This document shows, one piece after another, positions 1-64,000 of a stretch of 64,000 nucleotides of DNA. The DNA is from Candidatus Deferrimicrobiaceae bacterium (GTDB taxonomy: Bacteria > Desulfobacterota > Deferrimicrobia > Deferrimicrobiales > Deferrimicrobiaceae). The position numbers were made by a program, and so were the translations under genes. The DNA lies in contig DASXVV010000013.1 of NCBI GenBank assembly GCA_036504035.1, positions 139,302-203,301 of the forward strand, given 5' to 3'. The notes beneath the pieces were generated by a model. That model had not been told where the DNA came from, searched no databases, and saw only the letters and a list, made by a program, of their open reading frames with translations. Each line of letters begins with the position of its first letter. Positions within the stretch are counted from its first letter, which is position 1.

Positions 1-672
1 CCATGATCGGGCGGTATTGTGGGTTATGCCACATTCGGCTGCCAGCGAAGACAGATTGAGAAGTTGCCCGGTGCGCCCGGCGCAGAGACGGACAAACCGG
101 TGAAACGTCTCCAATTCGTGGATCTTCAGCAGTTGGCGCACGTCCCGTTCGAGATAGGCGTTGACGTAGGCGGGGAACCAGTTTCGCGGAAGGATACGGC
201 GATCGTGAAGCGGCGGATACCCCCCGGAAAGGAGCATCTCGTCCGGCGTTGCCGGAAGTTTCGCCGCCCGGCCCAGTTCTGTGGCCGAAAACGGGAGCAG
301 ATCAAGGAAGGCGGTCCTGCCCGCAAGCGACTGGGTAATGCCCGACATCAGTCCGAACTGCTGCGATCCTGTCAGGATGAAAAGCCCCATTCGCCCATCG
401 GCGTCCACTCGCGTCTGCAGATAGGAAAACAGATCCGGGCAGCGTTGAACTTCATCGAGCACCCCGCCATCCGGATAGCGCGCCAGGAATCCGCGCGGAT
501 CATCCTGGGCTGCGACCCGGATATCGGGGTCTTCCAGCGAAACGTAGGGTCGGCCGGCAAAGACCAGCTTTGTAAGCGTCGTCTTCCCCGATTGCCTGGG
601 GCCGGTGATCGTGAGAACGGGGAACACCTGGAGCAAATCCCGGATGGTGCTTTCGGCATCGCGAGGAATCAT
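1..672 (-). CDS. AAA-family ATPase with DUF4143-type C-terminus (partial)
   Basis: The reading frame opens at an ATG at 672 and runs without a stop off the left edge, so only the first 224 codons are present. A Walker A motif GPRQSGKT lies at about residues 24-31 and a Walker B-like GGVLDEVQ at about 69-76. A sensor-like stretch ending in TGSQQFGL follows. This order is typical of the AAA_14/DUF4143 family, ATPases of mostly unknown role that are common in accessory regions and often lie near toxin-antitoxin genes. The DUF4143 part begins near the edge and is incomplete. The upstream ribosome site is weak. Any cellular function is unproven. Confidence 0.8.
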   Translation of the reverse strand, partial: MIPRDAESTIRDLLQVFPVLTITGPRQSGKTTLTKLVFAGRPYVSLEDPDIRVAAQDDPRGFLARYPDGGVLDEVQRCPDLFSYLQTRVDADGRMGLFILTGSQQFGLMSGITQSLAGRTAFLDLLPFSATELGRAAKLPATPDEMLLSGGYPPLHDRRILPRNWFPAYVNAYLERDVRQLLKIHELETFHRFVRLCAGRTGQLLNLSSLAAECGITHNTARSW

Positions 673-789
673 GGTTATATCTTGCAGCAGTCCATGCTAT
701 TTGTCAATTACATTACCAAATGGCATTCCCGGCACCCGACGTAATTGCCGATGAGGGTGTGATCGTGGTGTTTCCGTTCCAGCCGGGCA

Positions 790-829
790 TTGACAGGATA
801 GGCAACACTCTATACGATTACCTATAGAG
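790..829 (+). promoter_or_regulatory. Promoter and palindromic operator of the toxin-antitoxin operon
   Basis: TTGACA at 790-795 is followed after 17 bp by TACGAT at 813-818, a plausible sigma-70 promoter. The -10 box is overlapped by a perfect inverted repeat, CTCTATA (808-814) and TATAGAG (823-829), separated by 8 bp. A palindrome over the -10 of a toxin-antitoxin operon is the expected place for autorepression by the antitoxin complex. The autorepression itself is inferred. Confidence 0.65.
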
Positions 830-849
830 CGACTCGCAAGGAGACAATC

Positions 850-1110
850 ATGGGTTCCGCTACAAAACAGGCCAATTTTCTACTCCCCGAGGAGTTGATC
901 GAGGAATTGCGGGCCACGGTTTCCGTGCGACAGCAAAGTCGCTTTGTGACCGATGCTTTGCGACAGGCTCTTAAACGGGTCAGGTTGAGCAAGGCGCTCG
1001 AAACGAGCTTCGGAGCTTGGGGAGAAGAGAACCACCCCGAACTGGAACGCGGGACGGATGCCCATGTCAGGAATCTCCGCCGCTCCACCCGCGGGAAGCG
1101 GCACGAATGA
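850..1110 (+). CDS. VapB-like antitoxin
   Basis: This 86-residue protein is charged and starts with a short beta-strand-like segment (residues 6-12) followed by two helices, as expected of a ribbon-helix-helix DNA-binding antitoxin. The tail is basic and disordered-looking and would be the toxin-binding part. AAGGAG lies about 7 bases upstream of the ATG. Its stop overlaps the start of the downstream PIN-domain gene (ATGA), which ties production of the two proteins together. The assignment rests on size, position and this coupling rather than on a strong sequence signature. It probably neutralizes the toxin and represses the operon through the palindrome just upstream. Confidence 0.72.
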   Translation: MGSATKQANFLLPEELIEELRATVSVRQQSRFVTDALRQALKRVRLSKALETSFGAWGEENHPELERGTDAHVRNLRRSTRGKRHE

Positions 1111-1490
1111 AAAAGGTCCTCGTCGACACGGATGTCCTGATCGAATTCTTGCGTGGGAACCCAAAAGCGAAGGAATATCTGTCCGACCTGCTCGGAGATT
1201 CCGACATCTTCTGTTCCGCGATCACGGTGGCGGAAATCTGTTCGGGGATCAAAGCGGGTGAAGAAGAACGGACCCGTGAATTGCTGAACAATCTGGAAGT
1301 GCTCGATGTCACTCGGGCCGTCGCCGAAAAAGCCGGCCATTACAAACGTACCATCCGCAGTCACGCTCTTGAGTTAGACGACTGCCTGATCGCCGCGACG
1401 GCCTCCGCAACAGGAGCGGCCCTTGCCACCGGCAACGGAAAACATTACCCGATGCGGGATATCGACGTCAGACCATTCGTCCGGCGGTAA
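1107..1490 (+). CDS. vapC: VapC-type PIN-domain ribonuclease toxin
   Basis: This is a 127-residue PIN-domain protein. The N-terminus MKKVLVDTDVLIEFLRG carries the first conserved Asp, AITVAEICSG carries the conserved Glu, and LELDDCLIAATA carries the C-terminal acidic pair; together these form the metal-binding site of VapC-type RNases. Family members inactivate translation by cutting tRNA or rRNA, but the target of this one cannot be read from sequence. The start is taken at the ATGA overlap with the antitoxin stop. The length is normal for the family and all key acidic residues are present, so it should be active. Confidence 0.88.
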   Translation: MKKVLVDTDVLIEFLRGNPKAKEYLSDLLGDSDIFCSAITVAEICSGIKAGEEERTRELLNNLEVLDVTRAVAEKAGHYKRTIRSHALELDDCLIAATASATGAALATGNGKHYPMRDIDVRPFVRR

Positions 1491-1528
1491 CCTGGCTATT
1501 AGTGATTTGCTCGGCGCCGCATAGGCAA

Positions 1529-2440
1529 TCAACGCTTCTCTTCGAGCAGTTGCACCATGTATTGCCCGTACCCGTTTTTCAGCATCGGCGACGCCAGCTC
1601 GCGCAGGCGCGCATCGTCGATGTAGCCCATGCGCCAGGCGACCTCTTCGATGCAGGCGATTTTCAGCCCCTGCCGCTTCTCGATCGTCTCGACGAACGTC
1701 GAGGCCTCGAGCAGCGAATCGTGTGTGCCCGTGTCGAGCCACGCGAATCCGCGGCCGAGCAGCTCGACCTGAAGCTCGCCCATCTCGAGATAGGCCTTGA
1801 TGACGTCGGCAATCTCGAGCTCGCCCCGCGCCGACGGCTTGAGCCCCGCAGCGATTTCGACGACGCGGTTGTCGAAGAAATAGAGGCCGGGGACGGCGTA
1901 ATGCGATCGTGGTTGCTCCGGCTTTTCCTCGACCGAAATCGCTTTCATCCGGCTGTCGAACTCGACGACGCCGTAGGCGCGGGGGTCCTTGACCCAGTAC
2001 CCGAAGACCACCCCGCCCTTCTCGACCGCTGCCGCGTTGCGGAGCGTCTGCTGGAACCCCTGCCCATAGAAAATGTTGTCGCCGAGGATCAGGCAGACGT
2101 CATCCTCACCGATAAATTCGCGGCCGAGCGTGAACGCCTGCGCGAGCCCTTCGGGCCGGGGCTGTTCGACGTAAGAAAATCGGATGCCCCATTGCGTCCC
2201 ATCGCCCAGGAGCGTCTTGAAGCGCGGAAGGTCCTCGGGCGTGGAGACGAGCAGGATGTCGGTGATTCCCGCCAGCATCAGCACCGACAGCGGGTAGTAG
2301 ATCATCGGCTTGTCGTAGATCGGCAAGAGCTGCTTGCTGACCACTTTGGTGATCGGGTACAGGCGGGTGCCGGCCCCCCCGGCCAGGATGATGCCCTTTC
2401 GATTCCGCTGCGTCCCCGTCTTCGGATTCCCGTCGGTCAT
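1529..2440 (-). CDS. rmlA: Glucose-1-phosphate thymidylyltransferase RmlA
   Basis: The enzyme makes dTDP-glucose from dTTP and glucose 1-phosphate, the first step to dTDP-L-rhamnose and other dTDP-deoxysugars. The nucleotide-binding signature [16 protein letters not shown] sits near the N-terminus, followed by [25 protein letters not shown] and EEKPEQPRS, all characteristic of RmlA. The ATG at 2440 is preceded by a GGGAGGGCGGGG ribosome site and gives 303 residues. An alternative ATG at 2482 overlaps the stop of the upstream caspase gene (ATGA) and would add 14 residues. No rmlB, rmlC or rmlD is in this window, so it probably serves the distant or variable surface-polysaccharide pathway. Confidence 0.93.
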
Positions 2441-2478
2441 CCCCGCCCTCCCCGATCCAACTTGAGTGATTTTGCCGT

Positions 2479-3342
2479 TCATTTGCCGGGAATATTGAAT
2501 ACCGGCGCCGCCAGCAGCTTCGTCGGCCCTTCGAGCTGCGGGACCTGTTCGAAGTTGTGGCTGGACATCTCTTCGCCCGTGATCGTCAGCAGCTTCCGGT
2601 AGGTCGTCGCCCAGTTGGCGGCGCGCAGCGACCACCACAGATAATACGTCAGCGCCCCGTGATAGTCACCGTCGATCCAGGCGTCGGCAGAGGTCTGGTC
2701 GGACCGGCAGCCGGCGATAAGGACTGCGTTGGTCTTCGAGATGCTCAAGCCGAACTTCTTGACCCCAAGCCCTTTGTCGGGCCCGGTCATCGTCAAGGAG
2801 CGGTCGATGCCGCGATTCTCGATGCGGCTCTCGGACCGGTGACGGATCTCGACCGGCGCGGGAATAAACTTGTACCGGATCGGCAGGTCGGGGTTCAGGT
2901 ATTCGCGAAGGCCCGTCCCCGAGTGACAGCAATCGAGGATGACGGTGAACAGCGCCACTTTCGGCACCCGCTTGCAGATCTCGGCCATGTCGTCATCGGT
3001 AAACGGGTTGTCCCAGTCGAGGTCGTACGGGCAGATGATCTCGTCGAGGTTGTCGGAAAGCTCGTCGCCGTGGACATCTCGAACTTGGGTTCCGTGGCCC
3101 GAATAATGGAATACGAGCGAGTCGCCCGGCTTCGCATCGGCCACCAATTGTTCTAACCCGGTCCGGATGGCGGACGTCGTCGCCCGCTGATCGGTCAGAA
3201 GCCGGACGTCCTGGTTCGCGAACCCGTACTGTTCCTTGAGCGTCTTGGCGATCAACAGGACGTCGTTGACGCAGCCTTTAAGCGTATTGCGTGGATCAGG
3301 ATAGCGGTTGATGCCGACAAGAAAAGCTTTCTTGGATGACAA
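2479..3342 (-). CDS. Caspase-like (peptidase C14) protein
   Basis: This 287-residue protein is a bacterial metacaspase-type cysteine peptidase. The catalytic dyad is visible: His83 in HYSGHGTQ and Cys139 in [10 protein letters not shown], each following a hydrophobic strand. The N-terminal [12 protein letters not shown] strand and the Asp-rich segment [17 protein letters not shown] fit the p20 fold. There is no signal peptide and no attached repeat or effector domain. A GGAGG ribosome site lies just upstream of the ATG. The stop overlaps a possible rmlA start, so the two genes are probably co-transcribed. A -24/-12 type promoter match lies upstream. The substrate is unknown. Orphan caspases of this class occur in cyanobacteria and deltaproteobacteria, but a link to polysaccharide formation is only contextual. 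Confidence 0.88.
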
Positions 3343-3377
3343 TGGGAATCCTCCACGGAAAAGGTTTGATCACGATC

Positions 3378-3393
3378 CGCATAAAATGCGCCA
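3378..3393 (-). promoter_or_regulatory. Candidate sigma-54 promoter of the caspase-rmlA operon
   Basis: On the minus strand the sequence TGGCGCATTTTATGCG has GG and GC dinucleotides with the 10-bp spacing demanded by sigma-54 holoenzyme. The match to TGGCAC-N5-TTGCW is imperfect at the -12 side (ATGCG). Transcription would start about 25 bases before the caspase ATG. This is a pattern match only, and it is weaker than the sites upstream of the nearby PEP-CTERM genes. Confidence 0.4.
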
Positions 3394-3410
3394 ACGGCGC
3401 AAAAAGCACG

Positions 3411-3443
3411 AAAAAAAGCCCCGACCATCGGCCGGGGCTTTTG
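3411..3443 (-). terminator. Intrinsic terminator after the 3463-3999 PEP-CTERM gene
   Basis: An inverted repeat AAAGCCCCG / CGGGGCTTT with a short loop is followed on the minus strand by a run of seven T. It lies 20 bp past the stop of the PEP-CTERM gene and separates it from the caspase operon. Because the stem is A/T-flanked on both sides it may work in both directions. Confidence 0.8.
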
Positions 3444-3462
3444 AAATCCGATCGTGGACGAA

Positions 3463-3999
3463 TTACTGGCGAAGCGTCCGTCGGCGGGTGACAAACGCGA
3501 CTGCAACCAGGCCGAACCCGAGTAAGACAAACGTTCCGGGTTCTGGAACGGCCTTCGTATAATCGAGCGTGAACTTCGACTTATCGAGATAAATCAAGTC
3601 AAGGCAGGAATAGTTCAGGGCGATATCGAGCATGCCGCCGCCCCAAGTCGGCGAAAAAACCGGAGCGATATTAAAGTTGAATTCTTTGGCGGACCCAAAG
3701 ATATTGATTTTCAGGAAATTGGGAACGTCACCGACCTTGACCCCCTCGACGTAGAGGGGGTCGGCCCCGACATTCCAGCCCTTGAGGAAAATATCGAGTG
3801 CGGCGCTGTTGACGGTATCGGGCGGGATCTTGAACCCGTCCGGGGTATTGTGCTGCCATTTCAACGTACCCGAGCCGATGAGACCGAAACCGATCTTGTC
3901 CAAATCCTTGATGTCGGTGAAAATGGTCGCTCTGGCTGTGCTTGCATTTATAATTGAAACATTTAGCACGAGCAGGAGAACCATCCAGATTTTGTTCAT
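3463..3999 (-). CDS. PEP-CTERM sorting-domain protein (178 aa)
   Basis: The protein has an N-terminal signal peptide (MNKIWMVLLLVLNVSIINA..., cut likely after TARA), a mature region of about 120 residues rich in beta-strand-like segments, and a C-terminal sorting signal: VPEPGT, a hydrophobic helix, and the basic tail TRRRTLRQ. Such proteins are exported and then processed at the PEP motif by an exosortase. The ATG at 3999 is chosen because AGGGAGT lies just upstream and the signal peptide starts there; an upstream in-frame start adds a non-secretory leader. The mature part resembles no family that I recognise. A -24/-12 promoter-like site lies upstream and a strong terminator follows. Confidence 0.9.
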   Translation of the reverse strand: MNKIWMVLLLVLNVSIINASTARATIFTDIKDLDKIGFGLIGSGTLKWQHNTPDGFKIPPDTVNSAALDIFLKGWNVGADPLYVEGVKVGDVPNFLKINIFGSAKEFNFNIAPVFSPTWGGGMLDIALNYSCLDLIYLDKSKFTLDYTKAVPEPGTFVLLGFGLVAVAFVTRRRTLRQ

Positions 4000-4045
4000 A
4001 AAAACTCCCTTTTGAATTCGACTATATTCAAGACATAGGCAGACA

Positions 4046-4061
4046 ATCAATTATCATGCCA
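4046..4061 (-). promoter_or_regulatory. Candidate sigma-54 promoter of the 178-aa PEP-CTERM gene
   Basis: The minus strand reads TGGCATGATAATTGAT. The -24 half is a close match (TGGCAT) and the -12 half is TTGAT at the correct spacing, with A in place of the usual C of the GC pair. The predicted transcript would have a leader of about 35 nt ahead of the ATG at 3999. A single CGTTAA half-site lies 21 bp upstream of the -24 box. Confidence 0.5.
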
Positions 4062-4221
4062 GATCATTCTGTCTATATATTCGTTAATAAACCAAGGTGT
4101 TAGCGGACCCGATAGCATTGGCGCGCCGCCTGGGAGCCATAAGTCCCTTTTGATGACCCAATATGGGCAATATCTTGCTTATATTGGGTTCCGGACCACA
4201 GAATGCGGCAGAAAAGGGACG

Positions 4222-4262
4222 GAAACGAAAAGCCCCGGTTTTCGGCCGGGGCTTTTCGTTTC
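4222..4262 (-). terminator. Intrinsic terminator of the 62-aa PEP-CTERM gene
   Basis: A perfect 17-bp inverted repeat (4222-4238 with 4246-4262, 7-nt loop) has a GCCCCGG core and A/T-rich outer arms. It begins 15 bp past the stop codon at 4277. A TTTT run follows the GC core on the minus strand. The long symmetric stem makes it efficient in either direction. Confidence 0.85.
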
Positions 4263-4276
4263 TTCAGGTATTGTGG

Positions 4277-4465
4277 CTACTTCCGCAGACTTCTCCGACG
4301 GGCGATGAAAGCTGCCGCAGTCATGCCGAACCCCAGAATCCCCATTGTGGCAGGTTCATAAAAGTTGAGAAAGACTTCCTTGGGAACCATGCCGGCGCTA
4401 GCGGAAGTTATTATTGCAAGGAGGAAACCGAACGTCCCGAGCCAAACCACCCAGCCTTTTTCCAT
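4277..4465 (-). CDS. Miniature PEP-CTERM protein (62 aa)
   Basis: The ATG at 4465 has GGAGG 8 bases upstream. The product is a signal peptide (MEKGWVVWLGTFGFLLAIITSASA), then only about 15 residues (GMVPKEVFLNFY), then a PEP-CTERM-like tail: EPATMGILGFGMTAAAFIA with the basic end RRRSLRK. The sorting motif lacks the first proline (YEPAT instead of PEPGT). The gene has its own candidate -24/-12 promoter and a perfect terminator, so it looks like a complete functional unit and not a remnant. The mature peptide after both cleavages would be very short. Its function is unknown; a secreted peptide or a substrate decoy for exosortase are possibilities. Confidence 0.75.
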   Translation of the reverse strand: MEKGWVVWLGTFGFLLAIITSASAGMVPKEVFLNFYEPATMGILGFGMTAAAFIARRRSLRK

Positions 4466-4517
4466 GTGCAGCCTCCATCGAAACCGACAGTTGAACGAAT
4501 CCAACGGTTTCTTTAGG

Positions 4518-4533
4518 AGCAGTTTTTATGCCA
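4518..4533 (-). promoter_or_regulatory. Candidate sigma-54 promoter of the miniature PEP-CTERM gene
   Basis: The minus strand reads TGGCATAAAAACTGCT: TGGCAT at -24 and CTGCT at -12 with exact spacing, close to the consensus TGGCAC-N5-TTGCW. Initiation would fall near 4507, giving a leader of about 42 nt. A palindromic motif shared with the next PEP-CTERM promoter begins 11 bp upstream. Confidence 0.65.
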
Positions 4534-4543
4534 TGCCGATGTG

Positions 4544-4573
4544 ATCATGTAACGTATTGATTCCGTGAACTAT
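4544..4573 (-). promoter_or_regulatory. Palindromic upstream element A (candidate PrsR site)
   Basis: This 30-bp segment matches the segment at 4930-4959 (opposite strand) at about 22 positions. Shared blocks are ATC, TGTAACGTA, GAT, CGT, AAC and AT in the same order and spacing. The arms GTAACG and CGTGAAC form an imperfect inverted repeat, as expected for a dimeric activator. It lies directly upstream of the sigma-54 promoter of the 62-aa gene, in the same orientation relative to the promoter as element B. Confidence 0.6.
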
Positions 4574-4619
4574 TTGTTTGCGAATAAACATCCCCGATGA
4601 TTTCTGATTGTCTTTAGTG

Positions 4620-4745
4620 GGAAATAGATTACCTACTCTGGCGCTAGCCTCCCGCTTCGGAATCGCTCCATAGCCGTCTTGCCCTTTCGGCAAGTAGCCA
4701 AAAAGGCGGGTGGATCCGGAAAGGTGTCGGCGTGGGTGTAAGATT
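4620..4745 (-). other. Intergenic segment with RNA-like secondary structure
   Basis: The 631-bp gap between the two divergent PEP-CTERM genes has no convincing gene. Read on the minus strand, this part contains CTTGCC-GAAAG-GGCAAG (6-bp stem with a GNRA-like loop), enclosed by GGCTA and TAGCGCC, which pair with one bulge, with a further small hairpin (TCCGAAGCGGGA). The order suggests a three-way junction. It resembles the layout of GEMM-type riboswitches, but the diagnostic ACGCAAAGCC box is absent. It lies outside both predicted leaders, so it would need its own transcript. Low certainty. Confidence 0.3.
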
Positions 4746-4929
4746 CCTCGTCTGTCCTCCATCGGGCCAATCTGAAAGCTAACTTATTGTATTTGCAGAT
4801 CATTATGCCAATAGTCCACGCATTTCCGTATCGTTCGTCCTTGAATAGTCGGAATATTTTACAACGTCCGTCTCCTCCAAAAACAAACTGGATTCACGAT
4901 CCCGGATCAAAACCTCAGGAACCATATAT

Positions 4930-4959
4930 ATCGTTAACGTTATCGCTACGTTACAAGAT
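4930..4959 (+). promoter_or_regulatory. Palindromic upstream element B (candidate PrsR site)
   Basis: This is the second copy of the 30-bp motif found at 4544-4573. Its arms GTTAACG and CGTTAC form an inverted repeat around a GATAAC/GTTATC core. It begins 62 bp and ends 33 bp upstream of the -24 box at 4992. Relative to the promoters, elements A and B differ in distance by about 22 bp, close to two helical turns. This fits an enhancer site for a sigma-54 activator; PrsR, encoded 900 bp away, is the obvious candidate. Confidence 0.6.
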
Positions 4960-4991
4960 ATACCAAGGATGCGTTTCTCGCTTCGCTGCGT

Positions 4992-5007
4992 TGGTATGTC
5001 AATTGCA
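4992..5007 (+). promoter_or_regulatory. Candidate sigma-54 promoter of the 204-aa PEP-CTERM gene
   Basis: TGGTATGTCAATTGCA has TGG at -24, a perfect TTGCA at -12, and the exact 10-bp distance between GG and GC. Transcription should start near 5018, about 80 nt before the ATG. ATACCAA at 4960-4966 and TTGGTAT at 4991-4997 form an inverted repeat that overlaps the -24 box. Confidence 0.65.
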
Positions 5008-5096
5008 TTTATAAAACTCAAGCAATAATCCGTAAAACGTCCAACCGTTGAGCCGCACGATCCAGCAGTAAAAATACAAGTCAGGAGGAGAAAAAA

Positions 5097-5711
5097 ATGA
5101 GAAAGTGCTTGTTGCTCGTGGGAGTCATGTTGATGTTGGCATCTGGTCCCGCATCGGCCGCCCTGATCGATTTCGAAGGTCTGCCGCTCGGCCCCAATGG
5201 AACCAATGGTGTATTTGGGGATCCGATGAACAATTTTTCGATCTTTGTGCCTGGCGAAAAGGTTGATTTTACAGGCGGGGTCTTGCTGAATCACACCACT
5301 AACCTGCCGGCCGACCAGACGGAAGTTTATGGTACTGCCGGCCCCAACACGTTCTACTTAAACCCGTTACTGATCAATTTTTCGGCCCCGGTCCACGACG
5401 TTTCCTTTTTGCTGCTCAATGGGATGACGGTCAACCAGTCCTATACGACGAGGGACGGGTTAGGCGACCTCGTCACTCTGACCTTGGCACCGAATTTGTC
5501 GAACGGATCCCAGACGGTTAGTTTCACCGGGAATATCGGTAATCTCGTGTTGGTCGCATCTGATTCTACCTCTTGGGACTTTTTCATCGACAATCTGCAA
5601 TTTACGCCAAACCCCAAGCACTGCCCTGTTCCCGAGCCCGGCACCTTGATGCTCCTCGGTTCCGGAATGGTTGGTTTGGTGATTGCCGGACGCAAGAAGT
5701 TCCGCCGCTAG
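5097..5711 (+). CDS. PEP-CTERM sorting-domain protein (204 aa)
   Basis: The protein has a signal peptide (MRKCLLLVGVMLMLASGPASA), a mature domain of roughly 155 residues with alternating strand-like segments, and a C-terminal sorting signal: PVPEPGT, a hydrophobic segment, and the basic tail GRKKFRR. The mature part starts ALIDFEGLPLG, an opening common in PEP-CTERM proteins with jelly-roll-like exported domains. A strong AGGAGG site precedes the ATG. A -24/-12 promoter and a palindromic upstream element lie before it, and a strong terminator follows. It is presumably exported and anchored or released by the exosortase system encoded in the same window. Confidence 0.92.
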   Translation: MRKCLLLVGVMLMLASGPASAALIDFEGLPLGPNGTNGVFGDPMNNFSIFVPGEKVDFTGGVLLNHTTNLPADQTEVYGTAGPNTFYLNPLLINFSAPVHDVSFLLLNGMTVNQSYTTRDGLGDLVTLTLAPNLSNGSQTVSFTGNIGNLVLVASDSTSWDFFIDNLQFTPNPKHCPVPEPGTLMLLGSGMVGLVIAGRKKFRR

Positions 5712-5757
5712 CAGAGTATGTTAGTTTTCGGGACATCATCTCGAAAACCCGTTGATA

Positions 5758-5794
5758 CAAAAAAGCGGGGCTCTTTTGAGCCCCGCTTTTTTGT
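5758..5794. terminator. Bidirectional intrinsic terminator
   Basis: The stem AAGCGGGGCTC / GAGCCCCGCTT with a TTTT loop is flanked by A-runs on the left and T-runs on the right. It lies between the convergent ends of the 204-aa PEP-CTERM gene (5711) and prsR (5827) and can stop transcription from both sides. Confidence 0.88.
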
Positions 5795-5826
5795 TGCCTT
5801 CAACAGGTCGCTTTATATCGAAAGGA

Positions 5827-7191
5827 TCAATCAGCCCCTCGGACGAGTCGGTGTTTTTTAATGAAGTCATGCAAGGTGGGGCGGCTGATCTCGAGTTCCT
5901 GCGCCGCCTTCGAGATATTCCACTCGCATTTCCACAACGTTTTCAGGATGTGCTCTCGCTCTACCTGTCCCCGAACTTCTTTCAATGAATCCGTCGTCTC
6001 TTCGCCACCAGCCTGCGGCAACTCAAGATCTCCGGGGGTGAGAATTTTCTTTTCGCTCATGATTACGGCCCGCTTGATCCGGTTCTCAAGTTCCCGGATG
6101 TTGCCCGGCCATGCGTAGGATTTCATCGCAACCAGGGAGTCAGTGCGAAAACCGATGACTTTCCGTTGATACTGTTCCGAAAATTTCCCGACGAAATGAT
6201 TGGCCAGCAGCACGATGTCTTCCCCGCGTTCCCGAAGCGGTGGCGCGACGATGTTCACCACGCCCAACCGGTAATACAAGTCTTCTCGGAACCGACCCTC
6301 CGATACCTCTTTTTTTAGCTCCCGGTTTGTTGCTGCGATCACCCGGACGTTGACGTCAACGGTTTCACGCCCCCCGACCCGCTCCAGCTTGAATTCCTGG
6401 AGGAACCGGAGAAGCTTGACCTGGAGCAGCAAGGGAAGTTCCCCGACCTCGTCAAGAAAAAGGGTTCCCCCTGCGGCGTACTCGATCCTTCCCTTGCGTT
6501 GCGAATCCGCCCCGGTGAAAGATCCCTTTTCGTGACCGAAAAGCTCGCTTTCCAGGAGATTATCCGGGATGGCGCCGCAGTTGATCGCGATGAACGGCCG
6601 ATCCTTGAATCCATCCCCGGAGCGATGGATGGCGTTGGCGATCAACTCCTTGCCCGTCCCGCTCTCTCCCTCGATCAATACGGGTGCATCCGTTTTCGCC
6701 ACCTTCTTTATGACGGCGAATATGCGTTTGATCGGGGGGCACTCTCCGATGAATTCGCCGAATTCGCCGGCGCGGTCTCCCATCTTGAGTGCAAGGTTCT
6801 CGCGTTCCATATCCGAGATCTTGAGCGCCCTTTTCAGCACGACCTTCACTTCCTGGAAATCAGCCGGCTTGAGAAAGAAATCAAACGCGCCCTGATCGAT
6901 CGCTTTCAATGCGTTTTCCTTGGACTGATTACCCGTGATCACGATCACCTTCGTCTTGCCGTCGACCTCCAGCAATTCGCAAAGGCATTTCAGCCCTTCC
7001 TCGGCGGTTCGAGGAGATGGCGGCAAGCCGAGATCCATCAGAACCAGAGAGGGCCGCTCCTGGCGCATTTGCTCAAGCGCGCAGATCCGGTTCTCCGCCA
7101 AGATCACCTGGTAGTCGGGATTCAGCGCCCACTTCATCTGGCTGCGGATGGCTTCCTCGTCCTCGACGACCAGCAGTTTTGGTTTATCCAT
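5827..7191 (-). CDS. prsR: PEP-CTERM system sigma-54 response regulator PrsR
   Basis: This is a 454-residue NtrC-family regulator. The receiver domain (about 5-125) has acidic residues E10, D11 and E12 and phospho-acceptor Asp53 in LVLMDLGLP. The AAA+ domain (about 140-385) has Walker A GESGTGKE and the sigma-54 contact loop in the form GSFTGA instead of the usual GAFTGA. A Fis-type helix-turn-helix ends the protein (ISKAAQELEISRPTLHDFI). The insertion SPRTAEEG after the acceptor Asp is typical of PrsR. Its gene sits 3 bp downstream of prsK, so the pair is one operon. It should activate the -24/-12 promoters found upstream of the local PEP-CTERM genes. Confidence 0.93.
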   Translation of the reverse strand: MDKPKLLVVEDEEAIRSQMKWALNPDYQVILAENRICALEQMRQERPSLVLMDLGLPPSPRTAEEGLKCLCELLEVDGKTKVIVITGNQSKENALKAIDQGAFDFFLKPADFQEVKVVLKRALKISDMERENLALKMGDRAGEFGEFIGECPPIKRIFAVIKKVAKTDAPVLIEGESGTGKELIANAIHRSGDGFKDRPFIAINCGAIPDNLLESELFGHEKGSFTGADSQRKGRIEYAAGGTLFLDEVGELPLLLQVKLLRFLQEFKLERVGGRETVDVNVRVIAATNRELKKEVSEGRFREDLYYRLGVVNIVAPPLRERGEDIVLLANHFVGKFSEQYQRKVIGFRTDSLVAMKSYAWPGNIRELENRIKRAVIMSEKKILTPGDLELPQAGGEETTDSLKEVRGQVEREHILKTLWKCEWNISKAAQELEISRPTLHDFIKKHRLVRGAD

Positions 7192-7194
7192 CGC

Positions 7195-9207
7195 TTATGC
7201 GGTCCCGACCGGCAGGGAAATCCGGAACGAGGTTCCTTTCCCCAGGATGCTTTCCACGTCGATCCTTCCCCCGTGGGCCTCGATGATGCCTTTCGTCTGG
7301 TAGAGCCCGATGCCGAACCCGTTGCTCTTGGTCGTCGAGAACGGCTTGAACAGCCGGTGATCGACGTAGTCCGGCGTCATGCCGCACCCGTCGTCCGATA
7401 CCGTCAGGAGAAGTTTCCCGTCGACGAACGCGGTCGAGAGGTGAATTTCCCCGCCTTCGGCCATCGCGTCATTCGCGTTCAGGAGCAGGTTGGTGAGGAC
7501 CCTCTTGATCTGACCACCGTCCAGCAGCGTCTCCGGCACCTTCCCCAGATCCTCCCGGATATCCGCCTTGAGGGAACCGCGAACCTCGGAAATCGCCTCG
7601 GCGGTCAGCCGGCTGAGATCCGTCCTCCTGAAATCCGGTTCGACATCCCGCGAAAGCCCGGCCAAGTGCTCCATCATCTTCTTCATCTTCTCGACCGTTT
7701 GCGCGATGCTGTGTATCGCATCCTTCCTGAACTCGGGATCGTCGAGGTTCCTTTCCGCGTTCTGCACGACCAGCGAGAGCATCGAAACGAAATTCTTCAT
7801 GTCATGGAGCACGAACGCCGAAAAGGAATGGAAGTCTTCCATCTCCTTGGCGCGAAGCAGGTTCTCCGACCATTGCGCGATCAGGAAGCTGTTGGCGGCC
7901 TGACGCGCCACCGTATTCAACAGATCGAGGTCTTCGCGATCAAAGGGGTGACCGGAACGGCTCTTGCCGCAGCCGAGTACGCCGACGAGCCGATCGCCCG
8001 TTACCAGGGGAACCAGTACCGAGATCCCCTCCGACCGGCACGACTCGAGAGCTTTCGGTAACATCTCCGGTGTCAGGACCTCTTCCATATCGTCCACTTT
8101 GACGGGATATCCGTGCATCTTGATGCTGTTGAACACGGCCGTATTCAGTGCGGTGATCCGGTCGCTGGATGCCGTATCTGCAGTCGCGCCGATGCGGTGC
8201 AACTCCCCTTCCCGTTCGTCGCACAGCCATAGGGTCGTCTGCTCGATCCAGACCGTTTCCTGGAGCATTTCGGAGATTGCCGACAACAGGCTGCGGGGAT
8301 CCAGCGTGGAGCTGAGTCGCGCCGTCAAGGCCAGCCATTCCTTGTGATAGTCGTACCGGTTGCGATAGAAGTGCCGATTGATAAAGCTCTTGAACTGCTT
8401 TTGGACGCGCGTGGACATGAAGACGGAAAGTAACCCCAAGACCGCGATGAAGGCGAACCAGATTCCGATATAGTTGCTGAAACTTCCTCCCAGGCTCCGG
8501 ATCGCCTGTGCCGTCAACCCGACGACCAACAGGTAAGCTCCGATCGCCAGCACGGTAAAGGAGTTGTAGACAAAGTAGCGGGAAACGAAGACGTCGACTT
8601 CGAACAATCGGTGCCGGACGAGGGAGAAGCCGACGAAACCGATCCCGACCAGGTCGGTCAGGGCCGTCATCGTTCCCAGGTCGATCCGGCTGGATGGGTA
8701 AAGAATCTGCTGCGAGTTGGCGTAGATCCGGACCAGGAGCATGACACCGACGCCGAGCAGGAGAAACTTGATCCGCCAGCGTTGCGTATGCGCCGAAGCT
8801 CGCAACGTCGTCTCGAAAGCGGCGAGGACCAGCGTGAGACCGAGCACGATGAAGACGGAGGAATAGTATTCCCCCCGGGCGGGTGAAATCGGAAAGATCG
8901 ATGCGATGTCGGGGACGAGCAGGCCGATAAAGTAGAAGGTGGTGACGACCAAGAAAGCCGTTCCTGCGCGCCAGCCCGGAGAAGATTTCAGCAGGTCGTC
9001 TCGTGAAAGCCCCAGGGCGAACATGAGCCAGGAAACAGGGAGAAGGCATTCCCCTGCCCGCATGACATCACGGGAAGCGATGAAAACGCCCAGTTCCGTC
9101 AGCGCCAGCGATGCCATGCCGATGGCGAACCAGCGGTTGACCGACCGGAGGAAGTTCCGGGAGAGGATGAAGACACCCATCCCCGCAAACGCCGCAGTGA
9201 CGGTCAA
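7195..9207 (-). CDS. prsK: PEP-CTERM system sensor histidine kinase PrsK
   Basis: This 670-residue membrane kinase starts with about eight predicted membrane segments (residues 1-260), followed by a GAF-like domain (about 290-440), a dimerization segment with the phosphorylatable His in VLHDMKN (about 460) and an ATPase domain ending in GIGLYQTKGIIEAHGG. The N-box NLLLNANDAM and G-box DDGCGMTP are intact. This architecture matches PrsK, partner of PrsR in PEP-CTERM/exosortase systems. The gene lies just downstream of an amputated exosortase with a 13-bp gap, as expected if exosortase, kinase and regulator were once one operon. Upstream sequence is now foreign, so its promoter may have changed. 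Confidence 0.92.
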   Translation of the reverse strand: MTVTAAFAGMGVFILSRNFLRSVNRWFAIGMASLALTELGVFIASRDVMRAGECLLPVSWLMFALGLSRDDLLKSSPGWRAGTAFLVVTTFYFIGLLVPDIASIFPISPARGEYYSSVFIVLGLTLVLAAFETTLRASAHTQRWRIKFLLLGVGVMLLVRIYANSQQILYPSSRIDLGTMTALTDLVGIGFVGFSLVRHRLFEVDVFVSRYFVYNSFTVLAIGAYLLVVGLTAQAIRSLGGSFSNYIGIWFAFIAVLGLLSVFMSTRVQKQFKSFINRHFYRNRYDYHKEWLALTARLSSTLDPRSLLSAISEMLQETVWIEQTTLWLCDEREGELHRIGATADTASSDRITALNTAVFNSIKMHGYPVKVDDMEEVLTPEMLPKALESCRSEGISVLVPLVTGDRLVGVLGCGKSRSGHPFDREDLDLLNTVARQAANSFLIAQWSENLLRAKEMEDFHSFSAFVLHDMKNFVSMLSLVVQNAERNLDDPEFRKDAIHSIAQTVEKMKKMMEHLAGLSRDVEPDFRRTDLSRLTAEAISEVRGSLKADIREDLGKVPETLLDGGQIKRVLTNLLLNANDAMAEGGEIHLSTAFVDGKLLLTVSDDGCGMTPDYVDHRLFKPFSTTKSNGFGIGLYQTKGIIEAHGGRIDVESILGKGTSFRISLPVGTA

Positions 9208-9220
9208 AGTGATGACCCGG

Positions 9221-9493
9221 CTAATCAGGCGGTGCCTCGCTTCGGCGCAGCGCCGACAATACGCAACCCAGCAGCAACATAGCGACGAGGAAAAACACGA
9301 CCCCGCCCCGGTGGTGCAGATTTCCGGTCATGAACCCAGGATCGACATGAATGCTCAACAGCGACAGCCCCACGATCCGGACGGCGTTCATGAAGATAGT
9401 GATCGGGAATACTACCACCGCCAGAGCAACCTTCTGCCATCCCGACTTGAGGAGAAGATGTTCGCTAGGACGCTCAGAAATAATTGGACCCAT
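9221..9493 (-). pseudogene. Amputated exosortase (C-terminal part only)
   Basis: The 90 remaining residues match the C-terminal part of an XrtA-like exosortase: NAVRIVGLSLLSIHVDPGF carries the catalytic Arg, and LHHRGGVVFF the catalytic His, followed by the last membrane helix. The catalytic Cys half (CSG motif) and all earlier membrane segments are missing. Homology seems to start near residue 17, at about 9445, just where AT-rich foreign DNA begins. A GGAAG lies before the ATG at 9493, so a short peptide could still be made, but it cannot act as a transpeptidase. The break is probably the left junction of the imported polysaccharide locus. Confidence 0.8.
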
Positions 9494-9604
9494 ATGTCTT
9501 CCATTCAAGTAATTAGTTGTCCCTGATATACCCGTTTCATGCGGTTGCCAAAGCCGCCTCCGTTGTGCATGTTCCCCTTACCCACTTAAAACCCGGAAGA
9601 GACA

Positions 9605-10594
9605 CTAGATGTTTTCTATTAGTATTGGGGATAAATGAATGGGAATAGAAGATTTCCTTTTAGCAATAATATCTTGGATTGCATATATTACTTGTTCTTT
9701 TGTTATATTTGAGGCAAAAGCTATTTCTTCTGCAGTTTTATTATTGTTTAGGCCCCATAGAATTATATCCAGCTTTTGATATGGAAGCACGAAATAAAAT
9801 TCATCTTGACTTTGCTTCATACTGTATGTATCGGTAGTAGGTATGGTGTCACAGATTGTTTCTGGTAAACCGAGTGCTCGTCCGAGTAGATATACTTGGC
9901 TTTTGTATAAATGAGCAATGGGTTTGATGTCGGCAGATCCATCGCCGTTTTTTACGAAAAAGCCCTGATCGTATTCTAGGCGATTCGGAGTCCCGATTAC
10001 CGCATAATTCATGCGGTCGGCGTAGTAATATTCATAGGTTTTTCTTACGCGTTGCTTGTAATTCGTTGCAGAAACCAGGTGCAAGTACTCTTTTATCGGG
10101 AGGCGTTTTTCCATCGTATCGCCCGTATTTGTTTCCACAACAATTATGAAGTGATTCAAGCGGTTTTCTTTGTACTCATTGCGATTTAGAACTATTTTAT
10201 ACTTCCATGACTTGTTGTAATCTGGAAATAAGCTCGCCACCACGTTGTCTCTCAGGTTGTAGCATCCAAATGCTTCTAAAACTGGTGTAATGTTTATTAC
10301 TTCATAGTTTATATTAAGGTGTTTGCAAACAATTTCGCCTAATATCATGCTGTTTGGAGACGAATCTGACTCCGGCAGCAATAAACCATATACATTATCT
10401 CTCCCAAATGCTTCAACGGTTAGTGCTGCACATACGGAACTATCAATGCCGCCGGAAATTGCAACAACAGCACCTTTTTTCTTTAAAACTTTATGTACGG
10501 AATCTTTTAATATGGAGATAATTTGAGTTATGACTTCGTCTGGCTTAATATCCAGCCAAGGGTGAATGTGATTATTGGTAAAAATTGGGACCAT
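9605..10594 (-). CDS. NAD synthase-like ATP pyrophosphatase
   Basis: This 329-residue protein belongs to the NadE fold. The ATP-binding P-loop is AISGGIDSSVCA (about 46-57), and the second signature GTPNRLEYDQGFFVKNGDGSADIKPI includes the residues that bind adenylate and divalent metal. It lacks a glutaminase domain. A 40-residue insertion (about 130-170) and the AT-rich composition set it apart from a housekeeping NadE. Members in polysaccharide loci are thought to form an amide on a sugar or acyl substituent by an adenylated intermediate; this role is inference. A GAGGTGG ribosome site precedes the ATG. It sits beside the island junction, followed upstream by a decayed transposase. Confidence 0.78.
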   Translation of the reverse strand: MVPIFTNNHIHPWLDIKPDEVITQIISILKDSVHKVLKKKGAVVAISGGIDSSVCAALTVEAFGRDNVYGLLLPESDSSPNSMILGEIVCKHLNINYEVINITPVLEAFGCYNLRDNVVASLFPDYNKSWKYKIVLNRNEYKENRLNHFIIVVETNTGDTMEKRLPIKEYLHLVSATNYKQRVRKTYEYYYADRMNYAVIGTPNRLEYDQGFFVKNGDGSADIKPIAHLYKSQVYLLGRALGLPETICDTIPTTDTYSMKQSQDEFYFVLPYQKLDIILWGLNNNKTAEEIAFASNITKEQVIYAIQDIIAKRKSSIPIHLSPILIENI

Positions 10595-10761
10595 TTATGT
10601 CCACCTCGATTTAATGCGGACTACGAAAAAGTTATTGAATACCACTGCTGTTCAAGTTAACCTGAACTCAACGATTCGCCCCGCGTATAAAAAGGGGTTT
10701 TAGACGAAAAATGGCCCATATCGAATCCAGGTTTACATCGTTTCACCCGATGCTGTCCAAA

Positions 10762-11813
10762 TCAGCGCCCCAACAGCGCTGGCTGTTCCCCGCCCGGTTG
10801 CAGCGGTGGGGTTTCGAACGGATCGTCCAGCCAGGTCCACAAGTCCCTGTAGGTGAACAGGTTATACCGGAGCAACGCCAGAGGTTGGAGAGCAACTAGG
10901 CGATCCGCGACCGGAACTACAGGTACTTCAGCAGCAGGATCGCGATCAATGCTGTCCAAATCTGGATTTTGAGCGCGTTGGCGTTTGTCCCCACGAACTT
11001 CTTGACCTTCAGGTTCTGCTTGATCGTCTTGAAGAAGATCTCAATCTGCCAGCGATCCTTGTAGATCGCAGCGACCGTCACCGAGGCGAGTTTCATGTTG
11101 TTGGTAAGCAGGACGATCGTCCGCTTGTTTTCGGCATCCCACACCTCGACCCGGCGCAGCCGGTGAGGGCACTTCTTTTGAGCGGCTGCGCCATCCCGTT
11201 CGATGATCTGGTCTTCAAGAACAAGAACCGCGCACCTGAACGGCGTGCTCCTCGACGACGTGGCAGAGAGCGTTGTCTTTCAGGCGAGTAACGAAGAATA
11301 CGCCTTGCTCCGCGAAGAAGCCGTAGTCGTTGTATCCGCGGTCCATGGCAACGATGGAACCTGACGGGAGCGACAAGTCCTTGGCCATCTTGACTTCGTG
11401 GACGTTTCCTTTCGTGATGTGGGCGAAGACCGGCAGGTACCCCTCGTGATCCAGGAGCAGGTGCAACCTCACCGCTCCCTTGGCCAGAGGCTTACAGATC
11501 GAAAGTATCTGGAAAAGAGCTTCTGGTAAAGCGTCCACGACCTGTGTTCATTGGCGTACGCCAGGGTCGAACGGTGCGGCGCTTCCGAAATATCCAGATG
11601 CTTGAGCTTGTCCAGGCAACTGGCCAACCCGCCGCAGATCTCCCGCAGCGATTTGGCCTGCCCCACCTGGCAAAAGAGCCTCGACACGAATTGACCACAG
11701 CAGGAATAGCCCTTGGCGTCCCGTTCGGCGCCCGTTTCTTTGACGATGGCGTAAAATTCGCTCTTCGGGACGACGTGTAAAATCTGGCCGAACATGCGGA
11801 TAGACTTGTTCAT
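10762..11813 (-). pseudogene. Decayed IS4-family transposase (DUF4372 type)
   Basis: Four reading-frame pieces line up with one transposase. 11469-11813 encodes the N-terminal DUF4372 part (MNKSIRMFGQILHVVP...). About 11235-11510 encodes the middle with GAVRLHLLLDHEGYLP and the second catalytic Asp in VAMDRGYND. 10917-11230 encodes KDRWQIEIFFKTIKQ with the catalytic Glu. 10762-10890 encodes LLRYNLFTYRDLWTWLDDPF. Roughly 100 bp with the first catalytic Asp is missing near 11510, there is a frameshift near 11235, two TAG codons occur where the family has Gln and Trp (from 10919), and a further frameshift follows. It cannot be active without help. Clear terminal inverted repeats were not found. 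Confidence 0.88.
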
Positions 11814-12079
11814 CGCAGGGGGCCCCTTAGAGGGGCCGGAACCAATACTCTACCCAAAAGGGATTCCCTGCTCATGAACGTCGTAAACCTCACCTCAACC
11901 CCGAAAACCTATATTAGGCATGTCTGAGGGGACATACATTTTTATATTAATCCCTAACGGGTAGAATTCCCCGCGACTCGCTGCGCTTCCGGCGGTTTGC
12001 GGTCTTGGTTTAGATACCTCATGGCTTGCCCCGAGACAGTTCATTAGTTATTCGATTATACATTGAATATTAAAAAGTG

Positions 12080-13648
12080 CTAAGAAGTTAATTCTATTTC
12101 CCTTAATTGTCTCACTGATATTTTTCCGCTTTCAGTTTTAGGTAGAGACTTCATTATTTTTACATGTTTTGGTACACATATTGTTTCCAGATTATCTTTG
12201 CAGTAGTTGATGATGTCTATTTCATTTATATTGATCCCTTCCTCTAGGGAAACATACGCTTTTGCGATGGTACCCCAAATCGGGTCATCAACTCCGATTA
12301 CTGCCGCTTCTAATATACCGTCAATACTATACAATACATTTTCTATCTCTTTTGGGCTAACCTTCTCTCCTTTAATCTTTAAGATGTTGTCACTTCTACC
12401 GAGAAAGTATAGATATCCATCGGTATCTATTTTGAAAATATCTCCTGTATGAAGTTGCATTTCCCACGGGTATGGTCCTGGTTTTAAGTATTTCTCGGTT
12501 TCTTCTGGATTATTCCAATACCCCTTCATGACATTGGCCCCTCGTACAACTAGTTCACCTACACCTTCTCTATTAGTGATCCGTTTGTTGTTATCATCAA
12601 TTAAATAAACTTCCTCGTTTGGCATCCCTTTTCCGACAGAGTTTGGTTTTTTGTCGATGTCGTCCGGATGAAGAAAAGTGACGCGCTTGCATTCTGTGAG
12701 TCCGTACATAGAATAGATTTTTGCGTTCGGGCATAGAGTACGGAGGCGTTGGATATGAGCCGGGCTTAATGCCGCAGCGGTATTGGTGATGTATCGAATC
12801 GTTCTCAGTTTTTGGCTATCTGGAAATTTTAAGCTTAGAAGGATGGAAAATATTGTGGGTACCCCAGGGAAACCTGTGACGCCTTCGGTTTCGATCAAAT
12901 CTAAAACCGAGGCGGGGTACCCAAATCTTTGTTCAAGTATTAGCCTGCCGCCTATTTTAAAGGACATGAGGAGTTGATATAGCCCGTAATCAAATGAAAG
13001 AGGTAAAAAGTTTATGATGATGTCATCCTGATTGTTTTCAAGATATTCGGTTATCGAATTTGCTGCAGTTATCATGTTTAAATGGGTCAGGATAACTCCT
13101 TTGGGAAACCCGGTTGATCCAGAGGTATACATAATAGAGGCCATATCAATATCTATATTATCCGGTTTGAGATAATTCGATCCATGTTTATTGATCAATT
13201 CATGGTAATTCAAATACGATCTGTTATTGTCAGGTGAATAGTCTAGATCAATGTCGCCAGTTACGATTGATAGATGTAAACTTGGAACACGTATAGATCT
13301 TTCGATATCCAAATTATCTGTATTGGTGATGAGAGCGGTAGCGCCGCAATCATTCAAGATAAATTCGAGTTTGTCCTTTTTTGTTACCCCATTAATTAAT
13401 ACAAATATAGCATCTGCCTTGAGTACTCCAAAGATGCTGATAGCGTTTTCGACTGAATTGTCGAGATATATTCCAACCCTGTCTCCTCTTTTGATGCCAT
13501 TCGACTTCAAGCCACAGGCTAAATTCTCGGCGTATTGATTAATAGTTTTGTAAGATAACCTTTGTTGTCCACAAACAAGTCCGATTTTATCAGGGGTATG
13601 AATTGCACTTCTTTCTAAAAATTCCTGAATCAGAATTTCTCGTTTCAT
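12080..13648 (-). CDS. AMP-forming acyl/aryl (or amino acid) ligase
   Basis: This is a 522-residue ANL-superfamily adenylating enzyme. The P-loop-like motif MYTSGSTGFPKGVILTH (about 178-194), SMYGLTECKR, the ATP-binding LHTGDIFKIDTDGYLYFLGRSDNILK and the C-terminal catalytic Lys in PKTESGKISVRQ are all present. It activates a carboxylic acid as an acyl-adenylate and passes it to a thiol. With a separate carrier protein 300 bp downstream, that acceptor is probably the carrier and not CoA. The substrate cannot be deduced. The composition is strongly AT-rich relative to the flanking chromosome, consistent with recent transfer. Confidence 0.88.
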   Translation of the reverse strand: MKREILIQEFLERSAIHTPDKIGLVCGQQRLSYKTINQYAENLACGLKSNGIKRGDRVGIYLDNSVENAISIFGVLKADAIFVLINGVTKKDKLEFILNDCGATALITNTDNLDIERSIRVPSLHLSIVTGDIDLDYSPDNNRSYLNYHELINKHGSNYLKPDNIDIDMASIMYTSGSTGFPKGVILTHLNMITAANSITEYLENNQDDIIINFLPLSFDYGLYQLLMSFKIGGRLILEQRFGYPASVLDLIETEGVTGFPGVPTIFSILLSLKFPDSQKLRTIRYITNTAAALSPAHIQRLRTLCPNAKIYSMYGLTECKRVTFLHPDDIDKKPNSVGKGMPNEEVYLIDDNNKRITNREGVGELVVRGANVMKGYWNNPEETEKYLKPGPYPWEMQLHTGDIFKIDTDGYLYFLGRSDNILKIKGEKVSPKEIENVLYSIDGILEAAVIGVDDPIWGTIAKAYVSLEEGININEIDIINYCKDNLETICVPKHVKIMKSLPKTESGKISVRQLREIELTS

Positions 13649-13942
13649 CCCTAAATCTCCTGTTGTGGAATGGCTTAGAGATCACATGCCCGTCGAATTT
13701 TACCAGTTATCGTTTTTGGAATATGATCAGTATAGCGTATTTGATTGATCAATTTCTTTTAAGGGAATTCGCCCTCCGGTCTTGGTGACATAGCGGAGGT
13801 AATGAAAAGGATAATTCCTTAAGTTCGAATTATGCGCACAATTGGAAACATAAAAGTATTTTAAATAAATAATCCGAATATAATTCGATATCTTCAATGA
13901 CTCTGTTTATTATATTTGTTTCATTTGCGATAATTCGAAATA

Positions 13943-14197
13943 TCAAAACCGTGGCTTTGTCTTACTGGATATAAATCGTTCGATATTGGCGATTGAATCA
14001 AGGTTTTCTGGGATTAGTTCTGTATCTTCAATGGAAATATCGAAACGTTCCTCAATAAATGCCACAACTTCTAAAATTCCTGTTGAGTCTAGAATCCCGT
14101 TTTCCAATAAGGAACATTTCTCATTGATAGTATGTTCTATGTTGCCAAAGAGAATATTATTGTAAATAAAATTAGATATTTCGTCTTTAATGTTCAC
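13943..14197 (-). CDS. Acyl carrier protein
   Basis: This is an 84-residue acidic four-helix carrier protein. The phosphopantetheine attachment Ser lies in ENGILDSTGILEVVAFIEERF, equivalent to the DSL motif (here DST). A GTG start with AAAGGT upstream is used, and the gene overlaps the end of the upstream acyltransferase by 11 bp. It is not the fatty-acid AcpP, as the sequence is diverged and sits among polysaccharide genes. Together with the adjacent ligase and acyltransferases it probably delivers a particular acyl or aminoacyl group to a sugar of the exopolysaccharide. Confidence 0.85.
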   Translation of the reverse strand: MNIKDEISNFIYNNILFGNIEHTINEKCSLLENGILDSTGILEVVAFIEERFDISIEDTELIPENLDSIANIERFISSKTKPRF

Positions 14198-14909
14198 AAT
14201 ATTTACCTTTTAATTTGATTTCGTGTAATAGCGGATGGCTCGTCGTACCATTTCTTATAGACTTGACCATATGATTCATATGCATTGCAATCTCATCGAT
14301 CGATAATTCCCACCATCGACTTTCCAGCACCAATTTACGTATTTCCTCAGGAAAACGATATCGTATGATGCGTGCCGGATTTCCAGCAACAATAGCAAAA
14401 TCTGGAACATCCTTTGTAACGACGGATGATGCTCCAATCACGGCTCCGATTCCGACATGAGTACAACCTGAAGTGATCACAGCTCGCTCACCAATCCAAG
14501 CATCGTGTCCGATCTCCATATTCCCGGTTCCAATCGTGTCCTCCTTTACAAAACCAAGATATTTATTGTAGAAAAAGGGATGCATCGAAAGACGATCCAT
14601 CGGGTGGTTACGAAGAAAAATGCGAACGCCGCCTCCAATTGAAACATACCTTCCAACCGTTACTCCGTTCGGGAAAGAGCCTGGGTTCAGACACTCTCCG
14701 TAACTATAGGCGCCGACCTGAATTCCATGATATTTTTTTAATATCATCCGTAAGGACCGGGAATGGAAACGACCTCCCTCAAGCCGGAAGGCAATTGAAA
14801 GGGAGAGTTTCCGTAAGCGTCGATACTTGTAAATCCAGAGCAAAAGCGGCCCACATGTCGAACTTCGAAGACCATAATGTTGTTTGTCAGTAAAATCAGT
14901 TTTTGACAT
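14187..14909 (-). CDS. Left-handed beta-helix (hexapeptide) acyltransferase
   Basis: The central part (about 70-200) shows hexapeptide repeats of the CatB/LbH type (VTVGRYVSIGGGVRIF, IGHDAWIGERAVITSG, IGIGAVIGASSVVTKDVP) with the conserved His in FLRNHPMDRLS and the IVAGNPARIIRYRFPEE end typical of xenobiotic and sugar O-acetyltransferases. The ATG at 14909 is preferred over one at 14927 because AAGGAC lies in front of it; it overlaps the asparagine synthase stop by 14 bp. The C-terminus has a WW-containing helix that is also found in the paralogue at 16898. The acyl donor may be the adjacent carrier protein instead of acetyl-CoA. Confidence 0.85.
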   Translation of the reverse strand: MSKTDFTDKQHYGLRSSTCGPLLLWIYKYRRLRKLSLSIAFRLEGGRFHSRSLRMILKKYHGIQVGAYSYGECLNPGSFPNGVTVGRYVSIGGGVRIFLRNHPMDRLSMHPFFYNKYLGFVKEDTIGTGNMEIGHDAWIGERAVITSGCTHVGIGAVIGASSVVTKDVPDFAIVAGNPARIIRYRFPEEIRKLVLESRWWELSIDEIAMHMNHMVKSIRNGTTSHPLLHEIKLKGKYCEH

Positions 14910-16893
14910 TTGATCTGTCCTTGCCATGTGATTGGTAGCGAATCGTCTTGGTCCGTTCGGATGGAATTTCGTCGTTTGACTGAAAATGGTTGATGAATCG
15001 ATCGATCAGTATTTGAGTTGACAATATTCCTATTAAAGATGAATTATCCTTGAATCCAAGAACTTTTGATGTTCGGCATTTGTCTACGAGCTTGCTCACC
15101 ATATCCGGATTGAAAATGCCTCCCTTTGCAATGGCGAATTTCGAGAGAAATTCATCAATTATCCCGTTCCCGGGATCTTCGAAAAAGGATTTCGCGTCCG
15201 GAGCCCGGTAGGGCTGCTTGATCAGGTTCCTGGTGGTCGCGGGAAGAATGTCGGCCATCGCGCGGCGCAGGATATATTTTTCCCGTAACCCTCGCATTCG
15301 CAAATTCGGGGGAACCCTGAAACCGAATTCGACTATTCGATGGTCCAAGAACGGGAAGCGGCCTTCAACGGAATTGGCCATCAACATTCGATCTCCTTGG
15401 GAAGAGAGAAGATAACTAGGAAGGAAAGTCTGTAATTCGATCCTTTGTGACACAGAGAGGGGGTCGGATGGAATGGTTTTCCCGAGTAGAATCTCGATTC
15501 GCTTTTCGGGGAATGGTTCTCGGATGCATCGTCGAAATTCCGGCATGAAGAAGTTCTTCGAAAGAGCGGTCAGATTCCAGCGATTTGCATGGGAATCAAA
15601 TGTTGCCCCGAAAGGATCAGGTTGGGCATTAAAGAAATATTGCGCAATGGACAGGTGGCGCGTCGGAGAATTCCGCAAATACGGATACAGTCTGCGAATC
15701 AAGCTTGATCTGGATTTTGATTGCGGTGATTTCCTTATGAACCTTCTGATCTTTGCTTCCTTGAAAAGGTCGTAGCCTGCAAGCACTTCATCCGCCCCCT
15801 CCCCTGTCAGCGCCACTTTATAATTGTTCTTACGCAATAATTTCGCCAGAAGAAATATTGGTGCAGGGGCAGTTCTCAAAATCGGAACTTCGGTGTGCCA
15901 TACTATTTCACGAAATATGTCGGAGATGCTCCCCAATTTGCAGTTTACTTCGGCGTGTATAGATCGTAAATACTCGGTCATCTGTCGTTGTTTATCTGTT
16001 TCGTCAAACTCCGGGTCCTGAAACGAAATGGAAAATGTATGAATGTCATTGGGTGTATAGTGACTGACTATGCTAGCAATAACAGAAGAATCAAGTCCAC
16101 CGCTTAAAAATACTCCGACGGGGACATCCGCTTGAAGCTGAAGACGGACCGAATCCACCATTAAATCGCGCAATTGTTCAGCGTAGTCATCGACAGAAAA
16201 AGCTCCGGGCAAGTCGGTTTCCTCGGGGAGATTCCAATATTTTACCAGGCGAGTTCCTGCTGAGGTTACCGTCATGTAGTGCGCAGGAGGGATCTCCAGA
16301 ACATCTTGAAAAGCACTATTCGGAGAGAGTGGAAACCAAAAAGTGAATATATCGTCGATTGCTATTGGATTGATCTTCCTATTTGTAGCAGGATGAGCAA
16401 ATATTGCTTTTATTTCTGAACCGAATACAAATGATGTGCCGAAATTCATATAATATAGCGGCCTGATCCCAAATCGGTCGCGAGCAAGAAACAGTTCCTT
16501 CTTTAATTGATCCCATATTGCGAATGCAAATTGGCCATTGAGATCGGTTACGGTCGCCGCGCCTTTATCTTCATAAAGATGCAGTATTACTTCCGTGTCG
16601 GATTTAGTTCGAAAATGATGTCCGTTTTCGACCAGTTTATTTCGAAGATCCAGATAATTAAAGATCTCGCCATTGAACACGATCCAGAACCTTCCATCCA
16701 AAGTACACATCGGTTGCTGCCCCGTCTCGAGATCGATGATGCTGAGACGGGCATGCGCCAATCCGATTTCCGGGGCTACGAACGTACCGAATTCGTCAGG
16801 TCCACGATGTCGAATCTGAAACAGCATACGACGAAGGATGCCTTCGTCGGGAAGCTCTTTGTTTGGAGCGTAAATTCCAGCGATTCCACACAT
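14896..16893 (-). CDS. Glutamine-dependent asparagine synthase-like amidotransferase
   Basis: This is a 665-residue AsnB-type enzyme. The N-terminal nucleophile Cys2 (MCGIAGIY) and RHRGPDEFG form the glutaminase domain. The synthetase domain carries the P-loop VGVFLSGGLDSSVIA and EGADEVLAGYDLF. Exosortase/PEP-CTERM loci very often encode such a protein, and in these clusters it is thought to amidate a polysaccharide or glycolipid intermediate and not to make free asparagine. It is a few bases downstream of one hexapeptide acyltransferase and overlaps the next, so it is in the same transcript. All key motifs are intact. Confidence 0.9.
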   Translation of the reverse strand: MCGIAGIYAPNKELPDEGILRRMLFQIRHRGPDEFGTFVAPEIGLAHARLSIIDLETGQQPMCTLDGRFWIVFNGEIFNYLDLRNKLVENGHHFRTKSDTEVILHLYEDKGAATVTDLNGQFAFAIWDQLKKELFLARDRFGIRPLYYMNFGTSFVFGSEIKAIFAHPATNRKINPIAIDDIFTFWFPLSPNSAFQDVLEIPPAHYMTVTSAGTRLVKYWNLPEETDLPGAFSVDDYAEQLRDLMVDSVRLQLQADVPVGVFLSGGLDSSVIASIVSHYTPNDIHTFSISFQDPEFDETDKQRQMTEYLRSIHAEVNCKLGSISDIFREIVWHTEVPILRTAPAPIFLLAKLLRKNNYKVALTGEGADEVLAGYDLFKEAKIRRFIRKSPQSKSRSSLIRRLYPYLRNSPTRHLSIAQYFFNAQPDPFGATFDSHANRWNLTALSKNFFMPEFRRCIREPFPEKRIEILLGKTIPSDPLSVSQRIELQTFLPSYLLSSQGDRMLMANSVEGRFPFLDHRIVEFGFRVPPNLRMRGLREKYILRRAMADILPATTRNLIKQPYRAPDAKSFFEDPGNGIIDEFLSKFAIAKGGIFNPDMVSKLVDKCRTSKVLGFKDNSSLIGILSTQILIDRFINHFQSNDEIPSERTKTIRYQSHGKDRSNVKN

Positions 16894-16897
16894 CGAT

Positions 16898-17548
16898 CTA
16901 ACGGTCTCCCGGGATGGACGGGGAGGATGATCCTCGTATGAAATTCTGAAACTCCTTCATTTCCGATTTCAGTTCGTCAATGTCTTTATCCCACCAGCAA
17001 CCGGACAGAAGTTCCTCGATCACCTCAGGAGAAAATCGGTATCGAACGATGCGTGCCGGGTTCCCGACCACGACTGCGTATGGAGGAATATCCTTGTTAA
17101 TCACAGCTCCAGCGCCGATCACGGCACCATGACCGATCGACTTCACATTCGGGTGAATAATGGCGGAGTGTCCAATCCAGACATCGCTTCCAATGACGAG
17201 CGGGGTATAGGAAATTTCGTCAAGTTCGCAGTATTTCAATTTTGGGTTGAAAAAAAAAGCGTGGGTCGATTTGTATCCGAGAGGGTGGTTCCGGTTCATC
17301 GCAGTGGCGGTCATAGCGATTGAACAATATCGCCCGATCGTGGTGAACCGGTCAAATTTGCCGGGGACAAAACATCCTCCATGGGTGTACATCCCGATCT
17401 TGACCTGATGATAGGAAGAATATATATCACGGAGAGTCTGTGAGTAATACTCACCACCTTCTATTCGACAAATCAAGTTTTTTATCCATCCCCGACGACG
17501 CATGTTATTTTTACTATACAAGTAAAAAAGAAGTTTATTTAGCTTCAT
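16898..17548 (-). CDS. Hexapeptide-repeat acyltransferase (second copy)
   Basis: This 216-residue protein is related to the acyltransferase at 14187-14909. Both share the pattern EGG-YS-TLR near the N-terminus, the NHP motif with the catalytic His ([15 protein letters not shown]), the LbH coils ([35 protein letters not shown]), [13 protein letters not shown] and a C-terminal WW helix. It is four bases upstream of the AsnB-like gene. Two paralogues in one operon suggest acylation at two positions or with two acyl groups. Its own start overlaps the end of the upstream membrane-protein gene by 14 bp. Confidence 0.85.
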
Positions 17549-19607
17549 AGGCTTTTGCCTTATGTTTTATAATTGTCAGAAACACAACAATGACAATAAT
17601 GGAAAGGGCCGATATTATCAGGGCGATCGATAACTTGAAGTGAGAGGGTTTGTAAATTAATCGAATGAAAAATGCGCCGACTAGATTTCTGGAGACTACA
17701 AGATCGCGGAAGTCGGAAGCGTATCGAAGAATCGCGATCCGTATGCCCTGCCTCGAGGTGGGAAAAACATCAGTCACGAAATCGTTTGCGAATTCCAATC
17801 GGACCTGTCGTTGTTGGTGTGGTAATATTTCGACAATCAATTCAATACATCCTTTCGTGATGCAGAAGGGATAATTGACATTATCGACAGTCATCCGATA
17901 TATTCCCGTTGAATCGTCATGGATCTTTATAATGTGGTAACGATGCAGAGAATTATCTGTGTTATTTAATGTAATATCGGGTGATAACGCGGCAATATCA
18001 TAGTCGCCATCAGCTCTCATCCGTTGGATGTAAAGATATCTTGAAATTTCCCCGAGACTTGACCACCGGATTTCAGGTGCCAACTTGTTAACGAAGTTCG
18101 CTGTGTGATTGAACCTGCCGATTCCATTTTCGAAATAATCTTGGTGGCTGTAAAATATCAATGGGTTTTCTAAAAATAATTCAATCGCGACAATTCTCGG
18201 GTCGGTCCAACCCACCGAAAAAGGGCCCTCCTGGTCAGCCAAATTCGCAGAAATATCCTCGATCGGGGGATGCCTCCGGATAGAGGGGAAAGATCCCGCT
18301 GTGGGAATCCATGCACGCAAGATGTCGGACGTGCTGGAGGAACGATCGTGTCCCAGAGGCTGGTTGTAGACATTAAATGTCGACAGTAAATTGTATTTTT
18401 GAAGGAGGCCGAGGGTTTCTCTGGATGCGATCCCGTGGGGGAAAACCATGACGCGATCATATGAAATCCCGATCCGTTTTCGCATTGATTCCATCCGGGC
18501 AATCGCCTGCTGGATATTGAACTCCTCTCGCGCAAGTCGTACCGATTTTTCTGAATTCGACTCATCCCCTTTCATGCCGAATTCGCGATGATCATGATTG
18601 TTGCCGTGGATGCAAAGGGAAAACCGATCCGATCTTTGCTTGAAAATAGAAATAACATCTTCTTGGTTTCGTTCGTAATTCCAAGGGACAAAAGCAATCG
18701 TGGTGTGAAATCCAGCACTGTCCATCTCGCGGAGGAGTCGATGATAATTAAGATGACCATACGGTTCGATCAACCATGGATCGTCGATGGTAAAGTTTGC
18801 TAATTTCCGCGGAGCACACCAGACACGTTCTGGAAGCGATGATTTGATAAAGAGGAGAAACGGGGCAAGTTCGATAAATCGTTGTACGAAAAGCTCCTGA
18901 CGTCCTTTTGGGGGCAGGGTTGGTTTTAATCTGGAGTCAACAAGAGCGAATAGATCAAGATTTCCAATGCGTGTAAACCCCATGAATAAGGAGGGAGGCG
19001 TTGTCCTTCCTTCGGTGGAGATTCCCAAGATCATCTCTAGATTCCTGGAAATTCCGGGAACCAACCGAATGGCTGCATCGGATAAAACCGGGATTGAGCA
19101 GCCCGAAAGTGGTCCGACTCGTTTACCTTGAAACACAAGTATTTCACTTTTAGGCGTCTTTTTAATCGACCGGTTGAACTCGGAGGCGAAGATTGTATTT
19201 CCGGATGCCAACTGAAGCACGTCGTTATCGCCGGCTGGGGATATTCGAGCAATCATCAAAGAGGACAGTCGTTTCTGTAGGCGGCGAAATATCGCCTTTG
19301 AATCGGCGGTATCCTGATTGGGAAGTAATGATTGGGTAATAATGGCAACCGATATCCTGGAAGAAACGATCTCGCATTCGATTGATCGATAGTTATTGCA
19401 AGTCTCCGCGCGTGGCCATTCCACCGTTACTCCTAAATAATCAGAGGCGTCTTTTATCGTCAGAAATAATTTATTATCACCTTGGTCGTTATGGTTTCCG
19501 ATGAAGATGATATCGGAAGCGTGGCTGGATACAACCGGCAAAAAGATAAGCAGAAACAAAAGAAACCGGAATATTTTCAGCAAAATACGGTCATGGGCGA
19601 TCGGCAT
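17535..19607 (-). CDS. Exported NodB-like polysaccharide deacetylase-type protein with C-terminal anchor
   Basis: This is a large (690 aa) envelope protein. It begins with a signal peptide ([20 protein letters not shown]...SSHA) and ends with one membrane helix (about 660-682) and a basic cytoplasmic tail. Residues about 270-460 show a divergent deacetylase barrel: NFTIDDPWL with the metal-site Asp pair, [15 protein letters not shown] with the His pair, and [12 protein letters not shown]. The N-terminal 250 residues and the C-terminal beta-rich region are unassigned. The ATG at 19607 is where the signal peptide starts and overlaps the upstream gene end slightly. A role in trimming or deacetylating the exported polysaccharide is likely but unproven. 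Confidence 0.72.
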
Positions 19608-19609
19608 GT

Positions 19610-20920
19610 TTATGCCGTCGCGTTTATGCTTAAATTGAGATCGCTGACCCGAGACAGAACTCCGAGAAATACATACCAGACAATCAACATTTGCCCAAAA
19701 TAGGAAACTCCCATGAACGACACCGTATGGGCAAAAAGAGAGGCTCCAAGGGCCCAATAAAATCGCTTAGTGTTCTCTTCCAATTGGACGGACCGGATGG
19801 AATTCCCGATCGTCCGAAAACATCTTGAGAGCAGGATAACGAAAAAGATCAGGGGGAGAAGCCCGCCGGTCACAGCGACAAGGACAAATTGGTTGGTGAT
19901 GTCCTGGAGCCCCCATCCCCAATACGCCATATTACTGGAACCGCAAAACCACCATTCGCCAATTCTTCGGATGGTCTGGTCGAGCAACATGAAGCGATGG
20001 TAGCCAGTTGAGCCTCCTACAATCGTCAAGCGCCAAATGATTGCCCAAACCGGATCCTTCATGACCAACTGAAGTCCGATGAGGGCAATGATCATGGCCC
20101 AGCGGATCGTTCGCATCCTGGACCGCATTTCCCACAGCATCAACCCGCCTCCGGCAGCCAGCAACGTCAGAAGTGGGCCGCTGGAAGATGATGTGAAAGT
20201 AATTACGATACTGGAAATCACGCCGAACATCACATAGGGGGTATAACGGGCCCCTTTATGTCGCAAAGCAAAAAACAAGGGGAATAGCGAGGCGCCGAAT
20301 GTGCCGGCAAGAATTGCGTGAGAAAAAGCAGCTTGCGAACGAAGTCTCCCCTCTCGAATCTCGCTAAACTCAGGTACTCCTCCCAATACGGAGAAGAAAT
20401 TTCGTCCGGTAATTTGTTCAACAGTCATAAATATAGCCATAGGGATAATAATGATTGCAACGGATGAAATCAAATCAGCGATATCCTGTTCACTTTCAAT
20501 GAATATTTTAGTGAGAAAATATATTCCAAAAGCGTCAAACGCAAATCCCGATCTATTGATAAAAGAACCTAAAGTCTTTAATTGGATTGTATACATTACC
20601 ACGGTGGACAATATATAGTATATAAATACCCGGTCAATAGAATTCAAGTGAACGGAACGAGTTTCGCTGCGTAACAAAACTCTTAAAAAGCCAAATATAA
20701 TCATTAGTCGATACATGTCGAAATCAAGACCGGCAATCATGATTCGTTGGTTGGAGGTGATATAGCAAGCCACCAGCAGAATGGGAATCAATGCCTTGCG
20801 ACGTGGAAGCACAAGAAGGAATAACCCGGCAATGAGCGTCAGACTGAAGGCGCCTGCGTCGATGACCGTTTCCTTGGATCTCTTGAAATCGAGATATCGG
20901 ACGCTGGTGTCAGTCTTCAT
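19610..20920 (-). CDS. O-antigen polymerase/ligase-like membrane protein (Wzy-type)
   Basis: This 436-residue protein has about ten to eleven hydrophobic segments. A large loop between residues roughly 315 and 345 contains GSTGYHRFMLLDQTIRRIGEWWFCGSSN, resembling the active loop of the O-antigen ligase/polymerase superfamily (RxxxW, HN-type). Sequence conservation in this superfamily is low, so the assignment rests on topology, the loop and the setting in a polysaccharide locus. It would join lipid-linked repeat units in the periplasm. Its stop lies three bases from the start of the deacetylase-type gene, so the two are probably coupled. Confidence 0.78.
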   Translation of the reverse strand: MKTDTSVRYLDFKRSKETVIDAGAFSLTLIAGLFLLVLPRRKALIPILLVACYITSNQRIMIAGLDFDMYRLMIIFGFLRVLLRSETRSVHLNSIDRVFIYYILSTVVMYTIQLKTLGSFINRSGFAFDAFGIYFLTKIFIESEQDIADLISSVAIIIIPMAIFMTVEQITGRNFFSVLGGVPEFSEIREGRLRSQAAFSHAILAGTFGASLFPLFFALRHKGARYTPYVMFGVISSIVITFTSSSSGPLLTLLAAGGGLMLWEMRSRMRTIRWAMIIALIGLQLVMKDPVWAIIWRLTIVGGSTGYHRFMLLDQTIRRIGEWWFCGSSNMAYWGWGLQDITNQFVLVAVTGGLLPLIFFVILLSRCFRTIGNSIRSVQLEENTKRFYWALGASLFAHTVSFMGVSYFGQMLIVWYVFLGVLSRVSDLNLSINATA

Positions 20921-20985
20921 TGGGGTCCAAGACGATGGGGAGGAGGGGGAAAACGGCGGTCGTCCTTATTTCTCGAAGCCTAATC

Positions 20986-21018
20986 CCGGAGCAGGACGGA
21001 TTTTCCGCCCCGCTCCGG
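20986..21018 (-). terminator. GC-rich hairpin after the beta-helix gene
   Basis: CCGGAGC and GCTCCGG arms bracket an inner imperfect stem (GGACGG / CCGCCC) with a TTTT loop. It begins 12 bp after the stop of the beta-helix gene. No T-run follows on the minus strand, so it may be an attenuating hairpin and not a full terminator. The rest of the gap to 20920 shows nothing clear. Confidence 0.4.
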
Positions 21019-21029
21019 TAGAATAACGA

Positions 21030-22424
21030 TTAAGGGGTAATCGCGATTGCAAAGGGACTCAGGGGGCGTTTCGTGATCAATTCGTAGGCCCCTCGTTGCC
21101 AAACTCCGTACCCTCCCCGAATTTTGCCGAACATGTCCTCATTAAACGGTGAGGGAAGCGGGATCCCTGTTTTCGTAGATTTCTTTAGAGTAAATATTTT
21201 AGCGGATAGATTTTCAAATACATCCGGGGTGCCAATCTCGATGTTAGGTTCGGATTGGGTACCAGTTGGCGGATTCGAATTGTAGTACCAGTTAAATCCA
21301 CGAAGTTGCCCGGAACCGATCGTAAAGTTAGCGTTGTTGTAAAAGAGATTGTTATATACAATGCTTGTATTGTCTACGCCCTCACCATAAATGTTGGCCC
21401 AACTAACCCCGCACTGGTTGCTGGTCCCGATATTTTGATTTACAATAGTATTATTATAAACATGCATACTATGTACTGATGTATTGTCATTACTAGTAGA
21501 CCCGATGGTTCGTGGGCTCGTGCTGTATCGGTCCGAGTTGTCAGTATAGATCAAATTCCCATAGATATCGAAGTTGTAAAAATCGTTGTTCAGCGCTTGG
21601 ATAACACCCGTACCCATGATTTCATGGAATACATTGTAGCGAACCGTGACGTCGTGAACAAGGGAGCGGGGAGTGTAAAGGGAACCAAACTGGATCCCCT
21701 GCATATGAGGGCGCCCCACCCCGACATTATGGTTGTGGTGGATCGCATTTCGTTCGATGGTGCAGTTGCTTGCGCCTGCGATAAGGATCAGCATTCGGCT
21801 CGCGTTGTGAATGTTGCAATTCGATATCGTGATATTGTCGTTGGTCCCGTCGCCATTCAGGTAAAAAGCATCCTGCGAAAGCGTAACATCATACTGCCCG
21901 ATATCCTCGCCGCAATGTTCCATTTCGACGTGTGTAATCGTGATGTTGCTGGCACCTGCCGCGACTTGCAGCAATTTCGAACTTATGCCGCACGCTGTAG
22001 TCGTGATTTTGATTCCATGACCGGTCTCCTCTGAACCGGTTTGACCATCAATGATCCAATTAGAGGTCGTAATGTACACCATCGCACCGGTCGTTGTTCC
22101 TTCGAAGCTTGCCACTCCGGTTCCGTACGTATCAATCCAGCCGTTATCGATCCCGTGGTCGGCCGGGATGGCTTTTTTGATTGTGATCGAAAGAGAGCCG
22201 GAAACCGGCGTAGTGAAACGAGTTTCAGGATAAGTGCCGTCCGCAAGGTAATAAGTGTCCCCTCGAATCAGCAACGTCGGAATCGACGGATAGGCATTCA
22301 CCCAATCGTTTCCATTATTGTTTCCGGTCGCCCCGGGACGGATATAGTGGTACGCGGCCCAACCGCTCCCTGAACCGGAAAGAAGCAACAGAGCCAACAA
22401 GCATGAAATCAGAATTTTGCGCAC
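21030..22424 (-). CDS. Secreted right-handed parallel beta-helix protein
   Basis: The GTG at 22424 is preceded by GGAGGGAG and opens a signal peptide (VRKILISCLLALLLLSGSGSGWA). The mature 440 residues are Asn/Gly-rich with repeating units such as SNITITHVEMEHCG, DNITISNCNIHNASRM and SNCTIERNAIHHNHN, typical of right-handed beta-helix (pectate lyase/PbH1) repeats. Such proteins bind or cleave polysaccharides. Beta-helix proteins are regularly found in alginate, cellulose and exosortase-linked polysaccharide loci as lyases or periplasmic guides. No catalytic triad can be assigned with confidence. The gene follows a 168-bp gap. Confidence 0.82.
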   Translation of the reverse strand: MRKILISCLLALLLLSGSGSGWAAYHYIRPGATGNNNGNDWVNAYPSIPTLLIRGDTYYLADGTYPETRFTTPVSGSLSITIKKAIPADHGIDNGWIDTYGTGVASFEGTTTGAMVYITTSNWIIDGQTGSEETGHGIKITTTACGISSKLLQVAAGASNITITHVEMEHCGEDIGQYDVTLSQDAFYLNGDGTNDNITISNCNIHNASRMLILIAGASNCTIERNAIHHNHNVGVGRPHMQGIQFGSLYTPRSLVHDVTVRYNVFHEIMGTGVIQALNNDFYNFDIYGNLIYTDNSDRYSTSPRTIGSTSNDNTSVHSMHVYNNTIVNQNIGTSNQCGVSWANIYGEGVDNTSIVYNNLFYNNANFTIGSGQLRGFNWYYNSNPPTGTQSEPNIEIGTPDVFENLSAKIFTLKKSTKTGIPLPSPFNEDMFGKIRGGYGVWQRGAYELITKRPLSPFAIAITP

Positions 22425-22591
22425 AAATCTCCCTCCAAATGCATGTATCGTATCCCAAGTAACACACAGCAAAACTCATTCCCGTTGCCCGAAACGGCCA
22501 AGTCATCGATATATTGTGAGTTTTTGTGGGTCGGATCCTAACGGATTACAAAAACATCAAGAATGTGAATCTCTGTTGCTGTCGGATTACA

Positions 22592-23785
22592 CTATTGTGT
22601 CTCAAGATGGGTAGGCCCGACTAATTGCTTTACTAGATCTATATACACCTTTTTTTGATTTTTCCATTGGCAAGAATAATATATTTCTTGGCTATTCATC
22701 TGAACCTGATCCCGATATGAACGATTTGAGTATATATTCAATATTGTTTTAGCCAGATTTTCTGGATTGCCTGGATCAAAATAAAATATTTCGTTTTCCT
22801 TGAAGTAATCCTGTATACCTCTAGTCCTTGGGACGACAACAGGTTTGCCCTTGCTTAAGTATTCAAATATTCGTGTTGGAAAATTCAGGTCCGTAAATAC
22901 ATTTTTGTTGTTTGGAATAATCCCAATATCAACCTCTTCAATTGCAGAAGCAATCTTTTCTAACGACACACGCCCGTGCACTTGGACGATCTTCTGGAGG
23001 CCCAACTCATTGATTCGTTCCATAAACTTTTGGTAATATGAATCCCCGTCCCCGAAGACGTGGAACCGTATATTGGGGATCGCTTTCTGCAACTGTTTTA
23101 TCGCATCCAGCGCCACTCCTAGCCCATGTCGTTCGACAATTGTCCCATGGTACATTAAAACAAAGTGTTGGCCCTCTTTTTTTTTCCCCGTGGAAGAGTA
23201 TTGCGAATCAAAAATAGATTCTTGCGGGGAATTCATTACGATCTGTATTTTTGCTTCAGGGCAACCACGATTTAGAAAAAGATTCTTGAACGCAATATTT
23301 GGAGTCAATATGCGATCCGCAAATGAGATACTCTTTTTCTCAAGATACTTCAAGAATCTAATGAAATAATCCTCTCGTTTCATCCCGTATTTTGCCATGT
23401 ATACCTCGGGCATGGGATCATGAAGATCGAGAATTATTTTTGATCCTGTCAGCTTCGGAACAAGAGCGGTAAACACCAAGATATCGGGCATATTATGCAC
23501 ATGAACCAGGCGATATCGATATTTAATGTGGAGAGCAGCAAGCTTGACGGAAGACATCAGAATAAAGCGAACATATTCCGATATATAACTGAGTTTTCTC
23601 CCACGCTTGCGCTGAATGTCAAGTCGATGGACGATGATATTCCGGAACGACTCGACAGGGGATTCCCCCTCCCCTCTCAAGCAGATGACATGGACTTCCC
23701 CGCCCTCGTCGGCTAGCGCTTCGGCTTCCCTGCGCACCCGCGGGTCGGAGGGATAATGCGAGAAGACCACCATGGCCGTCTTCAT
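22592..23785 (-). CDS. Glycosyltransferase family 4
   Basis: This is a 397-residue GT-B fold transferase. The N-terminal half starts MVVFSHYPSDPRVRREAEALADEG, the common donor-independent opening of GT4 enzymes, and contains VHVHNMPDIL. The C-terminal half includes MYHGTIVERHGLGVALDA, VHGRVSLEKIASAIEEVDIGIIP and FPTRIFEYLSKGKPVVVP with the Glu of the EX7E-like nucleotide-sugar site. It adds one sugar to the growing lipid-linked repeat unit on the cytoplasmic face. The gene overlaps the upstream GT2 stop by 4 bp. Donor and linkage are not predictable. Confidence 0.9.
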   Translation of the reverse strand: MKTAMVVFSHYPSDPRVRREAEALADEGGEVHVICLRGEGESPVESFRNIIVHRLDIQRKRGRKLSYISEYVRFILMSSVKLAALHIKYRYRLVHVHNMPDILVFTALVPKLTGSKIILDLHDPMPEVYMAKYGMKREDYFIRFLKYLEKKSISFADRILTPNIAFKNLFLNRGCPEAKIQIVMNSPQESIFDSQYSSTGKKKEGQHFVLMYHGTIVERHGLGVALDAIKQLQKAIPNIRFHVFGDGDSYYQKFMERINELGLQKIVQVHGRVSLEKIASAIEEVDIGIIPNNKNVFTDLNFPTRIFEYLSKGKPVVVPRTRGIQDYFKENEIFYFDPGNPENLAKTILNIYSNRSYRDQVQMNSQEIYYSCQWKNQKKVYIDLVKQLVGPTHLETQ

Positions 23786-24687
23786 TTCTGGGCCTCCTCT
23801 CTACGGGTGAAACTCCGGAGAGCTTCCGACAAGATCCTGCCTTGCTCTTGCCGCAGCATCCTGATGAAATCAGAATCGACGACTGCGCGATCCCGTTTGA
23901 TCTTTGAGAGCAGGTATCCGGAAAGGATCGCGATCGCTCCGAACAGAACCGGTTTTTCCTGAATCCGTCGGAAACATTTGGCCAAAAGGAAAAGGGGGGC
24001 TGTGCCCATGATGCTCTCCTTGACCCCAGACAGAAATCGTCCCCGGAGTGCGCTTCCCTTATGTAGACCGACACGGCGATGGTGATAGATTTCAAGCTCC
24101 TTGAAAGTCTGGACTTCCCACCCTTGGTGACGTGCGATCACTTGAGCGACCCACTCCTCTCCCCCGAGCTTGTAAGGATTCAATCCTCCCACATCCTCGA
24201 AGCATCGCCTGCGAAACAATTGTACAGCCCCGGCCACAGCATGCTCGGCGTTGATGCGTCGCTGGAATCGATCCCCATGCATCTCGAGAATGTCCCCGCC
24301 GGCGATTCCAAGCCGATCGTTGGATCCGAACTTCTCGAGAATCCTTTCAAGATAATCCGGGCCAAAGGTCACATCCGCATCCAGGTTCCCGATGAAATCA
24401 AAATGCATTTCATGGACTCTTTTTACCCCCACTTGAAAGGCCCGAACTTTTGCACCGAAATTTCGGGCGTCATGAGAATCGTTCCTCATGAGTTCGATGA
24501 ACGCGTGTCTTGCGGAATATTTCCGTACGATGTCTTCGGTGGAATCGGTAGAGCCGTCACTCACGATGATCCATTTGACCGGGAGTACGGCCTGGGAAAG
24601 CACACTCAAGATCGTTCTCTCGATATAGCCCCCTTCGTTTCGGGCCGGCGTGATGAGAACGACGGAAGGTTGCGTCACGGAAGTCAT
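23782..24687 (-). CDS. Glycosyltransferase family 2
   Basis: This is a 301-residue GT-A enzyme. It opens SVVLITPARNEGGYIERTILSVLSQ, followed by WIIVSDGSTDSTEDIV (nucleotide-binding Asp), GNLDADVTFGPDYLE (DXD metal motif) and GGEEWVAQVIARHQGW (acceptor-side acidic residues). A hydrophobic segment near residue 245 may bring it to the membrane. It overlaps both neighbours by 4 bp (ATGA type), so the genes from 28.2 kb down to 22.6 kb form a tight translationally coupled run. Confidence 0.9.
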   Translation of the reverse strand: MTSVTQPSVVLITPARNEGGYIERTILSVLSQAVLPVKWIIVSDGSTDSTEDIVRKYSARHAFIELMRNDSHDARNFGAKVRAFQVGVKRVHEMHFDFIGNLDADVTFGPDYLERILEKFGSNDRLGIAGGDILEMHGDRFQRRINAEHAVAGAVQLFRRRCFEDVGGLNPYKLGGEEWVAQVIARHQGWEVQTFKELEIYHHRRVGLHKGSALRGRFLSGVKESIMGTAPLFLLAKCFRRIQEKPVLFGAIAILSGYLLSKIKRDRAVVDSDFIRMLRQEQGRILSEALRSFTRREEAQK

Positions 24688-25358
24688 CGGGCAGGAAGGT
24701 TCGAGTCGATCCCTTTCAGGGATTCGGGATCAAACCAGGTGACCACCACCCTGTTGGAACGTTCGGTTTTTTTGGCTACGCCCAGGACGACATTGTTTAG
24801 TTTGGACGTGGAGCGTTGCATCGCAATGTTCCATTTTTTTACAACGTAGTAAGCTCTTTCGACTCCCTGGGTCGATACATTGGAAAACACGAAATTCATG
24901 AAAATCGGAAATAACCCTTTCCCCCGGAACAGTTCATTGGTCCCACCATCAAACACATACAAGTCTTTCCCTGTTAGCGGAAAATAAAAAGGCTCAACTG
25001 TTTTTTGACGCGTCGTCCAAAGAAATGAAACCATTTGTCCCTCGAATCGCATGACCCATAAGAGGGCACCGATGTTGAACCGTTCCGCTGCCTGACCAAG
25101 AAACTCGGACTTGCCGATGTTCTCATAAAATTGGTTCAATTCGTCCGTTCGGAGTCCTTCGAGGTCTATTACGGATCGAATCTCGATCGAATCAGGAATC
25201 TTTTGCTCCGCCAAGGAACAACTGGACAGGTCGAACATATATATGATCCCTTGATTCTGAAAAAGAAACCGAAGTAAAATTTCTTTAAGTTTCCGGGACG
25301 TATCCACGATCCCGTGCTTCCGGCAATACCGCCGGATTCTTCTGAACCAGGACATCAT
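24684..25358 (-). CDS. GNAT-like acyltransferase (putative)
   Basis: This 224-residue protein has a fold reminiscent of GNAT acetyltransferases in the second half: VMRFEGQMVSFLWTTRQ (strand pair), GTNELFRGKGLFPIFMNFV (RGKG resembles the R/Q-x-x-G-x-G/A acetyl-CoA loop) and VERAYYVVKKWNIAMQRSTSKLN (Asn and Tyr-rich end with the usual NxxS segment). The N-terminus is basic and amphipathic. The start is the ATG at 25358, which overlaps the upstream stop (ATGA) and lies behind GGGGAG. Similar proteins sit beside FemAB-like genes in exosortase loci. The substrate is unknown; a sugar amine is plausible. Confidence 0.65.
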   Translation of the reverse strand: MMSWFRRIRRYCRKHGIVDTSRKLKEILLRFLFQNQGIIYMFDLSSCSLAEQKIPDSIEIRSVIDLEGLRTDELNQFYENIGKSEFLGQAAERFNIGALLWVMRFEGQMVSFLWTTRQKTVEPFYFPLTGKDLYVFDGGTNELFRGKGLFPIFMNFVFSNVSTQGVERAYYVVKKWNIAMQRSTSKLNNVVLGVAKKTERSNRVVVTWFDPESLKGIDSNLPAR

Positions 25359-26320
25359 TTGCTCCCCGTAGTTCCGTAGCACCAAAGCCATGAGAGAACA
25401 TCAATGCATCCCCTGATCTGGTCTGAAGTCCTGGTTCTCTGTCCTGGATAAATCAGATAAAAGAGGGAAGCCTTGGACAGCTTGATGAATTGTCGAAGAT
25501 AAGTGATGTAGACAAAGATTTTACGGCAATATTTCCCGTGGTGTTTTTCCCAATACGTCATCTTGGATTTGTACCATTCCTTGTAGAACCGAGACGGTTC
25601 CTGGTTGGAACTGGAGCGACCATAATGAATTGCCTCGGATTCCGAAAAGAACGCGACTAGGTAGCCCGCCTTATGAAAACGTCGGGCCCAGTCAATTTCT
25701 TCGCTGTAGATGAAGTAATCCTCGTCCAACAGGCCGACCCGATCCAGTGCTTCGCGTTGTACCATCATAAAGGCTCCGGTTAACGCGTCTACCATCTTTA
25801 CTTCGTCATGTTTGAAGTAGCTCATGTGTTCGCCGTTGAACCAAGAAATTTCCGGGAATATTTTCCATAAGTTTAATGTCATGCACAAGTAATTCCATAA
25901 AGAGGGAAACCGGCGACAAGACATTTGATATGTTCGATCCTTGTTCAGCAATTTCGGTCCGGCCAGACCAACTTGCGGATTTTGGTCCATGAAGGCGATC
26001 ATTTTTTTCAGGCAATTTTTTTGTGCCACGATATCCGAATTTACCAACGCGACGTATCGACCTTTACTTCGCCGAATCCCCACATTGTTCCCGCGCGCGA
26101 AACCGAGATTCTCCTGTTGGCGAAGGAGAATGCAACCCTGAATCCCCGCCGATACGGCATCCGCCGATCCGTCAGAAGAACCGTTGTCGACGACGATCAC
26201 TTCGCAGATGCCCTGTTCCATGTCCTCTTGAAAGGATTCGAGGCATTCCATAAGCAAATTGCGCGTATTCCAGTTGACGATGATGACGGAGACGTCAGGC
26301 GTATTGTGAGTATCTTTCAT
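25355..26320 (-). CDS. Glycosyltransferase family 2 (rhamnosyltransferase-like)
   Basis: This is a 321-residue GT-A enzyme of the WbbL/RfbN type: VSVIIVNWNTRNLLMECLESF, EVIVVDNGSSDGSADAV, ENLGFARGNNVGIRRSKGRYVALVNSDI and ALTGAFMMVQREALDRVGLLDEDYFIYSEEIDWARRF are each near-textbook motifs of this subfamily, many of whose members transfer L-rhamnose. An rmlA gene is at 1529-2440, which fits, although the donor is not proven. The last 60 residues are hydrophobic and basic, as expected for a membrane-associated enzyme. Four-base overlaps occur at both ends. Confidence 0.9.
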   Translation of the reverse strand: MKDTHNTPDVSVIIVNWNTRNLLMECLESFQEDMEQGICEVIVVDNGSSDGSADAVSAGIQGCILLRQQENLGFARGNNVGIRRSKGRYVALVNSDIVAQKNCLKKMIAFMDQNPQVGLAGPKLLNKDRTYQMSCRRFPSLWNYLCMTLNLWKIFPEISWFNGEHMSYFKHDEVKMVDALTGAFMMVQREALDRVGLLDEDYFIYSEEIDWARRFHKAGYLVAFFSESEAIHYGRSSSNQEPSRFYKEWYKSKMTYWEKHHGKYCRKIFVYITYLRQFIKLSKASLFYLIYPGQRTRTSDQIRGCIDVLSWLWCYGTTGSK

Positions 26321-27405
26321 GTGGATTGCCGATTTGCCGATCTTGACCGGATTGATTTCAGGATTCGCATCATGTTCCGAAACCGATCCGCCCCCCGAAC
26401 GACCATCAGGCTAAGGGGATCCAGACAGTGCTCGAATTGGCCCACGAACCGAATATCCAAGCCGGCTTTGCCTGCCAATCCTTTCTTGTACATATAAGTG
26501 CCAGGGTTCCGGTCCGGGTCGATGCCGCCAAGATCAAGATATTGAATTCCGCTTTCCTTCAGCCGGGCCATCATTTGCCAGCTAAGCATAAAAGCGGCAT
26601 AAGTTTCCATCCCCTGTTTCCCCGTCGCCCTGAGAAGGGTCAGGCCGGTGTCGCCAACCGCCGACCAGATGATCGAAGCCACCGGCTGCCCGCACACTTC
26701 AGCAACGATGATCCGGAGCTTGCTTTGTTCATCGAGATCGTTTTGAATCCTTCGAAATTCGTTGACATCCACAAATTCGGTGAATTGTTTCCGTTCGTGC
26801 ATTTCCTGATACACTTGCATGAATTTTACGAACATCTCGTCTGAAGTGCCTTCCATTATATGAAGATCTTGTTTTTCCGCTCGATTCAGCTTGTTTTTCC
26901 AGTCTTTCCGTAAGCCCTGTCGTAATTCTTCAAGAGATGGGGACAGATCCAGCAACAGAGTCCGATACGGATTTACTGAAATATTGCCTTTTAATCCTTC
27001 CGCTTCAAGCATCGAAATGGCGCCGGACGTAAGCTCCTCGGACAAACATGGAACCAATCTCAAGAACAAAGACCGATTCCCGGAATATTCTCTAATTATG
27101 GCCTTGATCGCGGCGCGCAATGCTGCCAACTGATACGGATATCCCTGCTTTTTCCAAAGCGGTCCCCGAAACGCATAAGCAATCCCTCGTTCGAGGCCTG
27201 GGATCTTGACAATCCGCAACTGAACCGCTGCAACAGTTTCCTCGTTTGATTTGACAAGCAGGTGGCTAAAATTTCGTTCACCCCATCGAATGGACCCGTA
27301 TGACCAAGACTGGTATATGTTGTTGTCGGAGAATCCCCGGACGAGCCGGGACCAATCCGATTTTCCGATTCGATCAATTTCGATCGCGTATTCTGCGCGA
27401 TCCAA
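26317..27405 (-). CDS. FemAB-like aminoacyl/acyltransferase
   Basis: This protein of about 362 residues has the double-GNAT fold of FemAB/LicD-associated transferases common in PEP-CTERM loci. The N-terminal half has NIYQSWSYGSIRWGERNF, where the family begins, and IAYAFRGPLWKKQG. The C-terminal half has PVASIIWSAVGDTGLTLLRATGKQG, YLDLGGIDPDRNPGTYMYKKGLAG, the family signature. The TTG at 27405 with AGGA upstream is chosen because the frame otherwise overlaps the deacetylase gene by 100 bp; the longer form is possible. FemAB enzymes use aminoacyl-tRNA to attach amino acids to peptidoglycan, but the exosortase-linked ones probably modify the polysaccharide repeat. Confidence 0.85.
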   Translation of the reverse strand: MDRAEYAIEIDRIGKSDWSRLVRGFSDNNIYQSWSYGSIRWGERNFSHLLVKSNEETVAAVQLRIVKIPGLERGIAYAFRGPLWKKQGYPYQLAALRAAIKAIIREYSGNRSLFLRLVPCLSEELTSGAISMLEAEGLKGNISVNPYRTLLLDLSPSLEELRQGLRKDWKNKLNRAEKQDLHIMEGTSDEMFVKFMQVYQEMHERKQFTEFVDVNEFRRIQNDLDEQSKLRIIVAEVCGQPVASIIWSAVGDTGLTLLRATGKQGMETYAAFMLSWQMMARLKESGIQYLDLGGIDPDRNPGTYMYKKGLAGKAGLDIRFVGQFEHCLDPLSLMVVRGADRFRNMMRILKSIRSRSANRQST

Positions 27406-27419
27406 TGTCGTATTCCTGG

Positions 27420-28229
27420 TCAGGATCTGCCCAAATTCCGGATCGTTTTTTTTATGGAAAAAACCGCCGGGAGCCACCGGTAAGCTCCGGATGCCTTCAT
27501 GCGAAACTCGAAGGGCCAATCCGTGGGCTCCACGGCAACACGACCCAAGGGAACACCGAGACGATTCTTCGTTTCCAAGGTGGGATCTATCCCGAACATG
27601 ATCTTGTAACCCGCCGAAACAGCCGTTGATAGATGCTCGCTCGAATAGGCACCATGCGGAAAGCTGATCGTGTCGACCGGCGCTTCCAGTATCTTTTCGA
27701 GTACTTGCTTGGACTCGATGATTTCAGATGTGGCGCCTTCCAGGGAAAGAGTCAACAGGTTGGAGTGAGAAACGCAATGTGAGCCGATCTCCACAAGTCC
27801 ATCTTGGGAGATCTTACGGATCTCCTGCGGAGTCATGACCGATTCTCCGGCTTCGGCCCGACTGCTCCCCTTTAGCCAGCCGGCCGCTTTCCCGATGTGC
27901 CCGGTGGGGACGAACAGAGCGATCGGGATATTTCTAGCTCTTGTCTCTGGCAGGACATTCCGGCTGACCGAGGTAAAACCATCGTCGAAAGTCACTAGGA
28001 CGTGGTGCTTTCCTGGCTCTGGACGATTCAGATTCTGGATGGAAATCGGATGGAATGAACGGGCCAGAGATTCCATTTGTCGCGAAAACATGGAGCGTTG
28101 TGCGTCTGGAACGGAATGATAATATAAAATCACGATACTAAAGGAATGGTTTCGTCTTCCGATGATCTTTACGAGTCGATCATACAAATAAACTAAAACG
28201 CTGATATTATATTTAATGAGCCGTTTCAT
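27420..28229 (-). CDS. NodB-type polysaccharide deacetylase
   Basis: The 269-residue protein has the complete catalytic set: VTFDDGFTSVS (catalytic base Asp and metal Asp), EIGSHCVSHSNLLTL (metal His pair, HxxxH) and ISFPHGAYSSEHL (substrate groove). A hydrophobic N-terminal stretch and a basic pair at the start suggest membrane association on the cytoplasmic or periplasmic side. Deacetylases of this type, called XrtA-associated or PEP-CTERM locus deacetylases, accompany FemAB-like genes. It probably removes N-acetyl groups from a hexosamine of the polysaccharide, which could produce the amine acceptor for the FemAB-like or acyl-transfer steps nearby. Confidence 0.9.
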   Translation of the reverse strand: MKRLIKYNISVLVYLYDRLVKIIGRRNHSFSIVILYYHSVPDAQRSMFSRQMESLARSFHPISIQNLNRPEPGKHHVLVTFDDGFTSVSRNVLPETRARNIPIALFVPTGHIGKAAGWLKGSSRAEAGESVMTPQEIRKISQDGLVEIGSHCVSHSNLLTLSLEGATSEIIESKQVLEKILEAPVDTISFPHGAYSSEHLSTAVSAGYKIMFGIDPTLETKNRLGVPLGRVAVEPTDWPFEFRMKASGAYRWLPAVFSIKKTIRNLGRS

Positions 28230-28238
28230 TTGTTACCA

Positions 28239-29471
28239 TCAACTGGATACACTATGCAAATATCCCTTTTTTAAAATCCTTTTTATAGTGCCAGCAACCG
28301 TCTTAATATTTTTTAATGTCGTATTTTTTTTCCAGAGTTGAGATAAATGAAAGCCTGGGTAAACCGGATGCGGAAGGCCGAGCAGTCGAAGCGCAAGAAT
28401 TCGACCATGGATTTCTTTTCTCCGATTCACCAAACCTTGCGCCTGAATCATTTCTTCCGAATTCGCCGGGGAAAGTTCAAGGTAGTTACAAGCCATGGCC
28501 TTTTTCAAGATTTCCTCCCCCCGTTCGGTCCGAACCATTGCAAAGGAAAGGCCTGGATTTTCGTCCTGACCGTGTCGGTGCCAAGCATCTCCGCACGAAA
28601 TGTCTGCCAACTCGCCCAAGCCGTCGGGACACAGGTGACAACGGAATGGTCTGTATTTTTGAATGAAGCCCCAGGACTCCTGGTAAGAGACGGAACGATG
28701 CCTGGAACCGTTTTCGTACCGGATGGTGAAATTACCCGGCCATCCTTCTCCGCGGTATCGAAGTTGATCGACCTGATCGCAGGAAATACCCAGTGATCGA
28801 ATGAGATCCAGCGTGCCTCTTTCGCTGGGCGTCCCGGCGCAAAAAAAAGTCAGGGTAAGCACGTTTCTCGCAGCCAGTTCTGGGCGAATCTCCTTGAGTT
28901 GTTTGAAGGCGGCGACATCACAAGGCTTTCCGATAAATACAAATTTCCCGGTTCCCATCTCAGGGTCTGAAAATGCCGCACAAGGCGAGGAAGGGACGTA
29001 GCGGGATCCGGCAGCGGATAGCAGTTCTTCCCGGGTTCTGCTGAAGACAGTCCTATTTTTCCATGGCACTATCGGGTCGGTCGCGGTTTGCAGCACGAAG
29101 TCTACGTTTTCGTTTTCCAGGCAATATAGCGCCAATGCAGAGAGCAATCCCCCCGAAGAACCCCTGTATCGGATATCGGGTGCCGAGGCGTGACCGATCA
29201 TGATCTTGCGTGATGGCCCCAAGAGTAACTCTACCCCTGGATCCGGTTGATAGCCCAGTTCTGATTCGACGCGGACTCCGGGACATACTTTCAGGCACTG
29301 ACCGCACCGAATGCAGGCGGAAGAGATCGTCACGGGCCGATAGCCCGAAGTCTCGAAACTAGTCATGGAAATGGATCGCTTGTCGCAAGCAGGAACGCAC
29401 GCTCCGCAACCTATGCACAAATTCCAGGAGACAACGTCGTTAACGGAAATAAATTGTTTCCTCAAGAACAT
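28239..29471 (-). CDS. FrhB-like iron-sulfur protein of polysaccharide loci
   Basis: The roughly 410-residue protein opens with two 4Fe-4S ferredoxin motifs, CIGCGACVPAC followed by a Cys-rich CIRCGQCLKVC, then an FrhB/FdhB-type domain with YRGSSGGLLSALALYCL and the Cys-containing RCHLCPDGLGELADISCGD. It belongs to the coenzyme F420 hydrogenase beta-subunit family, whose members in bacterial surface-polysaccharide clusters lack F420 partners. The ATG at 29471 is chosen; a GTG at 29495 would overlap the upstream gene by 14 bp. Members are nearly always adjacent to a pyruvyl transferase, as here. A redox step on a sugar or its pyruvate ketal is suspected. Confidence 0.85.
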   Translation of the reverse strand: MFLRKQFISVNDVVSWNLCIGCGACVPACDKRSISMTSFETSGYRPVTISSACIRCGQCLKVCPGVRVESELGYQPDPGVELLLGPSRKIMIGHASAPDIRYRGSSGGLLSALALYCLENENVDFVLQTATDPIVPWKNRTVFSRTREELLSAAGSRYVPSSPCAAFSDPEMGTGKFVFIGKPCDVAAFKQLKEIRPELAARNVLTLTFFCAGTPSERGTLDLIRSLGISCDQVDQLRYRGEGWPGNFTIRYENGSRHRSVSYQESWGFIQKYRPFRCHLCPDGLGELADISCGDAWHRHGQDENPGLSFAMVRTERGEEILKKAMACNYLELSPANSEEMIQAQGLVNRRKEIHGRILALRLLGLPHPVYPGFHLSQLWKKNTTLKNIKTVAGTIKRILKKGYLHSVSS

Positions 29472-29481
29472 GACAAAGGGT

Positions 29482-30819
29482 TCAACGAATCGCACACGAA
29501 ATCATGGTTTTAAAAGACTTATAGATTTGATTTCTAGCAATTTCAATTTCCCCGGTTTTATCGATACTTGTCTGTTTGCAGCTCGACAGTTTCGATAGAA
29601 TCATGTCAACGGCTTCAGTCTCTTCGACATTTCTGGCATCGATAACCATGTTTCCTTTCCCAACCGAATCGAAGACTCCGAAAAATTTTTTACTATAGGA
29701 GACCCCAACGGTCGGAATCCCTTGGGACAAGGCGGCGATACAGGCATGCATTCTGGATCCGACGAAAAAATCGCAAAGATTTACAATCCCCTTTATTTGA
29801 AATTGATCGTAATAGTAGTCAACCATGTGAACCCGGTCGGCATCGGATTGCGGAACGGAGTCCCGAATCTTCCGACATGCATCCGGATCACTTTCGACGT
29901 GTCCCTCTCCGCCATACGTATGAGGGATCAACAGAATTCTCCACTCTGTTGATTTCAAAATCCGATCCACAAGCTTTTGGACGAATTCATGGTAATTGAA
30001 TAGTAGTCCGAACATGTTGGCCCGTGTGTAGCCTCCATTGAATAATAATCCGTTAACATTTAGCCCGAGAAGGGGTTCGTCCTTTTTGCGATCGGGTAGC
30101 GGGGGGGTAATTCTCAAATCTTGCGGTAATCTTGCGCCCAACGTAAACGCAACATCAGGGCAAAGAATGACCGGAATGGCCACCTTTCGATTTCCGAGCA
30201 ATTGATTGACAACACAGATACCTTCTGCGTCGCGGGAGAGGATAAACACGGATGACCTCATGATTCGGGACGCGATCATTCGAGCTAATTTTGATTGATA
30301 CGGTCCGTAGGTCTGCGGCATAAGCACAAGCGGTCGATCCATAAGAATTGCGATGAAGGCTGGAATGCTGCCCAGTATCATCCGCTTCAACCCGTATATG
30401 TCGCTAAAGCTATCCCCACCACGGATTTCGCCAACCAGATCGGTTTTTTCAAACATGGCAATCGCTTTGTTATTTCTTACAATCGCTTTTCTTAATAATC
30501 CGATCGGGATCATGCGATAGAATATAGCAAGAAACATAATCGTGATAATGTGTTCATGGAACCTTGACGAAGGTGATCGTCGATAATTGACAATGTCAAC
30601 TGTAATATCTTTTTTAGGCGTCTTCATTATCAAAGATTTTCCTTGCTTCATCCCAAGAAACATGAAGATTTTTGCGCCGGGAATCAAGGAGTCAATAATA
30701 GAAACCAGAGAGGCCGAAAGCGCGGAAACTCCAAGATTGCCGGTTTCGGGTGAGGCACCCATCAGGCATATTTGGAGGTTGCTTGAGGTTACGGTTTCAT
30801 TTTTAATATTTTTCGTCAT
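29482..30819 (-). CDS. Polysaccharide pyruvyl transferase family protein
   Basis: This is a 445-residue GT-B-like protein of the CsaB/PssM family. LMGASPETGNLGVSALSASL near the N-terminus, DLVGEIRGGDSFSDIYG, LMPQTYGPYQSKLARMIA, FILSRDAEG and VGSRMHACIAALSQGIPTVGVSYSKKFFG are the characteristic segments, with the SRMH motif close to the phosphoenolpyruvate site. It would attach a pyruvate ketal to a sugar, giving the polymer a negative charge. Its start lies directly next to the Wzx stop and its end runs into the FrhB-like gene, so the three are one transcript. Confidence 0.88.
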   Translation of the reverse strand: MTKNIKNETVTSSNLQICLMGASPETGNLGVSALSASLVSIIDSLIPGAKIFMFLGMKQGKSLIMKTPKKDITVDIVNYRRSPSSRFHEHIITIMFLAIFYRMIPIGLLRKAIVRNNKAIAMFEKTDLVGEIRGGDSFSDIYGLKRMILGSIPAFIAILMDRPLVLMPQTYGPYQSKLARMIASRIMRSSVFILSRDAEGICVVNQLLGNRKVAIPVILCPDVAFTLGARLPQDLRITPPLPDRKKDEPLLGLNVNGLLFNGGYTRANMFGLLFNYHEFVQKLVDRILKSTEWRILLIPHTYGGEGHVESDPDACRKIRDSVPQSDADRVHMVDYYYDQFQIKGIVNLCDFFVGSRMHACIAALSQGIPTVGVSYSKKFFGVFDSVGKGNMVIDARNVEETEAVDMILSKLSSCKQTSIDKTGEIEIARNQIYKSFKTMISCAIR

Positions 30820-32277
30820 TTATGCTTTGTTGCCAAAAAAGATAATTGATTTACTTTCTGCCCAATGTTGTTTAACCACATATATATAGAGCGCAATAGA
30901 AACAATGGCCCCAGAAAAAACATCTAATCTTGGAAGAGCATTCAGAATGTTTCTACTAGCAAACCATAAACCTCCAAACACAAATGTTGGTATCAAAGCA
31001 TTAAGAAATATCGCGTAATAATTTTTTAAGTTTAGTTGGTTAATTGTGTGTATCTGATTTATTTGAATCATATTCCCGAAGATAGTTGCAACAAAACCCG
31101 CAAGTGCGGCGCCTGTAATCCCGTAGAGTCGAGTTGCCGGATAAATCAGAATCAGGATGATCAAGACTCGAACAATTGTGAAGTTTCTATGAAGGTGTGG
31201 GCGACCACTGGCAAAATAATAAGTAACTACTGGAAGGACGCTTACTCGTAGAAATTCAGTGATTAATATGATCCCGAACGCGACCCGCGCCCCAGAGTAC
31301 CGTTTCCCGTAGACCACACCCAACAGGTAATCCGCATAGAAAATGACGAACAATATTCCTGGGACCATGAACAAAAAGATATTTTTTGTTATATTATGAA
31401 TGTATTTATTGACTGTTAGTGTGTCATTCTGAATTTTCGAAAAAATCGGCATCATAATTCGATTGATCATAGATGTCACTAATTGGAATGGCATTCTTGC
31501 TAGAGATGCAACTAAGGTATAAAGTCCAAGTTCTGAAATTGTGCAAATCTTACCGACAAAAAAAACGTCGCTTCTCATAAATATAAATGTCATAACTGGT
31601 AGGCCGATCATGCCCTTTGAATACGACAAGAGTGAACGGATGTAATCTTTATCGAAATATAGATTAGGACAAAAGGGGGCAATAATGTAGGACAAAATCA
31701 TTCTAGAAAAGGCTTCCAAGGAAAATCCGATTACAAGAGCCCATGTGCTTTTCAATACGAACGAAAGAATGATCGAAACAAGGATCCCTATTACGCTACC
31801 CCCATGGTAAATCAAGATCCAACGCTTAAATTTCATATCCTTTTGTGACACATAAGCATTTGGACTCATAAAACCATTAAAAAGAACAACAAGAAAAGCA
31901 ACCCGTGTCATTCCGGTCAAATTCGGCGTATTGTAAAACTCCATCACGAACGGAGATGCAATATATGCTGCCAAATAAAGAAATATCGATCTTCCAGCGG
32001 AAATCCACCATGCGCCATTCAGGTAACCCTGCTCCTTCCCCTTGGGATTCTGAATGATCCCTTCTTTAATTCCAATTTCAGTAAAAGATTCAAATGCGCT
32101 GCTGATTGCCAGGATAATCGCCATTGCTCCGAAGGATTCGGGGGAAAGAATACGTGTGAGAATGATATTTCGTATAAATCGAAGACCTTGTTCGGAGCTG
32201 CTCCCAATCGCTACCCAGAGCCCTCCACTGATTGCTGAGTGCCGAAGAGACCCCTTTTCCCCCATGACCTTTTTCAC
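30820..32277 (-). CDS. wzx: Lipopolysaccharide/polysaccharide flippase (Wzx)
   Basis: This 485-residue protein has about fourteen membrane segments and belongs to the MATE-like polysaccharide flippases (RfbX/Wzx, MurJ-related). The start GGLWVAIGSSSEQGLRFIRNIILTRILSPESFGAMAI is the usual opening of this family. It moves undecaprenyl-PP-linked repeat units from the cytoplasmic to the periplasmic face for polymerization by the Wzy-like protein. It overlaps the upstream exosortase stop by 4 bp (ATGA). The base composition is AT-rich like the rest of the imported block. Confidence 0.92.
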   Translation of the reverse strand: MKKVMGEKGSLRHSAISGGLWVAIGSSSEQGLRFIRNIILTRILSPESFGAMAIILAISSAFESFTEIGIKEGIIQNPKGKEQGYLNGAWWISAGRSIFLYLAAYIASPFVMEFYNTPNLTGMTRVAFLVVLFNGFMSPNAYVSQKDMKFKRWILIYHGGSVIGILVSIILSFVLKSTWALVIGFSLEAFSRMILSYIIAPFCPNLYFDKDYIRSLLSYSKGMIGLPVMTFIFMRSDVFFVGKICTISELGLYTLVASLARMPFQLVTSMINRIMMPIFSKIQNDTLTVNKYIHNITKNIFLFMVPGILFVIFYADYLLGVVYGKRYSGARVAFGIILITEFLRVSVLPVVTYYFASGRPHLHRNFTIVRVLIILILIYPATRLYGITGAALAGFVATIFGNMIQINQIHTINQLNLKNYYAIFLNALIPTFVFGGLWFASRNILNALPRLDVFSGAIVSIALYIYVVKQHWAESKSIIFFGNKA

Positions 32278-33764
32278 AATTGGGCGTTTCTTGCGATTTC
32301 ACTAAGTAGGCGGACGACGATATGTGGAGCTGTCCCCGTTGAAATTGGCTCTGTTTTCAGATATTGCATCGGAATCGTCACCGCGTAAAACATTCCGCTA
32401 TTTTTGTTATGAAGCACACGGTTCAGGATCAGAAGATACTTTGCGTAAAAGCGATTGGAAGTGATGGTGCCTCCAATCAAATAGCCAAAATACACCGTTT
32501 TGTTTGAGTCTTTTGTCCCCTTAATTGCCATCCGCGTTTGAAAGGGGCCAATATTTTCATTGACCGAACCAATGTTAAGTTCGTCAAAGTAATAGTTGAA
32601 TAGTTTTTTCCCTTTCTGTTGGGTTGCGAAATAAGCAACGAAAAGTTTTATTTTGTTCCCGGAAGGGTCTGTGTAAATTCTTTTGATTTTAGAATCAGAA
32701 TTTTGATCTTCGTAAGGTTCTTCAAGAATAAAAACCTCCTTGCCTGCCCATGAATCAAGCAGTAAAGGGATGTTCATTGTTGGCATATAATCAGGAAATG
32801 GGCTCTGCTGAGCATTAAATGCAAATAAACCAGTTATTGACAAAATGATAAAAGCCAGCACGGAAGCATTCCTATTCGAAACCTGCCCCAGGTTGATTTC
32901 ATGTTTTGGCGGGTCTTCGAAACATGTCTCAACCCGATTCGACGGAAAAATCTTATTTATCAAAATAAATACGATCAATAGCAGAAAAGACCCTACTCCC
33001 ATAATAAAAGTTGAAACAATAAGAGTATTGAATGGGCCATGAATCGAAGCATCTGGTTGGAACTTCATCCAAATGCCAATCATTCCGATACGTACGCCAT
33101 TTGAAAACAATCCTACGAAGAAGGATAAGAGAACCAATAATATTTTACCAATAAACGAAAGCCTTGAAATCAATGCTAACGGAATTGATAAAGCTACCAA
33201 TGTCAAGATATGGTTGATTCCACTACACTCCTTTACCACGTCAAGTGTTGTGTGCGGAAGAATTATAAATTTACCCTCTTGTATTGCGGGCATGCCTGTC
33301 AATGCAAGTAAATTTGTTGCGATATTTGCTGACAATACCTGGAAATAAATACTGTATTTCCCCAATAGAACAGAAAAAAACGGAAACATGAACAACAAAT
33401 AAAGGACCGGGAGCAAAAGGGCTAAAAACAGTTTGTATCCTGCAAACAAAAGTATTAACCCGAGCAGAGTTAAAACAATCGATCCTTCTTGAACTAAAGC
33501 CATATCACCAAATCGCCCGATCAGGTAAACAAAGCAACCCGTGATCAACAAAATAGACCCTGGAAGAATTAATGGAATTAACGGGATTTTGGTCAACTGT
33601 TTATGTTTTATCCAAACCAGATAACCGCTAATAGCAATTATCAAAAAACCGTGCGATAGCTCACCAGTCATCATGCCGTACGCTGCCTCCCTAAAGGGGA
33701 ACCAATACGACACAATGAACAAAATGCCAACTACCGCTGTGTAGATGTGATTCTGTCTGCTCAT
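32274..33764 (-). CDS. Exosortase fused to an EpsI-like domain
   Basis: The 496-residue protein is an integral-membrane cysteine transpeptidase. The first 285 residues hold about eight helices with the catalytic Cys180 (KECSGINH), Arg225 (NGVRIGMIG) and His242 (IHGPFNT). The C-terminal 190 residues are an exported EpsI/DUF3485-like domain (DSWAGKEVF, KLFVAYFATQQKGKKLFNYY). Fusions of this type are known among exosortase subfamilies and form a single protein in place of separate exosortase and EpsI. It should cut PEP-CTERM proteins at the PEP motif and pass them to a partner at the surface. It is the only intact exosortase in the window. Confidence 0.9.
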   Translation of the reverse strand: MSRQNHIYTAVVGILFIVSYWFPFREAAYGMMTGELSHGFLIIAISGYLVWIKHKQLTKIPLIPLILPGSILLITGCFVYLIGRFGDMALVQEGSIVLTLLGLILLFAGYKLFLALLLPVLYLLFMFPFFSVLLGKYSIYFQVLSANIATNLLALTGMPAIQEGKFIILPHTTLDVVKECSGINHILTLVALSIPLALISRLSFIGKILLVLLSFFVGLFSNGVRIGMIGIWMKFQPDASIHGPFNTLIVSTFIMGVGSFLLLIVFILINKIFPSNRVETCFEDPPKHEINLGQVSNRNASVLAFIILSITGLFAFNAQQSPFPDYMPTMNIPLLLDSWAGKEVFILEEPYEDQNSDSKIKRIYTDPSGNKIKLFVAYFATQQKGKKLFNYYFDELNIGSVNENIGPFQTRMAIKGTKDSNKTVYFGYLIGGTITSNRFYAKYLLILNRVLHNKNSGMFYAVTIPMQYLKTEPISTGTAPHIVVRLLSEIARNAQL

Positions 33765-33771
33765 ATCCGGG

Positions 33772-34893
33772 TTATCGATTGATCATGGGTTCCGAAATAA
33801 TGAGCTTAAAGTGGTCGACGGCATTTTGGATCTGTTCGATATTCAGCTCGGCGTACATCGGCAGCGACACGTATTCTGATGCGCCCTTCTCGGCCACAGG
33901 GAAGCTCCCCTGCCCTTTTCCGAGGAAGGCGTAGGCCTCTTGCAGGTGGAGGGGCACCGGGTAGTGGATGCCGCAGTGGACGTCCTTTTCGGCCAGCTTC
34001 GCGATGACGGCGTCGCGATCCTTCACGCAGATCGCGTAGATGTGGTAGACGGCCTTTCCGTAATCGGCTTCGGACGGCGTCACGACGCCGGGGATGCCCG
34101 CCAGCAGTTCGTCGTACAGCTTCGCGTTGCGGTGACGGGCTTCGTTCCACTGCTTGATGTGCTTGAGCTTCACGCTGAGGATGGCGCCCTGGATGCCGTC
34201 CATCCGCATGTTCCAGCCGATCATCGAGTGGTAGTATTTTTTCGCCTGGCCGTGATCGCGCAGCATGCGGGCTTTGGCGGCGACTTCGTCGTTATTCGTG
34301 ACCATGCCGCCGGCCTCGCCGTAGGCGCCCAGGTTCTTGCCGGGATAGAAGCTGAACGCGGCGGCGTCGCCGATCGAGCCGGCCATTCGGCCCTTGTAGG
34401 TGGCGCCGTGCGCCTGGCAGGCATCCTCGACCACGAAAAGATTGTGCTTCTTGGCGATCGCCATGATCGGGTCCATGTCGCACATCTGGCCGAACAAGTG
34501 CACCGGGAGGATCGCCTTGGTCTTGGGCGTGATGGCGGATTCAAGTTTGGCCGGATCCATCAGCCAGGTTTTGGGATCGACGTCGACGAAGACCGGCGTG
34601 GCGCCGCGATAGCTGATGGCTTCGGTCGTGGCGATGAAGGTGTTGGGGACCGTGATGACTTCGTCGCCCGCCCCCACGCCGAGACCGGCGAGGGCGAGCC
34701 AGAGCGCATCGGTTCCGCTGCCCACGCCGAGCGCGTGTTTCGTGCCGCAGAACGTCGCGAATTCTTCCTCGAATTTTGCGACAAAGGGGCCGCCGGCGAA
34801 AGCGGTCTTGTCGAGAACGCTCTGGATGGCGACGGCGATCTCTTCCTTGATGGTGTCGTACTGGGCCTTGAGGTCGAGAAAGGGAACCTTCAT
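33772..34893 (-). CDS. DegT/DnrJ/EryC1-family sugar aminotransferase (WbpE-like)
   Basis: The 373-residue PLP enzyme starts KVPFLDLKAQYDTIKEEI and contains GVGSGTDALWLALAGLGVGAGD, EDACQAHGATYKGRMAGSIGDAAAFSFYPGKNLGAYGEAGG with the PLP lysine in YPGKN, and YHSMIGWNMRMDGIQGAIL. Its neighbours encode an oxidoreductase and an N-acetyltransferase in the order found in the WbpB-WbpD-WbpE pathway to UDP-2,3-diacetamido-2,3-dideoxyglucuronate, so it probably transaminates the 3-keto sugar. Its start overlaps the upstream stop by one base (TAATG). GC-rich composition returns here, in contrast to the genes on the left. Confidence 0.9.
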   Translation of the reverse strand: MKVPFLDLKAQYDTIKEEIAVAIQSVLDKTAFAGGPFVAKFEEEFATFCGTKHALGVGSGTDALWLALAGLGVGAGDEVITVPNTFIATTEAISYRGATPVFVDVDPKTWLMDPAKLESAITPKTKAILPVHLFGQMCDMDPIMAIAKKHNLFVVEDACQAHGATYKGRMAGSIGDAAAFSFYPGKNLGAYGEAGGMVTNNDEVAAKARMLRDHGQAKKYYHSMIGWNMRMDGIQGAILSVKLKHIKQWNEARHRNAKLYDELLAGIPGVVTPSEADYGKAVYHIYAICVKDRDAVIAKLAEKDVHCGIHYPVPLHLQEAYAFLGKGQGSFPVAEKGASEYVSLPMYAELNIEQIQNAVDHFKLIISEPMINR

Positions 34894-35393
34894 TATTTCT
34901 TCTCCTCGGTGATCTTGCGAAGGATGCGGGCCGGGTTTCCGGCCACGATGGTGTCGGGAGGGACGTCTTTCGTGACGACGCTGCCGGCGCCCACGATGGC
35001 GCGCTCGCCGATCGTGACGCCGCAGAGGATCGTGGAGCTGGAACCGACGGAGGCGCCCCGCTTGATGAGCGTGGGGACGCAGACCCAGTCAGCCTCGGTC
35101 TGGAGCCCGCCGCCTTCGTTGGTCGAACGCGGGAAGGCGTCGTTGATGAAGGTGACGTTGTGGCCGATGAAGATGTCGTCCTCGATCGTCACGCCTTCGC
35201 AGATGAAGGTGTGGCTGGAGATCTTGCAGTTGCGACCGATCTTGGCGCCCTTCTGGATCTCGACGAAAGTTCCGACTTTAGAGTGGTCGCCGATCTCGCA
35301 GCCGTAGAGGTTGACAAAATCGTAGATCTTGACGCCTTCACCGAGCTTGACGTCCGGGGCGATCTTTTTCATCACGGGTGCATCGACGCACAT
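34893..35393 (-). CDS. Sugar N-acetyltransferase (WbpD-like hexapeptide protein)
   Basis: This is a 166-residue left-handed beta-helix protein: DVKLGEGVKIYDFVNLYGCEIG, KVGTFVEIQKGAKIGRNCKISSHTFICEGV and ILCGVTIGERAIVGAGSVVTKDVPPD, ending VAGNPARILRKITEEK. This matches the WbpD type, which acetylates the 3-amino group of UDP-2-acetamido-3-amino-glucuronate. The ATG at 35393 is chosen because AAGGAG lies 9 bases upstream; a start at 35444 would run into the preceding gene. It is sandwiched between the oxidoreductase and aminotransferase genes of the same pathway. Confidence 0.88.
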   Translation of the reverse strand: MCVDAPVMKKIAPDVKLGEGVKIYDFVNLYGCEIGDHSKVGTFVEIQKGAKIGRNCKISSHTFICEGVTIEDDIFIGHNVTFINDAFPRSTNEGGGLQTEADWVCVPTLIKRGASVGSSSTILCGVTIGERAIVGAGSVVTKDVPPDTIVAGNPARILRKITEEKK

Positions 35394-35424
35394 CGACGAA
35401 CTCCTTTGGGCGGTTTTTAGATGA

Positions 35425-36477
35425 TCAGGCCATCGCGGGGACATCAGTCCCGAGCGTTGTGTCGATCTCGACGCTGCCGCCGCCGTCCTTGAGCGACCGG
35501 GAAGACGCCTCGAGGATCTGGATGACGCGAAGCCCTTCGAGGCCGCCGGACTCGGGCTTCGACCCTTTGCGGATCGAATCGAGGAAGTGCTGGGCCTCGA
35601 CCTTGAGCGGTTCGGTCTGCTTGATGTAAGGGATGTGGATGTCGCCGTAGTGATACGAATAGGTGAACTCGGCGAAGGTGTCGTAGTGCGGCGGCGTCTC
35701 GACGCGCTTGTCGTAGATCTTGATCTTTTCGAGCGGCTCGTTGTCGTCGTAGACGATCATCCGCTTGCTGCCGACGATGACCATCTCGCGAATCTTGTTG
35801 GGGTCGAGCCAACTGCTGTGGATGGTGGCGAAGCCGCCGTTCGGGAAATCGATCGACATGTTGGTGACGTCCTCGATGTCCTTGTTGACGTGCGCCTTGC
35901 CTTGGCAGTTGACGGAGACGGGCGGCCTTCCGAGCAGGTAGAGGATGATCGAGATGTCGTGCGGCGCCAGATCCCAGGCGACGTTGATGTCTTTCTGGAA
36001 AAGTCCGAGGTTGAGCCGGCGGGAGCTGACGTACTGCACCTCGCCGATGTCTCCTGTATCGATGATCTCCTTGATGCGACGCACGGGGGCCGAATAGATG
36101 AACGTGTGGCCGACCATGAGCGTCAGCTTCTTCTTCTCGGCGATCGCGATCAGCTCGGCGCACTGCGCGGAGGACTGCGCCATCGGCTTTTCGATGAACG
36201 TGTGCTTCCCCGCCTCCAGGCTTTTTTTCGCCAGCTCGTAGTGCAGATGGACCGGGGTGGCGACGACGATGGCGTCGATCTCCTTGTCGGAGACCAGGCT
36301 GTCAAAATCGGAGGTGACCTCAACTGTGGGATAAAGCTCTTTCATGTGCTTCAGGCGGGCGGGTGCGGGATCGCAGATCGACTTGACCCGGCAGTCGGGA
36401 AGCGCCGAGAAATTCCGGATCAGGTTCGGTCCCCAGTATCCGCAACCGGCTACGGCGACGTTCAAAACCTTTTTCAT
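35425..36477 (-). CDS. Gfo/Idh/MocA-family sugar oxidoreductase (WbpB-like)
   Basis: The 350-residue protein has an N-terminal Rossmann fold (VLNVAVAGCGYWGPNLIRNF), the EKP motif in HTFIEKPMAQSSAQC, and the substrate domain with DLAPHDISIILYLLG. WbpB-type enzymes oxidize the 3-position of UDP-N-acetylglucosaminuronate and are followed by the WbpD and WbpE steps, both of which lie directly downstream. The ATG at 36477 is preceded by GAGGAG. No UDP-GlcNAc 6-dehydrogenase (WbpA) is present in the window, so it must lie elsewhere. Confidence 0.88.
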   Translation of the reverse strand: MKKVLNVAVAGCGYWGPNLIRNFSALPDCRVKSICDPAPARLKHMKELYPTVEVTSDFDSLVSDKEIDAIVVATPVHLHYELAKKSLEAGKHTFIEKPMAQSSAQCAELIAIAEKKKLTLMVGHTFIYSAPVRRIKEIIDTGDIGEVQYVSSRRLNLGLFQKDINVAWDLAPHDISIILYLLGRPPVSVNCQGKAHVNKDIEDVTNMSIDFPNGGFATIHSSWLDPNKIREMVIVGSKRMIVYDDNEPLEKIKIYDKRVETPPHYDTFAEFTYSYHYGDIHIPYIKQTEPLKVEAQHFLDSIRKGSKPESGGLEGLRVIQILEASSRSLKDGGGSVEIDTTLGTDVPAMA

Positions 36478-36571
36478 ACCCGTCTCCTCTTGTGATGGTG
36501 AAATATCGCGCTTGGGCTGCAAGCCGGGAATTGAATCGGAAATCGGTACGGCAGAAGGGATTTTGCGGCTC

Positions 36572-37765
36572 CTACGAGACTTTCTTCGCGGACGCGAGCG
36601 CCTTCGATTCGACGGAGGCCGTGCGGCGCGCGGCAAGCTGCTCACGGACCATGACGATGATGGCCGGGATCGTCTTGAAAATGATCTTGAGGTCGGTCCA
36701 GAAACTGTCTTGCCGGGCGTAGGAGATGTCGTAACGCATCATCTGCTTGAAGGTGGTCTTGTTCTTTCCGTTGACCTGCCACAGCCCGGTCATACCGGGA
36801 ATAGTGTCGAATCGACGCGTGTGCCAGAGGTTGAAATCTTCGGCCTCGTTGGGCAGGCAGGGCCTGGGCCCGACGAGACTCATGTCGCCGAGCAGGACGT
36901 TGATCAGCTGGGGCAGCTCGTCGATGCAAGACTGCCGGAACAGCTTGCCGAACGGGATGATTCTCGGATCACGCTCGGCATCGAGCTTGGTCATCGGTTG
37001 GTCGCCGCTGCTGATCAGGGTGCTCAGATATTTTTGATGCTGTGACGCATCGTTGTCGACGTGCATGGTGCGGAACTTCCAGAAAGTGAACGGCCGTCCA
37101 CGGTAGCCGATGCGGGTCTGCTTGAAGAAGACGGGCCCCGGGGAGACGATCTTGATGAAGAGGGCCACCAACAGGAACAGCGGGGAAAGAACGACAAGCG
37201 CCAGCAGCGCGCCGACGACATCGAGCGTGTCTTTCCAGAAGGGAAAGCGCCGCCTGAAGATCGGTTCGAGCTGCTGGGCGGCGAGTTCCGGCTCCGGAGC
37301 CACAAGCGAGCAGGCGATCCCGCCCGGCGCGGCGACCTCATCGGACGCTTTGCAGGCGGTGCCCTTCTGCTCGATCCAATTGGTCGGATAGGAATAGATG
37401 GTTGTATGGAGCACCGTGATGCGGGGTGCGGCGGACTGCCGGACCGCCTCGGCGAATTTCAAGGCGCCGTCGGGAGAGGTGCCGGGCAGGATGGCGGCAA
37501 GCGCATGGTCGTCGAACCAGCCGATGGCGTCGCTGTTGCGCGCGCGTTTGCGGATGGCCGTCTCGAGGTAGCGGGTGGTCATCTGGATGCTGCCGGTCGC
37601 GGACCCGATGCCGAAGACCACCAGGGAAAATTCGTGTCCGGTGCGATCGGTGCGGGCACGTTCGCGTTCGAGGATCAACAGGAAGTCTTCCCGGACGTGG
37701 ATGCCGCTCGAGGACCGCATCCGGCTGAAGGTATCTTTCAGATTCAGGAAATCGAAGAAACTCAT
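36572..37765 (-). CDS. Undecaprenyl-phosphate sugar phosphotransferase with N-terminal GGDEF-like domain
   Basis: The C-terminal part (about 170-385) is a bacterial sugar transferase of the WcaJ/PglC monotopic kind: membrane-entry segment DTLDVVGALLALVVLSPLFLLVALFIKIVSPGPVFF (split here at about 176-210), GRPFTFWKFRTM, DELPQLINVLLGDMSLVGPRPCLP and FDTIPGMTGLWQVNGKN. It initiates repeat-unit synthesis by loading the first sugar phosphate onto undecaprenyl phosphate. Residues about 25-130 resemble a degenerate GGDEF fold (FSLVVFGIGSATG; RNSDAIGWFDDHALAAILPGT), with the GGDEF signature itself lost. A nucleotide-sensing or structural role is possible. The gene lies 218 bp from the tyrosine-kinase end. 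Confidence 0.87.
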   Translation of the reverse strand: MSFFDFLNLKDTFSRMRSSSGIHVREDFLLILERERARTDRTGHEFSLVVFGIGSATGSIQMTTRYLETAIRKRARNSDAIGWFDDHALAAILPGTSPDGALKFAEAVRQSAAPRITVLHTTIYSYPTNWIEQKGTACKASDEVAAPGGIACSLVAPEPELAAQQLEPIFRRRFPFWKDTLDVVGALLALVVLSPLFLLVALFIKIVSPGPVFFKQTRIGYRGRPFTFWKFRTMHVDNDASQHQKYLSTLISSGDQPMTKLDAERDPRIIPFGKLFRQSCIDELPQLINVLLGDMSLVGPRPCLPNEAEDFNLWHTRRFDTIPGMTGLWQVNGKNKTTFKQMMRYDISYARQDSFWTDLKIIFKTIPAIIVMVREQLAARRTASVESKALASAKKVS

Positions 37766-37983
37766 GAACGCCCCCTGCGGCCCTTCCCCACGTACGGCAA
37801 ATCTATTCTGCCAAAATCAGTTACAAGATGCATGCCGGTTTCCTCCGGGAATACAAGAGAGGCAACCTGGCGCAATGATTGATAATTGTTGTTCTGACAC
37901 ATCATCATGAGGATGAGAGGCGAAACGGTGTGGGAAATAACTTTCCCTGATTAAGCAATTAAGCGGAGCTGTTTTCTTTGCCT

Positions 37984-38733
37984 TCAGGAAACATGATCGG
38001 AGGCCGAGGGCCTCTGATAATAGCTTCCGTAATATCGCTCGTAATATCGCTGCCTTTCGGGTTCGACCCCATTGATCACGACCCCGAGGATGCCCTTCTC
38101 CCCGATTTCTTCGGCGGCCCGGGAAAACATCTTGTGGGGGGTGAAGCCGGCACGGTAGACGAAGATGAAGCCGTCGACCAGGTCACGCAGACTAAGCGTG
38201 TCGGCGACCGGCAGCACCGGTGGGGTGTCGAGCAGGACCACGTCGAAACCGTCCTTTACCGACCCCAGGAAATCGCGGAAGACATTGCCGGAAAGCAGGT
38301 CGGCCGGTTCGGAGACGCGCAATCCGGCGGGGATGACGGTCAATCCGGGAGCGACCGTGTTGCAGACGATATCGCTAAGCGGCGCTCCGCCCGTGATGAA
38401 ATCGGAAAGTCCCGGCTTGCCCGGAAGCCCCAGCCCGCGGGCCAGGTCGGCTTTGCGCATGTCGGTGTCGATCAGGAGCACCTTCTTGCGTCCGGACGAT
38501 GCCAGGTTGGCCGCCAGCTTGACGCAAAGCGTCGTCTTTCCCTCCCCGGACACCGCGCTCGTCACCGCGAAGGTCTTGGCCTGGATCTGGTCGATCCTGT
38601 ACTCGACCTTTGCCCGCAACGCCTTGATCTGCTCGGTGTAGATGGAGTCTTCGGCGCCGATGTTCAAGGTGGATACCGCTCCCGATGTCTTGCGGGGAAT
38701 CGAAGTCTTGGAGTTCATGAACGGGAATCGCAT
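37984..38733 (-). CDS. CpsD-type polysaccharide tyrosine autokinase
   Basis: This is a 249-residue BY-kinase. The Walker A motif TSAVSGEGKTTLCVKLA, Walker A-prime VLLIDTDMRKADLAR and Walker B DVVLLDTPPVLPVAD are intact, and the C-terminus has a tyrosine cluster (RYYERYYGSYYQR), the autophosphorylation target that cycles during polymer export. The membrane activator domain is separate, supplied by the Wzz-like protein encoded upstream with a TGATG overlap, as in the exosortase-associated kinase systems. It should control polymer length and export. Confidence 0.93.
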   Translation of the reverse strand: MRFPFMNSKTSIPRKTSGAVSTLNIGAEDSIYTEQIKALRAKVEYRIDQIQAKTFAVTSAVSGEGKTTLCVKLAANLASSGRKKVLLIDTDMRKADLARGLGLPGKPGLSDFITGGAPLSDIVCNTVAPGLTVIPAGLRVSEPADLLSGNVFRDFLGSVKDGFDVVLLDTPPVLPVADTLSLRDLVDGFIFVYRAGFTPHKMFSRAAEEIGEKGILGVVINGVEPERQRYYERYYGSYYQRPSASDHVS

Positions 38734-40457
38734 CAGGCGCCTCGCGACAGGTTGAGGATGGTCCGGATCTTGTCGCCATACAGGAGAATGAATCCGGTGA
38801 CGGCGAAGATGAAAATGGCGCCGACGCCGAAGACGACGGCCTGCCGGATTTTCCGATTTCGGATGTAGGCGCTGTCCTGGATCTGGGGGATGGAAGCCAA
38901 AATCGGGTAGGGATAGAAGTGGCGGAAATCGTGGGCGCTGCGCAACGCGGGGTTCAAGATCTCGATCCCGAACGCGCCACCCAGGCCGGCACCCAATGCG
39001 GCCAGGAGCGCGATGCCGAGAATCTTTATCCGGTTGGGCGTGAACGGCTCCTCGGGGAGGTTGGCCGGGTCGAGAATCTGAAATTGTTCCCCTTTTTGCC
39101 GCTTCTCGAGGTTTTGCGAGACGTCGGCGTCGAGCTTCTTTTTCAACAGGTCGTCGTAGGACGCCTTGAGGTTGTCGTAGTCGCGGGAGAGCGCGATCAT
39201 CTCCTGTTCGCGTCGCGGAGACTGCGCCACCTTGGCTTCGACCCCCGCAATCCCGTTGAGGAGCTCTTGGCGCTCCTTCTTGATTCGGGGGATGTCGGCT
39301 TCGATCGAGGCAAGCTGCGCCTTGACGTGCCGAAGCTCGTCCCGCTCTTTGGTCGCTCTGGGCGGGACCGGCGCGATCGGCCCGTACTTGACGGAAACGG
39401 GGTTCCTTCGCTCGTTTTTTTGCGGAGGGGACGCGCTCGCGGGAACCGGGTTCTGGCGAGCCGAGACGATCCTTTTTTCGAGCTGCTCGATCTCCCCCTT
39501 CAGGCGCACGATTTCGGGGTACTTGTCGGTGTAGCGCGCGGACAGCTCCGTCAGCCGGTTTTGCTTGGCCTCCAATTCGACCACGAGCGCTTGGGCGGGG
39601 TCGACGGTCGACATCTGCTGGACGGGTTCGACCGTGCCGGTCCCTTCGCCGCCCGGCGTCGCAGGCGCCGGGGAAGCCTTTTCGATCTCGCGGATCTGGC
39701 TTTCGAGCATGCCGGACTGAGATTCCAGAAAAACCCTGCGATCCTCCGAGCTCCGGATGGAATCGGCGTTGGCGCGCAGTTGTTCCTGAAACCGGGACAT
39801 GATCGAAATATTGGCCTGCATCTGCTGGGGCAATTCGCCCATGAACTGCATCTTGTACTGCCGGACTTTGGCTTCGGCGGATTCGAGTTTCGCCTTCGTG
39901 TCCTGGAGCTGCGAATCGAGAAACTCGGACGTGCCGACCGCCTGCGCCTCGCGGTTCTTCAGGTTTTCGTCGATGAAGAACGAAGCCAGCCGGGAAGCAG
40001 TCAACATGGCGGTTTGAGGATTTTCGTGGGTGAAGGAAAGGGTGAAGCTGTCGCTTTCCGTGTCGCGTTTTTTCTGCTTTTCAGTGGTTCCGACCTGGAT
40101 CTCGATCCGCTTCCGCATCTCGTCGACGACGGCCTCGATCGGCTGCTTCTTGCGCATCTCCTTGAAAAGACCGAGCTCGTCCATGACCGCAACGAGTCGG
40201 GTGCGGCTCATGACCTGCTGCTGGATGGTCGCAAGCCGTTCTTCGATCTTGATGCTGACCGTCGATTTGACGTACCCCTCGGGGACCCGCTGCGGCACGA
40301 CGAGGATCGTGGTGCTCGACTTGAATTTTTCTGGCGCGACCACGCAAAAGACGCTGGCGAGGAAAAGGATGGTAAGGATGGTAAACAGGACCGACCACTT
40401 GCGGCGCAAAATGATGGCCAGGTATTCCTGAGGTTCCATGTCGGGGCGAAGCGGCAT
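38733..40457 (-). CDS. Polysaccharide chain-length determinant (Wzz-like)
   Basis: The 574-residue protein has two membrane helices (about 20-42 and 535-560) flanking a long periplasmic region. The N-terminal EPQEYLAIILRRKWSVLFT and the region KSTVSIKIEERLATIQQQVMSRTRL are typical of the Wzz/GNVR group. The middle (about 160-450) is rich in heptad-like coiled coil. The C-terminal PEEPFTPNRIKILGIALLAALGAGLGGAF segment is the proline-rich end. It lacks an attached kinase; the partner kinase is the next gene. It forms part of the export complex and sets polymer length. Confidence 0.92.
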   Translation of the reverse strand: MPLRPDMEPQEYLAIILRRKWSVLFTILTILFLASVFCVVAPEKFKSSTTILVVPQRVPEGYVKSTVSIKIEERLATIQQQVMSRTRLVAVMDELGLFKEMRKKQPIEAVVDEMRKRIEIQVGTTEKQKKRDTESDSFTLSFTHENPQTAMLTASRLASFFIDENLKNREAQAVGTSEFLDSQLQDTKAKLESAEAKVRQYKMQFMGELPQQMQANISIMSRFQEQLRANADSIRSSEDRRVFLESQSGMLESQIREIEKASPAPATPGGEGTGTVEPVQQMSTVDPAQALVVELEAKQNRLTELSARYTDKYPEIVRLKGEIEQLEKRIVSARQNPVPASASPPQKNERRNPVSVKYGPIAPVPPRATKERDELRHVKAQLASIEADIPRIKKERQELLNGIAGVEAKVAQSPRREQEMIALSRDYDNLKASYDDLLKKKLDADVSQNLEKRQKGEQFQILDPANLPEEPFTPNRIKILGIALLAALGAGLGGAFGIEILNPALRSAHDFRHFYPYPILASIPQIQDSAYIRNRKIRQAVVFGVGAIFIFAVTGFILLYGDKIRTILNLSRGA

Positions 40458-40486
40458 CGATTAAGTTCCTTGGATGATCTGTTGGT

Positions 40487-41116
40487 TTAAGGAATGACGA
40501 TCGTATCGCCGGGCTTGAGGAGGTAGTTGCCCTCTCCGCCTTCGTCGATGATCTTGTAGTAGTTGATCTTGCGGACTTCCTGCTTGAGGCCCGAGCCGCG
40601 GATAAGCTTGATGCTGCGCGGGGAGGCGAATTGCGTGAAGCCGCCGGCGGCGGACAGCGCCTGGAGCACGCTCGTTTCGCCCCGCAACGGGTAGGGGCCG
40701 GGCTTGGCGACGCTGCCGATGACGTAAAGCTTGGGCGCGTTGACCTGAAGGACGATGATGGAGACCTGGGGATCCTTCAGGAAGCTTTCGAGCCGCTTGT
40801 GCACGATTTCGGCGAGCTCGCCGGCCGTCAGCCCTTCGGCCTGGACGTCCTGGACCAGGGGAAGCGATATCTTCCCGTCCGGGCGAACCACGACGTCGAG
40901 CGTCAGTTCCTTGTTTTCCCAGACGGATACGCGAAGGATGTCTTCGGGACCCATCCGGTAGGAGGCGTCTGCGCCATGAAGCATCGCGCCGTTATCCTTG
41001 GCTGGTTTCGGGCTGATCGTAGCGACCGTGTTGTCCGCCCTGCCGGTTCCGGACAACACCGAAATCAGCAGAACGGCAAGCAGCGGACAGGCTACCGCCC
41101 ATATGGCCTTGGCCAT
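40487..41116 (-). CDS. Polysaccharide export protein (Wza/BexD-like)
   Basis: The 209-residue protein begins with a hydrophobic signal sequence (AIWAVACPLLAVLLISVLSGTGRA); there is no clear lipobox Cys. The Poly_export domain is visible as YRMGPEDILRVSVWENKELTLDVVVRPDGKISLPLVQDVQAEGLT (split at about 50-95), followed by a SLBB domain, APKLYVIGSVAKPGPYPL and LLKPGDTIVIP. It forms the outer-membrane channel for the polymer. GGAGG precedes the ATG at 41116. Being short, it has one SLBB domain only, as is usual for exosortase-linked exporters. Confidence 0.92.
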   Translation of the reverse strand: MAKAIWAVACPLLAVLLISVLSGTGRADNTVATISPKPAKDNGAMLHGADASYRMGPEDILRVSVWENKELTLDVVVRPDGKISLPLVQDVQAEGLTAGELAEIVHKRLESFLKDPQVSIIVLQVNAPKLYVIGSVAKPGPYPLRGETSVLQALSAAGGFTQFASPRSIKLIRGSGLKQEVRKINYYKIIDEGGEGNYLLKPGDTIVIP

Positions 41117-41157
41117 CGATCCTCCGTTGTCTTTTATATTCCTCTTCATAAATAGCC

Positions 41158-41180
41158 ACTTAAGGGTTATGCCCTTAAGT
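41158..41180 (-). promoter_or_regulatory. Perfect hairpin between the response regulator and wza
   Basis: ACTTAAGGG (41158-41166) and CCCTTAAGT (41172-41180) form a perfect 9-bp stem with a 5-nt loop. It lies in the 104-bp gap between the regulator stop (41221) and the wza start. A TTTT follows only on the plus strand. It could terminate antisense transcription, attenuate the operon or be an operator; sequence alone does not decide. Confidence 0.45.
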
Positions 41181-41220
41181 TTTCCGCAAAACGGGTACGG
41201 ATTTGCTCCTTGCCTTGAAT

Positions 41221-42720
41221 CTAGGCTTCGTCGAGCCCGCACTCCTTGATCTTGTAGAGGAGCGCCTTGTAACTGATGTCGAGGATCGTGGCCGCCTTGC
41301 GCCGGTTCCAGCGCGTCTGCCCGAGGACGCGTTCGATCAGCACCCGCTCGGCGTTCCGTTGAGCGAGCTTGGCCACTTCCTTGAGCGTCGCGTTTTCGGG
41401 AGGCGGGGACGCGTGTCCCGCGTTGGGCGTCGGGGCGTAGCTGGTGAACGCGGTGGACCTTCCGCCCTCCGTCGAATAGGCCTCGTCGCGGAAATCGCGG
41501 AGCCCCGCAGGGGCGACGGCATCCATCTCGGTCGGGGTCGCATATCCGCCGTTGTCGCGCTTGCGAGTGAACTCGGAGATCAGCTGGGATTCGTTTCCCA
41601 GGATGATGTACCGCTTGATGTTGTTTTCGAGCTCGCGCACGTTGCCGGGCCAGGTATAGGAGAGAAACATCTCCATCAACCGGGGAGAGATGGGAACCGG
41701 TTCGCGATTGTACATCTCGGAATAGCGGTGCAGAAAATAATCGGACAGCAAGGCGATGTCGTCCTTGCGCTCCCGCAGGGGCGGAATCACGATGTTGACG
41801 ACGTTGATCCGATAAAAGAGGTCGCGTCGGAACCGCCCCTCGTCGACCATGCGCTCGAGGTTCTTGTTGGTGGCGGTGAGGATGCGGCAGTTGGCCTTGA
41901 CTTCTTTCTCGCCCCCGATCCGGTAGTACTGCTTTTCCTGCAGCACGTGAAGCAGCTTGCTCTGCAGGTCGAGATGCATCTCGGTAATCTCGTCGAGGAA
42001 GATGGTGCCGTTCTGCGCCATCTCGAACCGGCCGTATTTCCGGCGGTGCGCGCCCGTGAAAGCCCCCTTTTCGAAGCCGAACAGCTCGCTTTCGAGCAGC
42101 TCGCGGGGGAGTGCCGCGCAATTGACCTTGATGAAGGGCTCACCGCTCCGGTCGGACTCCTTGTGGAGGGCGCGCGCCATCAGCTCCTTGCCGGTGCCGG
42201 ATTCGCCGGAGATGAGGACGGTGATGTCGGTGTTGGCCACCTGGTCGACGGTCGCCTGGAGCTTGGTCATCTGCTCGCCCAGGGAAAACAGCAGCTGATA
42301 TTCCTCGTCGACCCGCACCTTGGTCTTGAGCTCCTGGAGCTCCCACTTGGCCTGGCTGTTCTCGAGCGCCATCTGGATCTTGAGCGCCAGCTCTTCTCCG
42401 TGGAACGGTTTCTTGATGTAGTCGCTGGCGCCATCCTTCATGGCCCGGACGACTTCCTCGACGTCGGACTGCCCGGAAACCATGATGATGGGGGTGGTCG
42501 GGGAATGGCCCTTGAAGGGCTTGATCAGGTCGACGCCGCTGCCGTCGGGCAGAAAGATGTCGAGAACGACGCAGGAGAACGGATGCAGAAGGAAGGCGCT
42601 TTCGGCCTCGGCCTTGTTGAAGGCCGTAATGACCTTATGGCCCTTCTCTTCCAGCAGATTTTTGGTGAATTGGGTGAATACAGGGTCGTCGTCAACAAGC
42701 AGCACGAGATGGGGCGTCAT
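41221..42720 (-). CDS. Sigma-54-dependent response regulator of the polysaccharide locus
   Basis: This is a 499-residue NtrC-family activator. Receiver domain: DDD at 10-12 and acceptor Asp54 in CVVLDIFLPDGSG. AAA+ domain: GESGTGKELMARALH, the canonical GAFTGA loop in FGFEKGAFTGAHRRKYG, and RRDLFYRINVV. A Pro/Ala-rich linker of about 60 residues precedes a Fis-type helix-turn-helix (WNRRKAATILDISYKALLYKIKECG). No histidine kinase is beside it. The ATG at 42720 lies behind GGAGG. It is distinct from PrsR and heads the wza-wzz-kinase group, so it probably controls polysaccharide genes. Confidence 0.9.
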   Translation of the reverse strand: MTPHLVLLVDDDPVFTQFTKNLLEEKGHKVITAFNKAEAESAFLLHPFSCVVLDIFLPDGSGVDLIKPFKGHSPTTPIIMVSGQSDVEEVVRAMKDGASDYIKKPFHGEELALKIQMALENSQAKWELQELKTKVRVDEEYQLLFSLGEQMTKLQATVDQVANTDITVLISGESGTGKELMARALHKESDRSGEPFIKVNCAALPRELLESELFGFEKGAFTGAHRRKYGRFEMAQNGTIFLDEITEMHLDLQSKLLHVLQEKQYYRIGGEKEVKANCRILTATNKNLERMVDEGRFRRDLFYRINVVNIVIPPLRERKDDIALLSDYFLHRYSEMYNREPVPISPRLMEMFLSYTWPGNVRELENNIKRYIILGNESQLISEFTRKRDNGGYATPTEMDAVAPAGLRDFRDEAYSTEGGRSTAFTSYAPTPNAGHASPPPENATLKEVAKLAQRNAERVLIERVLGQTRWNRRKAATILDISYKALLYKIKECGLDEA

Positions 42721-42871
42721 CTGGCTTGCCTCCGGCAACGACTATAATGCAAAACCTGATTGCTGCCGAATATACCATGAAAGGAAATATTTTTCCCAAG
42801 AAAAGAATGCGATTGCTGCCGGGGGCGGCATTTTAATCGATAAGCGAGATTTTGGGGAAAAATGGGAAAAT

Positions 42872-42948
42872 TGGTGGCGGTGCAGGGACTTGAACCCCGG
42901 ACACTGCGGATATGAACCGCATGCTCTAACCAACTGAGCTACACCGCC
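42872..42948 (-). tRNA. tRNA-Met (anticodon CAT)
   Basis: The minus-strand sequence folds as a full cloverleaf: acceptor GGCGGTG/CACCGCC, D-arm GCTC...GAGC, anticodon stem TGCGG/CCGCA around the loop TTCATAT with anticodon CAT, and T-arm CCGGGGTTCAAGTCCC. The CCA end is encoded. The sequence is typical of elongator Met; a lysidine-modified Ile reading of CAT is less likely. It marks the border between the polysaccharide locus and ordinary chromosome. Confidence 0.93.
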
Positions 42949-42999
42949 ACGCAAAAGGAAAAGAGATTATAACGATTCAGGCGTCGTTGTCAATCGGCT

Positions 43000-44517
43000 T
43001 CACCGCATCCAGACGATTCGCCATTCGGACAGGTTTTCGAGCAATTTGCCCTTTTCCCGAACGAGCAGGCCGATGCGTCGAGCCGGGCCCTTCTCTGCGT
43101 CGACGAGGAAGGCGTCGGTCACGCCGAAGCCGATTTGCGGGGTTCGCCAGGCAAGGCGCAGCGTGCCGGCATCCTGCACAAAGGCAACCAGTTCGGCCCC
43201 CGACTGCACCTTGACGTTTTCGAAGAATACTCCGGGCGTGACAAGATTATTGAGGGCGACCAGTTCTTCGATCCCGTCGTCGTTCAGGTCGACCGCCATG
43301 AACCTTGGCGGAATGTTGATCGGCCCCTCGCGCAACGAATCGGCCGAGACGGCCGCCGGCGTGAAATCGGTCCCCCGGATCGATTCGGGCGCGGTGCCCA
43401 ACGCCTTTCCCTCCGGGTCGTATAAGGAGATCGACCCTCCTTTTCCGAACACGACGATCCGCTTGGCCTGCCCCGAGTTCAGGGTGCCCACGCTATATAG
43501 CCCTGTGCCGGGCGGCAATGGGAGCACACCCCCTTTGTCGGGGATCTCGCCTTCACCGTAACGATCGAATGCCAGGCGGAAGATGTCCCCCTTGAAAAAG
43601 GTGACCGGATCCGATTCCTGGCCCAGGATATTCGACCCGCCCTTGTCGAGGGCGACCGGGCTCAGGAGCCATGGGATCCCGGCGACCTTTTTCCGATAAT
43701 CTTTCCCGTCGAAGGCCCATATATCGCTGATGGCCTGCCCGCCGGCAAAACGGACCGCGATGATCTCGGCAAAGCCGTTGTGGTCGAGGTCGGCGGTCTC
43801 GACCCGGAAGATGCCGGTCCCGGCTTCCTTGATCCGGTATTTCTCGACCAGCTCGTCGCCGTCGATCCGGAAGATGGCGATCTCGGATGGGAATGCCACG
43901 ATCAGCTCGGGCTTTCCGTCCCGGTCCGAATCGGCAAGCCTGGCCGAGACCGGATTGCCGGGGAAGGCGGCGCTTCGGGTCAGGTTCCCGGAAAACCCGG
44001 GAATTCGCCCCTTGCCGCCCGCCCGGTCGTCCCCGAAAAAGCGGAGTTTGAGGTTGGCCGTGGCTTCGGTGATCAATCGACGATAGATCGGGGAAAGTCC
44101 GACGGACGGGGGTGGCTGCCCCTCGGCATCGTCAAGCGCGGATGCGACGACGGTCTTCCCGACCGCGCCCGGCTCGCTCGGCACGATCCGGAGCTCGATC
44201 GAGACGGAGTGGCCGATGCGGACCAGGGAGCCCTCGAACAGGTAAGGCGTCCCGAGCGATCTCGCTTTGTTGGCCAGCGCGCCGGGGTCGGATTTGCCGT
44301 CTTGCGACAGGATCCGGATGTCGAAGCGGTCGGAAAGCTTGTCGACGATGGCGCGGTCGAGCGTCCCGTTCCGGAGGGACGCATCGTTGTCGCCGGAGAT
44401 CGCAAGCGGGACGAGCGCGGCGCTCTGCCGGGAAGCGGAGGCGACCGATCCGGTCAAGGAAATAGAAGCCGCGATCAGGAGCATTGCAAGGATGCCGGGA
44501 AAATTGAATCGCATCAT
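43000..44517 (-). CDS. Secreted VCBS/FG-GAP repeat protein
   Basis: The 505-residue protein has a signal peptide (MMRFNFPGILAMLLIAASISLTGSVASA) and a first domain of about 130 residues (NGTLDRAIVDKLSDRFDIRIL, FEGSLVRIGHSVSIEL) similar to periplasmic curli/FlgO-like modules. At least three integrin-type repeats with calcium-binding Asp motifs follow: DSDRDGKPELIVAF, DLDHNGFAEIIAVR, DLNDDGIEELVALN. These form a beta-propeller. The ATG overlaps the stop of the upstream isochorismatase-like gene (ATGA), so the two are coupled despite unrelated functions. The function is unknown. Confidence 0.82.
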   Translation of the reverse strand: MMRFNFPGILAMLLIAASISLTGSVASASRQSAALVPLAISGDNDASLRNGTLDRAIVDKLSDRFDIRILSQDGKSDPGALANKARSLGTPYLFEGSLVRIGHSVSIELRIVPSEPGAVGKTVVASALDDAEGQPPPSVGLSPIYRRLITEATANLKLRFFGDDRAGGKGRIPGFSGNLTRSAAFPGNPVSARLADSDRDGKPELIVAFPSEIAIFRIDGDELVEKYRIKEAGTGIFRVETADLDHNGFAEIIAVRFAGGQAISDIWAFDGKDYRKKVAGIPWLLSPVALDKGGSNILGQESDPVTFFKGDIFRLAFDRYGEGEIPDKGGVLPLPPGTGLYSVGTLNSGQAKRIVVFGKGGSISLYDPEGKALGTAPESIRGTDFTPAAVSADSLREGPINIPPRFMAVDLNDDGIEELVALNNLVTPGVFFENVKVQSGAELVAFVQDAGTLRLAWRTPQIGFGVTDAFLVDAEKGPARRIGLLVREKGKLLENLSEWRIVWMR

Positions 44518-45074
44518 TTGAGCAGCGACGAGATCTTCTTGAATTCGGGCGTCCCGGCACGTTTCAGGAGGGAAAACAGCGCGGTCTCGGTGCTGAAGAC
44601 CACCGCCCCGGCGTGGATCATCGACCGGAGTCCGCTCTCGTAATTGTGGCGGAAACGGGAGGACACCGCGTCGTCGATGACGAATACGGAATACCCGGCC
44701 CGCATCAGGTCGATCGCGGTCTGGTAAACGCACACGTGGGTTTCCATCCCGACCAGGATCGCATGCTTCCTCCCCAGGGAACCGAGATGGGACAGGAACC
44801 CCTCGTCACGAGCGCAGCTGAAGGTGCTTTTCTCGTATCGGGAGATCGGCTTGCCCTCGAGCGCTTGCTCGACCTCGGCCACGGTGCGCCCGAGACCCTT
44901 CGGGTATTGTTCGGTCACGACGATCGGGACGGAAAGGGTTCCTGCCGCCTCGATCAAGATTTGCGTGTTTTTCAACGCGATGCGATACAGTTCGGGATCG
45001 ATGGCGCCGACAAGCCGTTCCTGGATGTCGACGACCACCAGGACGGATTTTTCCATGTCCATGAAATCAACCAT
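44514..45074 (-). CDS. Isochorismatase-family hydrolase
   Basis: The 186-residue protein has the cysteine hydrolase triad of the family: Asp16 in VLVVVDIQERL, a Lys in YEKSTFSCARDE, and Cys in GMETHVCVYQTAIDLM, with cis-peptide-forming residues before the Cys. It is close to the YcaC/nicotinamidase-like group with loose substrate prediction. A strong GGAGGGGG ribosome site precedes the ATG. It overlaps the downstream VCBS protein. The 147-bp gap on its left side leads to a small protein gene on the same strand. Confidence 0.88.
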   Translation of the reverse strand: MVDFMDMEKSVLVVVDIQERLVGAIDPELYRIALKNTQILIEAAGTLSVPIVVTEQYPKGLGRTVAEVEQALEGKPISRYEKSTFSCARDEGFLSHLGSLGRKHAILVGMETHVCVYQTAIDLMRAGYSVFVIDDAVSSRFRHNYESGLRSMIHAGAVVFSTETALFSLLKRAGTPEFKKISSLLK

Positions 45075-45221
45075 ACACTGCCCCCTCCACGCTCGATGAA
45101 CGTTCTTTATGGCTTCATTCTAAATCGAATCGGGGAAGCGAGGCGGCGAAAAAGGAAACGGGGAGAGCACGTATCCTGCGCGGTCTCCCCGGCATGATGC
45201 CTGCGGGTACGGGGGTCGAGA

Positions 45222-45440
45222 TCAGGCGAAGGTGTCGACCTTCCCGTCGCGAACGACCGGCTCCTTGACTTCGACCGCCTGGTTGACCGGGGAAGCAGCC
45301 TGCTGGATCAGGTTGACCGCCGCCTGGCCTTCGGCTTTCTGGGCGTCGAGCGCCTTCTTGACGACCAAAGTGGATACGTCGGTGACTTTTTGGGCTGCGG
45401 GTTCGTTGTTGAGAGCGGACATGACGGGTGTGATCTGCAT
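45222..45440 (-). CDS. YjfB-like small protein
   Basis: This is a 72-residue protein with the pattern of the YjfB/putative motility protein family: a short polar N-terminus (ISALNNEP-like, here MSALNNEPAAQKV), an amphipathic helix with VVKKALDAQKAEGQAAVNLIQQA, and a polar tail. GAGGAGG precedes the ATG. It has no signal peptide. Family members are small soluble proteins found beside varied genes, and their role is not established. Its size and good ribosome site support it as a real gene. Confidence 0.7.
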   Translation of the reverse strand: MQITPVMSALNNEPAAQKVTDVSTLVVKKALDAQKAEGQAAVNLIQQAASPVNQAVEVKEPVVRDGKVDTFA

Positions 45441-45495
45441 GGTGACCTCCTCTTGTTCGGTAGGAAAGTTCCCTGTACAACTTATCGGCAGCCTG

Positions 45496-45521
45496 CCGAA
45501 ATAACTTCAGAACTATTTCGG
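45496..45521. promoter_or_regulatory. Inverted repeat between divergent small-protein genes
   Basis: CCGAAATA (45496-45503) and TATTTCGG (45514-45521) form a perfect 8-bp inverted repeat with a 10-bp spacer, located in the gap between the YjfB-like gene and the DUF4124 gene. The two-turn half-site spacing suits a dimeric regulator. No neighbouring regulator is evident. Confidence 0.4.
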
Positions 45522-45566
45522 TTTGGCGATAAAATCGAATCAGAAAATATTCGAGGGAGCGCAGTC

Positions 45567-46082
45567 TTGCCGAAAACCGTCAGGCACGGACATATCGGAA
45601 TCGCCGGATTCGCAGCAGTGGCGGTGCTGTTTGCCGGATGCCCCGCGTTCGCCGACATCTACAAGTGGGTCGACGACCAGGGAACCATGCATTTCACCGA
45701 CGACCCCGTCTCGATCCCCGCGTCGAAACGGGATCAATCGGTCCCGCTCATCAAGGAGCCGCCGAAGGATGCGGATAACGTCGCGCCCGAGACGCCCCCT
45801 CCCGCCACGGTCCAGGCGACACCTGAGCCGATCCCGACCGATGCCGGCGAGACCAGGGACGAGGCGCTCGCCCGCGAGATCGAGCAGCTCAAGGCAAAGA
45901 TCGCGGCCAAGGAAGCCCTCATCAAGGCAGTCGACGACAAACGCTCCCAGTTCCCCAACCCGATGCGGAACCGGATCGTGAATACGGCCGACATGGATCT
46001 CTATAAAAAATACACGGTAGAGCTCCCGGGCGATCGCGAGCATCTGCAACAGCTCGAGACGCAGCTTCAGGGGAGCCGCTGA
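45567..46082 (+). CDS. Exported DUF4124-domain protein
   Basis: The 171-residue protein uses a TTG start behind GAGGGAG. It begins with a signal peptide (LPKTVRHGHIGIAGFAAVAVLFAG...AFA), followed by the DUF4124 signature DIYKWVDDQGTMHFTDDP (about 30-47), a Pro/Thr-rich linker, and a coiled-coil segment ALAREIEQLKAKIAAKEALIKAV. DUF4124 proteins are periplasmic and of unknown function. Its 3' end overlaps that of the convergent pseudouridine synthase gene by 16 bp. Confidence 0.82.
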   Translation: MPKTVRHGHIGIAGFAAVAVLFAGCPAFADIYKWVDDQGTMHFTDDPVSIPASKRDQSVPLIKEPPKDADNVAPETPPPATVQATPEPIPTDAGETRDEALAREIEQLKAKIAAKEALIKAVDDKRSQFPNPMRNRIVNTADMDLYKKYTVELPGDREHLQQLETQLQGSR

Positions 46083-46951
46083 ATTCCGAACACCCCGGGA
46101 ATCGGTGCGGATACCGTCATCGGCTCCCCGGTTGCCGGGTGGTTGAAGGTCACCTCCGCGGCATGCAGCATCAGCCGGATTGAGTCTCCCGTCTCACGAT
46201 TGCCGTAGAGCCCATCGCCGCGGATCGGGAAGCCGGCGGCCGCGAGATGCGCGCGAATCTGGTGACGCCGCCCCTTGACGATCCGGGCGCACACGATGGT
46301 GCAGCCATCCTCCTCCTGCAACGGGACGACATGGGTCCAGTAGATCGATTGCGGATCCGGCGTATCGTGCCGAACGCGAACCCGCTCCCCTCCCTGCGTC
46401 TCGATGACGCCCTTCAGGATGGCCGGCCCCGGGAATATTCCTTCTACCGTGCAAAGGTACCGCTTCATGAGACGTCCGCTCTCCCTCTCCGCGAGAAGAA
46501 ATCGATAGGCCTCAAGCGTCAAGGCCCCGAGGACGACCCCGCTGGTATCCCGGTCGAGCCTTGAAAGCAGTGGCCCGCCCGCGGATTCGCACCACCCGAA
46601 TCGCCCCGGAAAACGCCAGAGGAGATAGCCGGAAAGCGTCCCGGCTTCCCGGACCTTGACCGGTTCGGTCTGGACCCCGGCCGGCTTGTCGAGGATCGCG
46701 ACGGATTCGTCGCTATAGACGACCGATGCGCCCGGGATATCCCCGGGGACGGGTTCCCAGTCTGTATTCTCGGCCAGGCTCCGGACCGAAACGACCTGCC
46801 CCGCGCGAACGAAGTCGCCCTTGTTCCCCTTTCGACCGTCGATCGACACTTCGCCCCGTTCCAGCGCCAGGCGGATGGACCTGCCCTGCACCCCGGGAAA
46901 TGCCTCCCGGAGGACGCGATCGAGACGGTGATCGGCATTCGCTTGAGACAC
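46067..46951 (-). CDS. RluA-family pseudouridine synthase
   Basis: The 294-residue enzyme has an N-terminal S4 RNA-binding domain (RLDRVLREAFPGVQGRSIRLALERGEVSIDGRKG) and a catalytic domain with LLSRLDRDTSGVVL, containing the catalytic Asp of the RLDxxTSG motif, and IVKGRRHQIRAHLAAAGFPIRGDGLYG. It isomerizes uridine in rRNA or tRNA; the target is not clear. The GTG at 46951 is preferred; a TTG at 47080 would extend it into the promoter and start of the divergent stress-protein gene. Start uncertain. Confidence 0.87.
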   Translation of the reverse strand: MSQANADHRLDRVLREAFPGVQGRSIRLALERGEVSIDGRKGNKGDFVRAGQVVSVRSLAENTDWEPVPGDIPGASVVYSDESVAILDKPAGVQTEPVKVREAGTLSGYLLWRFPGRFGWCESAGGPLLSRLDRDTSGVVLGALTLEAYRFLLAERESGRLMKRYLCTVEGIFPGPAILKGVIETQGGERVRVRHDTPDPQSIYWTHVVPLQEEDGCTIVCARIVKGRRHQIRAHLAAAGFPIRGDGLYGNRETGDSIRLMLHAAEVTFNHPATGEPMTVSAPIPGVFGIQRLP

Positions 46952-47070
46952 GATGATCTCGAGGTGGGTCAGCAGGGGAAAGTCTCCAGGATTCGACTCC
47001 GGATCGTAGAGCGTATAATTGACGCAGGAATGGGCATGGTTTCTATCAAACGCTGTAAAGGGGGCCCGGG

Positions 47071-47511
47071 ATGTATTCAAAACTGCTGGTGCCGCTCGAC
47101 GGTTCTACCCTTGCCGAGAAGGCGGTCTCGCACGCCGGGATGCTCGCAAAGATTGCCGGTTCCGAGATCATTCTTGTCCGGGCCGTCGTGAATCCGTTGA
47201 CCCGGTTGCCCGAAAGCGGCATTCCGGACGAAGCCGCTTTCCTGGAATCGCTGCTCGAAGAGGCGCGTCGATACCTGTCCGTCGTCGCGGACGGGTTGAT
47301 CGCGGAAGGATTGCATGCCCGGACCGTGGTGCGCGAAGGCGAGCCCGAAGACATCATCATCGATGTGGCCCAGGATGAAGACGTCGACATGATCGTCATG
47401 GGCACGCACGGCCGAAGCGGTATTTCCCTCCTCGTCATGGGCAGCGTCGCCATGAAGGTGATCCATGCGACCAGCCGCCCGGTATTGCTGATCAAGCCGG
47501 ACCGCGGATAG
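47071..47511 (+). CDS. Universal stress protein (UspA family)
   Basis: The 146-residue protein has MYSKLLVPLDGSTLAEKAVSHA at the start and MGTHGRSGISLLVMGSVAMKVIHATSRPVLLIK at the end, the latter holding the G2xG9G(S/T) ATP-binding motif of nucleotide-binding UspA proteins. AGGGGG precedes the ATG. A TATAAT at 47015-47020 may form part of the promoter. It stands alone on the plus strand. Confidence 0.93.
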   Translation: MYSKLLVPLDGSTLAEKAVSHAGMLAKIAGSEIILVRAVVNPLTRLPESGIPDEAAFLESLLEEARRYLSVVADGLIAEGLHARTVVREGEPEDIIIDVAQDEDVDMIVMGTHGRSGISLLVMGSVAMKVIHATSRPVLLIKPDRG

Positions 47512-47545
47512 TCCCCCCGTCCTGTTGCCGCCAGAAGGCCGAGGC

Positions 47546-48139
47546 TTACTTCTCGAGAACCTTCGCCTTGAGGATGACGACGGGCTGAACGGGGACGTCA
47601 TCGAACATGCTGCGGGTCGTGGTCGGGACCGCACGGATCTTGTCGACGACCTCCATGCCCGAGATCACCTTTCCGAAAACGGCATAACCGAAGCCACGCG
47701 CGGATTCGTCGGAATGATTCAGGAAATCGTTGTTGACGGTATTGATGAAGAATTGGGCCGTCGCCGAATCGACGACATTGGTCCGCGCCATGGCGACCGT
47801 ACCGCGCAGGTTCTTGAGCCCGTTCCCTGCCTCGTTCTTGATGGGGGGGTGGGCCGTCTTCTTCTCTTTCATCGCGTCCGTGAATCCCCCGCCCTGGATC
47901 ATGAAGTCCTTGATGACCCGGTGGAAGATGGTGCCGTTGTAGTGCCCTTCCTTCACGTAGGCCAGGAAGTTCGCGACGCTGACCGGTGCTTTTTCGGAAT
48001 CGAGTTCGATCTTGATCTCTCCGAGGGACGTTTCGAGCAGGACCAATTTCTTGCCTCCTTTAGGGGCTGCGTTGACGGATCCGGCCAAGCCGGCAGCCAG
48101 AAGGCCGACGACGACCGCCATAGAGAATATCTTGCGCAC
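47546..48139 (-). CDS. Exported cyclophilin-type peptidyl-prolyl isomerase
   Basis: The GTG at 48139 is preceded by CGGAGG and opens a signal peptide ([24 protein letters not shown]). The mature cyclophilin domain has [15 protein letters not shown] (catalytic Arg), [20 protein letters not shown] (Gln and Phe of the active site) and [19 protein letters not shown]. The Trp of cyclosporin binding is absent, as usual in bacterial forms. It assists folding in the periplasm. It is divergent from the TolC-type gene. Confidence 0.93.
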
Positions 48140-48293
48140 GGGAACCTCCGGGATGCGTTTGGTTTTCAGGTGTAACATTTTACGCATCGCGATCCGCCAT
48201 GGGAAGTGCAATCAAATTTCTCTGTTTCGCGCGCTCCGGAAACTTTTAGGGATAAAATGGGGTCACTTTCTGACAAATGGACAAACTACCCAC

Positions 48294-49805
48294 ATGAAAA
48301 ATTCGATTATTTTACGACGTTTGAAATCTATCCCGTTGGGCGTGGCCTTCCTGTCCATCGCTTCCTCGTTCGGCCATTCAGCCGACATCCCGCTCTCGAT
48401 GCGCGAGATCGGCCGGGCCGCCGTTCTGAACAATCCCAGTCTTTCGACCGCCCGCTTCACGCCGGCGTTGGCAGGGAGCTCCGTGTCGAAGGCCAAGGCC
48501 ATCTACGATCCGGTGCTTTCCGCCCTGATCGAATTCAAGGCCAGCGATTCGAAACTCGCGCCTGACTCTTTTTTCACCAACCGGTCGCGTTCCTGGGATT
48601 CCAATCTCTCGCTCGACGCCTTGATGCAGACCGGCGCCACCGCCTCGGCCGGGGTTTCGAGCACTTGGTCCCGGGACGATACCGGCCTGGCGGCCACCGA
48701 TTCCGTCTCCCCCGCCATCTCGGTTTCCATCGTGCAGCCGATCCTGCGGAATGCAGGGAAAGCGATGACCGAACGCGGGATCACCAGCGCCGACTACGCT
48801 TTGAAGATCGCCGAATCCGACTGGTATTCCCAGATGCTTTCGACCACAGCCCAGGCATGCACGCAACTCCTGACGGTCCTGAAGGTCAGGGAAAGCCTCG
48901 ATTCCCGCAGGGCGTCCGTCGAAACGGCCAAGCGCCTTCATGTTGAAAACCAGGCGCGCGTGAAGGCCGGCGTCCTCGCCCCGATCGACCTGCTCGATTC
49001 CGAACTCGGCGTCGCGACGCGAGAGGTCGACCTGCTCCAGGCCGAAAAGGCCGTCCACGATGCCGAAGACACGCTCCGTTTCCTGCTGCACGCCTCCGAC
49101 AACGACGCATTCGTTTCCAGAGATCCCATTGCCGACCCCGAGTCGCCATTCGTCGCGGACAACGCGATCGGCAAAGCATTCGACAAGCGCCCCGAGATGG
49201 TCAAGGCCCGACTCTCCATCCGGAACGAGGAGTTCAACATCTCCGTCGCGAAAAACCAGATGTTGCCCGATCTCTCCCTGAAGGGATCGGCCGGTCTTGC
49301 CGGGTTGGGCAGCGATACGGGCCGCGGCATCAGCGACGTGGCCCAGGCGCGCTACCCGTTCGGAGTCGTCGGTGTAGGGCTGACTTTCCCGATCCGGAAC
49401 GGGTCGGCCCGCGCCGATTACCAATCGAGCCGGCTGAGAGCCGCTCAATCGCGCAGCGGCCTGGCAGGGCTCGAATCCTCCATCGTCCTCGAAGTCAATA
49501 ACGCGATCCGCTCGATCGACACGCGTTTCCGCCAGATCGGGGTGGCGCGCAAGGGGGTGCAGGTGGGCGAAACCCGCCTCGCTTCCTTCATCAAGAGAAA
49601 TGCGCTCGGGATGGCGACGACCCGCAACGTGCTTGATGCCGAGGCCGACCTGACTGCGGCGCGCGAGGCACTCACGCTCGCCAAGGCCGACTACCAGGCA
49701 GCGCTGGTCGAGCTCTGGCGTGCAACCGGCGAACTCCCGGAGCGTGAAGGAATCGAGGTTTCAGTTAAGAACATTTCCGAGTCCGCTTGGCAGGAGATCC
49801 GATGA
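48294..49805 (+). CDS. TolC-family outer membrane efflux protein
   Basis: This is a 503-residue outer-membrane factor. An N-terminal signal sequence (SIPLGVAFLSIASSFGHSA) is followed by two OEP repeats with long helices (ALKIAESDWYSQMLSTTAQACTQLL; RLHVENQARVKAGVLAPIDLLDSELGVATREVDLLQAEKAVHDAED split across about 215-260; LDAEADLTAAREALTLAKADYQAALVELW). The start at 48294 has no good ribosome site. Its stop overlaps the start of the MacA-like gene (ATGA). It would form the outer-membrane duct of the MacAB-type pump. Confidence 0.9.
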   Translation: MKNSIILRRLKSIPLGVAFLSIASSFGHSADIPLSMREIGRAAVLNNPSLSTARFTPALAGSSVSKAKAIYDPVLSALIEFKASDSKLAPDSFFTNRSRSWDSNLSLDALMQTGATASAGVSSTWSRDDTGLAATDSVSPAISVSIVQPILRNAGKAMTERGITSADYALKIAESDWYSQMLSTTAQACTQLLTVLKVRESLDSRRASVETAKRLHVENQARVKAGVLAPIDLLDSELGVATREVDLLQAEKAVHDAEDTLRFLLHASDNDAFVSRDPIADPESPFVADNAIGKAFDKRPEMVKARLSIRNEEFNISVAKNQMLPDLSLKGSAGLAGLGSDTGRGISDVAQARYPFGVVGVGLTFPIRNGSARADYQSSRLRAAQSRSGLAGLESSIVLEVNNAIRSIDTRFRQIGVARKGVQVGETRLASFIKRNALGMATTRNVLDAEADLTAAREALTLAKADYQAALVELWRATGELPEREGIEVSVKNISESAWQEIR

Positions 49806-51013
49806 AAAAGGGGTTGATCGCCCTCCTGGTCGCGTGCGCGTTGGCCGGGGGCGGCTACTATTATTACAGGGTCCAGCAGAACAAACCGGTTCCTTATCGC
49901 ACGTCATCCGTCGAACGCGGCGACGTGTCCGAGACGGTGACGGCGACCGGGACGATCAACGCCGTCACGACGGTCCAGGTGGGCAGCCAGGTCTCCGGCA
50001 CCGTCACCCGTCTTTTTGCCGACTTCAATTCCCACGTCCGCAAAGGCCAGATCATCGCCCAGATCGACCCTTCCAAATACAAGGCCGACCTCGACCAGTC
50101 CCGAGGCAACCTCGCCAATGCCACCGCCCAGGTCGAGAAGGCCAGGATCGTTTTGGCCGACGCCGAGCGGACGCTCAAGCGCAACGAGCAGCTCTCCGCC
50201 GCCGGATTCCTGGCGCAATCCGATGTCGATGTTTCCATGACTGCCCGTGACAGCGCTCTGGCGATGCTGAAGAGCGCCGAAGGGACGGTCGCCCAGTCCA
50301 AGGGTGCCCTCTCCTCGTCCGAGACCAACCTGAAATACACACAGATCTATTCCCCGGTCGACGGGATCGTCATCTCCCGGAATGTCGATGTCGGGCAGAC
50401 CGTCGCCGCGAGCTTCCAGACCCCCACGCTTTTCACGATCGCCCAGGATCTGACCCGGATGGAAGTCGACGTGAATGTCGACGAGGCCGACATCGGCAAG
50501 ACGAAAAACGGGCAGGACGTCACTTTCACGGTCGATGCGTGGCAGGGAAAGACCTTCAACGGAAAGGTCTCGCAGGTCCGTTATTCGCCGACCGTCACGC
50601 AAAACGTCGTGACCTACAACGTGGTCGTGCTGGTCGACAACCGCGAACTGCTGCTTCGACCGGGGATGACGGCCAACGTCTCGGTCCTGATCCGGACCGC
50701 CTCCGACGTGTTGAAGATTCCCAATGCCGCCCTCCGCTATCGCCCCGCCGAGAAGAAGGCCGATACCACCGCCCAGGCAGGACCGGGCCGGAAACGGAAA
50801 GATGATCGGGACGGTTCCCGAGTCTACGTCGTCGACGACCGCGGCAACCCCAAGGCTGTTCGCATCGAGCCGGGGATCAGCGACGGCGCCTTCACCCAAC
50901 TCGTGAAAGGCGACCTCCATGAAAAGGATAAGCTCATCACGGGCGAAGCCAAGGCGAACGGCGCCAAGGCTTCCGGCGGTCCCCCGGGAATGGGCATGGG
51001 CGGCTTCCGGTAG
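49802..51013 (+). CDS. macA: Membrane-fusion protein (MacA-like)
   Basis: The 403-residue periplasmic adaptor begins with an N-terminal membrane anchor (LIALLVACALAGGGYYYYRV), then a lipoyl half (VTATGTINAVTTVQVGSQVSG), a helical hairpin (YKADLDQSRGNLANATAQVEKARIVLADAERTLKRNEQL, about 85-130), the second lipoyl half (YTQIYSPVDGIVISRNVDVGQTV) and a beta-barrel. A Gly/Met-rich tail (GGPPGMGMGGFR) is unusual. AGGAG precedes the ATG, and the gene overlaps the TolC stop. It links the ABC transporter to the TolC duct. Confidence 0.92.
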   Translation: MKKGLIALLVACALAGGGYYYYRVQQNKPVPYRTSSVERGDVSETVTATGTINAVTTVQVGSQVSGTVTRLFADFNSHVRKGQIIAQIDPSKYKADLDQSRGNLANATAQVEKARIVLADAERTLKRNEQLSAAGFLAQSDVDVSMTARDSALAMLKSAEGTVAQSKGALSSSETNLKYTQIYSPVDGIVISRNVDVGQTVAASFQTPTLFTIAQDLTRMEVDVNVDEADIGKTKNGQDVTFTVDAWQGKTFNGKVSQVRYSPTVTQNVVTYNVVVLVDNRELLLRPGMTANVSVLIRTASDVLKIPNAALRYRPAEKKADTTAQAGPGRKRKDDRDGSRVYVVDDRGNPKAVRIEPGISDGAFTQLVKGDLHEKDKLITGEAKANGAKASGGPPGMGMGGFR

Positions 51014-51025
51014 GAGCCGATCTTG

Positions 51026-51754
51026 ATGCCCACACCCGTCATCGAGATCCAGGGACTCAGCAAGACCTATCGCATCGGCGATGTCAGCGTCGATGCGCTC
51101 CGGTCCGTCGACCTTTCGATCGGCACATCCGATTTCCTCGCGATCATGGGCGCCTCCGGGTCCGGCAAGTCGACGCTGATGAACATCCTGGGTTGCCTCG
51201 ATCGGCCGACGGAAGGCAGCTACCGGCTCGACGGGCATGATGTCGGAAGTCTCGATCGGGATGCATTGGCGCGAATCCGGGGCAAGAAGATCGGGTTCGT
51301 CTTCCAGGGATTCAACCTTCTTTCGCGCATGACCGCCATCGAGAATGTCGAGCTGCCCATGCTCTACGACCAGGTTCCGACGCACCAAAGACGGGAACGC
51401 GCGATCGAGGCGCTCCGTTCGGTCGGGTTGGCCGATCGGAGCCACCACCTTCCGAGCCAGATGTCCGGGGGGCAGCAGCAACGCGTCGCGATTGCCCGGG
51501 CGATCGTCAACAATCCTTCCCTGCTTTTGGCCGACGAGCCGACCGGAAACCTCGACACGTCCACCAGCGAAGAGGTGATGGGAATCGTCCAGCGCTTGAA
51601 CGACGAGCGAGGGATCACGATCGTCCTGGTCACGCACGAAACCGACATCTCCGAATTCGCCCGGCGCGTCGTAACGGTTCGCGACGGGAAGATCGTTTCC
51701 GACCACCCGATCGAACACCGGCGCATCGCAGCGAGCCCTGGACCCGCGTCGTGA
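51026..51754 (+). CDS. ABC transporter ATP-binding protein (MacB/LolD type)
   Basis: The 242-residue protein has Walker A GASGSGKSTLMNILGCLDRPT, the Q-loop FVFQGFNLLSRMTAIENVELP, ABC signature MSGGQQQRVAIARAIVNNPSLL and Walker B LLADEPTGNLD with the H-loop VTHETDI. It is the separate ATPase half of a MacB-type system in which the permease is encoded by the next gene. AGGAG lies 9 bp before the ATG at 51026. Four bases overlap with the permease. Confidence 0.93.
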   Translation: MPTPVIEIQGLSKTYRIGDVSVDALRSVDLSIGTSDFLAIMGASGSGKSTLMNILGCLDRPTEGSYRLDGHDVGSLDRDALARIRGKKIGFVFQGFNLLSRMTAIENVELPMLYDQVPTHQRRERAIEALRSVGLADRSHHLPSQMSGGQQQRVAIARAIVNNPSLLLADEPTGNLDTSTSEEVMGIVQRLNDERGITIVLVTHETDISEFARRVVTVRDGKIVSDHPIEHRRIAASPGPAS

Positions 51755-52974
51755 ACATTCTGTCGGCTCTCAAGGTTTCCCTCCGATCGCTCCGCGCCAA
51801 CAAGATGCGATCCGGCTTGACCATGCTGGGCATGATCATCGGCGTTTCCGCCGTGATCGCGATGGTCGCCGTCGGATCCGGGGCCAACGAGCGGATCTCC
51901 AGCCAGATCGCGTCGATCGGATCGAACCTGATCATGGTCATCCCGGGCAGCGTCACCTCGGGTGGCATGCGGATGGGATCCGGCGGAACGCAGACGCTCA
52001 CCTACTCGGATGCACGCGCCATCTCCGAGCTTTCCACCGTCCGAGCGACCGCTCCCTCCGTCCGCGCGTCGGGGCCGATCGTCTTCGGGAACCAGAACTG
52101 GAGCACGATGATCCAGGGCACCTCTCCGGGGTATCTCGACGTGCGAGACTGGCCCCTGTCCTCCGGCCGGAATTTCACGGACGCCGAGGTCGATGCTTCA
52201 TCCAAGGTGGCGTTGATCGGACAGACCGTCTCCGAAAACCTGTTCGGGGATGAAGACCCGGTCGGGAAGGTCGTCCGGATCAAGCGGATTCCCTTCACGA
52301 TCGTCGGGCTCCTCGAGCCCAAGGGGCAATCCCCCCAAGGCCAGGACCAGGACGATGTCGTCATCGCCCCGTTCACCACGGTGCAGAGGAAGGTGTCGGG
52401 AAGCTCGCACATCGGCACCGTTGGTGTCGTGCTCGTGCAGGCGACCGGCCCCGAGACCATCGATGAGGCGCAGAAGCAAATTATGGCGCTCCTGCGTCAG
52501 CGTCATCGCATCGCGAACGGCGAGGCCGACGATTTCTCGGTCCGCAATCTTTCCGAGATGCTGTCCGTGGCGGAATCGGCGACGCGCATCATGAGCCTGC
52601 TGCTTGGCGCCATCGCGTCCGTCTCTCTGGTCGTCGGAGGCATCGGCATCATGAACATCATGCTGGTTTCGGTGACGGAACGGACCCGGGAGATCGGGAT
52701 CCGCATGGCGGTCGGCGCGCGGCAGCGCGACATCCTGGCCCAATTCCTGATCGAAGCGGTCGTGCTGGCGGTCGTCGGGGGAACGATCGGCATCCTGGTG
52801 GGAGCCGCCGGTTCCGTGGCGATCTCGTATTTCGCCGGATGGTCGACGCTGATCTCGCCTATCGCCATCTCGGTGGCCTTCGGCTTCTCGGCCGCCGTAG
52901 GCGTCTTCTTCGGATATTACCCCGCCCGCAAGGCGTCCCTCATGGACCCGATCGAGGCGCTTCGTTACGAGTGA
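51751..52974 (+). CDS. MacB-type ABC permease (FtsX-like)
   Basis: The 407-residue protein uses a GTG start that overlaps the ATPase stop (GTGA). It has the MacB topology: one N-terminal helix (GLTMLGMIIGVSAVIAMVAVG), a periplasmic domain (about 45-270), and three C-terminal helices in the FtsX domain (LVVGGIGIMNIMLVSVTERTREIGIRMAVGARQRDIL and FGFSAAVGVFFGYYPARKASLMDPIEALRYE, split). The TREIGIRMAVGA coupling helix and YYPARKA end are typical. With the preceding genes it forms a mechanotransmission pump for peptides, lipids or macrolide-like compounds. Confidence 0.93.
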   Translation: MNILSALKVSLRSLRANKMRSGLTMLGMIIGVSAVIAMVAVGSGANERISSQIASIGSNLIMVIPGSVTSGGMRMGSGGTQTLTYSDARAISELSTVRATAPSVRASGPIVFGNQNWSTMIQGTSPGYLDVRDWPLSSGRNFTDAEVDASSKVALIGQTVSENLFGDEDPVGKVVRIKRIPFTIVGLLEPKGQSPQGQDQDDVVIAPFTTVQRKVSGSSHIGTVGVVLVQATGPETIDEAQKQIMALLRQRHRIANGEADDFSVRNLSEMLSVAESATRIMSLLLGAIASVSLVVGGIGIMNIMLVSVTERTREIGIRMAVGARQRDILAQFLIEAVVLAVVGGTIGILVGAAGSVAISYFAGWSTLISPIAISVAFGFSAAVGVFFGYYPARKASLMDPIEALRYE

Positions 52975-52998
52975 CTGCTCTCCCTTTCGCCGGCTCCT

Positions 52999-54459
52999 TC
53001 AGCGACGGTGGCAGGCGATGCACATCTCGGAAGCGCTGACATCGATCACGTAGCGATGCCCCTTCTTCTCTCCGGATGCCACCCGCGTATCGATATGCGG
53101 GTTGTGGCACGTCGTGCATGTGAGCTTCCCCTTGGCGTCCAGTTTGAACACCTCGGGGATTTTCATGCGCGGCACGACCATGTGGTTGGCATTGGTCGGA
53201 TGCCTGTCCTGCGGATGGCACCGGAGGCAGATCAGGCGCGTGTTCGAGATGAAGGAGATCCTCGCGGCCTCTTCGTTTTTCGGGTCCGTCATCGTGTCGT
53301 GGCAAAACCTGCACGAATTGCGATCCGACATCGAGCTGTGCGGGTTCCTGCCGCCCAGGTCGGCCTTGTCGTGGCACTGGAAACAAAGATCGTTACCGGC
53401 CTCACCGCTTGAGCGACCGCGCATGCGCATGCCCTTTCCGTTGCACGGGGTCGGGTCATGGCAGGTGAGGCAGGTGATCTTGCCGTCGGGAGTCAGGGGG
53501 AGATCCTTCCCCGGTTTCATGTCGGGCCCGAGTTTGACCATGACCGGGTGGTCCGGTTCCATCGTCCCGTGACACGACAGGCAAAGCTGCAGGTCATCCC
53601 CTCCGTATCGACGATTTTTCCGCATGACGGCGGGGTCCTTCGAGACTGCCCCGTGGCATGCCGTGCATCCACGGTAGTCGGCGACGATATGGGGATTGAA
53701 GTAACGGCCCGACTCGAGAAAGTCGACATAGCTGCGGCGGAGGAAATGCAGCGTGTCCGGCGTGCCGTGCGGGTCGTGGCACGTTCCGCAGATCAGCTCG
53801 CCCTTCCGGTTGCGGGGAAGATCGGCCGGAAGCGACTTGAGCGTATCGACGTTCAGAGGGTGGGACTTTCCTCGGACGTTATGGCAGAAATCGCAGGTCT
53901 GGTTCAGCTTGTCCCGGGTGGCGACACTCTCGGAATTGTCACCCGCCTTGGGTTTCGTGACATGGCACGTGTAGCACTTTTCGCTTTCGGCCCCTCCTAG
54001 ATGGGGGTTGAGCGTGTGGAAATCCTTCCCGTGGCAGTCAAGGCACATATCCATCCGGACCGAGTACCGCCCCGTGTCGAATCCGCGCAACAAGGCATTT
54101 CCGCCGATTTCCTGGTGGAAATTGTGGCAGGTCGAGCATATGACGTTGCCGGTTCCACTGAGCGGGAGGCCCTCGGTCAGCGCGCGCCCGCTCCCCTTGT
54201 TGACAGGATGATGGGTCGTCTCGACCGCCGGATGGCATTCGTAGCAGAGCGTGACCGGATCCTTCTTGAAGGTGGCCAGGATCTCCTTCCAGGACGTCGC
54301 ACCCTTGATCGGCGTTTTCGTATGGCACGACGCACAAGGGATATCGAGATGAGGATTGGCCAGTAAATGTGATTTCTGCTCGCCCAGACTTTCGCCATGC
54401 GCCGACAGCGACACGATCGCGATAGCGATCGCGAAAAACGATGTACTGATAATTTTCAT
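52999..54459 (-). CDS. Exported 15-haem c-type cytochrome
   Basis: The 486-residue protein begins with a signal peptide (MKIISTSFFAIAIAIVSLSAHG) and carries fifteen CxxCH haem-binding motifs spread from CASCH (near residue 45) to CIACH at the C-terminus. Extra histidines provide distal ligands. Several motifs belong to doubled-CxxCH or NapC-like spacing (CHDPHG, CHNPHI). It is probably periplasmic or outer-surface and carries electrons; multihaem cytochromes of this size are a hallmark of metal-reducing deltaproteobacteria. The ATG at 54459 sits behind GGGGAC. The partner genes of an outer-membrane conduit are not evident nearby. Confidence 0.92.
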   Translation of the reverse strand: MKIISTSFFAIAIAIVSLSAHGESLGEQKSHLLANPHLDIPCASCHTKTPIKGATSWKEILATFKKDPVTLCYECHPAVETTHHPVNKGSGRALTEGLPLSGTGNVICSTCHNFHQEIGGNALLRGFDTGRYSVRMDMCLDCHGKDFHTLNPHLGGAESEKCYTCHVTKPKAGDNSESVATRDKLNQTCDFCHNVRGKSHPLNVDTLKSLPADLPRNRKGELICGTCHDPHGTPDTLHFLRRSYVDFLESGRYFNPHIVADYRGCTACHGAVSKDPAVMRKNRRYGGDDLQLCLSCHGTMEPDHPVMVKLGPDMKPGKDLPLTPDGKITCLTCHDPTPCNGKGMRMRGRSSGEAGNDLCFQCHDKADLGGRNPHSSMSDRNSCRFCHDTMTDPKNEEAARISFISNTRLICLRCHPQDRHPTNANHMVVPRMKIPEVFKLDAKGKLTCTTCHNPHIDTRVASGEKKGHRYVIDVSASEMCIACHRR

Positions 54460-54574
54460 GCGTCCCCTGCCAAACCCCGTATTGCGATCGATATTTCCCA
54501 CCCCCGATCGCCCGTAAAATACTATCATCTGAATCATCTTTTATGGATTTTCTTGTGTGTCGGGAGGGAATTGG

Positions 54575-55618
54575 ATGCTGTTGCCGAAAACCGTAATCAC
54601 TATTGCCATCATCGCCGCCTCGATCTTTCTCCCCTGGCAGGCGCATGCCGGTCGCTCCGAGAGCGAGATGGCGTACACGCAAGGCCGCGAGGCGCTGAAA
54701 AGGAACGCAAACGCTGAGGCACTCTCCCTGTTCAAGAAGTCGGTCGAGGAGGACCCTTCGAACTGCGACGCCCGTTTTTATCTCGGTGATCTCTACGGAC
54801 AGAACATCGCCACTTACGACCTGGCCGAAGAGATTCTTCTGGATCTGCCCACGAAAGCGATGTCCCGGGGGACCGGAAACCGGGACGACATCATTTTCAG
54901 GGCAGGCGTGTCGCTGGGAAAGATCTACGCCAAGAGCGGCCGCAACGGCCAGTCGATCCGCCTTATCCGGAACGTGATCGCCGCGGCCCCTCCGTCGGTG
55001 CATCTGGATGAAGCTTACACGGTGCTGGGCGTCGCCCTTTATTATGAACGTCTCTACGATGATGCCCTTTTCGAGCTTCGGCGCGCGTACAAGATCAATC
55101 CCGCCAACACCGCGGCGACATTCAATCTCAAGACGATCCGGACGCGGCTCGAGCACTTCAACGCCGCCCGGATCTATTCCCGGATGGGAGACCACCTCGG
55201 TGCCATCGGAGAATATCGGACCGCGATCGCGCTGGATCCGCGGTTCATCGATGCCCGTTACCGGCTGGGGATCGAACTGCTCCAGAACGGGGACAAGGCG
55301 GAAGCGATCAAGGAATTGCGTCGAGCCGCTTCCGTTTCCGAACAATACAGCAAGATCGGCGATATCCGGTTCGGGATCGGCTTGGCGTTGCGGGACCTCG
55401 GACAGGCACAGGAGGCGGAGAAAGCGTTCGATCAAGTCGTCGTATCGAAACCAAGGTTCGCCCCGGTCCGAAATGAAATCGGGAAGCTGCACATGCTCCG
55501 GAAAGATTACAAGGGGGCTATCCGGCAATTCTCCGAAGCGATCCAGCTGGACCCGAACGAGGAGTATGCGTTGAACATGCAGAAGGCGTTACTGAAGGAA
55601 ATGACGTCCGTCAAATGA
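54575..55618 (+). CDS. Exported TPR-repeat protein
   Basis: The 347-residue protein has a signal peptide (MLLPKTVITIAIIAASIFLPWQAHA) and about seven tetratricopeptide-like helical repeats: ALSLFKKSVEEDPSNCDARFYLGDL, AYTVLGVALYYERLYDDALFELRRAYKINPANT (split), AIGEYRTAIALDPRFIDARYRLG and AIRQFSEAIQLDPNEEYALNMQKA. The ATG at 54575 is preceded by GGGAGG. It stands divergent to the 15-haem cytochrome gene. TPR proteins of this kind scaffold periplasmic assemblies; its partner is unknown. Confidence 0.85.
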   Translation: MLLPKTVITIAIIAASIFLPWQAHAGRSESEMAYTQGREALKRNANAEALSLFKKSVEEDPSNCDARFYLGDLYGQNIATYDLAEEILLDLPTKAMSRGTGNRDDIIFRAGVSLGKIYAKSGRNGQSIRLIRNVIAAAPPSVHLDEAYTVLGVALYYERLYDDALFELRRAYKINPANTAATFNLKTIRTRLEHFNAARIYSRMGDHLGAIGEYRTAIALDPRFIDARYRLGIELLQNGDKAEAIKELRRAASVSEQYSKIGDIRFGIGLALRDLGQAQEAEKAFDQVVVSKPRFAPVRNEIGKLHMLRKDYKGAIRQFSEAIQLDPNEEYALNMQKALLKEMTSVK

Positions 55619-55627
55619 CCGGGCCTG

Positions 55628-56329
55628 TCAGGGGGAGGTATTCAGGTCGAATGCCACCCGGAGGTTCCCCTTCTCGTTTGATGGGCGGTCGAACCGGACC
55701 CGGATCTCGGTTGCCGTTCCCTTCGACGCCCTTCCGTATGCGGCCTTGAAATCGGCATCGATGACCCGCCGGGCCTCGATCCGTTTCCCGATCTCGTCCT
55801 GGCCGGCCACGACGAAGACGGTTTCTTCATCCGACAACCTGAACATCGATCCGACCGGCGTCCCGCAACCCCAGACATACGTCAGACGCAATCCTCGAGA
55901 CGGGAAGCCGTTCCAGAGACGAGCGAAGAACCGCCCGACCTGTTTCGCGAATGGGTATTCCGGACGATCCTGTCCCATGACGACCGTCACGGAAATCGGG
56001 AACCGGGCATCGCCCTCGTGGTAATCGTTCGACTTCAAATTGCAGCCGTCGGCCTGAACGGAAAGATCGAACCCCGTGATCGTGCCGGCCGACGCTAGGG
56101 GCCGTTCGAAGAAGACCCCGGTGCCGGCTGCCAGATCGGCCTCTCCCGAAAAACGGACGTTGTCGGGGGTGAACCTGATCGGGGGACGGGATGCGAACAG
56201 GCCCGCCGAGCGTTCGCGCCAGCCATGCGGCGCAGAAGAGATGGCCACCGACGACTCGCCGAACGAGGGACAAGAAGAACAGGCAAGAAGAACCGCGAGG
56301 GCGATCACGATTCCGGGAAAAGTTTTCAA
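55628..56329 (-). CDS. Exported DUF3047 protein
   Basis: The 233-residue protein has an N-terminal signal sequence (MKTFPGIVIALAVLLACSSC...), with a Cys pair in LACSSC that might be a lipobox. The C-terminal half matches DUF3047: LRLTYVWGCGTPVGSMF, EETVFVVAGQDEIGKRIEARRVIDADFKAAYG and IRVRFDRPSNEKG. DUF3047 proteins are envelope proteins of unknown function. The gene ends 10 bp from the TPR gene end, convergent, and its start overlaps the stop of the next gene upstream by 4 bp. Confidence 0.78.
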   Translation of the reverse strand: MKTFPGIVIALAVLLACSSCPSFGESSVAISSAPHGWRERSAGLFASRPPIRFTPDNVRFSGEADLAAGTGVFFERPLASAGTITGFDLSVQADGCNLKSNDYHEGDARFPISVTVVMGQDRPEYPFAKQVGRFFARLWNGFPSRGLRLTYVWGCGTPVGSMFRLSDEETVFVVAGQDEIGKRIEARRVIDADFKAAYGRASKGTATEIRVRFDRPSNEKGNLRVAFDLNTSP

Positions 56330-57078
56330 TACGGCTCCTCCGTGCGGGATTCGATCGAATAGCCGATCGTGCCGAGCTTCGCGGTGAATACCTCTGCGCA
56401 GGATCGGGCGCGCGCAAGCTCATCGGATCGGAAGACGACCCGGACCCGATAGGTTCCCTCCATCATGGGGTAGGACCCGATGCCGACGTCGGTGAAGGCC
56501 GACATCAGTTCCTCCATGAAGCCGGCATAAAGCGACTCGGGAGCATTGCTGAACAAGGTGACGCTCGCCTGCCGCTTTCCCGTGATCCGGGGACGCACCC
56601 AATCGAACATCCCGTGGAGGATGGCCGGCACGCCCGGGAACGCGGCCATGTGGTCGATGAAAAAGCCGGGGGCGGCACTGATCGGGTTCGGGATCAGTTC
56701 GGCGCCCTGGGGAACATGCGCCATGAGCATCCGGTAGGGATTGGGCTCGCCCTTCGTCGGATACCTCGCCTCGAGCATGGCCTTCGCCTCCGGGTCCAGG
56801 ACGACCGGGACGCCGGCTGCCTGGGCGACCGCCTCCCGCGTAATATCGTCGGGGGTCGGGCCGATGCCGCCGGTCAGGATCAGCAGGTCGGTCTCTTGCT
56901 TGTAGATCTTGAGATAGCGGACGACAGTCTGGATATCGTCGGGAAGAATGGCGCAAAGGACGACCTTGGCGCCCCACGCGTTCAGGAGGGGCAACATGTA
57001 TCCGATGTTGGCCTCGCGGATCTCGGCCTTGAGCACCTCGTCGCCGAGGATGACGATTCCCACGCGCGTGGATCCCAT
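56326..57078 (-). CDS. CinA-like molybdopterin-binding-domain protein
   Basis: The 250-residue protein starts STRVGIVILGDEVLKAEIREANIGYML and contains DLLILTGGIGPTPDDITREAVAQAAG, the signature of the CinA/MoaB molybdopterin-binding fold, followed by a C-terminal domain that fits the short CinA form without the NMN deamidase (PncC) part. The ATG at 57078 is behind AGGAG. CinA-N proteins of this type act on ADP-ribose pyrophosphate or relatives in some species; here this is a family-level inference. Confidence 0.85.
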   Translation of the reverse strand: MGSTRVGIVILGDEVLKAEIREANIGYMLPLLNAWGAKVVLCAILPDDIQTVVRYLKIYKQETDLLILTGGIGPTPDDITREAVAQAAGVPVVLDPEAKAMLEARYPTKGEPNPYRMLMAHVPQGAELIPNPISAAPGFFIDHMAAFPGVPAILHGMFDWVRPRITGKRQASVTLFSNAPESLYAGFMEELMSAFTDVGIGSYPMMEGTYRVRVVFRSDELARARSCAEVFTAKLGTIGYSIESRTEEPY

Positions 57079-57134
57079 ATCTTCTCCTTCTGACGCCAAG
57101 CCGATTATCTTACCGGATGGAGAGGGAAAAATCA

Positions 57135-57164
57135 TTGACAGATCGGCAACCCGATGCCTAGATT
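57135..57164 (+). promoter_or_regulatory. Promoter of purMN
   Basis: TTGACA at 57135-57140 and TAGATT at 57159-57164 with an 18-bp spacer form a likely sigma-70 promoter, 53 bp upstream of the purM ATG. The -35 box is a perfect match and the -10 fits 4 of 6 bases. No PurR-like operator is obvious. It lies in the divergent gap between the CinA-like gene and purM. Confidence 0.6.
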
Positions 57165-57216
57165 CTAATCATCTCACAAATGGGTCATCCGGCCCGTCCG
57201 CAGGGAGACTTTCCGA

Positions 57217-58272
57217 ATGAAAAAGCCTGTTACGTATGCATCCGCCGGGGTCGACATCGACGAAGGTGAACGGATGGTTTCGCTCATAAAGCCGCTGGTC
57301 AGGTCGACGCACCGCCCCGAGGTTCTCGGGGAGATCGGTTCCTTTGCCGGGTTCTTCCGCTTTCCCGCCCGCAGGTTCAAGGACCCGGTCCTCGTATCGG
57401 GGACCGATGGCGTCGGCACCAAAGTCAAGATCGCGGCCATGGCCGGCGGACTGGGGACGGTCGGGATCGACCTGGTCGCCATGTGCGTCAACGACATCCT
57501 GGTCCACGGTGCCGAGCCGCTTTTTTTCCTCGATTATTACGCAACCGGAAAGCTATCGGCCGACGAAGGGGCGCGGATCGTCTCGGGTGTCGTCGAAGGA
57601 TGCCGGCAGGCGGGCTGCGCGCTCCTGGGCGGCGAGACCGCGGAAATGCCCTCGGTCTACCAGCGCGGCGAATTCGACCTGGCCGGTTTCGCGGTGGGCG
57701 CCGTCGATCGCAAGGCGATCATCTCCGGCAAGTCGGTACGTAAAGGGGATATCCTCGTCGGGCTTGGATCGAACGGTTTCCACAGCAACGGATATTCCCT
57801 GGTCCGGAAGGTCGTTTTCGAGATCATGAAGAAGAAGGTTTCCGATCGGGTGCCGGGTTGGGAAGGCACCGTGGCGGAGGAGCTCCTTCGCCCGACCCGG
57901 ATCTACGTGAAGCCGGTTCTTTCCCTGCTGAAGAAATGCGATATCCAGGGGATGGCCCACATCACGGGGGGAGGGCTTCCCGGAAACATCCCGCGATCCC
58001 TTCCCCCGGGCACGCGGGCCGTCATCGAACGCGGAAGCTGGGAGATCCCCGCCGTGATGAAAAGCGTGGTCGAGGCCGCGCGCATCGAGGAATCCGAGGC
58101 CTACCGGACCTTCAACATGGGCATCGGGATGGTGCTGATGATGCGTCCGGGGGATGTCGACGTCGCCCTCCGCCACTTCCGCCGTCTCCGCGTCCCGGCG
58201 TCGGTCATCGGCGAGATCGCCTCGGGGAAAAAAGGAAGCGAGCGCGTCGAACTGAGAGGAGAACGCCGTTGA
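57217..58272 (+). CDS. purM: Phosphoribosylformylglycinamidine cyclo-ligase
   Basis: The 351-residue enzyme (AIR synthetase) closes the imidazole ring in step five of purine synthesis. Signatures: VLVSGTDGVGTKVKIAAMAGGLGTVGIDLVAMCVNDI (split at about 60-95), DYYATGKLSADEGARIVSG, CALLGGETAEMPSVY and GMAHITGGGLPGNIPRSLP. GGGAG precedes the ATG. Its stop overlaps the TTG start of purN (TTGA), so translation of the two is coupled. Confidence 0.97.
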   Translation: MKKPVTYASAGVDIDEGERMVSLIKPLVRSTHRPEVLGEIGSFAGFFRFPARRFKDPVLVSGTDGVGTKVKIAAMAGGLGTVGIDLVAMCVNDILVHGAEPLFFLDYYATGKLSADEGARIVSGVVEGCRQAGCALLGGETAEMPSVYQRGEFDLAGFAVGAVDRKAIISGKSVRKGDILVGLGSNGFHSNGYSLVRKVVFEIMKKKVSDRVPGWEGTVAEELLRPTRIYVKPVLSLLKKCDIQGMAHITGGGLPGNIPRSLPPGTRAVIERGSWEIPAVMKSVVEAARIEESEAYRTFNMGIGMVLMMRPGDVDVALRHFRRLRVPASVIGEIASGKKGSERVELRGERR

Positions 58273-58925
58273 GCGAATTGCCGGCGATCGCAGTCCTCGT
58301 CTCGGGCAGCGGGTCCAATCTCCAGGCGATCATCGATGCGACCGTCCGAGGCGAGATTCCCGGCCGCATCGGCCTGGTGCTGAGCAATACGCCCGACGCC
58401 TACGGGCTTGAACGCGCACGAAGGCATGGCATCCCGACGGTCGTCGTCGAACACAAGGCATTCGCGACCCGGGAAGAATTCGACGCGCGGCTGGTCGAGG
58501 TCCTCAAGGAAAACCGGGTCGAACTGGTCTGCCTGGCCGGATTCATGCGAGTTCTCACCGGCCTGTTCATTCGGTCATTTCCTCACCGGATCCTGAACAT
58601 CCACCCCGCCCTGCTTCCCGCATTTCCCGGGACGCACGCCCCCCGTCAGGCATTGAACTACGGCGCCCGCTTCTCGGGATGCACGGTGCATTTCATCGAT
58701 GAGGGGATCGACACCGGTCCTGTCATCGCACAGGCCGCCGTGCCGGTCTTCGACGACGACACGGAAGAGACCCTCGCGGCGAGAATCCTCGTTCAGGAAC
58801 ACAAGATCTATCCGATGGCGATCAGGCTGTTCCTTGAGGGGCGGCTTTCGATCGAGGGACGTCGGGTTCGCGTGCTCGGGTGCGGCAATATCCAGGAATT
58901 CGGCTTCTCGAACCCTGAAGCGTGA
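58269..58925 (+). CDS. purN: Phosphoribosylglycinamide formyltransferase
   Basis: The 218-residue enzyme transfers a formyl group from 10-formyl-tetrahydrofolate to GAR in purine synthesis. The N-terminus has AVLVSGSGSNLQAIIDA, the folate-binding site GFMRVLTGLFI, and the catalytic HPALLPAFPGTHAPRQALNYGARFSGCTVHFIDEGIDTGPVIAQ with His and Asp (about residues 107-150). It uses a TTG start behind AGGAG that overlaps the purM stop. The gene order purM-purN is standard. Confidence 0.96.
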   Translation: MSELPAIAVLVSGSGSNLQAIIDATVRGEIPGRIGLVLSNTPDAYGLERARRHGIPTVVVEHKAFATREEFDARLVEVLKENRVELVCLAGFMRVLTGLFIRSFPHRILNIHPALLPAFPGTHAPRQALNYGARFSGCTVHFIDEGIDTGPVIAQAAVPVFDDDTEETLAARILVQEHKIYPMAIRLFLEGRLSIEGRRVRVLGCGNIQEFGFSNPEA

Positions 58926-58938
58926 CCGCGCCCCTGCG

Positions 58939-59547
58939 CTACTCCCACTGCAGAAGAAGCCGGTAACCCCAGTACTTCCAGGATTCGACGAAGAACAGCC
59001 GGATCTTTCGCCAGCGGGCATCGCTTCCGGTCCAGCGTGAGTTTACCGTCAGCACTTCGATCCGGACCGTTTCGGGGATGGCGCTTCGCACCGCGAGGTA
59101 GGCGCGCGGCAAGTGATAATCGGAGGTCACCAGGACAACACTCCGGTATTGCCGCTCGCCGACGATGGTTTTCGCCGATACGGCATTTTCAAGCGTCGTC
59201 TCGGACCATCCCTCGAGGTGGATTCGCCGGCGCTCGTCTTCACTGAGCCCGGCATATCCGGGGATGACCGTTTCGGGAACGGCGGAATGCCCCGTTCCCA
59301 GGATGTAGAGCTCGCGTCCGATGCCGTCTTTAAGCGCCTTGACCCCGACGACGATCCTCTTGTCCCCCCCGGCAAGCACGAAGATGGCCTCGGCGATCGC
59401 CCCGGAATGCCTTGGCAGCCGGGATGCCGAATACTGGGGGTAAAGCGAGCCGAACAGCAGGAACGCGACGACGAGAAGCAGAAGCAACCTGTATTTTCGT
59501 CGCTTCGGAGGCCCGCTCAATATTTGCTCTTGCCTAAACAGGTCCAT
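58939..59547 (-). CDS. YdcF/SanA-like DUF218 envelope protein
   Basis: The 202-residue protein has one N-terminal membrane helix (LLLLLVVAFLLFGSLYP) and a DUF218 domain: AIAEAIFVLAGGDKRI, LSEDERRRIHLEGWSETTLENAVSAKTI and VVLVTSDYHLPRAYLAVRS with the conserved SDYH motif. DUF218 proteins such as ElyC and SanA affect envelope integrity. The gene is convergent with purN and divergent from rpmB, and the rpmB promoter lies at its start. Confidence 0.85.
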   Translation of the reverse strand: MDLFRQEQILSGPPKRRKYRLLLLLVVAFLLFGSLYPQYSASRLPRHSGAIAEAIFVLAGGDKRIVVGVKALKDGIGRELYILGTGHSAVPETVIPGYAGLSEDERRRIHLEGWSETTLENAVSAKTIVGERQYRSVVLVTSDYHLPRAYLAVRSAIPETVRIEVLTVNSRWTGSDARWRKIRLFFVESWKYWGYRLLLQWE

Positions 59548-59560
59548 ATCGTTCTATAAT
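59530..59560 (+). promoter_or_regulatory. Probable promoter of rpmB
   Basis: A perfect TATAAT at 59555-59560 lies 31 bp before the rpmB ATG. The -35 candidate TTGCCT at 59530 has a 19-bp spacer, longer than ideal. The -10 lies just ahead of the divergent DUF218 start and the -35 lies inside that gene. Confidence 0.5.
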
Positions 59561-59590
59561 GCTAGGTTCAATTTACGGAGGTTCAGACCG

Positions 59591-59782
59591 ATGGCAAAAT
59601 GTTCTCTTTGCGGCAAGGGGCCCAATTTCGGCAACAACGTTTCCCACGCGAACAACCGCACCAAGAAGATGTGGAAGCCCAATATCCAGCGCGTGAAGAC
59701 CATCACCGGGGGCACCGTGCGCCACATCAAGATCTGCACTGCCTGCATCAAATCGGGCAAGATAGTCAAGTCGGTCAGTTGA
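59591..59782 (+). CDS. rpmB: 50S ribosomal protein L28
   Basis: The 63-residue protein is L28 of the zinc-binding type, with CxxC pairs in AKCSLCGKGPNFGNNVSHANNRTKK and ICTACIKSG. GGAGG precedes the ATG. Its 3' end overlaps the convergent ridA by 8 bp, so the two messages are antisense at their ends. The CxxC form, in place of the zinc-free paralogue, depends on zinc supply in other species. Confidence 0.97.
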   Translation: MAKCSLCGKGPNFGNNVSHANNRTKKMWKPNIQRVKTITGGTVRHIKICTACIKSGKIVKSVS

Positions 59783-60161
59783 TCCCGATCGACGCCACGG
59801 CGTCGATCTCGACTTTCGCCCCCATCGGCAGTCCCGCTACCTGCACCGTCGCCCTCGCCGGCGACGATGCGGGGAAGCTTTTCCCGTAGATCGCGTTCAT
59901 CTTCGGAAATTCCGACAGGTCGGTCATGTAGACCGTGGTTTTCAGAACGGTCGCAAACGACGCCCCCGCCGCGGTCAAAACTGCCTCGAGATTCTTGAGC
60001 ACCCGTTCGGTCTGGGCTTCGATGCCTCCCTCGACGATCTTTCCGGTTGCGGGATCCAGCGGAATCTGCCCCGAGCAATAGACAACCCCTTCATTCTTCA
60101 CGGCCTGCGAATACGGCCCGATCGCTCCCGGTGCATTTTCGGTCGCCACGATTTCTTTCAT
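59775..60161 (-). CDS. ridA: RidA-family reactive imine deaminase
   Basis: The 128-residue protein matches RidA/YjgF: IVATENAPGAIGPYSQAVKNEGVVYCSGQIPLDPATG (split at about 4-41), VYMTDLSEFPKMNAIYGKSFP and SPARATVQVAGLPMGAKVEIDAVASI with the catalytic Arg before ATVQV. It hydrolyses enamine/imine intermediates made by PLP enzymes. It is directly downstream of spoT on the same strand (3-bp gap). Confidence 0.96.
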   Translation of the reverse strand: MKEIVATENAPGAIGPYSQAVKNEGVVYCSGQIPLDPATGKIVEGGIEAQTERVLKNLEAVLTAAGASFATVLKTTVYMTDLSEFPKMNAIYGKSFPASSPARATVQVAGLPMGAKVEIDAVASIGIN

Positions 60162-60164
60162 TGT

Positions 60165-62309
60165 CTACCCCTTCCCCCTTTCGACGCTCTCGACGTTCTT
60201 GACCTTCTCGATCGACCGGATCAAGGTCGCCAACTGATCGGCATCGAGGATCGCAACCTCGAATGTGCAGATCGCCTTGTGATCCCGGGTCGTCATGACG
60301 GCAGCCCGCCGGATGTCGACATCGTGCGCCGTGATCGTTTTGGTCAGCTCGGCCAGCAGGCCGGGACGATCGGAGCAGACGACCCGCAGCTTCACCGGAT
60401 AGGCGACCTTGGTTCCGGATTCCCAGGTCACTTCGACCGAACGCGCCGCGTCGAGTTCGAGCACCTTCGGGCAATCGCCGGCATGGATCGTCACGCCCCG
60501 TCCACGCGTGATGAACCCTACGATCGGTTCGCCCGGCACCGGATGGCAACAATTGGCTAGCCGTACGAACACGTCGTCGACGCCCTTGACGACGATCGCA
60601 CTCGGATTCCTGCTGGCCACGTGCCGGATCAGAGCCCCCAGGCGACTGCCCTTGGGCTTTTCCTGAAGCTGATCGGGCGGGACCAGGCGACGAAGCAGCG
60701 GCAAAAGCGAAGTCTTTCCGTAGCCGATCGACACGAAATATTCGTCGGCGCTCTTCATCTTGTGATCCTGGAGCAATTCGGCGAATTCGGGCGTTTTGGT
60801 GACCTTCGAAATCGAGAGGGAATATTTCTTGAGCTCGCGTTCGAGAACCTGCCGGCCGAGCGCCAGGCTCTGGACCTGTTGTTCCTGGCGGACGAATGCC
60901 CTGATCTTGTTGAGCGCTCGGTTGGTCTTGGCGACCTTCAACCAGTCCCGGCTCGGTTTGTGGGACGGTTGCGTGATGATCTCGACGACGTCGCCGTTCT
61001 TCAGCGGCGTCTTGAGGGGAACCATCCGTCCGTTGACCTTGGCGCCGACGCAGTGATGACCGACCTCGGTGTGGATGGCGTAGGCGAAATCGATCGGCGT
61101 GGCGGCCCTCGGAAGCTCCTTGACGTCCCCGCGTGGCGTAAACACATAGACCTCTTCCGGGAACAGCTCGGCGGTCACGGTGTTCATGAAGTCCCGGGGG
61201 TCTTTCATCTCTTTCTGGAGTTCGAGGATCTGCCGAAGCCAGAGAAAACGCTGATCGTCCTTGGAGACGGCCTGCTTGCCCTCCTTGTATTTCCAGTGAG
61301 CCGCGACGCCGTGCTCGGCGATGGCGTGCATCTCTTCCGTGCGGATCTGGATCTCCATCATTTCGGCATTGGGCCCGAAGACGGTCGTATGGAGCGACTG
61401 GTAGAGATTCCCCTTGGGCATCGCGATGTAGTCCTTGAACCGCCCAGGCACCGGTTTCCAGAGGCTGTGGACGATCCCGAGCGCCTCGTAGCATTCGCGG
61501 ATCGTCTTGCACATGATCCGGAAAGCGATGAAGTCGTAGACGTGATCGAAATCGATCCCCTGCCGTTGCATCTTGGCGTATACGCCCGCGAGATGCTTCG
61601 AGCGTCCGGTCACGGTCGCCTTGATCCCCAGTTCGGCGGTCTTCCGTTCGAGGATAGCGATGACGTCGCGGATGTGTCCCTCGCGGTCGCGTCTCCGGGC
61701 ATCGGCCTTGTTCAACAGGTCGTTATAAACGTCGGGGTTGAGGACCTTGAAGCAGAGGTCCTCGAGCTCGACCTTGACGCGGCTCATCCCGAGCCGGCTG
61801 GCGATGGGGAGGTAGATCTCGCGTGTCTCGGTGGCGATGGCCATCTGTTTTTCGGGGGCGAGGTGCTGGAGCGTCCGCATGTTGTGGGTCCGGTCTGCCA
61901 GCTTGACGAGGATGACGCGGATGTCCTTGCCCATCGCAAGGATCATTTTTCGAAGGGATTCGGCTTTCTGGTCGGCCGCGTTAGCCAGGACGACCCGGCT
62001 GATCTTGGTCACGCCATCGACGAGGAGCGCGATCGAATCGCCGAAAAGCTCGGCGATCTCGGGAACGGTGGCGACAGTGTCTTCGACCGTATCGTGAAGC
62101 AGGCCGGTGGCGACCGTTTCCTCGTCGAGGTTCCAGTCGGCCAGAAGCCAGGCGACGTTGATCGGGTGGATCAGGTAGGGTTCGCCCGATTTGCGAAGCT
62201 GACCGTGGTGGACTTTCGCCGTGAAGACGTAAGCCTTCTCGATGAGCTCGATGTTGGCGGTCGGGCGGGCCGCCTGCAGCCGCTCGACGATGTCGTTAAG
62301 ACGGAGCAT
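60165..62309 (-). CDS. spoT: Bifunctional (p)ppGpp synthetase/hydrolase (SpoT/RelA)
   Basis: This is a 714-residue Rsh-family enzyme. The HD hydrolase domain is intact (GLLHDTVEDTVATVPEIAELFG and KLADRTHNMRTL), and the synthetase domain has GRFKDYIAMPKGNLYQSLHTTV with the RFKD loop of bifunctional enzymes and IQIRTEEMHAIAEHGVAAHWKYKEG. A TGS domain (VYVFTPRGDVKELPRAATPIDFAYAIHTEVG), an RIS/zinc-finger region and a C-terminal ACT domain follow. It makes and degrades the stringent-response signal. It lies in the conserved order yicC-gmk-rpoZ-spoT-ridA. Confidence 0.96.
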   Translation of the reverse strand: MLRLNDIVERLQAARPTANIELIEKAYVFTAKVHHGQLRKSGEPYLIHPINVAWLLADWNLDEETVATGLLHDTVEDTVATVPEIAELFGDSIALLVDGVTKISRVVLANAADQKAESLRKMILAMGKDIRVILVKLADRTHNMRTLQHLAPEKQMAIATETREIYLPIASRLGMSRVKVELEDLCFKVLNPDVYNDLLNKADARRRDREGHIRDVIAILERKTAELGIKATVTGRSKHLAGVYAKMQRQGIDFDHVYDFIAFRIMCKTIRECYEALGIVHSLWKPVPGRFKDYIAMPKGNLYQSLHTTVFGPNAEMMEIQIRTEEMHAIAEHGVAAHWKYKEGKQAVSKDDQRFLWLRQILELQKEMKDPRDFMNTVTAELFPEEVYVFTPRGDVKELPRAATPIDFAYAIHTEVGHHCVGAKVNGRMVPLKTPLKNGDVVEIITQPSHKPSRDWLKVAKTNRALNKIRAFVRQEQQVQSLALGRQVLERELKKYSLSISKVTKTPEFAELLQDHKMKSADEYFVSIGYGKTSLLPLLRRLVPPDQLQEKPKGSRLGALIRHVASRNPSAIVVKGVDDVFVRLANCCHPVPGEPIVGFITRGRGVTIHAGDCPKVLELDAARSVEVTWESGTKVAYPVKLRVVCSDRPGLLAELTKTITAHDVDIRRAAVMTTRDHKAICTFEVAILDADQLATLIRSIEKVKNVESVERGKG

Positions 62310-62327
62310 GAAGCGCCGTCCCTTGGT

Positions 62328-62522
62328 TTATAGACGGACCCGGACTTTCCCCTGGGCAATCTCGCGAAGCGCGATGACGGTCGGCTTTTCCTTGCGTTCG
62401 GAGGTATCGATCGTGGCTCCGGCCCCGCCCAGCAACTGCTTGGCGCGCTTGGCGGCCAGGACGGTCAGTTCGAAATGGCTGTTGACGTTTTCGAGACAAT
62501 CTTCGACGGTTACTCTTGCCAT
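62328..62522 (-). CDS. rpoZ: RNA polymerase omega subunit
   Basis: The 64-residue protein is Rpo[31 protein letters not shown] followed by [15 protein letters not shown]. It overlaps the 3' end of gmk by 13 bp and lies 18 bp before spoT, as in Geobacter-like genomes. It helps assemble RNA polymerase and takes part in ppGpp binding. Confidence 0.95.
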
Positions 62523-63142
62523 GTTGTTTCCTCTCCGGCTTCGAAAAGAATCGATATGATCCTTGTTTTTGCCCGCTCGCGGCGAAGCCGATGGGCATGG
62601 ATGATCCTTGAGACGTTTTCGACGGCGACATCGAGGTCGTCGTTCACGACCAGGTAGTCGTAGGAAAGCAGGACCTCCATCTCTTGGCGCGCGGCCCCGA
62701 TCCGGGCGCCGATCTCGTCGTCGCTATCGCGTCCGCGTCCGAAGAGCCGGTCCTGCAATGCCTTCCACGAAGGCGGGAAGACCCCGACCATGACGGCTTC
62801 GGGCATCGCCTTCTTGATATTGCATCCGCCCTGCACATCAATCTCGAGCAGGGCGTCGCTGCCCTTTTCGACTATTGACTGAACGGTCTTTCGAGCGGTC
62901 CCGTAGCAATTCCCGTAGACGGTGGCGGATTCGAGAAATCCGCCGGAATCTTTCATATTATCAAATTCGTTTCGATCGACAAAGACATAATCTCGACCGT
63001 CCGTCTCGCCCTGCTTGATGCGACGGGTCGTATAGGAGATCGAAAGTTCGAGGTCGTCGACTTCCTCAAGGAGCCGCCGGCAGATCGTGGTCTTACCCGA
63101 GCCCGAAGGGGCCGAAACGACGAATACGTCACCCTTGCCCAT
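62510..63142 (-). CDS. gmk: Guanylate kinase
   Basis: The 210-residue enzyme phosphorylates GMP to GDP. P-loop [21 protein letters not shown], the GMP-binding [21 protein letters not shown], and [19 protein letters not shown] are intact. The ATG at 63142 lies behind GGAGTG; an ATG at 63184 would extend the protein with an unlike N-terminus. It ends inside rpoZ and follows yicC by four bases. Confidence 0.96.
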
Positions 63143-63146
63143 CGGG

Positions 63147-64000
63147 TCACTCCACGTTCTGGATTTGTTCTCGTATTTTTTCAAGCTCGGTCTTCGCGGT
63201 GACGGCCGTTGCCGAAATGAGCGGGTGCGCCGATTTGTTGGCGGACGTCGTCAGCTCTCGGAATACTTCCTGGACCAGAAAATCGAATCGTTTCCCGAGC
63301 GCCTCCCCTCCCTTTTCGACCAGGATCGAAAGGGAGGAAAGGTGCGATTTCAGCCGGTCGATCTCTTCGGTGATGTCGAGACGATCGAGCTGGAGCGCAA
63401 TCTCCTGGTGGAGACGCCCCGGGTCGATCGACGTGCCGAACTCGCCGCAGGCGGCGTTAATGCGTTCACGAAATCTCGAGGCGGAAAGCTGCTTGTTTTC
63501 GGACGTCAACGCGGAGATCTGGGCAACATATCCGGCCAGCACCCCCAGCGCCTCCCGTATGACCTGCCGGAGGTTTTCCCCCTCGGCGGCGCGAGACTGC
63601 TGAAGCATCTCGAGTGCCTTGCGCAGCGCCTTTTCTGCGAACGGCCATCGCGATTCGGACGGATCGTCTTCGCCCTCCGCGTCGGGGACGAACAGCTCGG
63701 GAATGCGGACCAGCTCACCGAAAGAGATCTCGGTCGAGATCCCGAATTCCTTTCCGATCGATTCGGCTTCGGCCATGTAAGCGGCGAGGAGCGGACGATT
63801 GACCCGGAGGGTGGCCCCACCGCTTCCCCATTCCCGGACGTTGACGAAGATGTCGACCTTGCCACGCCTCAGCGTCTCGCGGGCTACGGCGCGTATCCGC
63901 GATTCCCACGACACGAATTTCCCGGGGGCCTTGACGTGCACATCGAGGTATCGATGATTGACAGACCGGATGTCTGCGGTGACCGAGATGTCGTCGCCGT
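63147..64000 (-). CDS. YicC/YloC-family endoribonuclease (partial at the window edge)
   Basis: The frame is open to position 64000 and continues beyond the window. Visible parts are ISVTADIRSVNHRYLDVHVKAPG (the family-typical SVNHR-L-V pattern), ESRIRAVARETLRRGKVDIFVNV, EIALQLDRLDITEEIDRLKSHL and LGKRFDFLVQEVFRELTTSANKS, the latter two being the DUF1732 end with conserved acidic residues. YicC proteins are stress-associated endoribonucleases. Position before gmk and rpoZ is conserved across many deltaproteobacteria. Confidence 0.93.
   Translation of the reverse strand, partial: GDDISVTADIRSVNHRYLDVHVKAPGKFVSWESRIRAVARETLRRGKVDIFVNVREWGSGGATLRVNRPLLAAYMAEAESIGKEFGISTEISFGELVRIPELFVPDAEGEDDPSESRWPFAEKALRKALEMLQQSRAAEGENLRQVIREALGVLAGYVAQISALTSENKQLSASRFRERINAACGEFGTSIDPGRLHQEIALQLDRLDITEEIDRLKSHLSSLSILVEKGGEALGKRFDFLVQEVFRELTTSANKSAHPLISATAVTAKTELEKIREQIQNVE

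Follow-up and report, generated by a model that had tools for sequence, protein, structure and literature searches.

The window, by which we mean the whole 64,000-nucleotide stretch analysed here, carries three PEP-CTERM genes (pepA, mini and pepC) beside prsR and prsK, together with a caspase-like gene and, farther along, a cluster of exopolysaccharide and exosortase genes (Table 1). The preliminary description had placed PrsR directly beside the PEP-CTERM genes, and PrsK/PrsR is indeed a bona fide pair, both proteins scoring above the NCBIfam cut-offs. The exopolysaccharide cluster opens with the gene of a second activator, which we name EBP2; it is 505 aa by its longest frame, although the ATG at 42720 is the likelier start, and it has the NtrC-type domain set (PF00072, PF00158 and PF02954, all over cut-off). 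The exosortase (exosortase W 384.7, below the cut-off of 425) was the only full-length one found in a search of the genome, and rpoN is present in one copy.

Table 1. Genes and sites in the window, numbered from its first nucleotide.
Feature	Positions	Strand	Sequence	Score or basis
Caspase-like gene, possible further member	2479..3342	-		caspase_w_EACC1 47.5 bits, below cut-off 140
Weak -24/-12-like site before caspase-like gene	3378..3393	-	TGGCGCATTTTATGCG	rank 23, score 9.2
pepC, PEP-CTERM protein, 178 aa from ATG 3999	3463..3999	-		TIGR02595 21.9 bits, cut-off 16
pepC sigma-54 promoter, GA replacing GC	4046..4061	-	TGGCATGATAATTGAT	rank 3
Weaker box 2 at pepC	4164..4181	.	TAAGCAAGATATTGCCCA (minus strand)	102 bp upstream of -24; 9.3 bits, window rank 13
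mini, PEP-CTERM gene, 62 aa	4277..4465	-		translation; TIGR02595 17.3 bits, cut-off 16
mini sigma-54 promoter	4518..4533	-	TGGCATAAAAACTGCT	rank 2; 68 nt to ATG
Box 2 at mini	4618..4635	.	TGGGAAATAGATTACCTA	84 bp upstream of -24; 16.4 bits, window rank 3
PrsR box, 17 bp, ends TTTACA	4847..4863	+	AGTCGGAATATTTTACA	128 bp upstream of pepA -24; 18.7 bits
pepA sigma-54 -24/-12 promoter	4992..5007	+	TGGTATGTCAATTGCA	rank 1/127,970; site start to ATG 105 nt
pepA, PEP-CTERM protein, 204 aa	5097..5711	+		TIGR02595 20.6 bits, cut-off 16
prsR, response regulator with sigma-54 activator domain	5827..7191	-		TIGR02915 578.9 bits, cut-off 502.6
prsK, histidine kinase	7195..9207	-		TIGR02916 410.1 bits, cut-off 300
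XrtW-like exosortase	32274..33764	-		TIGR02602 112.6 bits, cut-off 105.55
Weak sigma-54-like site, GT replacing GC	37822..37837	-	CGGCATGCATCTTGTA	93 bp downstream of box 2 at 37931..37948; rank 8
Box 2 upstream of exopolysaccharide/exosortase genes	37931..37948	.	TGGGAAATAACTTTCCCT	18.1 bits, window rank 2
EBP2, receiver + sigma-54 activation domain + Fis-type HTH	41221..42738	-		Pfam
Box 2 upstream of EBP2	42781..42798	.	AAGGAAATATTTTTCCCA	19.5 bits, window rank 1

Sigma-54 sites and the PrsR box

Four strings of the GG-N10-GC type had been picked out in the preliminary description, with coordinates and strands that are all correct; those at 4992 (+), 4518 (-) and 3378 (-) are GG-N10-GC, and the one at 4046 (-) is GG-N10-GA, a departure covered by its word "imperfect". 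Based on a -24/-12 weight matrix built from consensus frequencies and run over both strands of the 64 kb (127,970 placements), the sites before the three PEP-CTERM genes ranked first, second and third, with scores of 14.8, 14.1 and 12.9, the next in the window being 10.5. The site at 4046 is credible because PrsR-box promoters of relatives (L167, L178) also show TTGA at -12 instead of TTGC. In other genomes of the phylum, 30/34 PEP-CTERM genes beside PrsR, as called by a home-made rule and not an HMM, have a site of at least 12 within 300 nt of the start (34/40 when the source genome's six are included), and among non-PEP-CTERM genes of the loci that gave PEP-CTERM genes, 4/397 have such a site. 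Judged from sequence, the sigma-54 promoters before the three PEP-CTERM genes look real.

The PrsR box has a narrower distribution. Trained on 30 promoters from other genomes, with the source genome left out, the matrix for this box has its top match in the window at 4847-4863, at pepA, and no PrsR box was found within 200 nt of the mini or pepC promoters (best scores -0.4 and 1.2, respectively). Among the three PEP-CTERM genes the box thus occurs at pepA only, mini and pepC having a different palindrome, and the one PrsR regulon that had been drawn around all three is not supported; its extension to mini and pepC was rejected for want of a PrsR box. The second-best match of the matrix in the window (15.9 bits) lies at 24827, among minus-strand ORFs. 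An element shared by the regions before pepA and mini, TACGTTACA(A/T)GAT, was first read as an activator site; neither matrix contains it, and it was set aside as a possible chance similarity. The scan for PrsR loci covered at least 80, few of them true PrsR, and among the 24 host-family genomes run, the TIGR02915 cut-off was passed by the PrsR of the source genome and by that of no other member. Because this PrsR forms a deep branch with no supported partner, the tree assigns it no particular donor.

A second palindrome

The palindrome at mini and pepC, which we call box 2, spans 18 bp (TGGGAAA-N4-TTTCCCA), and TRGGNAANNNNTTNCCYA has its sole exact match in the genome within the mini copy. 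A pattern-free motif search of 17 promoters returned this palindrome at 265.6 bits, compared with 160-166 in four shuffled sets; left out of the search were L011 (no sigma-54 site), L227 and L247 (short upstreams, just 20 nt in L247), and also pepA, whose PrsR box was known when the set was chosen. With a matrix trained on nothing but 13 relatives' promoters, the top three matches in the window lie upstream of EBP2, of the exopolysaccharide operon and of mini. Pairs of box 2 and a sigma-54 site 45-160 bp apart (9 and 9.5 bits) occur in the 64 kb at the exopolysaccharide operon, mini and pepC only, three pairs where 60 shuffles gave an expectation of 0.17.

The same layout recurs in the host family. 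The script called no gene at 8 of the relatives' 23 PEP-CTERM loci; all 15 callable genes have a sigma-54 site of at least 10.9 at 53-115 nt before the start, and none of the 15 has a PrsR box of at least 11. Box 2 usually stands 60-145 bp before the -24, and in PrsR-less genomes of the family the PEP-CTERM genes mostly have both box 2 and a sigma-54 site. At the G001 locus, one of those eight and later read by hand, box 2 scores 16.3 and the best sigma-54 site just 8.0.

We found that the two boxes divide the promoters between them when one locus or genome is left out at a time. In PrsR genomes, the PrsR box was present at 30/30 promoters and box 2 at 0/30; in the host family, the PrsR box was present at 0/14 and box 2 at 9/14 (11 bits or more), one of the five promoters below threshold having just 20 nt of upstream sequence. 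Promoters with a sigma-54 score below 11 (4/34 in the PrsR set) or below 10 (host-family set) were excluded from this comparison. Within the source genome, weak boxes scored 7.2 (L009) and 8.2 (pepC), and L011 has neither a sigma-54 site nor a box. In control regions, box 2 reached 11 in 16/208 and the PrsR box in 36/342.

EBP2, HK2 and a proposed division of control

EBP2 falls outside the PrsR family (TIGR02915 366.4, cut-off 502.6), and the two activators occupy separate clades in the tree. Although the matrix was trained on other genes, box 2 of 11.6 or more precedes EBP2 in 8/11 genomes, a box of 11 bits being absent there in G001, G002 and G006. Sigma-54 sites of at least 10 lie upstream of EBP2 in 6/11 genomes, with a seventh (G010) just inside the frame; upstream of the source-genome gene, box 2 is present and no sigma-54 site was found. 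The kinase HK2 occurs in 10/12 genomes queried, the same 10 that have EBP2, and adjoins EBP2 in G005, G006, G010, G011, G014, G016 and G020; in G001 it adjoins the caspase gene, rmlA and a PEP-CTERM gene, and in the source genome it lies about 0.7 kb outside the window. EBP2 may chiefly be an exopolysaccharide regulator, since at E 0.03 six host-family genomes with EBP2 yielded no PEP-CTERM gene.

The three PEP-CTERM genes are probably sigma-54-dependent and served by two enhancer-binding proteins, PrsK/PrsR acting on pepA and HK2/EBP2 on mini and pepC. PrsK/PrsR would switch on pepA through the PrsR box. HK2/EBP2 would switch on mini, pepC, the exopolysaccharide operon and two more PEP-CTERM genes located elsewhere in the genome, acting through box 2 at its usual distance from the -24, and in most relatives EBP2 would control its own gene too. 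The sequences themselves establish the sites, the two boxes with their distinct distributions and the joint occurrence of HK2 and EBP2; from these we infer binding of EBP2 to box 2 and its phosphorylation by HK2, and every effect on transcription is predicted in the same way. As pepA and mini are divergent and share one 630-bp gap with both boxes, either activator could touch either promoter. On balance, and a little less confidently, we favour a wider reading, in which a PrsR-independent HK2/EBP2 system native to the host family co-regulates PEP-CTERM and exopolysaccharide export genes via the 18-bp palindrome, PrsK/PrsR has been added beside it in this one species, and the pepA-mini gap joins both inputs.

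A sigma-54 activator other than EBP2 might use box 2 instead, for example that of a kinase/activator pair a few genes past HK2 in G000, G001 and G002. In G001 and G002 the pair comes after the caspase-rmlA-HK2 group (the activator is also found in G000), and box 2 occurs at PEP-CTERM promoters (10.8, 13.0 and 18.2) of G008 and G015, from which EBP2 and HK2 are both absent, reflecting either assembly gaps or another regulator. We nevertheless consider this unlikely, given that box 2 so often precedes EBP2 itself and that the operon of the other pair is not preceded by it (5.1, 6.3 and 0.0 bits). Still less probable is that PrsR alone drives all three genes, its box in the shared gap acting on mini over 313 bp and on pepC over a longer distance. 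The prsR gene is adjacent, the box sits between the promoters of the divergent genes pepA and mini, and enhancers can work across hundreds of base pairs; against this, all 30 promoters tested in PrsR genomes have a PrsR box of their own no more than 200 nt away, mini and pepC have box 2 in place of one, and PEP-CTERM genes of PrsR-less relatives show the same layout of box 2 and sigma-54 site. Least plausible is that box 2 serves a repressor, or is an AT-rich dyad arisen by chance, at ordinary sigma-54 promoters whose enhancer escaped detection. This would suit the five host-family promoters under threshold, the source-genome EBP2 with its box and no sigma-54 site, and the genome-wide frequency of a loose box 2 pattern, which does not exceed that of the reversed control (14 places, 28 rows, vs 50 rows). 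It would not suit the motif score well over its shuffles, the mere 13/1400 shuffled upstreams hitting 11 bits, the enhancer-like position, or the eight other dyads of the source genome, each of which overlaps an open frame and lacks a sigma-54 site of at least 9 at 40-160 bp.

PEP-CTERM/exosortase systems are widespread and aid cell flocculation. In the literature searched, PrsR is the sole regulator of PEP-CTERM genes linked to a DNA box, and no description of a DNA target of EBP2 was found; as far as we searched, the PrsK/PrsR system is known and the HK2/EBP2 system is new. PrsR action via an enhancer box and a -24/-12 promoter was published in 2006 (Haft et al. 2006, PMC1569441), and a 2023 study mapped the start site of pepA in Aquincola tertiaricarbonis behind an rpoN-requiring -24/-12 promoter (PMC9850573), so the promoter architecture is not the novelty that had been expected of this window. 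Our pepA resembles the pairing of motif 1 and motif 2 in the 2006 account, with its 17-bp box and -24/-12 site and with PrsR and PrsK passing TIGR02915 and TIGR02916; the spacer between those motifs averaged 62.8 (32-92), whereas that of pepA is 128 bp, although some spacers in the phylum measure 109-132 bp. Unlike the promoters described there, mini and pepC have box 2 and no motif 1. The 2006 authors held that further regulators and motifs for PEP-CTERM genes were still to be found (PMC1569441), and the pairing of box 2 and EBP2 would be an example. The A. tertiaricarbonis gene is similar in its promoter, and the available text of that report describes no second activator or box (PMC9850573). 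Multiple sigma-54 activators are also known from Desulfovibrio vulgaris, where, in the portions of the studies available, sigma-54 response regulators (DVUA0057, with DVU0110 and DVU0804) bind PEP-CTERM and exopolysaccharide promoters, more than one activator acting on overlapping targets (PMC3333781, PMC4641369); DVUA0057 and DVU0110 were assigned a common motif there, whereas here two motifs split the genes. The candidate second system comprises a defined palindrome, an activator and a kinase and, if real, would account for PEP-CTERM control in PrsR-less genomes, the shared enhancer tying PEP-CTERM genes to exopolysaccharide production.

The caspase-like gene

The caspase-like gene had been proposed as an added member of the regulon, and the evidence on this is divided. 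The site before it has the GG-N10-GC core and scores at background level, for which reason clear membership was rejected; neither the PrsR box nor box 2 lies near it in the source genome, and a box combined with a -24/-12 site was not found in the 300 nt upstream of the gene (best PrsR box 3.3). We surveyed 18 caspase homologues with script-read upstreams (20 loci tried, source included, 3 not called). Sites of at least 9.6 in the host-family genomes G003, G009 and G014 lie at unlike distances and in places without PEP-CTERM genes or rmlA, G005 has none before its homologue, and homologues outside the family score at most 7.4. Full rejection is countered by the sister species G001, which lies outside the list of caspase-match genomes and was reached via HK2: GG-N10-GC stands before its caspase gene at near-equal distance (48 vs 50 nt), with box 2 lying 48 bp upstream of that site. 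Membership of the caspase, if real, would point to the second system and not to PrsR.

Sigma-54 sites and the PrsR box

The four GG-N10-GC-type strings that the preliminary description had read as one PrsR regulon of PEP-CTERM genes, with a caspase as a possible member, are all present where it placed them. When 127,970 placements were scored with a -24/-12 weight matrix built from consensus frequencies, the sites at 4992 (+), 4518 (−) and 4046 (−) ranked first, second and third, and the caspase site ranked 23rd. The three leading sites are very likely real sigma-54 promoters, judging from sequence. The genome carries one rpoN copy and, elsewhere, three further PEP-CTERM genes over the cut-off (L009, L011 and L013).

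Table. PEP-CTERM genes and best box 2 matches of the window
Feature	Position	Strand	Remark
pepA	5097-5711	+	passes TIGR02595
mini PEP-CTERM gene, 62 residues	4277-4465	-	passes TIGR02595
pepC	3463-3999	-	passes TIGR02595
box 2 match	42781-42798		among three best in window; directly upstream of EBP2
box 2 match	37931-37948		among three best in window; before exopolysaccharide genes
box 2 match	4618-4635		among three best in window; mini

By eye, mini comprises a signal peptide, about 12 residues and a sorting signal; among the matches listed for the compared loci, only mini itself and the C-terminal portion of pepC appear.

PrsR was over cut-off in 52 of 395 phylum genomes. In 40 sampled PrsR neighbourhoods, a script called 34 PEP-CTERM genes, 30 of which had a sigma-54 site of at least 12 within 300 nt (versus 4/397 other genes). 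The -24/-12 elements are thus conserved at PEP-CTERM genes beside PrsR, and the preliminary reading, against which missing conservation would have counted, is therefore not refuted on that ground. A motif search of 34 promoters, six of them from the window or its genome, yielded a 17-bp motif upstream of the sigma-54 sites, TGTCGG-N5-TTTACA (586.7 bits versus 315–338 shuffled), which is alike in its length and TTTACA end to motif 1 of Haft et al. (PMC1569441). Earlier papers (PMC1569441, PMC9850573, PMC3333781, PMC4641369) already describe PrsR, its box and the -24/-12 promoters, so the promoter architecture offered as new had been published previously.

With the PrsR-box matrix rebuilt without this genome, the top window match was 4847-4863, ahead of pepA. 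No PrsR box was found before mini and pepC, and a single PrsR regulon for all three PEP-CTERM genes is therefore unlikely. At PEP-CTERM promoters beside PrsR (L160-L194), PrsR boxes are often paired, about 90–110 bp apart, the nearer copy lying about 52–92 or 109–132 bp from -24. Copies of TACGTTACA(A/T)GAT occur upstream of the -24 sites of pepA (4948-4955) and mini (4548-4555), their distances to -24 differing by 22 bp.

A second box in the window's family

Among 24 family genomes, PrsR was over cut-off in this one only. In relatives, a sigma-54 site of at least 10.9 nevertheless accompanies every one of the 15 PEP-CTERM genes called, and a PrsR box was found at none of them. A motif search of 13 relatives' promoters and four from this genome returned an 18-bp palindrome, TGGGAAA-N4-TTTCCCA (box 2; 265.6 bits versus 160–166 shuffled), located 72–132 bp upstream of -24 in the palindromic run; it stands 84 bp upstream at mini and 102 bp at pepC. 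At a threshold of 11 bits, with a single locus or genome withheld in each round, PrsR-genome promoters had the PrsR box in 30/30 cases and box 2 in 0/30, and family promoters had the PrsR box in 0/14 and box 2 in 9/14. Control regions, which were picked mechanically and may overlap real promoters, reached 11 bits in 36/342 (PrsR box) and 16/208 (box 2), and shuffled sequences in 13/1400 for box 2. The two boxes divide the promoters between PrsR genomes and the window's family, and box 2 is very probably a real cis element.

The window was scanned with a matrix trained on relatives only (Table). The exopolysaccharide genes behind the second match listed run up to the one full-length exosortase of the genome. 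Across the 64 kb there are three pairs in which a sigma-54 site (9.5 bits) follows box 2 (9 bits) at 45–160 bp, namely at the exopolysaccharide operon, mini and pepC (shuffles: mean 0.17, maximum 2); relaxing the thresholds to 8 and 8.5 bits gives five pairs versus 0.55 in shuffles. Genome-wide, a loose pattern (at most one mismatch) matches 14 places, being no commoner than its reversed control; six precede mini, pepC, L009, L013, EBP2 and the exopolysaccharide operon, and eight overlap open frames with no sigma-54 site of at least 9 nearby. Searches of open PMC papers turned up no account of box 2, nor one of EBP2 in connection with PEP-CTERM genes.

Candidate regulators of box 2

EBP2 combines receiver, sigma-54 activator and Fis-HTH domains. 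That it is itself a PrsR was ruled out, as it fails the PrsR family profile and falls in a separate clade. Orthologues (72–87% identity) occur in 11/24 family genomes, heading the exopolysaccharide cluster wherever the contig covers that stretch, and eight of the 11 have box 2 at 11.6 or more upstream (G001, G002 and G006 lack it). HK2, a kinase with receiver and HATPase domains, was found in 10 of 12 genomes queried, the same 10 that carry EBP2, and directly precedes EBP2 in seven (G005, G006, G010, G011, G014, G016 and G020). Two observations count against this role: promoters with box 2 occur in G008 and G015, yet neither EBP2 nor HK2 was found there, and six family genomes have EBP2 with no PEP-CTERM gene detected. 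On balance, EBP2 is likely the regulator acting at box 2, and we think it probable that it would bind the box.

HK2 follows the PEP-CTERM, caspase and rmlA genes in G001; in the window's genome it lies about 0.7 kb past the window's left end, on the strand shared with caspase and rmlA. Gene order indicates that HK2 is relocated in this genus. A tRNA-Met (42872-42948, −) sits between the FG-GAP gene and EBP2, HK2's place in relatives. After HK2 in G001 and G002 comes another kinase/sigma-54 activator pair, whose operon has a separate sigma-54 site (12.6 and 13.8) but no box 2; its activator is also present in the window's genome (loci L336:6001-8940, L337:3236-6177 and L335:38-1411).

The caspase gene and neighbouring features

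The proposed caspase membership fared unevenly. In the window's genome its sigma-54 site scores at background level, and neither a PrsR box nor box 2 was found near the gene; its G001 counterpart carries CGGTACGAAAGTTGCC (10.8 bits), whose GG lies 48 nt ahead of the start versus 50 here, and a box 2 lies upstream, its end 48 bp from that site. Evidence at the remaining homologues is scattered, and membership in the box 2 set is possible but doubtful. By eye, 60-1490 holds an ATPase-like gene and an apparent ribbon-helix-helix/PIN toxin-antitoxin pair, which separate rmlA from HK2; the two adjoin in G001 and G002.

A 95-residue exosortase C-terminal piece (9221-9508, −; TIGR04178, 39.3 bits, cut-off 23) adjoins prsK and, because family relatives lack PrsR, may be what is left of a PrsK/PrsR-exosortase module that was acquired. 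At 9605-13648, G+C falls to 0.38, versus 0.54 for the whole window, in an NAD-synthetase-like and an AMP-ligase-like gene (by eye) that surround short transposase-like frames.

Follow-up and report, generated by a model that had tools for sequence, protein, structure and literature searches.

Genes and promoters at the locus

The stretch of DNA analysed here, 64 kb long and referred to as the window, contains three PEP-CTERM genes, two of which diverge from a 631-bp intergenic region, followed by the genes for the response regulator PrsR and the histidine kinase PrsK (Table 1). The assignment of the 62-aa protein is borderline, with 20.9 bits in the genome search and 19.9 bits in the protein scan against a Pfam cut-off of 20.7. 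Both divergent genes are preceded by a GG (-24) and a GC (-12) spaced by 12 bp, our criterion for a sigma-54 promoter, and a -24/-12 site also precedes most PEP-CTERM genes of related genomes. An ORF adjoining the PEP-CTERM genes (2479-3342, minus strand) has by eye a caspase-family (metacaspase) appearance. The window also encodes a full-length exosortase (32274-33764, minus strand), whose nearest match is XrtW at 384.7 bits, under the XrtW cut-off of 425, and which is possibly of another subtype.

PrsR and PrsK both exceed their curated cut-offs, in agreement with the initial annotation of this locus. Among the genomes searched PrsR scored above its cut-off in 4 of 59, whereas the 23 other genomes of the same family had none, suggesting lateral gain or repeated loss; TIGR02915 matches in other genomes that fell short of the curated cut-off were excluded from this count. 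Searching genome contigs with the PrsR profile returned mainly AtoC-like regulators of Bacteroidales. Beside PrsK lies a 95-aa fragment (9221-9508, minus strand) with exosortase similarity confined to its C-terminal part, and an ORF at 11215-11538, transposase-like by eye, suggests that the PrsR/PrsK locus has been truncated.

Table 1 Coordinates of the genes and sequence elements discussed in the text.
Feature	Position	Strand	Sequence	Remarks
PEP-CTERM protein, 178 aa	3463-3999	-
PEP-CTERM-like protein, 62 aa	4277-4465	-		signal peptide and sorting tail, little else; YEPAT replaces PEP
PEP-CTERM protein, 204 aa	5097-5711	+
PrsR, PEP-CTERM-box response regulator	5827-7191	-		TIGR02915 578.9 bits (cut-off 502.6)
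PrsK histidine kinase	7195-9207	-		TIGR02916 410 bits (cut-off 300)
EBP2, second NtrC-type sigma-54 response regulator	41221-42720	-		in exopolysaccharide cluster
Sigma-54-like promoter, 178-aa gene	4046-4061	-	TGGCATGATAATTGAT	GA, not GC, at -12; weaker
Sigma-54 promoter, 62-aa gene	4518-4533	-	TGGCATAAAAACTGCT	one of 8 window sites scoring at least 14
Sigma-54 promoter, 204-aa gene	4992-5007	+	TGGTATGTCAATTGCA
30-mer copy 1	4544-4573	+	ATCATGTAACGTATTGATTCCGTGAACTAT
30-mer copy 2	4930-4959	-	ATCTTGTAACGTAGCGATAACGTTAACGAT
IHF-like core in copy 1	4550-4562	-	AATCAATACGTTA	9/9 IHF consensus; 8.2 bits, window rank 92
IHF-like core in copy 2	4941-4953	+	TATCGCTACGTTA	7/9 IHF consensus; 9.2 bits, window rank 53
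IHF-like site, third PEP-CTERM promoter	4089-4102	+	AAACCAAGGTGTTA	12.1 bits, window rank 10
Predicted PrsR box (Haft motif 1)	4847-4863	+	AGTCGGAATATTTTACA	17.0 bits, best of 64 kb
Enhancer-like palindrome	4617-4636		GTGGGAAATAGATTACCTAC	17.9 bits, profile without this genome
Weak palindrome copy	4163-4182			8.1-10.1 bits
Enhancer-like palindrome	42780-42799		AAAGGAAATATTTTTCCCAA	19.4 bits; just upstream of EBP2
Enhancer-like palindrome	37930-37949		GTGGGAAATAACTTTCCCTG	13.5 bits; upstream of sugar-transferase gene 36572-37765

Two related 30-mers precede the divergent promoters

The 30-mers upstream of the two divergent promoters are identical at 23/30 positions (about 22 had been claimed initially) and form the top inverted 30-mer match of the intergenic region. 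A chance likeness of two AT-rich promoter stretches would be in keeping with the best matches of 18-20/30 that shuffled intergenic regions typically reach, but 23/30 was attained in none of 200 dinucleotide shuffles (maximum 22), the gapped pattern of the 30-mers occurs twice in the window against 0.02 expected, and the placement is equivalent at both promoters, all of which makes chance extremely unlikely. Across the genome (3.17 Mb, allowing up to 3 mismatches) the pattern was present at these two places only.

The initial annotation had described both copies as palindromic, oriented alike to their own promoters and offset by about 22 bp. Palindromy holds for copy 2, in which the dyad TAACGT-N7-ACGTTA is perfect, and is only partial for copy 1, in which it reaches 4/6, as read from the sequence. 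The like orientation is borne out, and the distance to the -24 box is 10 bp for copy 1 and 32 bp for copy 2; measured from the IHF-like cores described below, the gaps amount to 16 bp and 38 bp and so differ by 22 bp, an offset that fits a helically phased site. Elsewhere in the window, close to the sugar-transferase gene, GTTACAAGATGC at 37820-37831 has GTTACAAGAT in common with copy 2.

A predicted PrsR box distinct from the 30-mers

In the regions described by Haft 2006 (PMC1569441), a 17-nt motif 1 ending in TTTACA is followed by a spacer (62.8 +/- 10.6 nt, range 32-92) and then by the sigma-54 motif; PrsR was predicted there as the binder of motif 1, which was found before only 99/167 proteobacterial PEP-CTERM genes. 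For the PrsR box, de novo discovery in 29 upstream regions of PEP-CTERM genes, almost exclusively of PrsR-bearing gammaproteobacteria, gave us the 17-nt form TGTCGA-N5-TTTACA; a shorter form, TGTCG-N5-TTTACA, with a spacer of one base less, gave nothing clear. The best match in the window (4847-4863) is of the learned type, points at the 204-aa gene and lies 128 bp upstream of its -24 box, a spacer outside the range of Haft 2006 and hence a caveat for this predicted box. The 170 bp before the promoters of the 62-aa and 178-aa genes contain no PrsR box. Two PrsR boxes, at 19.4 and 12.2 bits, were present in the PrsR-bearing relative G050.

The 30-mers themselves had initially been read as PrsR sites, with a PrsR dimer binding their imperfect dyad and activating both genes. 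That reading draws on the adjacent PrsR/PrsK genes, the like orientation of the copies to their promoters, their partial dyad and their uniqueness in the genome, but the PrsR profile gives the 30-mers -5.6 and -3.8 bits at best against 17.0 for 4847-4863 in the same intergenic region, their distances to the -24 box fall well short of the mean of 63 for motif 1, and similar elements, of the IHF type, occupy the equivalent place in PrsR-less relatives. We consider it very unlikely that the 30-mers are PrsR enhancers.

The 30-mers as predicted IHF sites

For 44 promoters, EM was run de novo on both strands of the 72 bp that precede the -24 box and recovered ataTCAa..aGTTA, which corresponds to the IHF consensus WATCAANNNNTTR; the consensus is given as WATCARNNNNTTR in PMC7962754, where enhancer, IHF site and RpoN promoter, in this order, are the usual layout. 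When the promoters of this genome were left out, the LL was 76 compared with 40-48 for shuffled regions. Matches to at least 8/9 consensus positions were found in 21/46 promoters (7.6 +/- 2.5 in shuffles), with 5 perfect matches among the 46 (0.4 in shuffles). Near-matches in the relatives' promoters occur in both orientations, with a density per 1000 positions of 6-14 in the 50 bp nearest the -24 box and of 0-4 farther out, and IHF-like positions show a periodicity of about 10.5 bp (permutation p 0.0024, under a uniform null, so that clustering alone could inflate it). Of 23 IHF-like matches in gammaproteobacterial PrsR promoters, 10 lie within the 25 bp adjoining the -24 box, a comparable clustering. 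The genome encodes both IHF-alpha (NF001401, 138.5 bits, cut-off 111) and IHF-beta (NF001222, 128 bits, cut-off 115).

Both 30-mers contain the IHF consensus, copy 2 with 2 mismatches in the conserved core. Under an independent IHF-like profile, built without this genome, both copies rank among roughly the highest-scoring 0.1% of positions in the window, although their scores are modest, with about 100 positions per 64 kb reaching at least 8 bits. At the third PEP-CTERM promoter the IHF-like site precedes the -24 box by about 27 bp; the CGTTAA at 4082, previously proposed as a half-site of the 30-mer for this promoter, is present in the sequence, but the element there is the IHF-like site instead. 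The enhancer-IHF-promoter order is found at both divergent genes, with palindrome 4617-4636 (see below), copy 1 and the -24 box at 4533 for the 62-aa gene, and with PrsR box 4847-4863, copy 2 and the -24 box at 4992 for the 204-aa gene.

The IHF consensus accounts for the core of the 30-mers, for their position between enhancer and -24 box and for their use in both orientations. The 30-mers represent a genuine conserved promoter element and are most likely IHF sites, which the initial reading mistook for PrsR enhancers. The broader claim of a conserved regulatory element at sigma-54-dependent PEP-CTERM promoters stands; what recurs in the relatives' PEP-CTERM promoters is the IHF-type core, and the full 30-mer is found only at the two copies in this genome. 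Identity between the copies also runs beyond the IHF core, taking in the spacer (TACG), a flank (CA.GAT) and an arm (GT.ACG). IHF by itself would not need this additional identity, which may reflect duplication or another protein. This extra identity, together with the absence of the long form elsewhere in the genome, would suit a site of some other factor specific to both promoters, or a recently duplicated fragment whose additional identity is functionless, but core, position and phasing are shared by many promoters of relatives, and we regard either origin as unlikely.

A proposed palindromic enhancer class and its candidate activator

When EM was applied to 46 promoters, over the 170 bp preceding the -24 box, the dominant motif was the palindrome atgGGaAAa..tTTtCCcat (LL 234; the best unrelated motif of equal width reached 105), located mainly 60-150 bp upstream of the -24 box. 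It is present in most PEP-CTERM promoters of PrsR-less relatives, where it dominates, and absent from gammaproteobacterial PEP-CTERM promoters (maximum 8.8 bits). Under a profile built without this genome, the top two matches in the window are the copy before EBP2 and the one at 4617-4636, which precedes the -24 box of the 62-aa gene by 83 bp; in random sequence about 2 matches per 3 Mb reach at least 17 bits. At the 178-aa gene, the weak copy precedes the -24 box by about 101 bp. The two divergent promoters have opposite profiles: the 204-aa promoter combines a PrsR box with no palindrome (1.2 bits), and the 62-aa promoter a palindrome with no PrsR box (-5.0 bits). A degenerate genome-wide version of the palindrome was uninformative (184 matches against 276 per strand for the reversed control), and its sole exact match, at C9:162536, scored only 6.0 bits. 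The literature searched held no published match to TGGGAAA-N4-TTTCCCA.

Close homologues of EBP2 were found in 11 of 59 genomes, counting this one, and 9 of these 11 have a palindrome of at least 11 bits upstream of their own gene. The same holds for L246 and L265, regulators of other families with a similar HTH, and regulators with other HTHs have no palindrome upstream (maximum 7.3 bits). By regulator HTH the palindrome was present in 11/17 versus 0/22 (Fisher, p 7e-6; an approximate hand tally). The simple picture is complicated by genomes G008 and G015, which have palindromes and no close EBP2 orthologue, and by several ISYK-type regulators without the palindrome. Its presence upstream of EBP2 and most orthologues suggests that EBP2 is likely the cognate activator.

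Proposed layout of the intergenic region

With a PrsR box on one side and the palindrome on the other, the divergent genes appear to be wired to two different activators, with a bending element in common. We think it probable that the 30-mers are IHF sites between enhancer and -24/-12 promoter and that the activators differ, PrsR for the 204-aa gene and EBP2 for the 62-aa gene. IHF would bind each 30-mer and bend the DNA, bringing the activator farther upstream into contact with the sigma-54 polymerase, and the 22-bp offset (two turns) would keep the bend on one DNA face. PrsR at 4847-4863 would activate the plus-strand gene, and EBP2 at 4617-4636 the minus-strand gene. We infer the binding of IHF, PrsR and EBP2, and activation of transcription by that binding, from the sequence. 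For the phylum we find it somewhat more probable than the contrary that most sigma-54 PEP-CTERM genes are controlled by EBP2 or functional equivalents at TGGGAAA-N4-TTTCCCA, often also before the regulator's own gene, and not by PrsR, with both circuits coming together here on divergent genes that have an IHF bend element in common.

More interesting than the 30-mers is the meeting of two enhancer classes in one intergenic region. Most of what is known about the regulation of PEP-CTERM/exosortase systems comes from the 2006 prediction of the PrsR box, and a second enhancer class with a candidate activator can now be proposed from sequence. Since one genome has both classes, activator specificity is testable on two promoters of a single intergenic region. 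A second activator, if real, would be one possible reason, speculatively, why the Haft motif was seen at only part of the PEP-CTERM genes.

Comparison with known systems

Like the region described in 2006, the locus has PrsR/PrsK nearby and, before the 204-aa gene, a box ending in TTTACA and a -24/-12 promoter; it differs in its long spacer (128 bp versus 32-92), in 30-mers that are not motif 1 and in the lack of a box before the other two PEP-CTERM genes of the cluster. As in the IHF sites of sigma-54 promoters of the nifH and Pu type, a WATCAANNNNTTR-type core lies between enhancer and -24 box, in either orientation, in a genome with IHF genes, whereas the sites here are predicted from sequence, copy 2 is 2 mismatches off and the form in this lineage favours ..AGTTA. 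In Desulfovibrio vulgaris, the sigma-54 response regulator DVUA0057 was found by DAP-chip to bind upstream of Haft-predicted PEP-CTERM genes (PMC3333781); unlike the system here, it is a plasmid gene of another lineage. Finally, the TGGGAAA-N4-TTTCCCA dyad, present at most promoters of the phylum, resembles the enhancers of the NtrC family, which are palindromic UAS at a distance of about 80-150 bp upstream, in placement and in its occurrence upstream of an NtrC-type regulator, and its sequence is different from that of the PrsR box.
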